Source: Pocillopora verrucosa
Taxonomy: Eukaryota; Cnidaria; Anthozoa; Scleractinia; Pocilloporidae
Reading direction: 5' to 3'
NCBI RefSeq assembly: GCF_036669915.1
Contig: NC_089325.1
Location: 1-64,000 of the forward strand
Length of the DNA: 64,000 nt
This document shows positions 1 to 64,000 of this stretch, one piece after another. Each line of letters begins with the position of its first letter. The first letter of the stretch is position 1. The translations under genes and the position numbers were made by a program. The notes under the pieces are model-generated. The model was not told the origin of the DNA, did no database searches, and saw nothing but the letters and a program-made list of their open reading frames with translations.

Positions 1-950
1 GAGTTCAAAGTTTCTTAGGGCTAAAACTTACAGAAGTTCTTGGTTTTCTAGAGTTTCCGCGGGTACATGGTGTTGATGTTAAACTTCCGTACTTTTTCTT
101 GCATTTTTTTTTTTTCGGCATGTGAGTCCCCCCTTAAGCTTTGACCAAGTCTAGCGGTAGCCGTTCTTTGTTATGTTAGTAATGGTTGCCGGTAAACCTA
201 AAGCGATGTGCAAAAAAAAAAAAAAAGGAAAACGAGAGCCACAAAAGACATCGGTGATAAAGGAAGGTCCATTTTAAATGTAGAAAGGCGGCGGACACCT
301 TCGCGCTGCAGATTGGAGAAAGGTCCGATAATTTGCCTTCGTCATCGGGGAACGAAGTTGATAAATTTGGACAATCGATGCACTCTCCTCCATGTGACAC
401 CCGCACAAACACATTCGTATTCCACTTCCTTAATTCTCCCCTAAGGAACTACTTTCACTTTATCCGCGCTAACTGGGACTTAGCAAAGAACTTCACCTTG
501 GGGGGGGGGGGGGATAGACAAGCCAGGAACGATATGGTGTACGAATTGCCGTAAAACTGAGAAAGTATCCTCAAAGGCGGATCCCAGAACAATACAAAGC
601 ACCAGCAAAAGAGAGGTTCATTTGTACCTTTGGGAATTAAAAGTAATATTGCTTGTGGTATGTAACCCGTCTCCTTGGTTGCAAATGTAGTAGCACTCAT
701 TAAAAATATGCAGCATGAATCTGCTCGGTCCAAAACACAACCTTAAAGCTTTCTCCAAAGACCAAACTTTCTAAGGTAAATGGTGCTTTTTGTGATTAAT
801 GCAGAGAAATTATAGTAATTAGAGAATTTTATCTCAGCAAGTTAAATTTTACAGATTTCTTTTTCTGTTTTCGACAGGTGAAGGCGATACAACAGCCTTT
901 GGGACTCAGTAAAGGGTGTTTATTATAAGAAATGAAGAAATATAGTGCAA
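1..950. other. Intergenic, no gene recognised
   Basis: Short ORFs on both strands show no domain, splice context or codon pattern I recognise. The stretch contains a poly-A run near 208-225 and a G homopolymer near 500-513. Nothing else is supported. Confidence 0.5.
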
Positions 951-1231
951 TAGCGAGGAAGCGATCAAAACTGGTCGCTGAAACAATGAAGAATGAGGCA
1001 CTGGTTAGAAACGTTCCAAGACGAGGAAAGCAATTTTGGTATTACACTCAGAATCGTTAGACGAAAACAGAATCTTTCAAGAGTATCTCAACGATCACAG
1101 ATATGTACAACTGCTGCACAACTAAACCAACTCCAAGATCGGTACACAAAGCAACACATACCAGCTGTAAAATTCATCCTTTTTGGGATAACATTTAGAA
1201 ATATCGTAACAAAATTCCTCCAGAGCTTTCA
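951..1231 (-). pseudogene. Decayed fragment of a class A GPCR gene
   Basis: The plus-strand text closely matches the plus-strand text of the intact minus-strand receptor at 4218-5255, covering its start codon through the DRF motif region. Shared blocks include the stretch around GCGAGGAAGCGATCAAAACT and the start region ending in TTTCATG near 1231. Compared with the intact copy, an internal segment covering roughly TM1-TM2 is missing (after GATCGG near 1141). The receptor frame is not open and no TM4-TM7 follows. I infer a truncated duplicate of the neighbouring receptor gene. It is not a functional gene. Confidence 0.7.
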
Positions 1232-4217
1232 TGACAAATCGTTTGATCTCGGTGCGAAATTCAAAGTCTTGAAGTTCTGAGCGAAATGACTCAGGAGGTG
1301 TGAACAGCTGAATTAGTTTCTATCAAACTTCAACTTAACTCTTTCGTTGAGAACTTTCCTACATGACATTGTGTTCGTGGCCTAATGTAAATACAGGCAA
1401 TAACATGATTACGATTGCAATATGGTGTAAAAAACCACGAGTAAAGACAATAAAACTGCACGAGTCCATTGGGTTAGAACAATTTGTAGACTTAAAAGAA
1501 TTGACAGGTGCTTATTTACACCAAATTAAAAACAGAAATCATGTAAATCTTCCATTAATGAATGTATGTGAAATAAATCCAGTTACGGGAAAAAAAAAAG
1601 GCTAGAGTCCAAACTTTGTAGAAAATATGTACTAAACTTGTTGAATGAACCACAACATTTGGCTAAAATAAAACCTCCTAAACTTCTTAAATTCCAAACA
1701 AAGGAGTAACAAATTTACGCGAACGAAAGCTCAAAAACATGCAAATACTAAGATTCCGCGAAAACAAACGAAAAGTACGCGAAAAAATGTCCATGTCTGT
1801 TTTTCAATGTCAAGGTAAGGGTTCTCTGACGTGATTGGCTAATTTGTGAATCAAGCGTGCCGCGCGTGCATACCACAAGGATACGAAGGGGGGAGAGGAA
1901 GAGAAAAATTGTTACTTGAAATTTACAAGCGAAAGAGATTTTCTACAATTTATATTTAAAAAAAAGTATCATAAAAAGTCAAAACAGACGAAATTTTGAT
2001 AACACGCGCGCGCATTTTGTAATTTGCACTCGTTTTAAATTTTGCACACGTGTTACATGAAAAATGCACTTGTTTTCAGCCAACAAAAAGCGCATTTTTT
2101 TAAGTATAGTAATAACCAGTAAAAAAATTCAAACGACGTTCTAGTATTTTACGCGCATATGAAGGCTCTTGCCTTATACAAAGCATTAGAGGTTTAACGC
2201 TTGTACTTCAAATGTAGGCCCCTATAGATTAAGACAGCATAATAATTGCCATTATTTGGATAAATGGGCATAATTTTCTTCCTTTTTTTAAGAGTAACAC
2301 TGTTAGTATAGTTGGCATGTTTTTAGTTCTTTTCTCTTCTTTTTTTTTTTTTTTTTTTTGAAGGGAACATTACCAGAGTCATTGCCTGTCTTAGTCTCCA
2401 GAATTGCTTATTTTCAAGTTCGGCCCATGTTTCATTCTATTTTCAACTTTTAATGTCTTTGGGGAAGAAGATTACTGAAATGTTAAGTCGTTCTTTGTTT
2501 AGAGGACTGGACACGCTGGAAGTAAAGAATGCGTCTGTCCCAGTTCCCGCTTTCACAAGCAACAAACATGCGCGTCGAAGAGAAAAGTGATGCTAACATC
2601 ATACATTTTGACACTTTAAGTCACTGCTTCTGGTCTGGAATTAAGTGCAGAAGTTAATTTTGTCTTTTCAGTGCAAGTCTACAATTCCAAATAAAAAGTA
2701 GTCATACTTTGTAAACAATAAATATAACTTGGACTTGCTTGTGTTTCTTTTTCGGAAATCATACTTTGGGAAGAAGTAGCATAACTTTAAAAATGAGCAT
2801 GACTAGCATAATTTGAAAAAACCAAGCAATGTTAGAAGCATAATATGCTACTTTTACCAACACAATCTATTATGGCCTATTCACATCACTATCCAGGCAT
2901 TCCTTGGGCGCGCACAGTGGGGTCTGGGGGAGGGAGAGGAGGTAGATTTTATCACTTTGAAGGTGCCATCGAAGGCCACCTGATAAAAACTTGCTCCAAC
3001 AGAGATAAACGATAAAGGCTGCTCTTAATTACGATTAAGGAAATTGATAGATAAGCACCATCCTTTGATGAGTTCCTTATCAAAGAAACAACGAATTTAT
3101 CCAGAGCGGCACTTATTCATAATTTTGAAGGTAAAGGTTTCAAGCCGACGGCAGTTCTGTTGGTCTTGACAGTTCTCAATGAAACTCGAAGGAGAACATC
3201 GCTAATGTAAGCCTGAACTACGTTTTGCTTCAATAATCTCAATATGATTTTAGAGTTTTCCCTAATAAAAGATGAGAAGTCTAAAATAAGGGCTATAACT
3301 ATGATAAGGACCGTATAGACTAGGTTAGGAAATTAAATAAGCACTACGGAGCTTTTTATGAATCTTACCTTTTTTTTCTTTCGGAAATTTTTGCAAAACA
3401 AAATTAATCACAATGGGGAAAAATTCTTCTTTAGCGCCCGGTTTGACTGCTACAGGTGATCACCAGTTTGGAAACAAATGGTAGAAACATCGTGAGGGAA
3501 GATTATCTCAACAATCTGATGTCAAATTGAAAAAGTTGCGTTTCAAGCAAAAGGGTAAAAGACTGTGTACATCATAACTTGCTGAACACTCAGATTTCCT
3601 CAGCGAAAGAGAAGAATAAATTGAAAAAAAAAAAGGAAGGTGTTTTTGATCGACATCAACTAATCTGCATCCCTCCGACATAGCACTCAAATTCGCATTC
3701 GCAGAAACACCACCATATGACATTTTTTCAAAAGACTTACAGAGGATGACTTCCTACTGATCAGACCATAAGTTTTATGCAAATTACTTTCATCTGAAAA
3801 TGCCAAAGGCTAGTGGCGGGTTTTAAGATCGAATAATTGTAATAATCTCCTTCTTCACAGAAAAATGATAAAAAGTGGCTGGCTATGAGGTTGTTAAGCC
3901 AGCACTTAACAACCGCTTCTTCTTTTGATACATTCTTTTCCGTAGCCCTGTTGACGAGATTTCTGAATAGAAAGACATTTAGGTTGGACAAATTGTAATT
4001 TGGCAGTTACGTACGTCATCTAAATGTAACCCCGTGCGCTATAACACTTAAAATGAATTAAACTCCTCCTATGTCCTTCCATGAAGCATCTGTCCAATTT
4101 GAAGATTTTTTTTCCAATTTTCCATATCGACATCGAGTCTATCGGTGGAAAATGTCTATTTGTCGAATTAGTGCCTCTCAAAAATCCTCTTTGATCATTT
4201 GATGACGAATGCTTCGT
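1232..4217. other. Intergenic, low complexity, no gene recognised
   Basis: AT-rich DNA with A and T homopolymers (for example near 2338-2360) and short unconvincing ORFs. A few near-repeated words built around 'acgcgaa' occur at 1720-1790. I see no conserved coding segment. Confidence 0.45.
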
Positions 4218-5255
4218 TTAGTTAACTTGACTTGCTCGACTCTTTGTAGACTGGTCTTTTTTGAAATGAGAGGAGCTGAGAATTGATAATTTCTTCTCCT
4301 TTGGGATTTCAGTACCTTGATCCATTTGTAAACATGGCAGGAATTTCTCGAGAATTTCTAAAACATATCTCCGTATCTCTCTCATCCGCCAGCAGTATAA
4401 GATGGGATTCAAAGACGAATTCAAAAATGCTAATGCCAGTGAAAACTGAAATATTCCTTTCAGAAATAATCCGTGCTCAGACGTTACTATGATCAGCATT
4501 GTACCTGTATAGGGAAGATAACAAGCGGTGAACACGATGTAAACATACAAGATGTTGACGGCCGATTTAAGCTTTCTTTTGCTCAGCGCTAATTCTTTGC
4601 AATTTTCACTTGCCGTTTGTTCTTGAGATTTTATTTGCAAACGATGTTTGCGGACAATGAGGTAGATTCTTACAAAAGTTATGGTGGTTGTCATGAAAAA
4701 TATTACCGCAAATGTGCTGCACACTGCCTCTCGGTTAACATCTCCCATGAACAGGTAACCGAGAGCTGCAACCGCGCTGAGCGTCCATAGTACGGTCAGA
4801 GTAATGCCTACTCTCCTTTCTGTAACAATTTCCCTGTAACGAAGATGCAGGCTGATAGCGAGGAAGCGATCAAAACTGATCGCGGAAACGATGAAGAATG
4901 AAACGCCGGCAAGAAAAGTTCCTACAACCAGAAAAGCAATCTTGGTTTTGCACTCAGAGTCATCCGGAGAAGCAGAATCACTTCGGAGCATCTCAAATAT
5001 CACGGAGATGTACAAGGGCTGTACGACTAAGCCAACACCTAGATCGGAGAAAGCCAAACCAAGCAGCAGTATTTGCGAAGGAGATAAGGCACAAGTTGTC
5101 TTTGTTAGGGCACAGATGATAATCGTATTGCCAAATATTGCAGAGAGAGCCAAAATTCCGTTGATTATACAAAGCACGATGTACCAGCTATAAAAGTCGT
5201 TCGTGTCGGGATAGTACTTGGAAATATCGTTACAAAACTCTTTTACTACCTTCAT
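4218..5255 (-). CDS. Class A (rhodopsin-family) G protein-coupled receptor, orphan
   Basis: Intronless 345-residue seven-helix receptor at the plasma membrane; the ligand is not known. Hallmarks by residue: GN at 42-43 (TM1), the TM2 motif LAFSD with Asp71, extracellular Cys102 at the start of TM3 and Cys179 in the second loop, DRF at 129-131 in place of the usual DRY, Trp157 in TM4, CYLP at 245-248 in TM6 (Tyr where CWxP has Trp), and NPILY at 283-287 in TM7. The cytoplasmic tail is short and rich in Ser and Lys. The ATG at 5255 precedes a short N-terminus of about 24 residues before TM1. The overall pattern resembles the melanocortin/adenosine-like orphan receptors expanded in cnidarians, but I would not assign a ligand class. 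A decayed relative lies at 951-1231. Confidence 0.9.
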   Translation of the reverse strand: MKVVKEFCNDISKYYPDTNDFYSWYIVLCIINGILALSAIFGNTIIICALTKTTCALSPSQILLLGLAFSDLGVGLVVQPLYISVIFEMLRSDSASPDDSECKTKIAFLVVGTFLAGVSFFIVSAISFDRFLAISLHLRYREIVTERRVGITLTVLWTLSAVAALGYLFMGDVNREAVCSTFAVIFFMTTTITFVRIYLIVRKHRLQIKSQEQTASENCKELALSKRKLKSAVNILYVYIVFTACYLPYTGTMLIIVTSEHGLFLKGIFQFSLALAFLNSSLNPILYCWRMREIRRYVLEILEKFLPCLQMDQGTEIPKEKKLSILSSSHFKKDQSTKSRASQVN

Positions 5256-7900
5256 GGTGTTCTGTCGACGATGCCGCTGTAGACTGTAGAATATGTTAAA
5301 AAATAATCAGTGAAGTCTCGCCTTATGTACTTAATTTGAAGCCAAATTCGTAAACCACGAATATCGGTTATTAAAAATTTAAAAGAAACACCACTTCAAC
5401 TTTTCCACCAATTGCGGAAAAAGTTGAAACAAAATTTCAATAAGTTAAAACAAAAGTTTATAGCTCCACAAAAACGAACTGCGTGAACGTGATATGTTTT
5501 CGAGTCAGTTTATTTATGCAAAATCGTGGGAACTGTCATATTTGCTCTCAGCCACTTGCGGATCGTTTATTCGAGAGGGACAACAATTTGTCAGATAACT
5601 AGAAGCAAATGGTATCAATAATCTCAGTTCACTAAAGGGTGTCACAAGTTACCAAAACGGTGACAAAGCGGCTAAAGACAATGAATCAGACAATCAGTTT
5701 CCCCGTTATCACCTCGTGCTCTTTGAATTTGATGCTTGTATTAAACTAAACAATACCAGAATCAAAATCAAACTCACCTGATCCACAAGGTCTTTTAATT
5801 AACACTGCTTCACGATCGTATGAATTTTGGTTAAATTAGTTACCGGACAACTGAAACCCTCTGTCAACACCACCGTCTTGGCAATGAACATGAAAAAAAT
5901 TGTCATTAATTTTCATTCCAGACACCTATGCAATTCTTTTATCATAATTTTTTCCTCACAGTTTATCATGACATCCATTTTGTTTTTAATATAACTCAGA
6001 ATAATTTGCAAGTTTTGGGATCTTTAACACCTTTGAAAGCTGGTTTCGAATACATTTCATTGAAACATTATGTGTGCTTACCTAATTCCTAAATCTTTTT
6101 TCGATATTCTTCGCGCGCTTAAAAATTCGCCGAGATTGGTAAAACGACTTCTTGATGAAAACGTAGAAAACGATTTAAGACTTGACCAACGATGTCTATA
6201 TCTGATGAAAATTCCACTAATGAAAAAAGACATCTCGATTGAATTAATTGAACAGATATTTGATATTTAGAAAATGAAAAGACATCTATGTTTGACTTTT
6301 AAGACAACTCTTAAAAAATGTATGTTAATGAAAATACTATTAATCGCATTTCGCTGAAATAAATTTTTTGGGTGAGAGTTCGTATAAAGCAGATTTCTCC
6401 AGCGCATCTAATTACCATCACAATTGTTTGGGATATCATTCATTACCCACACAAAGAAAACCGAATCAAACTTTTTGACGGTATTCAGCGAGAAATGTTA
6501 AGAAAAAGCAATTATGTGTTATTCAAGTTCCAAGCTAATTTGCTCATTCTAAAGAACTTACTTCGCATTGGTCCGGCGAGATATTGTAACATCTGCATGC
6601 GTGGCTCAAATTACCAGAAAATTACACATTCAACTCAAAAAAAAGGCGAAAACTTACTATGTCTATCATTTTCAGTCATTTTCTGTCCTTCTTTTATTTA
6701 TTAGCAGGCTTTTGTAAATATGATTCTGAGGAAATCAAAGATACCATTTAAAAATCCGTACATCGTAATATGCGCAGAAAAATAAAGATGTGTTTTTTCA
6801 ACAGTGCAAGAAACATTACAAAGCGATATTAGACATATTTAACCTCAGCTGGTTTTCCGGAAACATTATATTAAGTGAAACATATATAGGAAACTTACTT
6901 TTTTTAGCTAAGTGAAAACCAGTTACAAGTACGAGAGACTGAAAATTACCTGCTAATTTCAATAAGGCACATCAAAAATTGCCGCCATGTAAATTCATTG
7001 GATCGTTGTCATTGCAGCGGGTGAAAAAATTAACCCCGTTGCCGTTTCTCCTCTTTCAATACGTTTTTCTACCTCCCCCCCCCCCAAAAAAAAAAAAACC
7101 GTATAAATACGGGAAAATTACTTAAGTATTGTGGAACATCAGCGCTAAGTATCGTTTCCGTTCCAAACTGCCAAATGGTATTTGAGAGCCTATATCACTT
7201 TCCCTGTAAGATATTGGACGTTTGGACCAAAATTAATACAACGATTACGTTGGATAAAGATCGATGAGAAGATTCAAATTGATCGCATACGGCCAGTTCG
7301 AACAATTTTTGACGCAGTCTCTTTTGACGGCACAATCAGTAACCCCCTTAACAAAGCAAAGATTCTCTTTTCCATGTTGATCAGATACTGATTTACTTGA
7401 AGTGTTAAAATAAGCTTGAGATCCTTTAGATAAGACATACGTGCTTGGCGTTGTGTTGTAGTCCTTACAGTATATAACTCCTAAAATGTCGTTGTGTAAT
7501 TGAAGTGAAGGAAGTTGTGCTCTAACTGGAGCCGAAATCTTTTAGAGACCTGTCCTTCCGATAACCAACAATTGGGATACATTTGCGCAAGGTTATTGTG
7601 TTCATTTCAGCGAGTATGGCAAACCGACAATAGTGGTCATGGAGTTCTTAACTAAGGAGACAGTTAATCCTAAATCAGTAATATCAGATAAAATTTACAA
7701 ATTATTCTAGAATTGATTAAACTTAACAAAACTTGACAAATGGAAGCTGCATCAACAGCAGCATCAATAAATTGATTTTTAATTTCACAAAAAATCATTG
7801 TTTCCCCAACAACCCCGATAAACAAATAAGAAGATTGCGAAGAGCTGTTATAGATAGCAGAACCGATTTCGTAAACGTACGTTGGGTTCCTTCGACGGTT
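5256..7900. other. Intergenic, no gene recognised
   Basis: AT-rich DNA. ORFs up to 110 codons (near 6372-6704) have no recognisable motif or splice context and sit in sequence of low complexity. Nothing else is supported. Confidence 0.45.
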
Positions 7901-7904
7901 GCTT

Positions 7905-8080
7905 TGTAAGGGCTCGTTTGGATGCGAGTAAGCAAAAGAGGATAACGCTATCCAATGGATAAATCGCTATCCAATGGATAAATCGCTATCCAGCGAACAG
8001 TGTTCACAAAACGTACTATACCATCCAGCGGATAGCGATTTAACCAGCTGATAGCGTCTTACCCTTGAACAAAAACAATG
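7905..8080. repeat. Foldback (MITE-like) element with internal direct repeats
   Basis: The left arm carries two direct copies of CGCTATCCAATGGATAAAT (about 7948-7990). The right arm carries inverse-complement counterparts such as GGATAGCGATTT near 8038-8050. The arms pair imperfectly around a centre near 8000-8020, giving a small non-coding foldback element. Ends and target duplication were not resolved. Confidence 0.5.
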
Positions 8081-9130
8081 AAACCTTTACGAAGCGTATA
8101 TCAGATTTTCCAGTACCGAAATCCCTCATTCGTTATTAATCTCCTTACTCTAGTTCTTTCCGAAAGCTAGGGGGACTGCTTTTGTAATTGAATTGTTTTT
8201 TTCAAGCTGTTGCAAGTCCCTTTTGCCGTTACGAAAAAAAGGAAAATTTCTTCGCTGTTCGCATCGGAGCAGAACTATTGTTCGCCGATAGTGATAGAGG
8301 TTTCTACTAGACTATATATCATATACATGCATATCATATCATTACATGTAAAAAAGAAAAAAACGCATTCAATTTAGGACCATTCAACATCTTGGATTTT
8401 CCTGGCGTGTGGCAATATCGGTCAAATTTTTTTTTTTGCTCTTTTTTTATTACCTTTTGGCTCACCGTACATATTTACTAAGTTGTGGGGTTTCTTGTGA
8501 AATTGTAGAGGAGTTGCGGTCGCCTAAATATCCTATTTTCAGACGACGAAATTGGAGGTCCCGCGGTTTCAAAATCCTGTTCAGAATTTAGCAGTATCAA
8601 TCGGACTTGGCTTTAGTGGGGTTTTGCATTAACCGACAAAAGTCTGGCTGGCAGTCTTTTTAATCCGGAGTTTGGCTTGGTTATCACTTAGACTTTGCAA
8701 ATAACCAATTGTCTGTTCCAGAAGCCAGGATTTTAAAGCTAGTTTTTTTTTTTTAGTATTAGCTAATTTTGGGGCCGTCTTTTTTAACAGCAAGGGATCC
8801 TGCAAGCATAGCCGTCGGCTCAATTTGATATTTATGGTTTTTAGCTACATTGTTAGTTCGATATCACGCTCATGTCTCCCCACAATTCCCCCACTCCAAA
8901 AACACGGGTGAAATTGTAACGCCATGATAAAGCTATGCAAATTTGCTTTACCATAGTTGGACATTGGCGCTAAGTCACGTTTCCGTCCCAAACAAACTTG
9001 TCAGTTGAAAGATAATTTCTTTTATCAAAAAATAATGGTTTGATGATGCGAATTGGCCAAAGTAAATTGTTCTACAGCTAACCTTAGGAGCGTTGTCTCT
9101 TCCTTGGAGCATGTCAGAGTCTTAGAGTCT

Positions 9131-9340
9131 TAACCCTTTAACTCCCAGAAGTGATTGACATGTAAATTCTCCTTATAATATCCATACATTATCCAGCAAA
9201 CAGGTAATGAGAATACTTAAACTCATCAGGTATAAGATATCACCTTGATTGAACACCAAATTCTCGTAATGAATTTATAAGGAAATGTGTAGCAGCCAGA
9301 GGGGAGAATTAACAATCAGATCTTGGGAGTTAAAGGATTA
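9131..9340. repeat. MITE family 1, copy 1 (ends TTAACCCTTTAACTCCC)
   Basis: A 210-bp element with imperfect terminal inverted repeats: AACCCTTTAACTCCCA on the left and TGGGAGTTAAAGG on the right. The internal part, including a segment reading ATCCATACATTATCCAGCAA, recurs at 26468-26676 in inverse orientation and in a diverged form at 38147-38330. It is non-coding and probably mobilised in trans. Flanking TTAA-like bases are compatible with a TTAA target site but are not decisive. Confidence 0.7.
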
Positions 9341-9345
9341 ATAGG

Positions 9346-9570
9346 ATTAACCGTTAGCCATAAAACGTCAAAAAAAAAATTCAGCCGTAAGACATAAAAA
9401 TTGACAAATTTAACCGTGAGTCGTAAAAACTGTGAAGCGTAAAAAATTTTCTCTTTAAATCGTAACGGAAATTAATTAATGGTTATATATGTAGCCGTAA
9501 AATGGCCAAAATTTTAAACGTTAGCCGCCAGAGCCAGCACCCCGTTGAGACCTTCTCGTGGTTGAAAGAG
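9346..9570. repeat. Array of GTTAGCC-type subrepeats, inverse to 9738-9950
   Basis: The stretch repeats words such as TTAACCGTTAGCC and GTCGTAAAAA. These are the reverse complement of the subrepeats in the MITE at 9738-9950. It ends with CCCCGTTGAGACC, a variant of that MITE's terminus. I read it as an older, diverged copy of the same element in the opposite orientation. Confidence 0.55.
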
Positions 9571-9737
9571 AATTTGGTAAATTAGCCACCGGAGAGAGAT
9601 TTTAAAGCTCACAGTTGGAGCATTGGCTCTTCGTTATAGCGAATTCTCTATTCTATGTAGGCTGAAAAACTGACTTTAATGTTCTGGGACAGCAAGCTTC
9701 AGATCCTTCAGTTGGGAATCTTTGATGTGTCTAAATA

Positions 9738-9950
9738 GAGGGTCTCAATGGGGTGATGGCTTTTACGGCTAACGATTAAAATTTTGGCCAAAATACGGCT
9801 AACGGTTAACACCTTTCCATTGTTTCCACCAGACATATTTTTACGGTTAACTCTTTTTACGGCTAACGGTTAAAATTTGTCAATTTTTAGGTCTAACAGC
9901 TAAATTTTTTGGCCGTTTTACGCCAAACGGTTAACCCCATTGAGACCCTC
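9738..9950. mobile_element. MITE with perfect 17-bp TIRs and TAAATA direct repeats
   Basis: A 213-bp non-coding element bounded by GAGGGTCTCAATGGGGT on the left and its exact complement ACCCCATTGAGACCCTC on the right. The bases TAAATA flank both sides (9732-9737 and 9951-9956), as a target-site duplication would. The interior is several head-to-tail copies of a roughly 30-bp unit around ACGGCTAACGGTTAA. The superfamily is not assigned. Confidence 0.75.
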
Positions 9951-9959
9951 TAAATAACA

Positions 9960-11095
9960 TTCAAATCATCTGGGCTTGTCATTATTAAATGCAACGAAAC
10001 TTGCACTAAGCATTTGCCTAATTAAGCTACGATTTTTTATTTCGAATATTTGATAAGGACAAGTTGTTGCCACTAAGTTTCCGTGCCAATAATATATTTA
10101 CGAACTCTAGTATCATTTGCAATTGGTGTCAAAACCAAGGTAAACTCCTGAGAAAGGTAATCAAAATTTAATTTTTCTGTCATGGTCGTCTTCGACAAAA
10201 AAGAAGAAAAATAATTTTGGCCGCAAACTGAGGGCTGAGGTCGCTTTGTCGTGTAAATCCATTGAAAACGTATAATCAACACCGTAAAACCATAGGAGAC
10301 CTGGATATTGATGAGATGTGACGAGATTCATTAGTATATTTTGTACATTAGCTGAAATGTTGTTGTCTACAGCAATCGTTTCTCCCATACTTTTAAACCT
10401 ATAAATAAATCTCGTGTGGACGTTTTCTGTCTAACCCCATGGAAACATTCAGAAAAAGTTAATCTGCAACTACTTGACTGAGAATCGGAAGGCTTTTTGT
10501 TTGAAAACTTTCTTAAAAGACCGGAACGGAAATCGCATCCACAAAAAGGCTCATTTAGAAAGAGGGAGAGACAGAGGAGGAGACAGTGAGAGAGAGAGAA
10601 AAAAAAGTTTCAAAACAAGATTCGTGTCTCAGTATTGGTTAACCTTAATGAGTCAGATTAAGAGCCTCTCGTATTCAAAGAATTATTTTTGATTTAAGTG
10701 AATTGAATTTTCATATGAGGATATCGATCGTATTAATTGGGTTCAGATTTATTGATTTGATGATACTTTGATATTCTTCCCAGATCCGTGCTCTTTCGAT
10801 TTCGGCTAACTTCCTCATCATAATGAACCCATTTTTGAGCAAGAACAAAAGAAAAGATCTCTCAATGAATAGCTAAAAGAAATAACATCTCATCATAATC
10901 GTCATAAACAGAGATTTTCGTGTGAATAAATTCTCCCCCACATCTGCGATCTACGTCAACGGAAACAATTCTCTGCAAAAGAGTTCAAGTTTTCATCAAA
11001 GGAAAAATCAATTTCGCATGACTTGAAGAGCGACGAGTTCTTGAGCCGTACGTTACAAGGTACACGTCCACAGCCGTTTAATAAGGTTCATCAGC
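9960..11095. other. Intergenic upstream of receptor gene 2
   Basis: No supported gene. A minus-strand ORF of about 75 codons at 10161-10388 has no motif I recognise. A GA-rich simple stretch lies near 10560-10610. Confidence 0.4.
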
Positions 11096-12562
11096 ATGAA
11101 TGGAAGTTTCTCTGAAGATTCGCTCCTTAATTCCTCCCGATCCGTGTTCCCATGTCCAGGTGCTGCGCAGATTCGTGTATCAAAAGGAGAGGTATCAATT
11201 TCCCTTTACCTTGCGTTCATTGTCGGAGCCATTTCGTGTCCAAGTACAATTCTTTTGAACATTTTAGTGATCGTAACAGTATTGAAGACGAGAGAGTTAC
11301 GGACAAACTCAAACATTCTGCTAACTAGTTTGGCCGCCACTGATTTACTAGTAGGCTTAGTTCCTGCACCGCTAGCCATCGTTACAGATGCTTTGCATCA
11401 TCGAAGAACTGTATCGTTTCAAGTGACTTGTACGATGCGCAAGATTTACCTCTTTGCAATGCTCGCTACGTTCATCGCTTCATATAATCACTTGATTTTA
11501 ATTGCCTGGGAGAGGTATGTTGCGGTAGTTAGATGTTTGGAGTACAAGTTTATAGTTACAAAAGGACGCATTAAGAGAGATGTGGTAATTGCTTGGATTA
11601 CAGCCATCACAGCAACAGCCTTCTACATCGTATTCGACGCCGCTGGTGTTCAGTTGGAGGTCATTTTGGTAACGGACATCATCATATGCGTTCTTTGGTT
11701 AATTGGTTTTTTATTGGTGGTGTATTTTTATTTCATGGTTTATAAACAAATACGAAAACAGCACCGAAGTCAATTCCGTCGAGAAGACGCTCTTATCAAA
11801 GCAAGGATCGAAAGTAGAATCGCCTTTACGGCTTTTCTCCTAACATTTTTCGTGTTTGCCTCGTTTGTTCCTTTAATCGTTTCACTCTTTGCAAACTTGT
11901 CACTCATAGTGAAGCAAACTTGGCGATGGACACAAATTTTCGTCCAGGTGAACTCTCTAGTGAATCCTGCCCTCTATTTTTATAGGAACAGACGATGCAG
12001 GAAGGCTGCAGTTAAATTGCTGAAATTTAAAAAACCTCAGAAAACTCAGCCAGTACGCCAGACTAAGCTTCTTGCGAAAAGGCACCGGTACTCCATCGTG
12101 TCTCTGGATATCAAAGATTTTGTCGACACCGAAATGGCTAAACGGTCCCCTGCGCGCTCACAGTCTTGGGCGGCAGAAGCATTTGAACGCTGGATCTCCG
12201 TGCGTGGAGAACAAGATAAGGCAGTCGAGGATAGAAGAATATCATGTCCGACTTTAATAAACCATGGAAACTTGTTTGAAGTGACTCGACCTGTTACCAG
12301 AACTATCATTGTTCAGATTGAATATGCACGCCAAAAGAAACCATCAAAGAGGAGGACGAATTTATCGAATGATAGATACAATGCTAAAACATGCAATCAC
12401 CGCGGGATGCCGAGATCAGAGTCTTTGAATGAAAATGCACTAATCGTTTTGAAAAGTGGCCGTCCAAAACTAGCCGAAGTTAAGCATCATAGACGCAAAT
12501 CAGCGCCATTGGTTTTAAGAACTGAAAGCAATATTTTGAGAAAAGAAGAATTGCAACATTGA
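11096..12562 (+). CDS. Class A GPCR, orphan, with long basic cytoplasmic tail
   Basis: Intronless 488-residue seven-helix receptor. Two N-glycosylation sequons lie before TM1 (NGS at 2-4, NSS at 12-14). Hallmarks: Asn55 in TM1, Asp83 in TM2 (SLAATDLLVG), Cys112 at the start of TM3, ERY at 139-141, Trp167 in TM4 and NPALY at 290-294 in TM7. The C-terminal tail is unusually long, about 190 residues after TM7, and rich in Arg, Lys and Ser with many possible phosphorylation sites. The third intracellular loop is short. TM6 has ASFVPL rather than CWxP. It resembles the amine/adenosine-like cnidarian orphans, but the ligand cannot be inferred. The ATG at 11096 gives a normal extracellular N-terminus. 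It is not a close duplicate of the receptor at 4218-5255. Confidence 0.9.
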   Translation: MNGSFSEDSLLNSSRSVFPCPGAAQIRVSKGEVSISLYLAFIVGAISCPSTILLNILVIVTVLKTRELRTNSNILLTSLAATDLLVGLVPAPLAIVTDALHHRRTVSFQVTCTMRKIYLFAMLATFIASYNHLILIAWERYVAVVRCLEYKFIVTKGRIKRDVVIAWITAITATAFYIVFDAAGVQLEVILVTDIIICVLWLIGFLLVVYFYFMVYKQIRKQHRSQFRREDALIKARIESRIAFTAFLLTFFVFASFVPLIVSLFANLSLIVKQTWRWTQIFVQVNSLVNPALYFYRNRRCRKAAVKLLKFKKPQKTQPVRQTKLLAKRHRYSIVSLDIKDFVDTEMAKRSPARSQSWAAEAFERWISVRGEQDKAVEDRRISCPTLINHGNLFEVTRPVTRTIIVQIEYARQKKPSKRRTNLSNDRYNAKTCNHRGMPRSESLNENALIVLKSGRPKLAEVKHHRRKSAPLVLRTESNILRKEELQH

Positions 12563-12714
12563 AAAAGTTTTCGATCGATGGGCATGAGCGCTAAACATGA
12601 CAACGTAGTGAGTGGTATTTGTGACCAGAAAGGAAGACCTCAGCGGACACCAACTAAATTCCCGAATTGTTTAAATTTTGTGAATGTTCTTAAGAGAAAA
12701 GTTTAGAAGCTGCA

Positions 12715-13105
12715 AACATTTGAATGGTCTAATTACTATAGATGAAATGATTTAATTAAACTGATTAAAACAGATTGACCATTTCAAATGGTCTTATAAA
12801 TATAATGACACACCCTGATACCAGGTTCTAACTAGATGAGATATTTCAACCGCTCAAAACGGTCTTATTAGACTTGAGGTCCAACCACTTAAAACGGTCC
12901 GATATAATCCAAATGGTCTAACTAGCATGTGTGTTCTAACCTGTAAAAATGGTTTCACTAGCTAAATTTGTCCAACCTTTAGAAACGATCCAACCAATCA
13001 AAATTGTTCACTCGGTTTTTGAAATGGTCTAACCAGATAAAAAGTTAAACCTATTCAACTGGTCTACATTATACCTATATAATTAATCTTCGGAATAAAC
13101 AGTTT
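12715..13105. repeat. Degenerate minisatellite, left block
   Basis: About twenty diverged copies of a unit near 18-25 bp containing 'aaatggtctaac' or 'aaacggtcc'. Unit length and sequence vary, so this is an old decayed array. A related block resumes at 13800-14145 beyond a foldback element. Confidence 0.65.
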
Positions 13106-13343
13106 TCATTTGAGGTCCTAAAGGTCTACCTAAATCGGGATGGAAATGAAAGGTTTTCCTTAAAATTTGTGCCTTGCACCGATATCTACGGTCATTTTCA
13201 CCTGCCCACACAGATCAATGATCTCCTCGGCAGATCATGGATACAATGGATAGATACAATGGATGGATACTTTAGAGACCTAGTACTGGGTTGGCCAATC
13301 CCAGCGTCCATTCTGACCTCAGTATTAACAAATTCGCGTATTT

Positions 13344-13760
13344 ACCTTTTGGGCTTTAGATTTCACGTGTAGTGTCACGTGACTTTTGATGTAACCAAAC
13401 CCGAAAGTTCGGACATTGAGTCGAGCTTGCCCAAAAATACCTGATCAGATACATCACTGTACGCAGAAGTAGTTCGATTATTCCATGCCACAACGCGTCC
13501 TGTAACATTCTTCGCATCTGCTTCAACGGCAGCGAAATGACAACTTGCTTGACACACGATCAAATAAATGATAAAAGAAAGATGCCAATTTTGAGAGAAG
13601 AAATGTTTCTTATTTGGAAGTGGGTACTTATTTAAGAAAAATTTCCAAAGTCGAAATTTGGACACATGTGCTGCGAGCTCGACTCAATGTCCGAACTTTC
13701 GGGGTTTGTTTACATCAAAAGTCACGTGACACTGCACGTAAAAACTAATGCCCAAAAGGT
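13344..13760. mobile_element. MITE with long (about 87 bp) terminal inverted repeats
   Basis: The left arm (13344-13430) and the right arm (13673-13760) are reverse complements with few mismatches. Shared words include ACCTTTTGGGC, AGTGTCACGTGACTTTTGAT, GAAAGTTCGGACATTGAGTC and GAGCT. The roughly 240-bp centre is AT-rich and non-coding. It separates two blocks of the same degenerate minisatellite, so it probably inserted into or near that array. I see no clear target duplication. Confidence 0.8.
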
Positions 13761-13799
13761 GAATTGGGTTAAAATGACCTTCCTGTTTTAAAATAGCCT

Positions 13800-14145
13800 A
13801 AACAATAAGAATTTATAGTCATGTTATGGATCCGTTGAAATGGGCGAACTCGACAAAATGATCCAACCGGTTGAAATAGTCTAATAGATAAAATGGTCCA
13901 ATTAGCTTAACTGACTGAAAATGGTCCAACCTGCTAAAATGATGCAACCGTATAAACTGGTCCATGAAGATAAAATGGCCTAACCGGTCAATAAGGCCTG
14001 AAAAGGTTAAAATGGTCCAGCTAGATAAAATAGTCCAACTGTTCAATATGATCCAACTATGATAAAATGATCCAGCTACTCTAAATGTTCTAACCAGCTG
14101 AAGTGGTTCAAATAGTTTAACTATGTAAAATGGTATAACTGGAAA
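13800..14145. repeat. Degenerate minisatellite, right block
   Basis: Diverged units around 'aaaatggtccaac' at 16-22 bp spacing, the same motif family as 12715-13105. A minus-strand ORF through it is a repeat artefact (repeated LDHF/WTIL words). Confidence 0.65.
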
Positions 14146-14149
14146 CGTA

Positions 14150-15881
14150 AGCATAGTTTAAAGTAACGCTCGCAAAATCCTGAGTTATGTACACACCAAT
14201 AAAATTCAAAAATATTTTCCATTCCGCATGAACTGGAAGACGAGCTTGTAAAGCGGTCCGCAATTCAGTTTTGAAAGAAAAAAGCCCTAAAAGTTAAGCA
14301 CCAAAACGCAAGAAAAGCTCAAAAGAATTTACAAGAACAACGAAAATTTGCCAAGAAATTGCAAATGTCGAACTCAACGGGACAAAAGTGGTGAGTGAAC
14401 AACCATTATCTGTCGCTTGGGAATCAGTGGGGCGCGGAGGATTTGGGGATGAATCACGTGGTTTTCGGGATGAATCGGTCGTCTCTAACAGAGTATAAAA
14501 GGGAAGGAAATAAAATTGACCGCCAATAGAGGGAAACCCTAAGATTACTACTGGGCCTCGGGGCGAACAAATAAATATCAGATGACCAGTCCCCAATGTA
14601 GTGGTGGCATCGTCTCATTATCCGTTGACGCCTCTCAGCCTTTCCATTAAGACTTTTGGAGGGCTCTGAGGGTTGGGTAATAGTCTTTTGTATGAAATAA
14701 GGTACTTTTCGTGAAATGAAATACTTCATGTCTGCGTTTCTCGCATTTTGTTAGACCCCATTAAACGCAAAAGGACATGTTGCACCATGCAAGGGTAATC
14801 GTACCCGATTTTCAAATCGGCTATGCGCTCGGCGTTCGTTATTCTCCTCCAGAGCCGTTCTCAAACTCATCAACACTCCTGCTCAACGAACTTTCTTTGA
14901 GAAGGAGCGTTGCGTGACGAGTCTGAGAACGGCTGCGATGGAGACTAGGTGTTCGACCAATTACTCTCTAAAACTCCACTTCTCTTAGAGCTGCTAACTT
15001 TGTTCACTTTTCTGTTATTTCTGCTTCACTTTGTTCATATATGGATGTGGAGTTTTTTCTTTATGCCTCATAGAAGTATCCAACTTCCAAAGTGCCTATG
15101 GGCTCAATTTAACCATTTAAAAAAGACAAACAGGATAAGTGTAAACATTTATAATACCATGTGAACGAATCAGATATCGTGCCCTAACGTATGAAAATTT
15201 CCCTTACTACATTAAAAATCCCTGTTAAAACTCGTTTGCAAACCTTCAAAACAAAACTGTATAAATTATTTTGAAACACTAACCGAGTTTCCTCTTATGC
15301 AATATTTGCATGATAAATTAAAATCATAAGTCTCATCTGGTAAATGCAAAGCTAAACATGGCACTCACATTTACGTAAAACTTGCAGAAAGACAAGTGAT
15401 TCGACGTGTCTTAACAATTTCGATTTCCTAAAAGTAATCAAAATGCGTCAAAATTCAAAGATTCGCTAAATGTCAACGTTATCCTGCTTAATGAAACGTG
15501 ATTTTCCAAACAATAATTATAACTACAATAACTACAGTTAAATACATGCAGATTGATTTCCTTGAGGAAAAAATGACCTCGCTATTTTATCTAGCTACAA
15601 CACTTTTAAATCAGATAGTGTGTATGTTGGCTACAACATGTGCTTGTCATGATTATGCAAGGTACACTAAACAGTTTTCATATGTTCATTGAAAGTGATG
15701 AATTTTTCAATTGCTCAACATGATTCATTAATTATTTGACCAATTTAAGAAAACTCCCAAAACGTCTCTCCAAATTATTATGCAGTTAGCCTTCATATTT
15801 GTTTTTACCACGTACTGGATGTGTGGTTTAACTCTTTCGAACGATGCAATTCTCTTTGCTCTCCTTACAAGTTCTGCAGAG
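14150..15881. other. Intergenic downstream of NUMA1, with one hairpin repeat
   Basis: An imperfect inverted repeat lies at 14844-14943: GAGCCGTTCTCAAACTC on the left and GAGTCTGAGAACGGCT on the right. It is a small foldback element. The remainder is AT-rich with no supported gene and probably contains the NUMA1 3' UTR next to 15882. Confidence 0.5.
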
Positions 15882-18800
15882 TTATTTGGCATTTCTTTTC
15901 AAGTCGCGCGGTCTCAGCGGCTTTCTATCTTTAACTGTGCTTGCAACCAGATTCTGGGACTTTGTCTTCTTTAAGAAGCGTTTGCTGCTGTCATCTAACA
16001 GGCAACTTGACGCCGTCGACCGCGTAATTGTGCGACGCCGTGCAATCGAGGTCTTCGTTTTCTTTGGCGGCGTTATTTCGATGTTGTAAGCGAGGCTTTC
16101 TCTTCGCGAGGAACCTTCGTCTGGAGCTGCTTCATTAGGAAGATTTTCGTTTGAGCGGGACCGAAGAGATCCAAGTGCCGACTGCATGGCCGTGGCGATA
16201 CGCTGGGATCGTGGTTGTTTAGCTGGAGTAATGCTGGGGGCAGACTTAGATTTTGCTATACTCGGTCTTTCGCTGTTCTTTGGTTTAAACAGATTAGACG
16301 CACCTTCCACCGATTTTCTTTTGCGTGTGTTGAATGATTTGGCCAGTGACGCGTCCAAAGACATTCTTCCCGTTTTAAGCACATCTTCTTGCACAGAGAA
16401 GTCAGGGTTCATTTGAGTTTCTACCGGGTAAGATGTCTGTAGATGCGGCAGGCACGACGCATTCCGACGCTGCAGCTCGGCCAGTCGGTTCCAGTCATAC
16501 TCCACTTCAGCATCTTCCATTTCTGGTCCAAGCTCATCTCCCAGGATGAAGTATGCAGCACTGTTTGTAGTGCGTTTTTCAGGCGGGGTGTCACCTCGCA
16601 TGTAAATAGCACTCTGCCGGCGGCTGGCGCGAGTCTGAACTCCAGCCCTCAAGCTTGAACTTGAGGCCGAGTGCAGAGTGTTGAGAGATTTGTTTAACTG
16701 GTTACAAGCATTGCTCGGGAGTGTAGGCGCTTGCATGCTTCCCTTAACAGAGCTTGCAAAATCCGCTAGCTTCAATGGTGGGCCTTCGTCAGAATCAGTG
16801 GAGCTATCCTCTTCGAAAAACTGTTGTCGAGCGTACATTTGCGCTCTTTCCCCTTCAGTGGCCTTCCTTCGGAGCGACTCTATAATACTTTCGGACTCAG
16901 CAGAAGTTTGTCTAAGTTCTCGTATTTGTTTATCGGCATGAGCCAACTGTGCCTCCATAGAGTGTACCTCTGTGCCAAGCCGTCTGTTGATAAGAGTTTC
17001 CTCCTCGACTTTCTGCTCCAGTTGATTTTTCTCAGCTTGTAATTCCAGCATGTGATCTTTCAGCTCTGCAAACGCCTTCTCTGTCTCCTTCATTCCTTTA
17101 GAAGTACGCTTAAGCTCCTCTATCTTCGTCAGTAGTATCTTCTCTTTGCTTTCCCACTTAACTTCAGAATTTTTCACCACGTTAACTGCGTCCTCTTTCG
17201 ACGCCAGCGTTTCCTTCAACAACAAGTCAAGTTCTTCAACTTGTTTATCCTTTTCGCCAAATTTAGCTTCCAACTCAGCTATGCGCACTATCAAGCCATC
17301 TCTTGTCTCTTTTTCCTCTTCGATAATCTTGTCGATTTGTTCTTTCCCTTTCTTTTCCAACTCACTGTAATCCTTTTGCAATTTTTCGAGTGCTTCATAC
17401 TCCTGTTGTCTCTTTGTTTCTAATTCGTTGTAATCCTTCCTCAAGCTTTCAACCTCCTCTTGCACAGCGTTCGTCTCAGTTTGTTTGGCTTCTTCTAATT
17501 GACGTATCTCGTTCCTTGTTCGATCTTTCTCGGTGTCTGCTTCTTTCCTTAGCAAATCAACACTTGCTTCCAGCTCCTCTACTCTAATAACATAACTCTC
17601 GCATTTGCCTCTCAGCTCAACACATTTCTTGCGCTCCAATTCCAATTCTTCCTTGGTCGTCTCGAAACCACTGACTTCCAATTCTAGCTCAGCAACGATG
17701 CTTTTAGATTTCAGAAGCTGATTCTCCAAATGACCGTTGTCTTCTCTGGCTTTCCTCACTTCTTCGTCCAGCGTTTCTACTTCTACTCGCGCTTTCTTTC
17801 GAACTTCGATCAATTCGTCTGAATGCCTCTTAGAGTTTTCAAACATTTCGCTTCGCGTATTCATCACTTCCTCTGACAGTTGATCAAATTTCTTTTTCCA
17901 AGCTGTGCGCTCTGCGTCGCAAGCCTCCTGGATTTTTGCGGCGTTTCTTTCAGCTTCATCCAACATGGATTTCTGTTTGTTAGCGAAGGCCTCCTTCACC
18001 TCCTCGTACTCCTCCTCGAGTTGGTTAGTTTTCGTACGGAACTCAGAGGCAACCGCGGCTTTTTCTTGCGCCATACTAACGATCTTGGAATCTTTTGAAG
18101 AAAGGAAATATATTGATTAGAAATGTTCGCAGAAAGAGCGAAAGGCTGTTTAGAAAAACACCTGAGTCGGGCAGCACTATCGGTAAGAGCCGACCAAAAC
18201 AACCAAGTAGAGTGTTATCGCTAGCCAGTTACATTTTCCTCATTACTTAAGATAAATAACGCTGTTTTTGAAATACCATCGAAGAGATTCGTACAGCTGC
18301 AGTTTCCAACATTAAGATGGAATTTAAAGCAGAAATTATCAAGAAAAGGTTGCTCGAAGTATCATAGAAGTGGCTATATTGATAGGGGCTCGTTCTAACC
18401 CTAAGCAATCTCCTAATTACAGGGTAAACGATAACTTCCATCATAGAGAACAAACACACAGCAGGGTTCTAAATAAACATTGTTACTGTTTCCTATTTCT
18501 TTCCGTTCGAGAATCGCAAAATAAACTCACCCAATTCGCTTTTTAAGGCCGCTAGCATCTTCTCGTAAGTTTCTCTAACTTGATCCCTTTCTTTTTCCAA
18601 AGCTTGAATCTTCTGTAATCTATTCTCCAGTTCTTCCTCCAATCGCTGCCGCTGTTTGGTGAGTTCGTCTACCTCTTCTTTCATTAAACTCATTTCTGTG
18701 TCATATTTTAACTGGTTGTCATGTGCACGGGCATTGCTGGTTTGAAGACTGCCTTCCAAACCTGCTTTCAAATTCGCCAAGGCTTGTACTTCAATAGTCG

Positions 18801-21800
18801 TCTCTTGCAGCCGCTTTTCTCTGATATCAAGTTCTTTAGCAAGTTCTGCTTTTAGCAAGTGTTCTCTCGACAGAGCTGACTTCAGTTCTTCTACCTCTCG
18901 GAAACAATGTTCCTGTATATTCTTGAGTTGTTCGTCCATTTGTTCTCTAACAGAAAGAATGAGATAGAGAACTTATAATGTCTCCTAACATCAAAGTTAG
19001 AGAAAGAAGAGAAACAAAGACTTTTAGAATTGCATGTGGTAAAACCAAAGACAGAACAATCAAAAATGGCATGCAAAGCATACCAAACTGTCCGATGCGT
19101 GGAAAATTGCCACTGATGACCAACGATTACTCTTTCATTTGATTTGGACCTGACCAGTCGAAAAGCTGGCGCAAATTAGGGACCAACCAAGGTACAAAAG
19201 AAACCAGAAAACAGACCTCGAATGACTCTAAAAGTCGATCGTAACAAAGAAAGAATAGGCAATCGATGATAACTCTAAACTGTAGTAGTTCCACGACTAA
19301 CCAGCTCTAATGCACGACCGACACTAATGAAGCGTGGGTAAAGGCTAGTAATAAATCGGCTCTTGCATATTTCCTTGGTTGATCAATATCAATGCGTAAA
19401 ATTAGAAAATATCATCAAAAGACTGTTGATAATTACGTTTAACAGAAAGTGTAATAACTAGTCAAAGACTAAACGTATTTACTACCAGGGTTGACCTAGC
19501 CTGCGTAAGTGATGCTTTTTCGGCCATTTGATGAAGATAAAGTCGGCGGATACGAGAAGTTACGAGAACAACAACAATTGCAACAACGTGCTTTGCTCTG
19601 GCGCCTTAGCCTCTCAAAGCTCTAAAGTGCACCAAAAGGCCGCCAAATAAGCAGGCTAGGATATAACCGTGCATGATCATAGACAATACGATTGTTACTG
19701 TAGCTGCTTCCAACTGAAAAGAATAAGCGCGAGTTATTTTCGTAATAGACTGATCAATCAGCTTGCCGTTTTCACTTTTCCTTCGACTAAATAAGGTCAA
19801 ATCAAATCTTTATGTGAGTGCAGTATGCCTAGGCGGACCTCAAGCCTTCCATACTGAGTTCACCCAAATACTTGAGCATTACCTTTTATGAACTTCGACC
19901 GCCAGCTGATCTTCGAGTTCTTGGATCCTGCTTCTGGCGGTTACGTACTCTTCCTTTAAACGCAAAAATAGGTGAAATAAATAAATAACAAATTATCTCC
20001 TTTTCCTCGCCACTCCAAGCTTCTCGGTACAAGACAATACTGCCTAATTTCTTCCCTTTTCTTATCGACGACTTCCTCCACTTGACTAAAAAATTGTTGG
20101 CTTTATGTTATATCCAGCTGCTCTCATAGCGAGAAATTCTGACAGCATGGTAGTTTACGCGCGAATTGTGCGCACCACTGGCGTTCGAAACCCTCGGCTA
20201 CTCTTGACAAGGCCGGAATACTATTTATTTTTTTTTTAACATAACTGAGAATTATACCTTGTAAGAGGTCTGCATTTTCTTGGTGTCCTCCAAAGTCTCC
20301 TTTAAAGCCAGGTATTCTTCTTGGTTAACTGCTGTAGACAGACGCGACTCCAAGCGATTTTTCTCCAGTTCTAGTTCAATTACTCTGCTGTCGATGTTGA
20401 CAGCTGCCAATGGGGCATGTCGTCTTGGTGATTCGTCTTGGAAAGAAACAACAAACAGCGGTCTAGCAATAGCCATTTTGTTAACTTCGTGATGAGAATA
20501 AACAAAATTGAGGCTATTCAAAATAGTTAAGAGCTATCGTTTGTCTCACGACAAGGAAACTGACATAAAATCTGAAAGAAAGAACAAACCGTGGTCTAGC
20601 GATAGCCATTTTGTTAATTTCGTGAAAAGAATAAACAAAATTGAGGTTGCTCAAAATAGTCAAGTTCTATCGTTTTCTCATGACAAGGAAACCAACATAT
20701 AATCTGCGATTACGCATTGTAATTAAAACAACGATCTCTTGTAACCGGGAAAAGGGGTTATGAAGCCTGACCTGAAACTTACGGAGAAGCTCAATCACAG
20801 AACTTCTGTGACCCGAACAAGAGCGGGAAGTTCAAGTAGGAGTGCTCCCTAGCATTTACTCACGATCTATCATATTAAGCGTTAAGTTGAAAATACTGGA
20901 ACGATGACAATAATAATGATGATGTTAAAAAGAAACAATAAAACAATAATAGTGATACTGACGAAAATAGTAATAATAATTGTAACAATAAGTTTGGGTT
21001 AAAGAGCCTATTTATTACTTCAACATGAACCGAGCAGTTTCATGTAAAGACCGCAGAGATAACTGACTACATCCCGAATGCGCATATCGTTATATAATCA
21101 TTAGTGGCGCGCTCATTGTGATTGTTCAATTGCACGCGCCTATGTGCGCCACTTCTATATAGCCAGGTAATTTATGCCGGTATACCTCTAACAGTATTTC
21201 GTGACAATAATAATGATAATAATGATAATAACTTACAGCAAACAGTAATAATAACAAGAATGATGGTTTCCGTGTGTTTTCATAAATGTATTTAAATCTT
21301 CTACAAGGGTACTGGACAAACTTTATAAACTGAGTGATCAGTTTGGGTAGTTCTGATTAAAAATGATATCCCCCTGCTCAACGGTGCTGTCTGACCGGCC
21401 ATAATTAAGGACGTATTCTCAAAGCACGGAGATCAAAAGAAAAATCGTGTTTAAGTCCATGAAAAAACAACAGGAGGGTAGAAAAGCGAAAAAGAAAGAT
21501 TTGGTACGGTAGAAATGAAGCTTGAGGTGATTGTGAATATTGAGAAATGACTTTTAAACATGCACAAGGGATGATATTGTTTGCATGATTTTCAGTTTAG
21601 TGATGATGGTTACCTTCACTCCCCCTCAGCTCTTCATCATCAAGCGCCTTTGACCTCTGCCTCTCCATCCTAATTTCAGCAGATTTTGATGCAGCACTAA
21701 ACGCCTATGTTAGAGAATACAAATGGCTTCCATGATTATCTTTTGATTACAGAACAGAGAACTCTTTTTTTTTTTCCTGCCTTTGCAACGTGGGTCTCGT

Positions 21801-24800
21801 TCCCATGGCCCAGTAACTCGGTCAAATTCAAATTCAATTTATTTTCCTACATCGGACTTCTTATTGGTTGTTAAAACAACCATTAGTAACGAATAGATCA
21901 ATTGAGCAACGAGATTCCGTGCTATTTACATGAAATTAATAACCTGAGGTCAATTCGACTCATGTGAAGAACGACGTATGAAATGGTTCTCAACGAATCT
22001 TTGCGCGGCAAAGAGAAAGACGAGGTTGAGACGACTAAAACTAGAATTACATGTACCACAGGGAAGAGAGAACATAACTGGAAAGTCTTAATGGCAGCTC
22101 GTCCAGTGACGACTCTCTCTTATCTGCTTCCTCTTCATTCAAAGTTTTAAATTTTTATATTTTTTTATCTCCTCTTTTTGGTTCAGTTCTCAATCTCAAA
22201 TCTCCTCCCAATCAAACAGACTTGCTTCGCAAAACAACGCGGTAAAAGCTTCAATTTTTATTTCTGATTCTACCTATGGCAACACTTTTGTCGATTGCCT
22301 CTGGTTTATGACTTAGGGTTGGAGGAAGATCTATTTCCTTGACAAATGAGAGAAAATGAAATTAATTCACATCGTGTAACGGCGTGGATCTTACCTCCTC
22401 CAAATCTTTCTGAAGCGTTGCAATCATCTGTTCTTTCCTGTTCAATGTGGCCTCCAGTTCGCCTGTTCTAAACTCCATGTGATGAATCTTATTCTTGTAG
22501 CGGTCAACAATGGATTTTAAACGATCCGTTTCTTCTCTCTAACGGTAAATGTCGTGTTGTTTAGTTAGCGAGCGTGTAGAATCTCATTCAGTCGATATTA
22601 TGAAACAAAATCGTTGAAACTGAGACTCGAGCAGGCCGTGCGTGAAAGGAAACGTCTGTAATAGAGTGAATATGCCCACGACTGTCTTTTCCTACATGTG
22701 TGTAAGACAAGCAAAACACGCCCCCATCTAAAAATGACTTGCATCGCAAGACTTTCATCCCACTGGACACAAAGTTAAACATCTTTGGAATATGACCACG
22801 AGGAATACAACCAAACATTCCCCCATTTTGGCTCAGGTTAACTCGATCAAGTGACGTACATATATAAACCAATTGAGCGAGAATTAATTACCGCATTTGA
22901 AGGATTATCTTGAGCGATAATAAGAAACGTAAAGCAGTCACTTTGCAAGATATTTAGCTAGATTAGGTAGAGAAAAACCAAAGCGTCAATTGTAGGAGTT
23001 TCAAAAAAAGCAGGTTACCGTCGGCCACCGCCTGTTTAGGGTGCGAACTAGCTCTAGTGTCTGGGATTCGCCTTACGGCACGGCCACCTATTACAATATC
23101 GGCATCCGCGCATTGAAAAAGTTACATTGAAACCCAAGCAACTGAAGGAAAACTAAGTGAAAAAGAGACTTTTTGACACGGATTTAAAAATTTGAAATTT
23201 CCCAATTTAGGCGAAAATTTTCAGTTTGCTCAAACATTATAAATACACTTGAAGAAAACGAAAGCAAACGCAGCAATCACCTCTGTTATTTTACAGCATT
23301 AAAAAAAAAAAAAAAGCCTCACCTCTTTTTCAAATTGTTCCTTCTCTTGAATGAAAGTGGTAACTCTCTGCTCAAGATCTCCACACTGTTGCTTGAATGT
23401 CTGCAGTTCCACCACCTTCTGCTTCAACCTAAAGACAAGAAATGCGCATTGATTTATGGCTACCTGACAATGGTCGTGTTCCCCCTTCGTTTCTGATTCG
23501 AAAAAAGCGAAAACAAAGTAAGCGTTGGTCATCTTCGCTGCGAGACAAACTTCTCATAACACAAGATTCACTTCACCCTGCTTGCTTGGGGAAAAAGAGA
23601 CCTAAAATTATTTGCTGTTAAGGTCCACAGATCACACAAGAGAGACTTCTACTATTCGTTGCTATCGTTACCTGGCATTCTCTTTATTAGCCTTTTCGTA
23701 TTCATCTTTAAAGTGCCTCATAAGTTCCAATTCATCAGCTGACGATAGTAGTTTTGTGACCTCTTTGCGCAATTTTAAGATTGTGGCATCTAAAAACGGA
23801 GAAAAGGCGCGTTAAAGCCAAAAAAAACTTCGCAGGTCTTTAAACCCTTACTTCGGACATTTTACCGGCTTCCGAGCAACTTGGCCTTGTGCTGTTGTTT
23901 AGTGAAAGACTTGACCAGCTTCATATACTGCTGACTAGCATGCCTTCTCTTCCAGAAAAAAAAAGTGTGCGCAGTGTAATTCTTTAAAAATGTCAGTTTT
24001 AGATGTTTTCTCTGCTCTGTTTTACCTCTTGCATCAATCTCCTTGTTCTTTTCTGTAACTTCAGCCTCTAAGTCGCTTTGCAAATGAGCCTGTGAGTCTA
24101 AAGAGGCTTGTAGCTTGGTAACTTTCTGTTGCAACTTGTTCAGCATTAACTGCCAAAGACGAAGGAAGTAATTTTATTGTTTTCAGAAACTTTATTTTAC
24201 CTATTAGATGGGTTTAGTGTTAGATAGGTTCAGCAGAACGTTATCGGAAACGGGCAAACGACAAAAGTTCGACTTTTTCCCGGGTGTCCACGGTCGGTAT
24301 TACTCTAAAGCGAAGTTTTTCTTCTAATTAAGAAAACTAATTTCTCTTCAGGTTATTTTCCTGCAGGATTCTAGCCGGTCATCATGTTGTCCCTTGGCAA
24401 GACACTAAACTGTAACTGTGCCTCCCTCTGCCCAGGAGTACATGCAAAGATAGGTTCCGGCGAACTGTCAAAGGAACGTAATGAGATGTTGGGAGGGAAG
24501 GGGGATAAACTTCAATAGACTGACAACCCATCCAGGGGGAGAAGGAAAACTGCCAGTCCCATAATGCTACAAAAACTGGGATCAGCTTCGGCTGCATGGA
24601 CCACTTGGCTCCGAGTAGACTATACTCCTTAAGCTTACCCAGTTACATATTAAGGGAAAAGTTTCTTTGTTTTTTTTGCTTTCTTTTTCTCTAAATGTCA
24701 AGCATAGACACTGTGTCCTCTTCACTTGAATGTGACACTGGAGAGAAACTACATGTATTCAACACAGATTTTACTCTTCAGAAAACTGGGGTCTGAGCAG

Positions 24801-27800
24801 TAAAATCTTTAAAACACATAGACATACAAAGATAATGGCCTCTACATGATTGTATATTGTTCCCTGCCCAATGGGGAGTGCCTGTACTTGCAGGCGATGC
24901 TGCAAACAATCTTTTTCAAAACCCATTAGTTACTTAGTATCAAAACAGAATCATTATAAAGTTATGGAATAAAGAAAACTGACCTGATTTTGTTTGCTGC
25001 GTAACTGTGGAGACCCCACAAGAGATTTTAAGGGGGAATTGGTGAAAAAAGCCTCCACTGGTGACTGGACAGTTAAAGGTGATGGCATGTGATCAGAATC
25101 AAGGTCTAATTTTTGGCCTTCTACTAAATTCACTGCAAAAAAAAGAAGTGAGATGAAATGGTTGGCAAGTAAGTTATCTAGAAGTGGTACTTTCTCCACC
25201 AAGTATCACAGCACCAATTCAAAAATTTCCATCTATTCTATACTTTGTAAGTTATCTTGAAATACTCTTAGCCCTTGTTAGGCTCTGCTGTAAAAACAAA
25301 GACAAAAACAAAACCATTAACAAAGAAGAAATGTTTTCTGAATCAAAGTTTGAACAACTCTGCCTATCAAAAATTCCTGGATCTGCCTCTACCTATTTGG
25401 CAATTGTTCACCCAAGTGGGATGGCTAGCAGAGGACATTTACATGTACAGAGCCACAAAGCAGTAAGGTAAATATCCACTACTACGTAGCCATCTAAACT
25501 GAAGTGAATACAACTTGTAGTTGTTTTAGTTTATTCTAAAACAGTGAGACATTACAGCACAAAAAGGTGATTTAAATTTATTTCATCTGGCAAGAAATTT
25601 CAATTATTTTGGGCAAAAATCCTTAGAGTGAGTAGCCAATCAGAGAATGCCTTTGACACTACCAACTGTTTTAGTATAATACTATTAGTGTAATTGCTTC
25701 ATTGATCATAAAGATGCATACACTCTGATTGGTCCAGGACTGCGTCATATCTCACTATAATCACCTTGTGTGAGGTGATTATATTGATACGAGTAATCAA
25801 GAGAATTGTAACAAAAGATATGCAAAATGTTTCCTTCTTTACAGAATGGTTTCAACAACAGAATGAATTTACAACAGAATTCAAAAGCACTTGTTTGAGC
25901 AATCAAACTGAAACATTATTTTATTCACCTTAGGCTCAGCAAATATTGTTAAATAATACTTTAACTTCATCTTGGGATTATTAAACAATATTTGCTTTGC
26001 CCTCTTATTGAATAATTTTTAATATCACATATATGTCCATCAATTGACCAATATGTTCACCATGGCTATCTCATGTAGTACAAAAGATGCACTTTATCTA
26101 AGAAACACGTTATTTTAGCTGCACACATTCTTTTTACTCTCTGTTATTTCAATTCCTGTAAAGCTACATTCATGTACAACTCACCTTGTTTGCTTAAAAT
26201 GTTAGCAAAGGATTCAGCTGTGAGACAACCTTGTTCCATGTCAGTAAACACAGATTCAATCAGGAATTTAAAACTGAACTGATCTTCAACATCCATTTTG
26301 GTAATCTGATCCACAAATACAGCTACATTATCACACTGTGTTGCTCCACAAAGTAACAGTGTAATAACCTGTAGAAGAAGAAAACCATGAGGGTATAAAT
26401 TTTTGTGACCTTTGACCTTGCAAGTACACATGCTGTTTGAAACAACTTCTAGTGATCCACAAGGTCTTAACCCTTTCACTCCCAAGATCTGATTGTTAAT
26501 TCTCCCCTCTAACTGGCACACAATTCCTTGTAAATAAGTTATGAGAATTTGGTGTTAGATCAAGGTAACAACTTCTTCCTGATAAGTTTGAGTATTCTCA
26601 TTGCCTGGTGGCTGGATAATGTACGGATATTATAGGGGGAAGTTGCAAGTTAATCACTTCTGGGAGTTAAAGGGTAAAATGTCTCACAGCTCATGCCAAG
26701 CCTGGTAAATATTGGGTGGAAAGAAGTTCAAAAAATTTTTAAGGCAGAAAAAATTATAAAGTTGACAGCTACCGGAAGTTTGATCCTCACTCTAACATTG
26801 TTATTTTCAGAGAAAATAGGTGGTCATTTGTGCTGACATACAGTAGACAGCAAATTCCACTGGTTAACAACTCTTATTGAAACCCCTGGGTGGACACAAA
26901 CAATTTAGCAGTTCAATCATAGGTGAGACATTTTTTTTCATTTGCCAAACTTGTTTATCAAGCAAACATATAACATTTCATATACTCATCTAAGAAGATC
27001 ATCTAAGAATGAAAAATAATAAGAGTAAAAAAAGGGAATCAAGCAACCTTTGCTATTTCTAGTTCATTTCTGTTCCTGAGATAATCTTCATTTATAACAG
27101 AGTAAAAGTCCTGGCGGTGAAATCCTGAAAGGAAGAGAGTTAAACACAGAAATTTTTTCATGTGCTTACTAAATAATTTTTTTCATTTATTTCACATGAA
27201 TGGGGGAAAAAGTGCTAAATTATCTCATTATATTTATCATTAATTTCTCAGGGACCCACTGAGAAGAAGCCCATGTCACATTTCAGCCACGAAGCCTGAC
27301 CCCCCTATGACTAAGCCCCTGGTGCTGAAGTGAGAATGACAGTCTATGCACAAGTTAGTAACTATGTGTAATCAAAAATTTGCTGCCATCAAAAATTTGT
27401 AAAATATGGTCATCACTGCTTTCTGCTCATGGTCATTCTCTCCACAAGCCTTAATATATTTTCCAAATATTAACAGTCTTCAAAAGCAACCCAAGTTAAA
27501 TCTCAGCTCATTACTACGCTCTACTACCCATTGATTTTTTACAACTTTCAATTGTCTAACCCTCTCCCCTGTTTCAACATTTACATATACATAGCCTCTT
27601 GCAATATTGATTGGGAAAAGAGGAATTTTTGAGTAACTTTCTAATTATGAATTACAAGGTTTCTGTTCATCATGTTGATTGAAGGGTTGTGGACCACCGA
27701 GTGAGGGGAGGGTGCAAACTACATGTACCTTTCCCCACCCATTGCAGATAGTAGCTATAAAAAAAATTTGTTAATACATAATACAGGTCACAAGTTTCAG

Positions 27801-29286
27801 GTCTGCTTATACAGCAGAACCCTGCTTTGTTGCAAACTCAGTAATTTGGTCACCTAAAAATTACAGCCACTTTTTATGTCCTGGCAAAACAGGAATACAC
27901 CTTCTTATAAAAAAAAACCCTCATTAACATTCTAAAATCCTAAATAGTAGAGTCCTTCAAAACTTTACCCCTTTAATACAGCCACTAGCACTTAAAATAA
28001 AATGCCTGTGACATGTCATTGTCATTGTTCTCTGTCATTTCCTAATCAAAGAGTGATTTTACTTTACAGCCAAGAAAGAAACCCTCCTTCTTTATTTATT
28101 AAAATGTTAAAGGAAAGTAAATCTTGACCTTAACATTCTCTTGGGCAAACTGCAAAGTGATAAAAAATAAAATTTGACCCTATCCCAGTGATACAGCCTC
28201 CTGTATGGCAATTTGTTTTGGCCCATTGGTGACAGTATTAACAGGATGCCTTAACATAATTGCCAGTTGTATATTTGATTTAAACTTAATCAAATTATGA
28301 CTCTTACATACCCTTTAGGTAGGAGATAATCAGTGACAATACTTGCTCAAGTTGGAATTCATCACTGCCACCTGGAAGATCTTTGACTGTTTCCTTGTCA
28401 CTAACAGTTACAATATGGATGACAGGGATATTTAAGTGGTGTTCAGAAGTATTGAAAAGAGTAACAAACACAAAATTTTGAAAGCAAAGAATTGGGTGGC
28501 GTTTAAAATAGAAGAAATAAAACATAACAAAATTAATATAGGCAACACAATAATGCCTTGTTGTGAGGAAAGACTGGTAACCAAACCGTGTTGTTTGGGA
28601 ATGCAGAAAAATGTGAATAGCTACGTGTACGTGTGGTACAAAACAAATTTCAGACTCAGGTTTCCGTCACTTATAATTACAGCGCACATAAATCAAAACT
28701 ATGTACCGATGAGTAATGTGAAGGATAAACAAATGTATCGAATGAGTTTCATTTGTCGAAGCCAATTCATGGATTTGGGGGAGATTGAGGAAGCAACATG
28801 AAAAATACAAGATCAAATCGCCTCCCAACGAACGTACATGTACATGCATGTAGCTTCACCGACTCTCGCCGATCCTCGTCTTTTATAGCTGGTGGATGCA
28901 ATGGTAAATAGAGAGAAGATTTTTTTTATACTTAGTACTTACATTAGATGTATAATCTTGAGCAACAGGTTTTTACTTCCCGGATCCGTAATGTTCTCGA
29001 TTTTCTCTTCTTCGCGTGAAGCATTTGCATTGATCTGTAAATTATCAAACAAAGACGGGAAATGAAACAAGAATAATTTGCGTTAATTTTGCTGTAAATG
29101 GTAAAAATTTCTTTATATTTCAGTCAGTTCTGCAAATGGGAAGAGATCAAGAGAAATGTATGCTGACGAATGTACAACTCGAATGAAGTTTTAATTTGGC
29201 TACGAGCACTTTTAGTACATTGGAAATGCGAAAAATAACGGATTACTCACCCAGTTCAACAAAAACTTGGAGCTGGCCTCATTCAT
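15882..29286 (-). CDS. NUMA1: NuMA, nuclear mitotic apparatus protein, complete 15-exon gene
   Basis: NuMA links dynein to cortical LGN/Pins and focuses spindle poles in mitosis; it is nuclear in interphase. My model has exons 29251-29286, 28943-29034, 28312-28400, 27048-27124, 26185-26368, 24984-25132, 24026-24149, 23672-23789, 23323-23428, 22395-22538, 21614-21704, 20258-20436, 19883-19953, 18531-18946 and 15882-18091. Every intron is GT-AG and all phases close, giving 1,361 residues (human about 2,115). Residues 1-160 align by eye with the human hook-like domain (LLNW near the start, ELEIAK before a hydrophobic helix). A coiled coil runs from about 210 to 1045. DWNRLAELQRRN (1158-1169) followed by PHL and YPVE matches the human LGN-binding segment. 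TRKRKSVE is a likely nuclear signal. QRIATAM and RRESLAYNI (from 1288) match the human C-terminus. The shorter length reflects a shorter coil. The start at 29286 matches the human N-terminal pattern. Confidence 0.93.
20440..20715. repeat. Direct tandem duplication inside a NUMA1 intron
   Basis: Two diverged copies of a roughly 135-bp unit start near 20440 and 20575. Shared words include TAGCCATTTTGTTAA, GAATAAACAAAATTGAGG and CATGACAAGGAAAC or CACGACAAGGAAAC. The left copy begins at the exon 12 acceptor region. Confidence 0.7.
20890..21260. repeat. AAT/GAT-rich simple repeats in NUMA1 intron
   Basis: Interrupted runs of aataat and gataat words (about 20900-20995 and 21205-21260), of microsatellite type. 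No function is implied. Confidence 0.5.
24367..24645. mobile_element. SINE-like interspersed repeat in NUMA1 intron
   Basis: The plus strand reads CCTTGGCAAGACACTAAACT, then GCCTCCCTCTGCCCAGGAGT, TCCGGCGAACTGTCAA, CCCATCCAGGGGGAG, CATAATGCTACAAAAACTGGGATCAGCTTCGGC and GACCACTTGGCTC. From memory this is the diagnostic order of a widespread marine-invertebrate SINE core. No RNA polymerase III promoter was identified, so the copy may be 5' truncated. Family assignment is by recall only. Confidence 0.55.
25930..26005. repeat. Short inverted repeat in NUMA1 intron
   Basis: GCAAATATTGTTAAATAAT pairs with ATTATTAAACAATATTTGC across a loop of about 20 bp, typical of a small foldback element end. Confidence 0.55.
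26468..26676. repeat. MITE family 1, copy 2, in NUMA1 intron
   Basis: Reverse-orientation relative of 9131-9340. It begins TTAACCCTTTCACTCCCA, contains CTGATTGTTAATTCTCCCCT, and ends TGGGAGTTAAAGGGT. It lies just upstream of NUMA1 exon 5 (26185-26368), within intron 4, and does not disturb the splice sites. Confidence 0.7.
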
Positions 29287-29641
29287 TTTGGAACTCCCAA
29301 GGAGCTTACTCCGCAGAATACGTTAAAATAGTCCAAACAGAAGCAAGATCGAGAAAACGCACAAATCGAACCGCAAAATAGAATGTAAACTGCTTAGAAG
29401 ATTTGGCGGTTGATTTTGAAATTGACACGATTAATCCCACAAAGCTTAGCGCGGTGTGAATGTGTGTGTATGTGCGGCTGAGAAACCAAGCCTGCTACGA
29501 TTAAATTTCCTGTGAGAAGATTTTGCAAGATCCGTCGTATGTGAAGTATCGTGCCTCGAACTATTTTCAGGTTTTGAAGACATTTGGTTCCCTGAAACTA
29601 GCTTAACTCTTCGTTAAACAGTCTGTACTAGCCTTCCAGGA
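29287..29641. promoter_or_regulatory. Shared (bidirectional) promoter of NUMA1 and LAMTOR1
   Basis: The start codons of the two divergent genes are separated by only 355 bp, so both core promoters and 5' UTRs must lie here or within first introns. I see no obvious TATA box at a typical distance. Bidirectionality is inferred from geometry. Confidence 0.75.
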
Positions 29642-32600
29642 ATGGGGTGCTGTTTCAGTGGCGAGGAAAGAACTGATGGCTCTGTAAGTGAGGTTTTCAT
29701 GTTTCTTTTTCGTATAGGATCAATTTGTCATGTGACTGTCAGTCTTTTTCGGGGCCTGAGAATCGAATATTATTTTTTTCGCCTTCTTTGTAGATTTCTT
29801 TATATCTTTTCTACAGGTATATGTATTGTGCCTGTGTGATTATTCGTGTAGTTTGGAACCTCTGTTGTCTGTCGTCTGATTATCGTAACGTACATTGTAA
29901 TAATGCAATGATCAAAAGATCCTAATAAACTTTAGCCGAAACTTAACTGAGCTGATCTGTATTTTCTAATCATAGTGAGGTGATTATGATAGAAAACACT
30001 GTTAGAAAAAAATTCAATAGTTTACGTCATTGGGTCAACAATCACTCAGTGATTACAATATTATACTCTTTATAAGTGATCTGATCAGGTCTGCCTCTTC
30101 GAATTAGGTAATTAAAATAGCAGCGTATAAATCTTACTAGGCTAAAATGTACCTGATTGTAAAGTTATTCAAGAGATTGACTTATCTACAAAATTGATGT
30201 GTATTTTCTGCAGAGGCAAGCAACTGAGAGAGATCCATTACTAGGAGGAACATCAACACCAATTACCAATGGACAGAGACCAGTGTGAGTTGATTATTTC
30301 GCATTTGCTGTTATTTTGTATGATGCCATTTAGCTGCTTAGGCCAGGGAGGAAAGATAGGAGGTCTTGTGACCATCTAAGTATTGTCTCATTGCAATATT
30401 TCAAGGTTAGAGAACCTCCAAAAGCACAGTGTTTTTATTTAATTGGCATACCTTTTAGCTCAAAGTACAGTCAACTCTCGCCCTGCAGACACCTTGCTAT
30501 TACAGACACCCTGCCATTGTGGACAAGAGCCAACCCCCTTCCCACTCCTCAGCAAAATGCATAAGGAACTGACTGAAATAAACTCCTGTTATTTCAGTTT
30601 CTCGCTATCACAAAAAGGAAGACACTTTTATGCCCTCCAGCACAGTATTTCATTTGTATTTTCTTTCTCTGTTCTGGACACTTGAGAAACTTGTCCAAAA
30701 CCTGACTCACACATTATAAAGCAACATTAAAATAACAAAAGAAATCATTTTTTAAAATGGGTGCAAACAGGAGAATTTCCTGCTTGCAGCAGCCAGATCT
30801 TTTTCCAGTTTATAAGGCGACATTTAAAAATATATGTTCGCTTAGTTACTTATTATTTCATATGTTTAGAGACAAAACAATTGTTTTTCTCTCGTACCCC
30901 ACTATTACGGACTCTCAATCTCCTCTCTGAGGGAGTCCAAAATAATGGGAGTTGACTGTTTAAGGTTTTACCTTTGCTGTCACCCTCAATCTCTCTGAAG
31001 AATATTTCTATCCAGTTCAGCACGGGAATGAGCTACACTTGTAATTAGCCTATGTGTAGCCGTACCCTCCCGTCCAAGATGAAACAAAGGCCAGGGAATG
31101 TCTACGCAAACCTGGCACTAATTGAGTTCAGTTGACCGGTTTTCTTCTTGAGAAGAGAGGTGATCAATCACTGGCACTGCTTGATATATTAAAGAATTCT
31201 CTATAGCCAGTTGGTAACAAAACAGAAACATTGTTACCTTTGAAAAACATATCTATGGCTTTCTGCTGTTCTTCTTGAAATGTCTCTGGCCCAAAAGTCA
31301 TGCTAACTTGCCTTAAAACCTCATCGTAGATGGCTGTTGTCTGAGAAGTTGTCTATGAAAGCATTTTTTTCACCATCTTGTTTGCAGTGTTCTCCTTTTC
31401 AGGTGGTAACCAGTAACATTTACCGTCTTTAGTACCTCTTATTACTGTTTAAAATTGCTTAGAATTCTTGAAATTCAACAGGTAAAAGGAATGCTTTTCT
31501 GGTTTGAAAATTTATTTTACCTGTCATGCTTAAAATAAGGGAGAACACTGTGTTTGCTAACTAGTGTCAAAATAAATTACCAACTTTAGCCAATCAGAAT
31601 TGAATCAAAGTGCTCTGTGAGCAAACTCGTGAATTGACAGGTGACTAACATGATTTTTTGGATTATGTTTAATGTTATCTGGTTTAGGGAATTTGTAGTT
31701 GATTGTCATATTTAGAGTATGAGCAGTAGTTCAGTGTTCACTAATGTAGCAAAGAAACAAAGTAACATTGGGATAAGAAGGCATTACAATTGAAATGATC
31801 ATGCTATTACATTTGACAAGGGTGGATGATGGCATGTGTTTTAAACTTATATCATTTTTGTTTCTGGTTCAAAAGAAAAGGTTGGAAGTAAATATAGGTG
31901 AAAAGTGAAATTTACTGTCTATCGTTGTAAATATTGGAAAATCACGTCAATACTGTCTTAATGACAACATTAATGATTCCCTCTTTATCAAATGAGACAA
32001 ACAGGAATGAGTTTTGAGTGCTATAACTAAGCCCAGACTGCCACTGTCATTTTGGATTTTAATTTTATGAAAAATGAAGGTTGTTCTCATTTCAGTGTGA
32101 ATCCTCGCACACCTGCCAGTCACTGGCACTGCTTATTGAAACTAAAACGAAAAAAAAAATCCTTTTAAGATTATCATTGGCTTCTTTTTCACCCCACCAT
32201 TATTCTTAGCAATAAAGGTTGCCATTTTGTTTGTTTATTACTTGCCAAAAACTACCAAATGCACTCAAAAGCCTAAAATCAAAAAAAAGTTTTCAGGAAT
32301 CGATCGAGCGAGCAAGCGAGTGCTATTCTCTACAACATATTTACAACTCGCTCTTGTGCATGCACACAATTCACAAGTTAAAAAAGAATTGGCAAAAGGG
32401 GTTAACCAATAAACAGTCATTATATTTTTCTTTTTTCGCAAAAGAGGGACATCATGGAACACAATAAGTGTTAGGTTTGCATAGACATTTCCTTGCCTCC
32501 ATTTCACCTGGGGGGTGAAGGGTATGGCTACATTTGTTATATGAGCCTAGAAATTTGGGTCTTTATCAAGAGGAGACTTTGTTGTTCACTTTCACACTAA

Positions 32601-35600
32601 TTTTTATGAATTTAAAATATCTTGTCGTCTTTTTTTTTTCCGGAATTGCTGAATGAGCAGAGTTCCAAAACACAATCACAAAACTTCTCTGGTGGGAACT
32701 TATTAAAAGACATGTGAAACCCAAACAAAAAAATAAAACATGTCCACCCATTCAAGTAAATTTATGTTACTTTATTTGTTGTATGGTGAAATTTACTTGT
32801 AACCTAAACTCTATGTACACTGAACTTAACCCAGTTTATCTGGCTTGCATCTTAATACAACAGGCATGGAACATTACAGATTCAATGATATATTAAGTAA
32901 CTTAATTGTTTTAAGAATGCTTGCAATTGAGAGGACCAGTTAACACTTATACTAGTTAACAATAAACAACTGAAACATTCATGGTATTCTTAGTCTGTGA
33001 CTTGGTTTCATTTTCAGTGATGATGTACTCAACCATAGTTCTGGCCCAATATCCAAGACAGATGAACAATCATTATTAAGCAGAATACTTCATCAAACTG
33101 CACAGTATGTAATTTTTCTTGTTATAATCATCTGTCATCAAACTGAATGAGTATGAATCTTGTGTTTGCACATTGGAGGGTTGTACATGGCTACAAGAGC
33201 TGGGAACTGGTTTACTTGCCTGGCTAGTTGTTGTTAAGGATTTTGTTGGTCACTCGATCAGCCTTGAAGCCAAGACTATGTCAAAAGGATAATTTAACCA
33301 TTCAAAATTTTGCTTATTATATCAGCCATTAAGCCAAGACTCTCTGAGGAAGATTAATGAGTACAAATTGATTAATTCTATGAATGTAAAGCTTTCTGTA
33401 CAAACACCATCTTATATTTAACCACTGTATCATCCTGTTTCAAAGTTGGTGAAAACCAGAAACTTGATTTCAGTTCTCCATGGGATACCATCAATATTGT
33501 CACAAGACACACATTGCCTGACTGTACAGCTTAACCCTTTCACTCCCAGGATCTCTTTACTAATTCTCTCTACTTTCTGCCATAGAATTTTTTTATGATG
33601 TTAGTTTGGAGAATTTGGTTTTCACCCAATAATCCTGAAAAAAAATTTTTTTGTGATTCTCCTCACTTATCTGCTTGATATTGTATTGATATTTTAAGGA
33701 GATATTCTCTCATGATCACTCATGGGAGTCTAAGGGTTAGATGTGACATAAAATTGTTTGAAATTTTCACAGTCAAGGATGAAATGAAGAAAAGTTTTGA
33801 ACTTGAATGGTATGAGTCTTGCCTCCTCTTGCTTTGAATGGAAACAGAGCCTGTACAACTTGAGGATTTGAACTTCTATGTTTTGAATTTTTTTTTTGTC
33901 AGGTGATCCTCAGAACATAATCATGTGACACATGCAAACTAATAACATTACTTATGTTGCAGCAAAGTCATAGATGTCTCCTCAACAGAACCTCACAGTA
34001 TAGAAAGAACGGAATACATGGAAAGATCCAGACAGTACATGTAAGTGTATTGACACTGAGAACACAACAGTATCATTGGATATTCTGATAATGAAGGGAA
34101 GCAATTTTGGTGCGTTGAAATACATGGATCAGTTCATATAAATATGGCTGAATTTCACAATGCTTAATGCACAAAATATTTTTAGATGATCTTAACATTT
34201 TCTCAGTTGAATTAAGTGTACAACAATGATAATACCTGCAATTGCAAAAAATGTAAAGGAAACTCCGCCTAGTGCTGAGTCACTGGGCTATAATAAGATG
34301 ATTTTTTTTGTTTTTTGTAAATTGGCTTCTGTAAAGAGTTTCTCAAGCTGACATTCAAGCATTAGCACTTCCCTCTGCAGTTATTTTAACACTTAGGTTA
34401 TATTATTAGATAGAATTATGCACCCAAACTTAACCCTTTAACCCCTAAGAGTGAAAGAAAACAAGGCAGAACCTCACAGAAACTCACAGAACTGTTGCAA
34501 GGGTAGTAAATCACACATTGATGTCATGAGAATAAAGGAAATGGTCACCAACTAAGGAAACTCTTGATTGTTTGACTAATTCTCCTTGTCAGCACCTTAG
34601 TAAATGTATAGAGAACAGTGTGGAGAATATGAATACTGATGTTAAGGTGTAAAGGGTTAATATTGATCTTTCACTAAGAAAACTCTAGTTAGCCAAGAAA
34701 ATTATCTTGAAGGGTGAAATGTGAACTCTGTTGAATGAGTAAATAACAATTACATTTGACAAGAGCTGATTATGCAAAAGCCCTAGTGACATTGGCACAT
34801 TGGATTTAGTCTGAGTCTCCATGACCATCTGACCATGCAGCCACAGCTCTTGTTAACCTTTCACAAATGTTATTGGGCTTCCAGGTCAAAATTATCTGCT
34901 GTTAATGGTTCAGCACTACATAACAGTTCCAATCTTCCTGGTGGAGTGAAGGCACCTTCGTCAGTGTTAGCTAGTGAACCAATACCACAAGGAGATGTCG
35001 CATTTGTAAGTGTTTGATTACTGTTGAAGAATCTGATGGCCAATGTTTTTGAGTCCCGAATTAATTGAAACCGTCCTGTCCTTACAACAAACTCTCCACG
35101 GCATAGTGCTAGCATGTTGCAAATCCAGGAATCAGCTGGTAAGATTAAGTCTGCTTTTGGGAACAGTTCTGGAAAAAAAAAGGTCAAAATTATAAGGAAT
35201 ATTAAGAAATGGACACCAGAACTGTATTTGTTAACCCACTTAAGTACTTCTCCCTCCTGAAAAATTCAAGTTGTTTAGAACATACATGTATACATGTACT
35301 ATCTTTGAAAGGAGGTAGAGTGGAACTGTAACAGACTATTTTTCTCTTGAAGAATGGTTTTAAAATCTAAAGAGCAAAAACACAGAGGTTTTAATGAAAG
35401 GGGGTTACTGACAGTCTACCGCCACCTGTAAGACATCTCACCACTGTCTTAGTACAAAGCAGGCTGCATTTCTCTTTACAACCACCTACATTTGTATTAC
35501 ACTGTCAGCAGCCACATGTGGAAAAATTTACTGTAACCCCGATGTTTTTTTAACCAAATCTTACATTGAGATTTTGAGAACTTGCACAGTCATGTTTTGG

Positions 35601-35814
35601 TATCAGTTCTTCTCTAAAGCAGGGAGTTCTTATTCTCAGTGGTAGTGTTACCATTTTTGTTTCTTATTGGAATCTGTGAAATGAAACAAAAAATGAAAGG
35701 AACAATGTTGCTTTATTTCAGGCAATCCAAGCAGCTAAAGGAGCAGATGCATCATTGTCTGGGTTCCATGTTGAACATAGAGATGCCCTTGTGGTACAGT
35801 TTGAATCATCTTAG
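29642..35814 (+). CDS. LAMTOR1: LAMTOR1 (p18), Ragulator subunit, complete six-exon gene
   Basis: LAMTOR1 wraps around the other Ragulator subunits and anchors them, with Rag GTPases and mTORC1, on late endosomes and lysosomes. Exons are 29642-29683, 30214-30284, 33018-33104, 33963-34040, 34885-35005 and 35722-35814. All introns are GT-AG and the phases close to give 163 residues (human 161). The N-terminus MGCCFSGEE keeps Gly2 for myristoylation and Cys3/Cys4 for palmitoylation. DPLLGG supplies the acidic dileucine-type signal. Conserved blocks in order are KTDEQSLLSRILHQTA, VIDVSS, EYMERSRQY, VLASEPIP and the C-terminal ALVVQF. Each matches the human protein by eye. Introns carry several MITEs that leave the splice sites intact. 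The gene is divergent from NUMA1 with 355 bp between start codons. Confidence 0.95.
30468..30958. mobile_element. MITE with CAGTCAACTC termini in LAMTOR1 intron 2
   Basis: The left end CAGTCAACTCTCG and the right end GGGAGTTGACTG are inverted repeats about 490 bp apart. Subterminal words ACAGACACC and GGACTC recur inverted. The preceding TA resembles the target of Tc1/mariner/pogo-type elements, but the right flank is not a clean match. Non-coding. Confidence 0.6.
33531..33740. repeat. MITE with TTAACCCTTT ends, LAMTOR1 intron 3
   Basis: Begins TTAACCCTTTCACTCCCAGG and ends ATGGGAGTCTAAGGGTTAG. The ends match family 1, but the interior is strongly diverged. Confidence 0.6.
34431..34660. repeat. 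Second MITE with TTAACCCTTT ends, LAMTOR1 intron 4
   Basis: Begins TTAACCCTTTAACCCCTAAG and ends GGTGTAAAGGGTTAA. The termini resemble family 1, but the interior is unrelated, so it is probably a sister family sharing the terminal recognition sequence. Confidence 0.55.
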
Positions 35815-38400
35815 GAATTTCTGATGTTGTAGAGAATGAAATATTTATTGAAATTGAACCTTCCATTATTGCGCCTACCAGTAATTACGAGTAATTTCCA
35901 GAGCAACTTACATCAAAAGATAAGTAAAAACAGTAAAAGGAGTATGGGAACAACTTTGGTTGAGCCTCCACAGCCTCCTGCCTCTTGCCACTCCCATAAG
36001 GGCAATGAAAACTAGTCCCATGGAATTTTTGCTGAACAGTAATAGATTTGAAACTGATAGGAGTAGGTGCTGGACTTAAACAAAAGTTTGTCAATAAGTA
36101 AACAAGATGTTGCATTCAAAGTGACTATAATTATGGATATTTAATTCAGAGAGTAATTCTTAATTGATTGTCAAAACACCTGTAGGCAGGGTGTGGGTTG
36201 GTTTTGCTTTACTCTACTCTGCTTTTTGGTACAGGAAACTTGCATTGCTTTTTCAACTGAGCATATTCAATATTTAATGGAAAAATATCTTGCTTACACT
36301 GAATTTTCCTGCACTTTAAATTTGTTAAACTTTTTGCTCTGATTCCTCAAGCAATTTTGTTCTTTTTTAATTTGATTACATGTACTTGATCTTCATTGTA
36401 CAACACCAACCTGAAAGGCATTCTGCTCTTATTTTATGGGATAAAATTTTGAACATGGTGAGGAAACCTTTTGGAACTTTTCATGTGGTAAAAATGTGAC
36501 TCATGAAAAGTTCAAATTGCAAAGCAGGTTGGGAAGGAGGTGGGGTGAGGAAGGGAGAGAAGTGGAGGGGAGGGGAAAGGGGAGTGTGTCTCGCAGCTCA
36601 AAAAAGATGGAAAAGACGTAAACTTTAAGCCTCAGTGTGTTATGGAAATATATTTTATGAGTATTTCACTGAAAATTACTTCATAGGATTTAGCATGTCA
36701 CACCTGGGAATTGATATGCTGTGTTCAGTAATGAGTGATGCTACGTTGTTGTCTTGGTAAATGTTTACAGGTATTTCTTAATTAAACTCAAAGCAAAAAT
36801 AGCAAAGAAAAAAAGATGTAAGCTATCAAAGATAGTTTAGAGAGGTATTCCGATTTTCAAAAACATCAAACAATTTCCTGCTTGTAAAAGCATCCTTTTT
36901 TTTATCCATCAACTCTCAGAGGTAAAGTAACTTCCATGTGGCTTCTAATAATTTTAATAAAAAATCCTTCAAATTGGTGATCAAAGTAAGCAGATTTACA
37001 AACAAAGTTTTATCCTTAGAGAACATCATATGGTCCTATCTTATTTACAAGGACATATGTGGCAGCGGGGAGGGGAAAGTCATCAATCTCATTCTATGAT
37101 TTTAAGGGTTATTGCAGAGCTTGCCTGAATGTCAGGGACCAGAGGATTTTGGTTGTAGTGCTGTAAAATTTACTTGATCCCCCTCCTCTCTCACGTGATA
37201 AATAATGACTGGTCTTAGAAGGGGTGGGGTGGGGGGGGGTACTTGTGCAAATCTACTAGAGTTGGTTTGCCATCTTTCTCATCTGTTCACCTTGGAATCA
37301 TAACATGTCATTTCCTGTACCCATTTCAAACCTGGTTACTAAAATCCATACGGTGCTACTTATAGTCAGACCATAATCTTAAACTATACTTTTTTGGGGC
37401 ACCACTCACCCCTCTCCCTACCTCCCTTTCCCACTCCTCCCTTTCTTCCTCTTACCCCCCCCCCCCCCTTCATACTCGTGTTATCTGAGTGCAATAGGAT
37501 ACTCTTTGATTTACCCTGATACTATATAAAATATGCTGGAATCAGCTTGCATAATCAATCTCAAAAAGGCATCGCACCAGAAATAGAAAAGAAAAGGAAA
37601 AAAGAATGAGGAAACAAAGCCACTGACTATACCTATAAGGGCAGCTAAAGCTGGGAGCCCTGCGGAAGTGCATAGGGCCCTGTCCTGTATCAGTTAGAGT
37701 GGCTTCGTTTTTTGTTTTTTGTTTTTTTTACATGAAAACGTTAATATGAATAAGGTTGTAAACCAATCTCTGCAGCGGCGCATTTTTACATAGTGGGATC
37801 CTTGTGTAGGATTATCATTTAAACTTTGAAAACTGTAGAGTTAGGTGTAACTTATACTGTTCATAGATTATTTTGATTAAAAAAATCACACATGGAACGA
37901 TGCGTGTACGTTTTTTTTCCTTTCTATTTTTGGTTTGTTTATTTGTTTTTTTTTTGTCATTGTCTCGTCCTTGTTGTTTTCCTTGTTGTTTTTTTCCTCT
38001 CAAAAGGCGGAATGTTATAAGGGTACAACTCAACTGGTCAAATTAATGAAAAGATTCCTTGTAGGTGCTTAATTCTGACGCAAGTAAATTGTAGCAAGAA
38101 AGAGAGAGGAGATATAAAATGAAAAGCACAATAACCGTGTTACTCTCAGAGGTGAGCATGTAACTTCTCGCTATAATAATATCCATACATTATCCAGCAA
38201 ACAGTTAATGAGAATACTCAAACTTAACAGGTAGAAGTTGTTATCCTGATCGAACACCAAATTCTAATATCTTAATTACGAGGAAATGTCTCGCAGCTAG
38301 AGGGAAAAATTAACTGTCAGATCATGCGGCTGGAAACACGTGCTCTGTTAGTTGTCTGTTCAGTTGGGAGGCGGGGCAACGTTGCATGCACGAACTTCAA
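35815..38400. other. Intergenic with G-rich tracts, homopolymers and a diverged MITE
   Basis: Purine-rich G tracts at 36527-36600 and 37218-37245 and a poly-C tract near 37456-37470 could form quadruplex or i-motif structures. A diverged copy of MITE family 1 lies at about 38147-38330 (ATCCATACATTATCCAGCAA shared with 9131-9340). No supported gene. Confidence 0.5.
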
Positions 38401-38706
38401 GTTCCATGACTAATTAGCTCTGTTGATATGAGATCAAATTCGTGTGGCAAAAGAACGGAATTTTGCGCAAGGACTGATTGAGTACAAAAAGGAAGAGGTG
38501 TCGGTTTATTGGAATGCACTCGTTTGAAATTTTAAAAAGCTCCTCTGTGGTTTTGAAACGGTATAGACTCGATAAGAGGCTCGTTTTTCAATGGTGCAGT
38601 TGCGTTTGCAAGCGAGGTTTGGAATTGTGTACTACTTCGAAAGTTGAAAAACATCCAGAAGTCAAAGAAGAGGACGCACTCGGCGACTGAAGAAGCTACC
38701 ACAAAA

Positions 38707-39135
38707 ATGGAAACTTCTTTGAGAAACGACCAGAAAACTCCGAAAAATGCGACCGGACCAAAGCACGACTTTTCGTCGTCGGGCAGAACAAGTCCAGCAC
38801 AGGAACAACCTAAAGTTTCAACACCAGATGGCAGTGATGCTTCGCCTCAAAAGAGCCCAAGCTCGGCAAACAAGATAAAGAGTTTCTTTCAGGATTTACA
38901 GCGCGAGTCCCGCCACGCTCTGACGAACAAGAAAGCCAAAATAATCCAGTTGTGGGAAGGAAGAAGATGGCGGCGAATGAGCTTGGAAGAGGTTGAGCCT
39001 TTTGCTGAAATGGAGGAAAAAGAATTATCATGCTACGGAGAGACTGAGCGTTTGGGATGCAACGCTAGTACAGATGACAATTCTTATAAGACCGGAGGAC
39101 ATGTCGACGGCATCATGGTCGAAAATCGCTGCTAA
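38707..39135 (+). CDS. Hypothetical 142-residue protein, single exon
   Basis: The first ATG of the frame is at 38707 and begins METSLRNDQKTP; the frame is open upstream to about 38644 without an ATG. The protein is hydrophilic. The first half is rich in Ser, Pro and Lys and looks disordered. The middle has a basic amphipathic stretch (SFFQDLQRESRHAL, then KKAKIIQLWEGRRWRRM), and the tail is acidic. A polyadenylation signal AATAAA is at 39350. I recognise no family. It could be a lineage-specific gene or the last exon of a longer transcript. Confidence 0.45.
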   Translation: METSLRNDQKTPKNATGPKHDFSSSGRTSPAQEQPKVSTPDGSDASPQKSPSSANKIKSFFQDLQRESRHALTNKKAKIIQLWEGRRWRRMSLEEVEPFAEMEEKELSCYGETERLGCNASTDDNSYKTGGHVDGIMVENRC

Positions 39136-39349
39136 GGGTGACAATTTGTAACTCGCTTGAGAGTTACTTATCCAAAAGAAAATCTTAATTTAAATGCTAT
39201 TGATATAAGTTATTCATCAATTCTTGTGTTTCAAAAATGATTCTTCGGCTCATTAGAATGTAGTCAATTTTGTGGAAGAAGATTCGAAATTTAAGACTAA
39301 AGGTTAAACGCCCATCTCTCCCAATGTTTGTGTCTGTGTTTCACACTGT

Positions 39350-39355
39350 AATAAA
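39350..39355 (+). terminator. Polyadenylation signal AATAAA
   Basis: Canonical hexamer about 215 bp after the stop codon of the ORF ending at 39135. Confidence 0.45.
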
Positions 39356-40199
39356 ATCATTGTTAATTAGTAAGTTCTAGAGTGTGGATTTGTTTTATTG
39401 TTAGTATCGTTGAGATGATATAGAAATAGGATATAATTCATGACACGAATTTGTTTATCTCATCAATGAATCAATTTGATTTAAGCGCAAGTTGTTCCTT
39501 CAGTTTAAAATTCGTACGCTTTGAGGACCTTCTTTGTGCTCGTTTTAGTCCAACTCCAGGATGATCCGGGGGAATAATTTTTTTGGGACTCATTATTTCA
39601 CATCCTAACTCATGTTTTGACGCTCCATCAACTGAACGACGTTTGAAGTCTTACAAGGTATGTCCATTGCATTTTAGCCTCTCCTTTTTCTTGACGTTTG
39701 ACTACTAGGGATCTTCCAGTTATGTTATTCCACCGTTAAGTTCCACAAGAAACAAATCCCCTACAAAAAAAAAAAAAGACTTCTTGAATACAGACGAACA
39801 TACACTAACAGCCAACTCCCTATGTCGGCCATTTTATTTCCCTGTGTTTTTTTAAGGGAGACATGTACAACGCCCAAACGGCTAACTCGCCGAACTCCGG
39901 ATCAAAAAGTCTGAATGAATACATTTCTGGACACATCTTTCTTCTTGGCTACGAATGCCCGGTTTAAAGCTTATGCGAAAACTTTGTATGATAATATGAC
40001 CTCACAGATTTATACGTAGCCATTTTCTGGTTCGGGTAACAGCAGAAGTTGAATCGAGGAAAAACAAGGCTGAAAAAGAACAGTCCCACCCCCAAATTTG
40101 ATCCCAAATTTGGTAGGAGTGGTAAATAGGTAGCCTGTAAAGATCCTAAAAATTGAAAAAACGGGGACTGATTCGACCCTTGTTCGGGTTATTGTGCTG

Positions 40200-41324
40200 A
40201 ATTATTGTGCAAGAGGCTTTTGTATTAAGGTGCCACTCCTTAACACAGAATATGTATCAGAGAACTGTCGTTGAAACTTGACGAATGCTGAATAAGGGAG
40301 AAGGGAGCTACATATTTTCATCCCATAAGTGGAGGAGTGTCAATACACCTTGTTACATAATGCGAAGCTCTGATAGCAAAGTGAGTCAGTCTTGGAAAAC
40401 TTTTTCTTGGGGGCGGGAATAGTATGGCAAAATGTGATCAGCCCTCTAAACGAAAAATACTCACACAATATAAGTATTCCTATCAGAGTCAGTTTGATTG
40501 ATTATTGTAAACCTTAAAATAAATTAATCTCAACGGTATAACTAATGTAAAGATCACAAGGAGGTCTAATGGAGGGGGGGGGGGAGGAAAAGATTCAAAA
40601 CGCGCGCGCCTAAACGCTAAGACAAGGGCCTTCTCGCACGCTTCCTAGGAATACTTTTCATTCTCCTTTGAAAATTTATCCTTATGATTATTTGTGACAA
40701 AACTCTTCAGGGAGAAGTTAATTAGATTAAGTTGCCGTGACAGCAGCTTAAAAAATAGGTCCTGAATTCTTGTGTAAAACAATTTCAATCATCCACACAC
40801 AATCCAGGTACTATAACTGTTTAGTCACAGGAAGAACACGAGCCTGCTGCATTCAAGTGAAGGCAACCTACTATATGTGGACCTCTTCGAGTGAGACCTC
40901 TCGACCGAAAAGTAGTCTTCTTCTGTTGTTGTTGTTGTTGTTTCTTTTTGAAACGCCGATGTGGAATAACTTTTCACTCCCCCCCCCCTTCCAAGATAAC
41001 ACTCTTTAAGTCGTTTAACTATAATTTCACACCAAATCAAAGAACACTTTACTTTTTACTCTGAAAGATGATTGAATACAACCAATAAATGGAGACAAAC
41101 GCCAAAAAAAAAAGGCACCAACTAAAACAAAACAAAACTAAAACAAAGCTGTCTTTAAAATATTTACAAGTCCAATTTCTATTCTTTATTTTTCTTTTTT
41201 TTGAGCCCGCGAGGAATATTTCATCGGCTGTGAAAAAAAAAGGCCCTAACTTACTACAAAAAAAAGAAACAATGATCACGCTGAAAGAATCACATCAGAA
41301 TAACTGCTGCGCAATATTCAGATT
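40200..41324. repeat. Segmental-duplication flank downstream of TRIM copy 1
   Basis: 40200-40400 matches 51490-51670 (shared words GTGCCACTCC, TTTTCATCCCATAAG or TTTTATCCCATAAG, CAATACACCT). 40640-41324 matches 54560-55163 (shared TTCTCCTTTGAAAAT, TGATTATTTGTGACAAAA, AATAAATGGAGACAAACGC or ATAAATGGAGACAAACGCA, GAGCCCGCGAG). These are the 3' flanks of the duplicated TRIM units. Confidence 0.7.
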
Positions 41325-42976
41325 CTACTGCAAAATATGGATTACACGATTTTTATAATCGCAAACCGACAACTTATTATCTTCAAAAGCAGCGACGGAC
41401 CAGGGAGATATATTTCCTTCATCAAACGAATTAATATATTTTCCATCTAAAGAAAATACATGAAGACTACTGTTATCATTGTCACACACGATCAGGTTGT
41501 TAAACGCGTCAATGGTGAAGCTTTTTCTAAGCGATCCAAAAACAGACTCCTCCTTGCCAATATCATACAGATAAAGTCCTTCGTTGTTGAACACTGTAAC
41601 ATAGTTATGTAAATTATTTAAGACAAAAAACTTGTTCTCGTGATAAACAGCAGAAGTCGGGTAATCAAGTCTGTGTGGTCCTTTTAAGGACTGTACTAAT
41701 CCTGTTCCGTCAGGGGAGAGGACCTTGACCGACTTGTCGCCCGAGTCACACACGATCATGTGACCACCATCTCTGACGGATACGGAAAATGGATCAATCA
41801 AATGCTGACTGATGATTTTAATGAAGTCGCCATGTTCAGTGAACAAAAACATCTTACTCGGTTTAAAAGGTTCTCCATAAATGACGATGACTTCATCAGA
41901 TGTTGTAAATTCCACCGAAAGAGGAAACTTGATTTTCTCAGCATCAAGCCCCTTGTCTCCTATCTTTTTCAGATATTTACATTCACGATCAAACAACTGA
42001 ACTCTACGATTAAAATAATCTGCTATGGCAATCTTTCCTGTTCTTTTATTCACTGCAATGCTAACTGGTCCTTTAAACTGTCCCGGTTCTGTCCCATGTG
42101 ATCCAAACGAATGAATAGCTTTGTATTGATGACCAGTCGCCTGAACTCTCCAGGGACTACCAGTCAGCGGTTGGCCATTAACCTCAACAGAAATGTCACG
42201 TAAGCCAACACTCTTTGGCTTGTAACGCACAACGTAGCTTCCATTCTTACAGTCATCAATTTTCGTTTCCTCCTCTTCTCCTTTTTGAGAGCGGACTATT
42301 AAAGTCAGTTGGTCTTGTTCATAATAACACTGAGTTCCCTTTGAATCTCGCGTAGTGACTGTAAAGTTAGTTTCATTGTTTGTTGGTGCTTCGATTAAAC
42401 CTCTTCCTTCTGCCGATGATTGTGAAGGATCCGTGTTAGTCTCGAATACTTGACCCGGAACCAAGCCTCTAACAGTATTCATAGCTTCCAAATTTACACA
42501 ATAGACGACATATTGAGGTTTACATACCTCAATATCCTGTGTGGTTAAAAGTTCCTCGCATCGTCCAAGCACAGCATGTCCTGCTTGTAGAATTTCAGGA
42601 CCGATGCTTCGTTGTACGATACCTTCGCCACATTCGATAGATAGCAAGTCGCCGTGTTGTTTTCTTCACAACTGCTGCATCTCTGAGACTCGTGGCTGCC
42701 ATTTCTCAGAGCGAGGAGATCCACCAATCGGTTGAGATGAAAAGATGTGGGAAGGCTACCAAACGTGCCTCCTTCAGGGATCTGAAAGCAAGCCTGACAG
42801 ACTGGACATTTGATCGTCGTTTCTAACTTTCTTCTTGCATATCTTGCGTGTTTGTCGATACACCGCAGACAGAATGAGTGCAAACATGGTAGTGTCTTAG
42901 GATCTTTGACTGTTTCTAGGCACAGTGGACACTCGGCTTCCTTCTTGAGATTTGTGAACAGCTGTTGAACATCCAT
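41325..42976 (-). pseudogene. TRIM-NHL copy 1: RING end and NHL end out of frame
   Basis: TRIM2/3/71-type proteins are RING E3 ligases with B-boxes, coiled coil, filamin domain and NHL propeller. Here the ATG at 42976 opens RING sequence (CPLCLETV to CPVCQ) and the start of B-box 1 (CSSCEENNTATCY). The text then jumps directly to sequence homologous to the end of the coiled coil (CGEGIVQRSIGPEIL), in another frame, near 42643. Compared with copies 2 and 3, about 560 bp encoding most of both B-boxes and the coiled coil is missing. The downstream frame stays open through the filamin domain and a full NHL set to the stop at 41325. The RING frame ends near 42545 after a short unrelated tail. Either a pseudogene or two short proteins. 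A TRIM-like upstream ATG lies at 43036. Confidence 0.8.
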
Positions 42977-45104
42977 GTCTAGTTGAAAAAGCTGAGAGCT
43001 AGCTGAGTGCGGCTGACACGTCACATCGCTAATCATACACTAGTTATAGTTCTCACTAGAGCTGCCCCCGCCCTACAGTACCATTTTCTTTTTTTTTTTT
43101 TTTTGAGCTGGGCTTGTTGTTTACAGTTTTGTAATTTTCCTGTTATGCTGTTACGGAATTGCGGCTCAGTACTATTAGACACAAAATTATACCTTAAGAG
43201 GGCCTACATTCTCTCTTCTCCAGTCTTCCTCTATACTAGGACAAATCTCGTGTCAAAGACGCCGATCCTAAAAGTCCTCGCACGCGTGTCTTTTTACTGG
43301 CAGCCCATGACCATTTGCGGGAAAAACGTTGATACCTTGCGGCCGTGCAAGCGATCAAATCGAGATTTTTTCTGGTTATGATCTACCGAAAATACCCACA
43401 TTCTATCTTCTCCAGTCTTCCTCTATATTACACGGGGAGTCCTAAGGTGCCTCCTCGGGTTTTTGGCCCTCTAGCGCCAAAAACCCTGCGGGGGCAATAA
43501 AACGAGACCCAGGGTAGGGATCAGTCTCCTAATGAGCCTTCACCCTCTCCGCCCTATTCAGATTTATATGTGTAGCCTTTGAAGCCTTTCAATGAGTTAT
43601 TCATTCTGTTTCTAGGGGCGGAGTGGTAATTATTTTTTTCTTATTTTTCTTTTTCTTCTCTTTTTCCCTCTTTGAATAATAGTTAGGCGAGGGAAATGGA
43701 ACCCATGGAATTTTTTTTTTAACACACGCTTGTCGGAATAAGTTTCTGCTTGTGTAGGCTCACGGCACGTAAATGAGGAACAGTCTTCGGCCTCTCCTAA
43801 AGGGCCCCATTTATAAAAGCTACCGGGAGAAACCCAATCTTACTGTCCGTAGCTCCTATGCCAACCTTCTCACACGGTTGCAGATGACAGTACAAAATAC
43901 GACCACACTCGTACAGGACGTTTTGCCCGAATGACCAACGATTTCATGCTAGTAGTGTTTTGAAATTCTAATTAAGACGAAACTAACAACTGAATTCAGT
44001 CATGCATAGAAATTCAGTGGACTTTGCAAACGTTTTCTAGAGGCATAAACTAACCTCGGGTAATCTTGCAACGGTGTGTGTTATCTCGATAATTAGGATA
44101 GCGTTGCAATTTGGTGCTTCGCATCGCTAAATTGGAAATTTTTACTCTTTTTTCTCACCACCTTCTTGCTTGAAAATTTCTCGATCCTGTTGGGAGAATT
44201 TTCGTTTAGAGCAGTCCTTAGAATGAAAGGGATTATGGGATCTCCTTAGCCGGTTGAACTTTTTGAGAAGAGTGACCCATTGATTTGTTTGTAATGTAGC
44301 GTACAGAGCCTCCTTAGTTTTGCTGGTTTTGCGTCCTTTCCAGTAAATGTGTCACTAAAAGCGGCTAAAAGCTCTTGCAAGTTTTAAATTACTGAACTCA
44401 CTGTAGTTTTCCTTGCCGCTCCGTTGCATTTTACCTGTGTTTTAGCGAGGGGTTGTGCAAGACGTGATGCCATTCAAATAGTTTCCTCCTTTCGCATGAT
44501 TTTTTTGATTCATTACTTTCTCCAAAGTATTTGAAAATTTTGGGTGTTTAATAAATTTTGAAGCATGTTTGTGATTGCAAGTGACTTTGATGAAGTGACA
44601 AGGGAGAAAAATAAGGAGAGCCTATATATTACGGGCGTGGATAATTATAAAATAATACTATTAAGGGGTAAGGGGTCGGGTTGTTGGACTGAAATTGGCT
44701 TATGGGAGGGGATTACACGTGAAGGAACAGGACGAAATAAATTTTCTTTCTTTTTCACAAAAAAAACAAACTAGAGATGATATCGAAATATGATTCCATG
44801 CGTTATAAGTTTTCTTATCTTGTTAATGAATCAGTGCTTTCATTGTTTAGTCCGATTAGATATAGCCCCACCTTGCTCACCCAATTTTTTAAGATCCACA
44901 CGCATTGCGGACCTACTTTGCACTGGTTATGGTACAATCTTTAGTTTCCGACTCGAAGACGTTTGGCGGAAAAAAGAAAAAAAAATACACGTTAACTCAC
45001 TTCTTAACATGTCTTCTTACGGAGCAACCTTAATATTAGATCAGAAGGGTTTTTACAGGGCTTTTTTTCATTTTTAGCGTCAAATAGTTTGTTTCAAACC
45101 TTGC
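42977..45104. repeat. Upstream flank of TRIM copy 1, duplicated upstream of copy 2
   Basis: 43480-45104 aligns by eye with 50260-51465. Shared text includes the promoter-proximal GAGCCTTCACCCTCTCCGCC or GAGCCCTCACCCTCTCCACC, TTTCTAGGGGCGGAGTG, CGCGGTTCG-poor AT stretches, ACGTGAAGGAACA, and TTAAGATCC-CACGC near 44890 and 51310. No additional gene is supported. Confidence 0.65.
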
Positions 45105-47907
45105 TTAAGGTGGTATGATACCTTCAAAAAGGGAAATTTTTTACATTATTTGAAACATTTTTATTAGTCCCTCCAGTGATAACACTCACTGAGAGATATT
45201 GTTTGGCACTGTTGTTGACACCATCTGTTACTATAGCAACAGGACCACGCCCACCAAACCCTCATTTTACAGGCATCACGCCAACAACAATAACTCTATA
45301 ACAAAAAATCCCATGGCTCTGAAATTTTCAGGATGTCTTATGCATAGATGGATCTGTGCAATGAACCTTAAGCATTTTATACAACATGATTATAACCATG
45401 TCAAATAATGAAAAACTTTCACATAAACAAATAATGGGCCCCTTCTGGAAAAAATTTGCCTGCCATTGAATCATCAATTTACCTTTGTACTTTGTTTTAG
45501 GTTTATTGCACAGAAACACCATTCAAGATTTTCTGTGGAAAATTTCATGAAATTATCTTAAATAGTTTTTGAACTGAACATGTTGAGCTACTCGGAGTTC
45601 TATCAAAATGCAGTTTGATGGAAAAATGCATTTACAAGTTGTATTTGGGTTTGAAAACCCTCTGTTCAATCTCTGAGCAAAGGAAGTGTCTTAAAATGCT
45701 CCAGCAGCATAAGTAACACCCTCTGCTTGTTGGTTCTTGTCTTCTTTCTTCTTTCTTTGTCCCCTTAGGACCTTTCTCCTCTTTTTCCTTTCCTCGCTGT
45801 GTTTGTACTCAGCACCACAAATTCGATCCATGTCAAGGTGCCTACACCCCTCTTCTGTGTATTTTCCTGGGGAAATTTTGAGTGCTTTTAGAAGCAGTAG
45901 AACAGTCCTTGCTCCAATATTGAAGTGGCTTATGGCATCAAACAAGCCAAATTCCAGCAAGTCAGCTCCCACGAAAACTTCCTTGGGAATGCGCTCCCAC
46001 ACCATTCCATTTACAGCTTCATTCTGGTTTTGGGTTTTTCCATGGAGGCATTTTTCTAACAAAGAATCTTCACTTAATCTTTGGTATACAGGTTTGACTT
46101 TTGCAATCACAGCATCAGGCAAACCAGGAGAATGTTTAAAACTGTTTCTGTCTCGCTTGAAACCACACCAGCTCGAGGGTCCAGTTGGACAGTGGGTGTG
46201 AAGATCACGCCGTTCACTTGAGGCACAATGGAAGAAACTTGCATGTATTGCCTTTCTCATTCCATTCAAGTCTCCAACATTAGAACGAATAGCAATTCCA
46301 TAGTAGTTCTGAAGTTTATCAATCATGGCATCAGTGAGTTTTCCTTTCCCACCGAGAGCAGGAGTTTCTTTCTTTAGTTTTCTGAGTGCTGTGCCAACTC
46401 GTTTTTGCACATGTCCTATACATTCTTTCTTAGCAATTTGTATTCCATCTGCAGAGTAAACATCCTTGACTCTATTGTAACTTTTGCTGTCACCATCTGA
46501 ATACAAGTCAGTATAACGAAGCTTGTGAGTTGCAACAGACCGTCTAAAAATACGATCTGCACCCTCTGATTCCATGGCTGGGGCAGAGCCCTTATAATTA
46601 GCTTTGCAGTTATTGTGTTCTGCCCTCCATCTATGGTACTCCTCACTGTCTTTATCTAAATGGGAGTGAAGCTGACATTTTTTACAAACTTTAGTGAGAG
46701 GTTCTGCATCCAAAACTTTACCAGTATCAATTGACATGACAATCACGCAACCATTCTGTGAAGAATATCCTCTCTTCTGCCAGGTACCGTCACATGAAAC
46801 GCCACAATTCACTAAATCATCTTCACGAGCATGCTGGGCATCCCTGATTTCTTTTGCTGCACTGGACATACCATCCTTAGCAATAACTTTCACATGTTTA
46901 GCAATCGTTCTTGCATTTTTTTGATATGCCATTGCTGTTGGAGGCGGTGGCATATTCATTAATGAGCAAAATTTCTTCGCTCCACTGTGCCCTCTTCCTA
47001 TCGATCTCATGGAATACACTAAACGCCTATTCGCCTCAAAACTTAAAGTCTGCTTTTTAGATGTCCAAAACTCATGTTTCCAGCCACAACTCTCGCAAAA
47101 GACTCGAAGACTCGAAGCACATCCCTTCCTTTCTAAGTGGTTTTCCGAAAGCACGATGCTGAATTCTCCACAATCAGCACACCTCATGGCAGAAAATGCC
47201 ATGCCGAGTAGCTCCATGTCGACAAACCTGAAGCCCGTTAATGTTGCCTCCTCTTCGTAAGGTTCTTCAACTTTGCCAGGTTTTGATTCCATGGCATCGG
47301 ACTTAAGCAAAAGCTTTTCCGAAGACACAGACTTCTTAGTATGTTGACCGAGGGTGTTCGAACCATGTGCTTCTTCTTTCGCTTCTTTCGTCCTCTTGGC
47401 ATTTTCTTTCGAAGGTTTCGTGAATTGATTTCCCGAAAACTTCCTTTTAGGACGCCTTATTGCACGATGCTTCGGAGGCATGGTTGTTAACGTGAAAAAA
47501 GAACGAGAAACAGGATAAAAAACTCAAAACGTCACGCCACTAGTATTGTTGTGAATTTCGCAACGACAATTTTTCGTGTTTCGCAGGCTCATCAACTACG
47601 ATGGGCTAATCGTTGTTATGTACGGGGTAACAGAGAGTCCCTTGTCACGCAACGATCGTTTTCCGGGCGAAAACAACTATTGGGGGATTGTTTCTTCACT
47701 GTAAACAAGATAAAAACAAACCTGTTGCCCCTGGCAACCAAAGACCTGGTCTCAAAAATGAGTAAATACTGGACAACAAATAACATTTTCATGAAAAATT
47801 AAACTGTGGCGTTAATACCAAGTGAAATACGGACCTTTTCCAGCAATAAAAATTTTTAGGTAAAACTTCGAAATTTTTGCCTTTTTTAAGGTATCATACC
47901 ACCTTAA
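45105..47907 (-). mobile_element. Complete DDE DNA transposon with TTAA target duplication
   Basis: The ends are exact inverted repeats: TTAA then GGTGGTATGATACCTT at 45105-45124, and AAGGTATCATACCACC then TTAA at 47888-47907. The element between the TTAA repeats (45109-47903) is 2,795 bp and holds one intact transposase gene. An unoccupied paralogous copy of the flanks exists at about 51440-51500. A TTAA target is typical of Kolobok and piggyBac. The protein is not piggyBac-like, so I infer a Kolobok-type element. Confidence 0.85.
45691..47481 (-). CDS. Transposase, Mutator-like domain (Kolobok-type), intact
   Basis: 596 residues in one exon, ATG at 47481. A basic N-terminus (KRRPKRK-like, residues 5-35) suggests nuclear import. 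A zinc ribbon follows (CADC at 101-104, CESC at 129-132). The likely catalytic triad is Asp231 in SCDGTWQKRG, Asp329 in LYSDGDSKSY and Glu488 in QNQNEAVN, spaced as in an RNase H-fold DDE transposase. A Cys/His cluster between the two Asp residues (CKKC at 266-269, H283, H289, C292) is a zinc-binding insertion. The fold matches, from memory, the domain catalogued as Mutator-like transposase in many animals. No frameshift or stop is seen and the TIRs are intact, so the copy may be active. Confidence 0.85.
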   Translation of the reverse strand: MPPKHRAIRRPKRKFSGNQFTKPSKENAKRTKEAKEEAHGSNTLGQHTKKSVSSEKLLLKSDAMESKPGKVEEPYEEEATLTGFRFVDMELLGMAFSAMRCADCGEFSIVLSENHLERKGCASSLRVFCESCGWKHEFWTSKKQTLSFEANRRLVYSMRSIGRGHSGAKKFCSLMNMPPPPTAMAYQKNARTIAKHVKVIAKDGMSSAAKEIRDAQHAREDDLVNCGVSCDGTWQKRGYSSQNGCVIVMSIDTGKVLDAEPLTKVCKKCQLHSHLDKDSEEYHRWRAEHNNCKANYKGSAPAMESEGADRIFRRSVATHKLRYTDLYSDGDSKSYNRVKDVYSADGIQIAKKECIGHVQKRVGTALRKLKKETPALGGKGKLTDAMIDKLQNYYGIAIRSNVGDLNGMRKAIHASFFHCASSERRDLHTHCPTGPSSWCGFKRDRNSFKHSPGLPDAVIAKVKPVYQRLSEDSLLEKCLHGKTQNQNEAVNGMVWERIPKEVFVGADLLEFGLFDAISHFNIGARTVLLLLKALKISPGKYTEEGCRHLDMDRICGAEYKHSEERKKRRKVLRGQRKKKEDKNQQAEGVTYAAGAF

Positions 47908-47973
47908 TAGGTTATTATGCTGTGATCTTGGACAAGAATTGTATCAGAAAAACTGCGGAGTAATGTTCACTTT

Positions 47974-50191
47974 CTACCGCAAAACATAGATAACATGCTT
48001 TTTATAACCAGAAACCAACAATTTATTATGTTCAAAAGCAGCGACAGACCAGGAAGATTTAATTCCTACGTTAAACGAGTTAATGAATTTTCCATCTAAA
48101 GAAAATACTTGAAGTCTGTCATTATTAATATTGTCACACACGATTAGGTTGTTAAACGAGTCAATAGTTAGTTTGTTTCCAAAACAAAAGGGTTGTCCTG
48201 AACAAGATTCCTCCTTGCCAATATCATACAGATAAAGTCCTTCGTTGTTGAACACTTTGACATAGTAACATGGGTGATATAAGACAAAAAACTTGTTTTC
48301 ATGATAAACAACAGAAGCCGGGTAATCAGAAGCGTGTGGTCCTTTGAAGGACTGTACTAATCCTGTACCGTCAGGGGAGAGGACCTTCACTGAGTTGTCG
48401 CCCGAGTCACACACGATCATGTGACCATCATCTCTGACAGATGGATCAATCAAATGCTGACTGATGACTTTAATGAAGTCGCCATGTTCAGTGAACAAGA
48501 ACATCTTACTCAATTTAAAACGTTCTCCATGAATGACGATGACTTCATCAGATGTTGTAAATTCCACCGAAAAAGGAAACTTGATTCTCTTAGCATAAGG
48601 CCCCTTGCCTCCTATTGTTCTCAGAAATCTACATTCACGATCAAACAACTGAACTCTACGATTAAGACGTTCTGCTATGGCAATCTTTCCTGTTCTTTCA
48701 TTCACTGCAATGCTATCTGGTTCTCCAAACTGTTCCGGTCCTGTCACATCTGATCTAAATGAATGAATAGCTTTGTACTGATGACCAATCGCCTGAACTC
48801 TCCAGGGACTACCAGTCCATTAACCATAATTGGCCATTAACCTCAACAGAAATGTCACGTAAGCCAACACTCCTTGGCTTGTAACGCACTACGTAGCTTC
48901 CATTCTTACAGTCATCAATTTTCGTTTCCTCCTCTTCTCCTTTTTGAGAGCGGATTATTACGGTCAGTTGGTCTTGTTCATAATACCACTGACTTCCCTT
49001 TGAATCTCGCGTAGTGACTGTAAAGTTATTTTCAGTGCCTGCTTCAGCCTCGACTAAACCTCTTCCTTCTGCCGATGACTGTGAAGGATCCGTGTTAGTC
49101 TCGAATACTTGACCCGGAACCAAGCCTCTAGGAATATTCATAGCTTCCACATTTACACAATAGACTACACGTTGAGGGTTACATATTTCAATATCTGGTG
49201 TGGTTAAAAGTTCCTCGCATCGACCAAGCACAGCATGTCCTGCTTGCAGAATTTCAGGACCGATGCTTCGTTGTACGATACCATCACCATATTCGACAGA
49301 ACTCTTTAGCTGAGCCGCGAGTAACTGGACATTTCCTATTTCTGCTGCGTAATTCCTTTGTTGCGTGACTTTAATTTCTGCCAGCTTAGTTTTTACAGCC
49401 GTTTCATGTTCCTTCGCAACTCGAATAAGTTCTTGCACAACTTTCGTAACCTTCTCTTCAGCGGCGCAGATTTCTTCTTCGCTTTTATTCATGAGTTCAG
49501 TTTGCTCCGATATCTTTGACTCCACGATAACAAGTTTTTCCTTAACTCTGGCAAAGACTTGAGTCATCTGCATCTTTTGTTCTTCGGCAGCCTCCTGTAA
49601 GTCTACTAAAGAATGTTGATTATGACTCACTATACTGCACTTGTGGCAAATACAAACGCTACAGTCTTGACAATAATAATCAAGCGGTTCATTCTCGTGA
49701 TATTTCTTTGCACACATGGCGGGTCTGTGCATTAACTCCTCCACATCTTGCGCTTGCAAGTTTTCGATCAAAACATTGCGATGACCTCTTGTGGCCTTCA
49801 GGCGCTGATGAGCGTCAAAACAATCCTTGCAAAGAAAGTTCTGGCAAACAAAGCAGTAGCAAGTTGCCGTGTTGTTGTCTTCACAACTGCTGCATCTCTG
49901 AGTCTCTTCGCTGCCATCTGTCAGAGCGAGGAGATCCACCAGTCGGTTGAGATGAAAAGATGTGGGAAGGCTGCCAAACGTGTCTCCGTCAGGGATCTGA
50001 AAGCAAGCCTGACAAACTGGACATTTGATCGTCGTTTCTAACTTTATTTTTGCATATCCTGCGTGTTTGTCGATACACCGCAGACAAAATGAGTGTAGAC
50101 ATGGCAGTGTCTTGGGATCTTTGACTGTTTCTAGACACAATGGACACTCGACTTCCTTCTTGAGGCTTGTAAACAGCTGTTGAACATCCAT
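47974..50191 (-). pseudogene. TRIM-NHL copy 2: full domain set split by one frameshift
   Basis: From the ATG at 50191, residues 16-60 are a C3HC4 RING, 100-142 B-box 1 (CSSCEDN), 160-193 B-box 2 (CAKKYHENEP to CHKC), 200-300 coiled coil and about 365-455 a filamin-type domain. The frame then stops at 48809. At the matching point copy 1 reads GCCAACCGCTGACTGG, whereas this copy reads GCCAATTATGGTTAATGGACTGG, a net 7-bp gain near 48815-48830. The NHL repeats continue in another frame from about 48747 to the stop at 47974. The product would be either a truncated TRIM without NHL or nothing. The 3' flank abuts the TTAA transposon. Confidence 0.82.
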
Positions 50192-50259
50192 ATCTAGCTG
50201 ACTAAGTTGAGAACTGGGTGCGGTTGACACGTCACATCGCTAATCATACATAAAAGGAG

Positions 50260-51670
50260 ATCTAGGGGAGGGATCAGTCACCTAATGAGCCCTCACCCTC
50301 TCCACCCTAGGTGTAGCCTCTAAAGTGTTTCAATGTGTTTTTTATTCTGTTTCTAGGGGCGGAGTGATTACTCATTTTTTTAAAGTTTTTCTTTTTGAGA
50401 AATGAAAGCTATGGAATCATTTATTTTTAACGCACACTTGTCGGAATAAGTTCTGTTTCGGCTCCTAAACGAGGAACAGTCATCGTCAACTTCTTGATTA
50501 AACGGCCCCGTTTGCCAACTTACACGTAAGGCTGCAGGTGACAAAATTCGACCACACTCGTACAGGACAATTTCGCACGCACGACCGACGATTCCATGCT
50601 AAAAGTGTTTTATTATTTTAATTATGAAGATGAAGTGAAGAACTGAATTCAGTTTCCACGGAAAGAAATTCAATGAACTTTGCATACGTTTTCGAGTGGC
50701 ATTACCTTACCTCGGTAATCTCGGAAGGTGTGCTTTATCTCCATAATTAAAATGGAGTTGCAATTTGCTGCTTTGTACAGCTAAATTATGAAATATTACT
50801 ACTTTTTCTAATCAACTTTCTGCTTGAAAATTTCTGGATGCTGCTGAGAATTTTCGTTTTGATCATTCCCGTGAGTGAGGTTTAAAGGATTTTCTAATCC
50901 AGTTTAACTTTTCAAGAAGAGTGACTGACCCATAAAGTGTCCTTTGAAAATGCTTACAAGCGGCAATTGCGCCAATCCTCCTTGTTTCTGTGTAGTAATT
51001 TTAACTATGTCTGTAATTTGTACTTAAAAAAATGATGTTAATAATAATAAAATAGAGGTGTGTATAATTATAATAGAATACAATCAAGGGGTATGGGGGT
51101 TGGGCTATTAAGACGGAACTTGGCTTGTGGGAGAGGATTATACGTGAAGGAACATGACGAAATAAATGTTCTGTGTTTTTTTCAAAAAAAAGATTCTAAA
51201 GATGATATCTAGCTATAATACCATGCATTGTGAGTTTGTTTATCTTGTTAATGAATTGATTTTTTTCATCGGTCCGATTAAATCTAATGCCACATTGTTC
51301 CAAAAATTTTAAGATCCGCACGCGTTGTGGACCTACTTTGCCCTGACTGGTGCAAACTTTAACTTCCGACTAGAAGACGTTTTAGCGGAAAAAGAGGGGA
51401 AAAAAAGCTTTTACAAGACTTTTTTGTATTTTAGCGTCAAAATAGTCTGTTTCAAACCTCGCACGGGTTATTATGCAGTGATCTATGGCGAGAAGGATTG
51501 TATAAAAGTGCCACTCCCTAACCCACTGTGTGCATCAGGTAACTGTCGTGTAAACTGAACGAATTCTGACTAAGAAAGAAGGGGATTGCATATTTTTATC
51601 CCATAAGAACAGGAGTGACAATACACCTCGTAACGTAATGCTAAGCTCCGATAGTTAAGTGGGAATAGTA
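50260..51670. repeat. Upstream flank of TRIM copy 2, with unoccupied transposon site
   Basis: Paralogous to 43480-45104 and, beyond about 51480, to 47908-47950 and 40200-40400. At 51445-51490 the text runs GTTTCAAACCTCGCACGGGTTATTATGC without a transposon. At 45090-47925 the same flanks are split by the 2.8-kb element. Confidence 0.7.
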
Positions 51671-51939
51671 TACAAAATGGGAAGAGTTGGTTTCGATAGC
51701 TGCCATACAAAGACTATATACCCACTCGATTGGCGTTTGCTCGTCTTTTAATCTGTATAGAAAGAGAACCTAACGTGTAAAGGCTTATTAACAGAGATTA
51801 AATGAACTTGGCAAGACTCTCTCCTGCTCGTATTGGTTTGACAACAAGAAGAAATACGATCCACGACTAGCACGCCGCCATAGGTCTGCAGAAGGAAAAG
51901 GTAACAAAATATTACATCAGAAATTCTTTGTGCCTGAAT

Positions 51940-52977
51940 CTATTCAATCTCCTCGGTTAAAATTTGTGTTCGCCTTGACGTCAAAGAAGTGTGCAAAACT
52001 AACTTGAAATTGCCCAATAAAGACAGAGTGCGCGAAAAATATGACAAAAAAACAAGAGCGGGAGTCGGTTCTATATCAATGCCTGCATCAGAAAGTTCTC
52101 CTTCGTCACAGCGAGTTTCAGCCGCATTAGAAATGTCACTAGGACTTCTGCCACCTGCACAGATAAAGGACAAACCACAGTCGGAAAACAGGCAATAGTC
52201 ACCTCAAGTAGCAGGTGTAAATAAGATCTAACTTTGGGCTAAGGGATACTTATGTTGGTACTGTAATTTTTTTCAGAGTCGGTCTCTTTACCGTGAATCC
52301 TGTTTTTCACGTTTTTCAAGTTTTGAAAATTTCAGAACATTCGCAATTTCCCAACTTTATTCCACTCATACCACAAAAATACGTCAGGAAAAAGTAAAGG
52401 TTTGATTGTTACTAAATGTGAGAAATTTCAAATTGCTCTGAGGAGATGATGCAGCCGTTCACAACAAGGCATGGAAAACCCTGGTAAGCTCAGAATTTTT
52501 TTTATTTTTTACTACCATTGTTATCATTATCATTCAGTACTATCTTTGTATTTATCATTATTGTTATTATTATTATTTTATTACTACTTTTTTTTTTCAT
52601 TTATCGTTCTAAGCTGAGAATGAATTCGCTACTTCACTTACTTTGTCCGAGGCATCCTCGTGAACGCAATGACCACAGCGTGGTGATACTTGCATCTGAA
52701 ATTTACCATTAAACGAATATCGCAGAGTTTCTATCGTTAGAAAAAAATTGTCATTCAAACAAGAAAATATTATATCACATAAACTAGGTCTCAACTAATC
52801 TGAGACATCATACCTTGCATTTGACCAGTCGTCAGATCTTTTCGCCAAACTGTGTTAAAATGTAGATGAAATGTTAAATTTTTCAAAAAGTTGAGTTTGC
52901 TCAAAATTTTTAGTCACATATATCATCTAACTTTCAACCAGAACAACAAAAACAATGAAAGCTTCATCATCATCATT

Positions 52978-53046
<69 letters not shown>

Positions 53047-53924
53047 TTCAATACCAAAGTAAAATAAACAAATAAACAAACAGGCGCACAAAATTGAAAT
53101 CCAGAATATTATATTTAATTACCTGTCAAGATGAGAAGCTTTTGAACAGGACACGATAAGAATAAATTTGGACACGCCTTTAAACCAGTCTTGAAAATAA
53201 AAAAAGATGTAAAATAAAAACGAATAAAAATGATAGACAAAAGGGGAATGTAGACACCTGCTTTACCCACTAAAGGGTAAAGGGTAGTTCACCAGTTCAC
53301 CCACAAGGGTGGAGACTCTTGATATCTATCAGACACTTCATTCCTTTAGAGGTGTAGAACAAGGGGAAACGATGTATAATCCTAACTTTTAAAATCCATG
53401 ATTCCAGGGTTATAGAAGCGTGTAGCCTTATGAAAGTATACATGACATTTCCATCAGTATTCATGAGGCGAGAAGTGCACGTCCAAGTAATCCTAGATTC
53501 ACCTTCCCAAAACTGATCAGTCTTGGACAAGTCAATCCTCCAAGTAAATCTCTCATCAGCCCTCTAAACGACAAATACCCAAACAATGAAAAAAGATTTA
53601 AAGTTAGTGCCTTGCGTGGAACTCTGGAAGTATGGTGGGCGCTGATCTTTTTGACTCGCGCTACAGACTTCGCCGAAAAGCAGGGACTGCTGTGGGTCTA
53701 TCATATCAGTAAAACGTCTCATTAACAGCAGCTTAAAAGTGCTTTCAACATTTACACACGCAAAGCAGTACTCCTTGTAGCTCCGTTGGTTCTGCTCAAT
53801 GCGATACTTTTTATCGTTTTCTCCAGTCAGACAATTTTTTATTAACAATTCTGTAACTCGATTTATCACTCTCTTTACAGTATTTGAATCATTCCTCTGT
53901 TTGATAAATTGGTGAAAGTGATCT
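51940..53924 (-). CDS. Unassigned spliced gene, exons approximate
   Basis: Several open segments on minus are bounded by good splice sites: about 53600-53924 (acceptor TTATTTAG), 53301-53563 (acceptor GTCGTTTAG, donor GTGAAC or GTGGGT), 53123-53189 (donor GTAATT), 52814-52849 (acceptor AACACAG, donor GTATGA), 52642-52695 (acceptor TTTCAG, donor GTAAGT), and 51940-52154 (acceptor GTGCAG). The first encodes a helical, charged segment beginning HFHQFIKQRND. The second encodes a mixed beta-like stretch around WEGESRITWTC. One frame across the last four reads TVWRKDLTTGQMQ then GRSPSDISNA. A different phase gives an earlier stop at 52139. I could not settle one frame through all exons and recognise no family. 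There may be missing exons upstream. Confidence 0.4.
52964..53046. repeat. (CAT)n microsatellite
   Basis: About 27 trinucleotide units, with two interruptions at the edges. Within an intron of the unassigned minus-strand gene if that model is right. Confidence 0.9.
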
Positions 53925-54124
53925 AAATAAGGTGACAAGAGAGACAAACATTAAGAGCTTACACATTGTAAACGTGGATATTTACAAAAGAATACTTTTT
54001 GGAGGAATGGGGGTCGGGATATTTGAATGCAAATAAGCCTGTGGGTGATTATAAGAGTTAGCACACTGAAATAGGAGGTTTTTAACAACATACGTATCAT
54101 CACCCTTAAATCTATTAGGAAGAG

Positions 54125-54475
54125 GTAGAAAAGAAGAAAGGAGGGGTAAAAGGGAAGGGGGAGGGGTACGATGGAAGGGGGAAGGGATTAAAAGGGAACT
54201 GGAGAGGGGTAAGAGGGAAGGGGGAAGGGACTAAAGGAACTGGAAAGGGGTAAGTGGGAAGGGAGATGGGGTAAAGGGGAACGAGGGAGGGGGTAAGAGG
54301 GAAGGGGGAGTGGTAAAGGGGAATGAGGGAGGGATAAGAGGGAAGAGGGAGGGGTGAAAGGGAATAGGGGAGGGGTAAAGGGAAATGGGGGAGGGGTAAA
54401 AAAGAACAGGGGAGGGGTAAGAGGGAGGGGGGAGGAGGTGAGAGGGACCTGGAGAGAGGTAAAAAGAAAGGGTAA
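54125..54475. repeat. Polypurine G-rich minisatellite, quadruplex candidate
   Basis: Head-to-tail variants of a 15-30 bp unit built from GAGGGGTAAAAGGGAA and GGGAAGGGGGA. Almost every unit has three or four G-runs of three or more on the plus strand, giving very strong strand asymmetry over 350 bp. The minus-strand proline/serine/leucine ORFs here are repeat artefacts. Confidence 0.85.
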
Positions 54476-55163
54476 TTGGATGTCCAGAAAATTCAGCATT
54501 AAAGATAACTTCAATAGAAACAGTCAACAAATAATTAGGCCTCCTTGCAGGCTACCCACTCTCCTTTGAAAATTCTCCTTTTGATTATTTGTGACAAAAA
54601 TTGATTAAAGTTGTCGTGAGAACAGCTTCAAAAAATGAGGCCGTGAATTCTTGAATAAAACAGTTTTAATCACTCGCACACAATGCAGGTACTCTAACTG
54701 TTTAGTCACAGGGAGAGCCGACACAGCCTTGGGGTTAGTGTTTGAAGAGCGTGCTGCATACTAGTAAAAGCAACCAACTACAAGCGGGCCTCTTTGAATG
54801 AGATCTATCAACACCGATGAGGAAAAAATCTTCAAGATTCTTCTTCCAAGATTGCACAATTTTACACTAATTTCAACACCAAATCAAATACTATTTTATT
54901 TACTACTCTGAAAGATAATCACATACAGCTGATAAATGGAGACAAACGCAAAGACGACGAAAGAAAAAATGAATAAACTAAAACAAAATTAGAACAAAGT
55001 TATCTTTAAAATATTTGCAAAGTCCAATTTCCATTCTTTCTTTTTCTTTTTGAGCCCGCGAGAAATATTTCAGCGGCTGTGAAAAAAGGGCCATACCTTA
55101 CAACGAAACAAAGATCACATTGAAAGAATCGCATCAGAATAACTGTTGAGCAATGTTCACTTT

Positions 55164-57159
55164 CTACTGCAAAACATGGATTATGTGCTTTCCATAATCG
55201 CAAACCAACAACTTATTATCTTCAAAAGCAGCGACAAACGAGGGAGATTTAATTTCTTCAATATTAAACGAGTAAACAAATTTTCCATCTAAAGAAAACA
55301 CTTGAAATCTACGATTATTGTTCTTATCACACACGATCAGATTGTTAAACGCGTCAATAGTGAATGCTTTAGAAAAAAGGAATTTTCCTGCACAGAGTTC
55401 CTCCTTGCCAATATCACACAGATAAAGTCCTTCGTTGTTGAACACTTAAACATAGTTATGTGAGTTACATGAGACAAAAAACTTGTCTTCGTGATAAACA
55501 GCAGGAGCCGGGTTACTAAAATCGTGTGGTTCTCTGAAGGACTGTGCTAGTCCTGTACCGTCAGGGGAGAGGACTTTGACTGAGTTGTCGCCCCTGTCAC
55601 ACACGATAAAGTGACCATCATCTCTGACAGATACGGACCGAGGATCAATCAAATGCTGACTGATGACCTTAATAAAGTCGCCATGTTCAGTAAACAATGA
55701 AATCTTACTCCGTTGGAGCAGATCTCGATTTCCTCATATCTCTAACTCTGATCGGAAAAGGAGTCGCCCGAACTATCCAAGGTCTACCAGTCAGCGGTTG
55801 GCCATTTACCTCAACATAAATGCTATATAAGCCAACACTCCTTGGCTTGTAACGCACTACGTAGGTTCCATTCTTACAGTCATTAATTTTGGTTTCTTCC
55901 CCTTCTCCTTTTGGAGAGCAGATTATTACGGTCAGTTGGTCTTGTTCATTATACCACTGATTTCCCTTTGAATCTCGCGTTGTTACTGTAAGGCTAGTTT
56001 CAGTGCCTTCTTCAGCCTTGATTAAACCTCTTCCTTCTGCCGATGACTGTAAAGGATCCGTGTTAGTCTCGAATACTTGACCCGGAACCAAGCCTCTAAC
56101 AGTATTCATAGCTTCCAAATTTACACAATAAACTACACGTTGAGGTTTACATACTTCAATATCCTGTGTGGTTAAAAGTTCCTCGCATCGACCAAGTACA
56201 GCATGTCCTGCTTGCAAAATTTCAGGACCGATGCTTCGTTGTACGATACCTTCGCCACATTCGACAGAACTCTTTAGCTGAGCCGCGAGTAACTGATCAC
56301 TTTCTATTTTTGCTGCGTATATTCTTTGTTGCGTGACTCTAATTTCTGCCAGCTTAGTTTTTACAGCCGTTTCATGTTCCTTCGCAATTCGAATTATTTC
56401 TTGCACAGTTTTCGTAACCTTCTTTTCAGCGGCGCAGATTTCTTCTTCGCTTTGTTTCATCAGTTCAGTTTTCTCCGATATCTTTGACTCCACAGTAACA
56501 AGTTTTTCCTTAACTCTGGCAAAGACTTGCGTCATTTGCATCTTTTGTTCTTCGGCAGCCTCCTGTAAGTCTACTAAAGTATGTCGATTATGACTTACTA
56601 TACTGCACTTGTGGCAAATACAAACGCTACAGTCTTGGCAATAATAATCAAGCGGTTCATTCTCGTGATATTTCTTTGTACACATGGCGGGTCTGTACAT
56701 CAAGTCCTCCACATCTTGCGCTTGCAAGTTTTCGATCAAAACATTGTGATGACCTCTCGTGGCCCTCAGGCGCTGATGAGCATCAAAACAATCCTTGCAA
56801 AGAAAGTTCTGGCAAACAAAGCAGTAGCAAGTTGCCGTGTTGTTTTCTTCACAACTGCTGCATCTTTGAGCCTCTTGGCTGACATCTCTCAAAGCAAGGA
56901 GATCCACCAATCGGTTGAGATGAAAAGATGTGGGAAGGCTGCCAAACGTGTCTCCTTCGGGGATCTGAAAGCAAGCTTGACAAACTGGACATTTGATCGT
57001 CGTTTCTAACTTTCTCTTTGCATATCCTGCGTGCTTGTCGATACACTGCAGACAGAATGAGTGTAGACATGGCAGTGTCTTGGGATCTTTGACTGTTTCT
57101 AGACACAGCGGACACTCGGCTTCCTTCTTGAGATTTGTAAACAGTTGTTGCACATCCAT
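55164..57159 (-). pseudogene. TRIM-NHL copy 3: NHL region deleted and interrupted
   Basis: From the ATG at 57159 (an in-frame ATG also lies at 57219), RING, two B-boxes, coiled coil and filamin domain are intact and highly similar to copy 2. After VEVNGQPLTG the frame runs into a short unrelated tail and stops at 55705. About 230 bp present in copy 1, covering the first NHL blades, is missing. NHL sequence resumes around MFTEHGDFIKV in another frame (55446-55697). The codon that is ACA (Thr) in copy 1 is TAA here near 55446. The last blades are open from 55445 to 55164. At least two independent lesions, so a full-length TRIM-NHL cannot be made; a truncated RING to filamin protein remains possible. 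Confidence 0.82.
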
Positions 57160-57239
57160 ATCTAGCTGAATAAGTTGAGAGCTGGGTGCAGTTGACACAT
57201 CACATTGCTTATCATGCATAAAATGAGACTTAGCGGAGG

Positions 57240-57900
57240 GACCAGTCACCTAATAAGCCCTCATCCTCTCCACCCTATTCAGATTTCCAAGTGTAGCCTT
57301 TGAAGAGTTTCAATGTGTTATTACTCGGGTTCCGGCTTCGTTCTTCGTTTCGTTCAGCTGCAAACAGCAATTAAATTCTTAACACGCATGCGCGAAGTTT
57401 TGAACGCATGCGCGTGATAAATACATAGCATGGATAGCATAGTGTAATGGCTAAAGAAGAGGAGCATTTGGGGTGCAAAATCAGCATAGACACTGTGTAT
57501 AATACGCTGAAAATGCATGCAAAATATGCACACAGCGTTCGCGGTTGACCCACACTAAAGGATTTCGAGCGTTTTCGGAACGGGTCGGTCCGCGAACCTT
57601 GTGAGAGATCTCTTTACGAGTGAACCTTTCATCGAGAAATATGCTATATTAAATGAACCATCTAATGTCAATCGAGAGAAGCATGAACGCAAATCACTTC
57701 GTGTTTGTAGACGTGATCGTGAACCAAGCAGAATACCAATACGAAGTTTGAAAAGTAGGAACAAGAGAATTTGTATATGCACGTATTCTTTCATATATAC
57801 CCATGTCATCTACATTGTACTGTTATGTAAATGAAAAAAAAAACTATTAAATAAAACGACGTTTTAGTTGAACTGTCGTGAAAGAATTCGTCAAAGTATA
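57240..57900. other. End of the duplicated block and boundary sequence
   Basis: Similarity to the TRIM upstream flanks ends near 57330. An ORF on plus at about 57600-57834 has a basic segment but no recognised motif. I annotate no gene. Confidence 0.4.
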
Positions 57901-57984
57901 AGAAAGATTAAATATCGTGCCAGTCGATATTTAACATTGTTTTCTTGTAACAAACTGATATGTTCACGTGCAAGAGTGAGGCTC

Positions 57985-59245
57985 ATGTAGCAAATTATTG
58001 CAACTATACTGAGATAGAGACATAGAAAAAAATCCTGGTCCTCCAATATATGTTGACCCTAGCAAAACAATAGCAGCTCTCTATAGTCAAGATAATGAGT
58101 TAGTCTTAGGACAGAATGTAGGACAACAGTGTGTTGCAATGAGTTTGTGCTCTTTGCTTTAATTACAATATCACATAGGGGAGTCAGCTGACTGCGAATG
58201 ATCCTGCGCAAATAATAAATATAGGAATCTATTTTACTCAAGTTTGTCACAATTAACCAGACAGGCATTTATAATGCAGTCAGAATTACCAACAGCATTA
58301 CATGTGTTTGACACTGATTATCAACTGGAATACAGTGAAAGCTACTCTGGTACTGTTCACCAAGAAACTACAGTAGAGGGAGATCAGTACTGTCCCTCTT
58401 TATGAAGAGCCTTTGAGTTGCACATATCTGAAAACTACACCTATTACATAATAACACTGAGGTGTATTGCTGTTACAACCTATTGTAATAGTAATGTGGG
58501 GTTCAAAATAGTTGATTCTTGTGATTTGTATGGTAGAGGGCAGCCTCAAGATACAAGTCTTCTTCTCAAAGTACTGTCCCTTGATAGTTTTGTGCATTAT
58601 TTTTCAGAGTATACTTAACAATGATATATTTGAAGTGAGGAGTACAAATTGAGAATATTCTAAAATAGAATGGTTTCTCAACACAGTGTGCATGAACCAC
58701 AAACTTCAATCTAAGTTGCGCTGTAGCTCTATACTCTCTTTACTACTCTATGGTGAAACCATGTAAATACTGGAATTACAACTCATCCTCACCCACCATT
58801 GGTGACAGTAGCAAAAAAATGTGTTATAAATCAAGTTTAGAACACAGCTACTCTTTCCAAGAACTGTAGATGTTTGTGGAACTGTAGTAAATTTAGATGA
58901 TTTGTTTTAAACTGAAGGACTATTAACTAATTCACTTCAAAGGAAGTCAATTCTTGAGAATGATACAATGAATAACATTGAATGCACAGAGTTTTTGATA
59001 TCGTTTTTCTCTTATTGCATCAGTTGTACCTTTAAACCCACAAAAATAAAGGATTGAAATATATGCATTCCCTCATGCTTTATAATGAAAGAGACATGTC
59101 CCCTATTCAATACACAAGAAACAGAAATGGAATGGCTTCACTTGTTGATGCCATTAGAAAAATACAAGAGAAATATGATTCTCAATTTGATATATGTTCA
59201 TGGAAAGTGGTTGACAGAAACGAAAGGGAAAAAATTAATGAATAA
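57985..59245 (+). pseudogene. Degenerate Helitron-like polyprotein, N-terminal part
   Basis: Three segments on plus, in shifting frames with stops, match from memory the N-terminal half of cnidarian Helitron-type polyproteins. 58040-58160 gives YVDPSKTIAALYSQDNELV then GQQCVAMSLCSLL. 58240-58385 gives QLTRQAFIMQSELPTALHVF and YQLEYSESYSGTVHQETT. 58440-58618 gives RCIAVTTYCNSN and DLYGRGQPQDTS. A further open stretch at 59054-59245 (GMASLVDAIRKIQEKYDSQF) is consistent with the same protein. The Cys-centred GQQC segment may be a protease-like region. At least two stops and two frame changes show it is dead. Confidence 0.6.
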
Positions 59246-59274
59246 CCATAGACAAAAACACCCTTGCGAAATGG

Positions 59275-59595
59275 CTTTTGGAATTCCTAGGAATTCCTAG
59301 GATTTTCCTAGGAATAAAGGTGTGAATTTTCACAGTAAATTTGGACTGGGAATTCCTATGAATTCCTAGGAATTCCCAACCATAACAACTCTGGTTCTAA
59401 AAACCTAGAAATTCCCAGAAATACCCAGAAATTCCAAGTTTATAGCCAACAGGACTTGGAATTCCTAGGAATTCCAACTCAGAGAACTAATGACTTTCCC
59501 TGAAAAGCTGTAAATCTAAAAAACTCCTAGGAATTTCTGGGAATTTTTGGGAATTTTTAGGAATGTTTAAGAATTACTGGGAATTTTAGAGGCTA
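59275..59595. repeat. Cluster of AGGAATTCCT palindromes
   Basis: Roughly fifteen exact or near copies of GGAATTCCTAG or GGAATTCCCAG, alternating with spacer, each nearly self-complementary. Single outliers occur near 62665-62695. Not a simple head-to-tail tandem, because the unit is itself palindromic. Confidence 0.75.
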
Positions 59596-60139
59596 ATGAT
59601 ATCAAATAAATACTTTAAATAAAAAAAACCCAGCTTAAATTCAAGTATTCAATGAAATTTATTTAAAAGCTTAATTAAGGCTTACATGTAAAATATTTTT
59701 GATTAATTATTAAAATCAATGTGTGGTAATATTAGGATGGAATTTGATTTATTTTTCTTTTCTTGAAAACTTCATACAGATTAATCCTCAATTACAGCTA
59801 TTCATATAAAATAGTCCTAATCAATCATTAAATTTGGTTTGACACACATTGTGAATAAAATCTGTTGATTCTTTTCCATAAAATACAATATCTTAAATTA
59901 TATTTGAAAACCAAGCACTCTTGGGAGTGAAGGGGTTAATTACAGACAAATAAAATTGATTTTTTGATTAAAATCTTGTTGTAACTGTAACAATAAATTA
60001 GAATGAAGTTATCCTAAACTGCAAACTTAGCTGCTGTTTGTATTTTTTTCCTGGGCTCACAATGAGTTGGCCTTAAATGAGGTTGTCTACAAGAAGCTTG
60101 ACCATTTTGTATCTGGATTCCATGACATCTGAATTTGAA

Positions 60140-60235
60140 AAAAATATAATATATGTAAATATATATATTAAATATATATAAATATATATAAATAAATATA
60201 AATATATATAAATATATGTAAATATATATATTAAG
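60140..60235. repeat. AT-rich microsatellite (TAAATATATA)n
   Basis: Variants of aaatatatat repeated over about 95 bp, just upstream of the word TTAAGCTCAG. Confidence 0.85.
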
Positions 60236-60679
60236 CTCAGACCAGGCCTTTAAGATGGCTATAAGGAAAAGGGCATTTATTGGATTCTCAAATTGAGAAA
60301 TCTCTGTTATGTTGAGTGACTTTTATATTGGAGTTAGTACATCTCTCCCATAGATTTTACTAAAAGAGGGCTGAATACATTATTTTGTTTTTACCAAGGA
60401 GGGCTTCTTTATGTGATAAGGTTTGTTTAATAACAGTTCCTATTATGAATCTTGAATGTTCCCAAACGTGACTAAAGGAATCTTGAAACCTTACTGATAG
60501 ATTTATTTCATTGTAAAGCATAGGCTTAAGAAACTGCGGCATGCAAGTGACCGATTCGATTCTCAGAATTATTCTAGTTTCAGTTGCGCCGAGCGACTTA
60601 TGTACGCTTAATTCAACCCGTTACATTTATTCTTTTATAAGATTTTGATCACGTAACGAATATCGCAATTTTTACTCAC

Positions 60680-60929
60680 GACAAACTTTCAAAATCGTAG
60701 CTTTACAGATGGCCACTCGACCCTTGTTTGTATCAGTCAATATGTCAACTGTTGTCCCTTCTTTTAACTCCACGGCGCCAACGACTTTCTTTTCTTTTAC
60801 AACACTCACGCTGTTCTCGTTTTCCCATTGAACCACAATAAAAGCTATCTTTAGAAATGTTACATTAAGCAAAACAGTTGAGAAAAGAAACAACTTAACG
60901 CACGAACAATCAACCGATGAAAAGTACAT
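60680..60929 (-). CDS. First exon of an unidentified gene
   Basis: ATG at 60929, open for 83 codons to a strong donor (GTTTGTC then GTGAGT) at 60679. The first 30 residues are hydrophobic. The rest, beginning FIVVQWENENSVSVV, reads like a small beta domain: VVGAVELKEGTTVDIL then GRVAICKATILKV. From memory this is the style of N-terminal region found in many cnidarian proteins that go on to a BEN domain, but no such domain is visible here. The second exon was not found. The ATG of a shorter form may lie downstream in a spliced version. Confidence 0.45.
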
Positions 60930-60999
60930 TCAAAGATGAGCGCCAAATGGAGTCTTCTTTGTTTCGGATCACGGGTATGATCACGTGGATCTTTTAGGA

Positions 61000-62880
61000 C
61001 TTGTCATTGGCTAGCAAGGTGAATCCGCTGGCTTGCCGATTGCAGTCTTAAGAGAAGCGCATATCTTTATTCTGACTTCTCCGACTAGTCCTCTGCTTCT
61101 AGACGATGGATACCTTGGTGATGTGAATGAATAATGATGTGAACTCACTCTATGTAGAAATAATCGACAAGAATCGATCGTACTAGAAATGCACGATTTG
61201 TGGCCGAAATTTGTTGAGGGAACAAAGACTCGAAGCTCACTTGAGTTGTGTTCATGGCAAAGGTGAGAAATAACACAAGCCAATCACAGTTTTGAATGCA
61301 ACTACAAATCGTCTTTTATCCTCATATTTATAAAAGAAGGATACCACATTAGGAAGTATAAGAGACACATAGATGATCCTAGTGTACCAGTACCTAAATC
61401 TACAAAGCTTGACCGTAGCAAGCGTTCAGCAACACGTTCCAACACCGCCATCTCGATTCCTCAGTCAGTCTTTTCCACTGAACTTAAAGCAGTGGTGACA
61501 ACAGAGTAGAGTGCGTCTTACAAAGGAGAAACATTTGTACAAGAGACAGAAGTAACTATATGCGATTACAGAGGTGCGTTTGAACTCTGGTCCACAAATA
61601 GTTATGCACTGTCCGAAGTATAAAACAATTTTGTTGATAGCTGACAGACAGAGAAGAACATCAAGTAAACTTTAGAGCTGTTGTTATTGAAGTGTGACTT
61701 GCGCTTTTCATTTGTATATAACGAAGAACTTGTATTTTGCACCAAAAATAAAAAGATGTGATATTGTTTGGGAGATCCAGTGATTGGGACATTTAAGAAA
61801 GTAAGTTATGAAAGGAAACTTGGTTTGTTCTTCTCACTACTAACAAGTCTTGTTGACAAATATTTTCGGATCAGAGTTTAAAGTAAATTGAAGACGTCAT
61901 TTAAAAGGTGTTCTTTCTCAAAGGGAACATTGACTACCTCTGTCTTGTCAGCATGCCAAATGTTTGCAAAGTGTGTGGATGATCCACAAGTATTGGAACT
62001 CTGACAAAAATGTTTTGTAAGAATAAAAACAGCAAAACAAATTACAGCAATTAGTCACGAAAACAGAGCAAAAAACTGAAGAAAAAAAATACAGCAACAA
62101 CAATCATGAAAAAAGGAAAGATTAGTTAGGTGTTGAATTTGTTTGTCTAAGGCATGAAATTTCTGCTAAAAATAATGTCAACAAAAAGTCTCTGACTGTG
62201 TTTGAGGCAACTGAGCTTGACCGTTCCAAGGTTTTCTAACAAAGGCAACCAGTAATGTAGGTTAGGGAAGTAACGTATGTTCATAACGAACAAAGTTCTG
62301 TAAGTGTAGATAACAATGTAATTATTAAAGTGCACATTACTGCGAGGATCACTTTCATTTATGTCAATGTAATTATTGTGGAAGTTCTGTACCAAGGAAC
62401 AGCTAATGAATGTTTGATGATTTTGGCACATCAGTGAACATGAGACATTAATTTGCATCACAATAAAAACATTTTATGATCATGGAATCCAAGAGTCCTT
62501 TGAGGTTAGAAAGCAAATCTGTAATATGAGTACATTGGATTAATTGGCAATTTCCATTTAACATAATTGACTGCTGATTCACGAGAAAATCCATATTAAT
62601 GTAGAGATTTACTAAAACTTAGTTTGAATAGCAAATTTCATGATCTTTAAGTTATTTTGAGAATTCCTAGGAATTCGCAGAAAACTGGGAATTCAGTTTG
62701 CAAGGGCAATACCATGAAGCAGTGCAGCCACCAAAGAAAAAATATTTTGGAGAAAAAACAAGTTTGAGATATGAAAAATAGACAGGAATAATTGCAGAAA
62801 AAACTGTTCCAAAATAACAAGACCTGCTAAAGATAATGGCACAACAATATAAAACTATGGATTCTGATAGAATCAAGAGT
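61000..62880. other. Intergenic, no clear gene
   Basis: A plus-strand stretch at about 61345-61510 is open in one frame (KYKRHIDDPSVPVPKSTKLD and onward to a stop) and could be a decayed exon. Otherwise AT-rich, without recognisable features. Confidence 0.35.
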
Positions 62881-64000
62881 TGTTAAACAAAAAAGCACAA
62901 GAATGCAAAACAATGGATGCTGCTACAAAACAAGAAGTACTTGAGAGACACAACAAAAATATCGTATTTGTAAGAATGAAACTGTAGATTTGTGTATTGA
63001 AGAGTTTAAGAAGAGAAAAATCAAGGAAGGCCCATATTGTATTTGTTGTATATGTAACAGAACAATGTATAAAAAATCTGTCTTAAAACTCAATACAACT
63101 AGTTACCCTTCTCATTTTTAATATACTATTGTCATTTGATGGAAAAGAGGGTATCTGTAAGACTTGTCACTCTAAAGTCAATCAAGGTAGTCTTCCATGT
63201 CAAGCAAGAGTAAACAACTTATATGTAGATAACATCCCAACAAACTGGAACAAATAATAGCTCAGTGCATTGTATTTGGAAAACAATTGTTAAGCCAAAA
63301 GGATAACAGAGGAAAATTAAAGGTTCTATATGTAATGTATCAGTAAATTGTAATCAAAAATGCAACATCTTGCCTTGTCCTTCAGAAATGTCCGGTATAA
63401 TTGTCATTGAGTTAAAAAGAAAACTTCATTTCAGAGGAGTACATGTTTATTTTGAAGCTGTTAGACCAGAGTTCATAATGTCAGCACTCAACTGGTTAAA
63501 AGCCACTAATCCTTTATACAAAGATATTCAAACTGATTGTTCAAACATTGGTGTAGAACTGACAAATATGACACAGGCTAATAATGATGACACCAACTTA
63601 CTAGCAAATACTGTTAATAATCATTTAGAGAGTACATTTGAAAATCTAGTTATTATGGGACAACCTTTTGATGCCTGTTTTCTTGAGAATTCAAAATTGA
63701 ACAGCTCTGTAGATGCTCCTTATAATAGATCAGAACTTCAAATTAAGAAGTAGAAGGCCCTTTTAATATACACAGGTCACCTGCTAGTGAGACATGTTTG
63801 CAGTTAGTTATTCCAGATTATCCCATTTTAACTGAGGAACATCAATCTGTTAACTCCAATGGTAGAGAAATCAGTACTACCATATAGCACCTGGTGAAAA
63901 CAAACACCCAGTGTCTGTAATGACTGAGAAACTATGTGAGGAGCTTGCATTTCCAGTATTATTTCCAAAAGGAAGATTTGGTCATACCACAGAACAACAA
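62880..64000 (+). pseudogene. Degenerate Helitron-like polyprotein, central part, cut by window end
   Basis: Reading through frame changes, plus-strand segments give KKRKIKEGPYCICCICNRTM (near 63010-63065), GICKTCHSKVNQGSLPCQAR (near 63150-63210), a 127-codon open piece at 63370-63753 with FEAVRPEFIMSALNWLKATN, and at the end PGENKHPVSVMTEKLCEELA then FPVLFPKGRFGHT (63890-63985). From memory this order is the cysteine-rich and upstream domain that precedes the Helitron replication initiator in cnidarian elements. Several stops and frameshifts make it inactive. The helicase part would lie beyond the window. Confidence 0.7.

Follow-up and report, generated by a model that had tools for sequence, protein, structure and literature searches.

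When two genes have remained close to each other over several hundred million years, this points either to slow rearrangement or to a regulatory constraint, and the locus described here raises the question of which of the two might apply to NUMA1 and LAMTOR1, which lie next to each other on opposite strands of the Pocillopora verrucosa genome with exactly 355 bp between their start codons. An initial annotation of this DNA had described this divergent arrangement, and it is confirmed here. The arrangement most likely reflects a retained ancestral linkage that is real and ordinary in kind, and on present evidence inherited proximity is more likely than a common promoter. The window, by which we mean the whole stretch of 64 kb that was analyzed, is the beginning of scaffold C14 (22,355,786 bp, or 6.3% of an assembly of 353 Mb and 52 contigs), and its features are collected in Table 1.

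Judging from its predicted protein, the gene downstream of the gap is LAMTOR1 of Ragulator, as both the family profile and a full-length match are present. The protein scores 48.2 bits against the Pfam LAMTOR family (PF15454; cut-off 25), and its best match in a PDB search is 6b9x_A (E 3.3e-26), with residues 1-160 aligned to residues 1-158; the 9 distinct sequences matched at E up to 0.001 are LAMTOR1 chains of solved Ragulator structures. Its N-terminus, MGCC, is aligned to the MGCC of 6b9x_A and is what we take to be the N-terminal lipid attachment motif. A whole-genome family search with PF15454 gave no matches in this genome, because introns split the LAMTOR domain over exons.

The gene on the other strand is NUMA1, the predicted protein having the N-terminal hook domain of that family. 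Its exons were predicted from sequence alone using a home-made script with splice and codon scores, and the predicted length is about 1,360 aa after one script exon (28888-28838) was dropped as spurious. The N-terminus matches HOOK_N_NuMA (PF21670) with 53.6 bits (cut-off 27) over positions 4-152 of the 152 in the profile, in a model that has two weak splice sites; these are the acceptor of the exon at 28400-28312, which a script bonus favored, and the donor of the exon at 27124-27048, which the script likewise favored. A long Glu/Lys/Leu-rich sequence is visible in the translation of the middle of the gene, and the coiled-coil exons of the model are approximate. When the first 207 aa were compared with PDB sequences, two designed proteins were the only matches (E 0.0049 and 0.08), and a NuMA chain was absent. 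For the C-terminal tail of 327 aa, a PDB search allowing E up to 10 gave NuMA chain 6hc2_B and nothing else, a weak match (E 0.66) in which YDWNRLAELQRRN of the window is aligned to DDWNRIAELQQRN of 6hc2_B, a core of 13 residues being nearly identical; the matched segment is presumably part of the LGN-binding region. A Pfam search of the last exon and tail gave no matches. Overall, the PF21670 and PF15454 profiles, the 6b9x_A match, and the exon models bear out the earlier naming of both genes. In addition, two collections of prokaryote or virus DNA were searched in the faint hope that animal contigs had strayed into them: genome contigs for LAMTOR1 relatives (65 pattern matches, no relatives) and viral contigs for relatives of the last NUMA1 exon (4 pattern matches, no relatives).

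Table 1. Features of the window (positions counted from its first letter) and extent of the copies of the region on scaffold C14.
Feature	Position	Strand	Description and basis
NUMA1 gene	15882-29286, from ATG at 29286 to stop codon at 15882	-	about 15 coding exons; exon model
First five exons of NUMA1, with the hook domain	29286-29251, 29034-28943, 28400-28312, 27124-27048, 26368-26185	-	exon model and PF21670
NUMA1 last coding exon, with LGN-binding-like helix	15882-18091	-	exon model and 6hc2_B match
Gap between start codons, candidate divergent promoter	29287-29641		355 bp, between NUMA1 and LAMTOR1 start codons
LAMTOR1 gene	29642-35814	+	6 coding exons, 163 aa
LAMTOR1 coding exons	29642-29683, 30214-30284, 33018-33104, 33963-34040, 34885-35005, 35722-35814	+	GT-AG introns
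Cluster of TRIM-like genes or pieces	41325-43039, 47974-50239, 55705-57249	-	RING, B-box, filamin repeat, NHL; beside NUMA1-LAMTOR1
Mutator-like transposase	45691-47523	-	open 610 codons; PF20700, E 2e-82; between TRIM-like genes
DUF6570 open stretch	63307-63753	+	PF20209, E 3.3e-10
Rhodopsin-class receptors, two open stretches	4218-5306; 11045-12562	-; +	PF00001
Open stretch with strong coding signal	38593-39129	+	Pfam search without match; presumably resembles a divergent HMG-box
Copies of the region	window from 1719 on; C14:22,200,018-22,260,614; C14 from 270,862 to 286,100 or further

The location of the window in the first 64 kb of its scaffold and the threefold presence of the NUMA1 region on C14, with two of the copies ending at 100-N gaps, might suggest that NUMA1 and LAMTOR1 were joined by an assembly artefact. 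However, the window contains no N, and a second copy repeats the divergent arrangement, in inverted form, with LAMTOR1 exons that encode the same protein as those of the window, so that such an artefact is extremely improbable. Of the 100 kb examined at the far end of C14, the portion up to 22,260,614 holds this second copy, which corresponds in inverted form to the window beginning at 1719, with 98.0% identity over 1719-33319 and 95.0% over 33318-42641; beyond 42,641 it consists of shorter, partly repeated blocks (of at least 400 bases, 79.5-94.8% identical) up to 57,332, and it ends at a 100-N gap (22,260,615-22,260,714). Its identity per kilobase ranges from 91.9 to 100% over 1.7-42.6 kb of the window, with peaks at 16-25 and 29-32 kb, and from 92 to 100% around the pair. 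Blocks of the TRIM-like cluster have repeated matches in the far-end copy.

A protein search of the genome with the last NUMA1 exon found at least three places (60 of 79 candidates scored), each of them on C14, at 282,369-284,600, at 22,244,093-22,246,324, and in the window, and the N-terminal 207 aa gave 12 exon matches, all at these same three places, while a 396-base LAMTOR1 probe found two, the window and 22,225,984 on C14. The third copy, of the NUMA1 region, begins directly after a 100-N gap (270,762-270,861); its identity to the window is 89% close to the start of NUMA1 and 100% across 5,232 bases at the end of that gene. That this NUMA1-only copy at 271 kb is a split pair was ruled out, since the match stops at the gap. 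The three NUMA1 copies are most likely unmerged haplotypes, because the copies end at gaps and their identity is mosaic, and we infer a single NUMA1-LAMTOR1 locus that has been observed twice with the pair intact.

On the human map, the minus strand carries both NUMA1 and LAMTOR1, with the NUMA1 start facing LRTOMT/LRRC51 and LAMTOR1 within the LRTOMT span; ANAPC15 and the FOLR genes, the latter near ANAPC15, follow LAMTOR1, and SPCS2 lies about 3 Mb from NUMA1. If this map holds, the head-to-head orientation is not conserved in human and the proximity is. Published gene lists, which come without strands, substantiate the vertebrate proximity stated in the initial annotation and place the two genes near each other in a distant clade too. 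As far as the available parts of these sources go, NUMA1, LRTOMT, LAMTOR1, ANAPC15, RNF121, and IL18BP are listed together for human 11q13 ('71561-72385'; PMC4657880) and for chicken chromosome 1 ('195-196'; PMC10976558), both genes of the pair are placed at 11q13.4 in PMC3966786, and lists for buffalo and horse include the two in wider regions (PMC7863760, PMC8532986). Strands for the pair are absent from the available text of PMC3561653 and PMC3783845, and that of PMC5462536, on zebrafish Tomt, mentions neither numa1 nor lamtor1. The papers naming both genes that the literature search returned are gene lists of genomic regions; no paper in the literature searched brings NUMA1, LAMTOR1, and synteny together, and a description of the two as a conserved pair was not found there.

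Macrosynteny was checked by family-profile searches of the same coral genome for neighbors from human 11q13. The one match for ANAPC15 (38.1 bits, cut-off 27), which begins MATSSATFPSLLPRVADNLWFTLEKK, is at 6,431,544 on C14, the same scaffold as the pair but 6.4 Mb away. For SPCS2 (PF06703), the one match is on another scaffold, C4. In the Folate_rec family, 11 matches exceed the cut-off, of which the best lies on C14 at 7,008,969, 0.58 Mb from ANAPC15, and the other 10 on C9, C1, C10, C8, and C7. A search of this genome with PF09507 (POLD3) gave no matches, and the ATG16 model PF08614 proved unspecific, with 6 matches of which one is over the cut-off (within a frame of 3,707 codons on C6) and one of the five below it is on C14. 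This placement of neighbors is mixed and mildly favors an old chromosome linkage with scrambled order; by arithmetic, there is a 12% chance that C14 is hit by at least one of the two single-copy tests. The claim of deep microsynteny with vertebrates therefore stands in part: the proximity in human and chicken and the presence of ANAPC15 on C14 agree with it, whereas at the level of a block SPCS2 on C4 and the distance of ANAPC15 from the pair count against ancestral linkage.

A reasonable explanation would be that a single ancestral chromosome already carried NUMA1 and LAMTOR1 near each other, and that their proximity has persisted both here and in vertebrates. The persistence of the pair would come mainly from slow rearrangement without breakage, the two being housekeeping genes inherited as neighbors, and at least one local inversion or insertion (that of LRTOMT in vertebrates) would later have altered the layout in one lineage. 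The gene identities, the 355-bp spacing, the human and chicken intervals, and ANAPC15 on C14 support ancestral linkage, and the best Folate_rec match near ANAPC15 is counted in its favor as well; we give retained proximity through common ancestry of the linkage about an even chance of being correct. A random gene pair would be found within three genes of each other in about 3 of 10,000 cases, according to arithmetic with an assumed 20,000 genes. Counting against ancestral linkage, the comparison covers one non-vertebrate genome, and the choice of the pair was post hoc.

This post hoc choice and the location of SPCS2 on another scaffold might suggest pure coincidence, with ancestral linkage at no scale. 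In the available parts of Robert et al. (2022; PMC8851819), 162 new blocks are reported for the cnidarian-bilaterian ancestor compared with 17-25 in shuffled genomes, of which vertebrates lost 85%, and the vertebrate ancestor inherited 70 blocks of at least three genes compared with 110-124 in shuffled genomes. Because so few old blocks survive there, old microsynteny would usually be lost in vertebrates, which argues somewhat against NUMA1-LAMTOR1 being old. However, the low expectation for closeness within three genes and the scaffold shared with ANAPC15 speak against coincidence, which we regard as unlikely. The two genes could also have been on the same ancestral chromosome without being adjacent, and have come close independently in vertebrates and here. 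The order on C14 is scrambled relative to human, with ANAPC15 as the example; if one chromosome is assumed to hold 1,000 genes, a single named pair would fall within three genes by chance in about 0.6% of cases, and several pairs were open to choice. For one pair this chance nevertheless remains small, and an independent approach of the two genes is possible rather than probable.

Retained proximity leaves the role of the gap to be considered. The 355 bp very likely house the core promoters of both genes, because space is lacking, and we infer that promoter sequence would be shared here. This divergent spacing, together with a CpG observed/expected ratio of 1.1 in the gap (GC 0.417), might suggest that a selected bidirectional promoter common to NUMA1 and LAMTOR1 links spindle orientation with lysosomal nutrient signaling and has held the pair since the cnidarian-bilaterian ancestor. 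However, the human order has both genes on the same strand with LRTOMT in between, hence no common promoter there, and if this order holds, a common promoter cannot explain the vertebrate proximity. Furthermore, a simple-pattern scan of the gap found one CANNTG and no CACGTG (CLEAR/TFEB type), ETS, NRF1, E2F, YY1, CRE, CCAAT, or TATA pattern. The two functions are not known to us to require co-expression, and co-regulation of spindle orientation and nutrient signaling would not be deduced from the features of the gap. A common promoter as the cause of the adjacency, which the initial annotation had suggested, is not supported, and we consider it rather unlikely.

The gap is 100% identical in the second assembly copy at 22.23 Mb on C14, as is the first LAMTOR1 intron, and the second intron is identical at 2728 of 2733 bases. 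Identity of the gap between assembly copies as a sign of constraint was ruled out, since the adjacent introns are equally identical and identity is mosaic from one kilobase to the next. A more elaborate history, in which the ancestral pair was divergent with one promoter, vertebrates kept the proximity and lost the promoter via LRTOMT, and the regulatory unit was preserved in the lineage of the window, is distinctly unlikely. If the head-to-head layout recurred widely, the gap would be a candidate common promoter for one mitotic and one lysosomal gene.

Retained microsynteny is well known as a kind, and the pair can be set beside three known systems. It is similar to bidirectional promoters in that the start codons are 355 bp apart on opposite strands, but differs in that NUMA1-LAMTOR1 is known here from its sequence and simple motif patterns alone. 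It also resembles the NUMA1-LRTOMT-LAMTOR1-ANAPC15 interval at human 11q13.4, as the same two genes are in close proximity, although in human they are on the same strand with LRTOMT between them, whereas in the window they form a direct divergent pair. Finally, the pair resembles animal microsyntenic blocks, in which, as the available parts of the study describe them, orthologues are kept near each other across cnidarians and bilaterians with neither order nor orientation required; those blocks need at least three genes (Robert et al., 2022; PMC8851819), whereas the present case comprises two genes in one non-vertebrate genome, with ANAPC15 megabases away.
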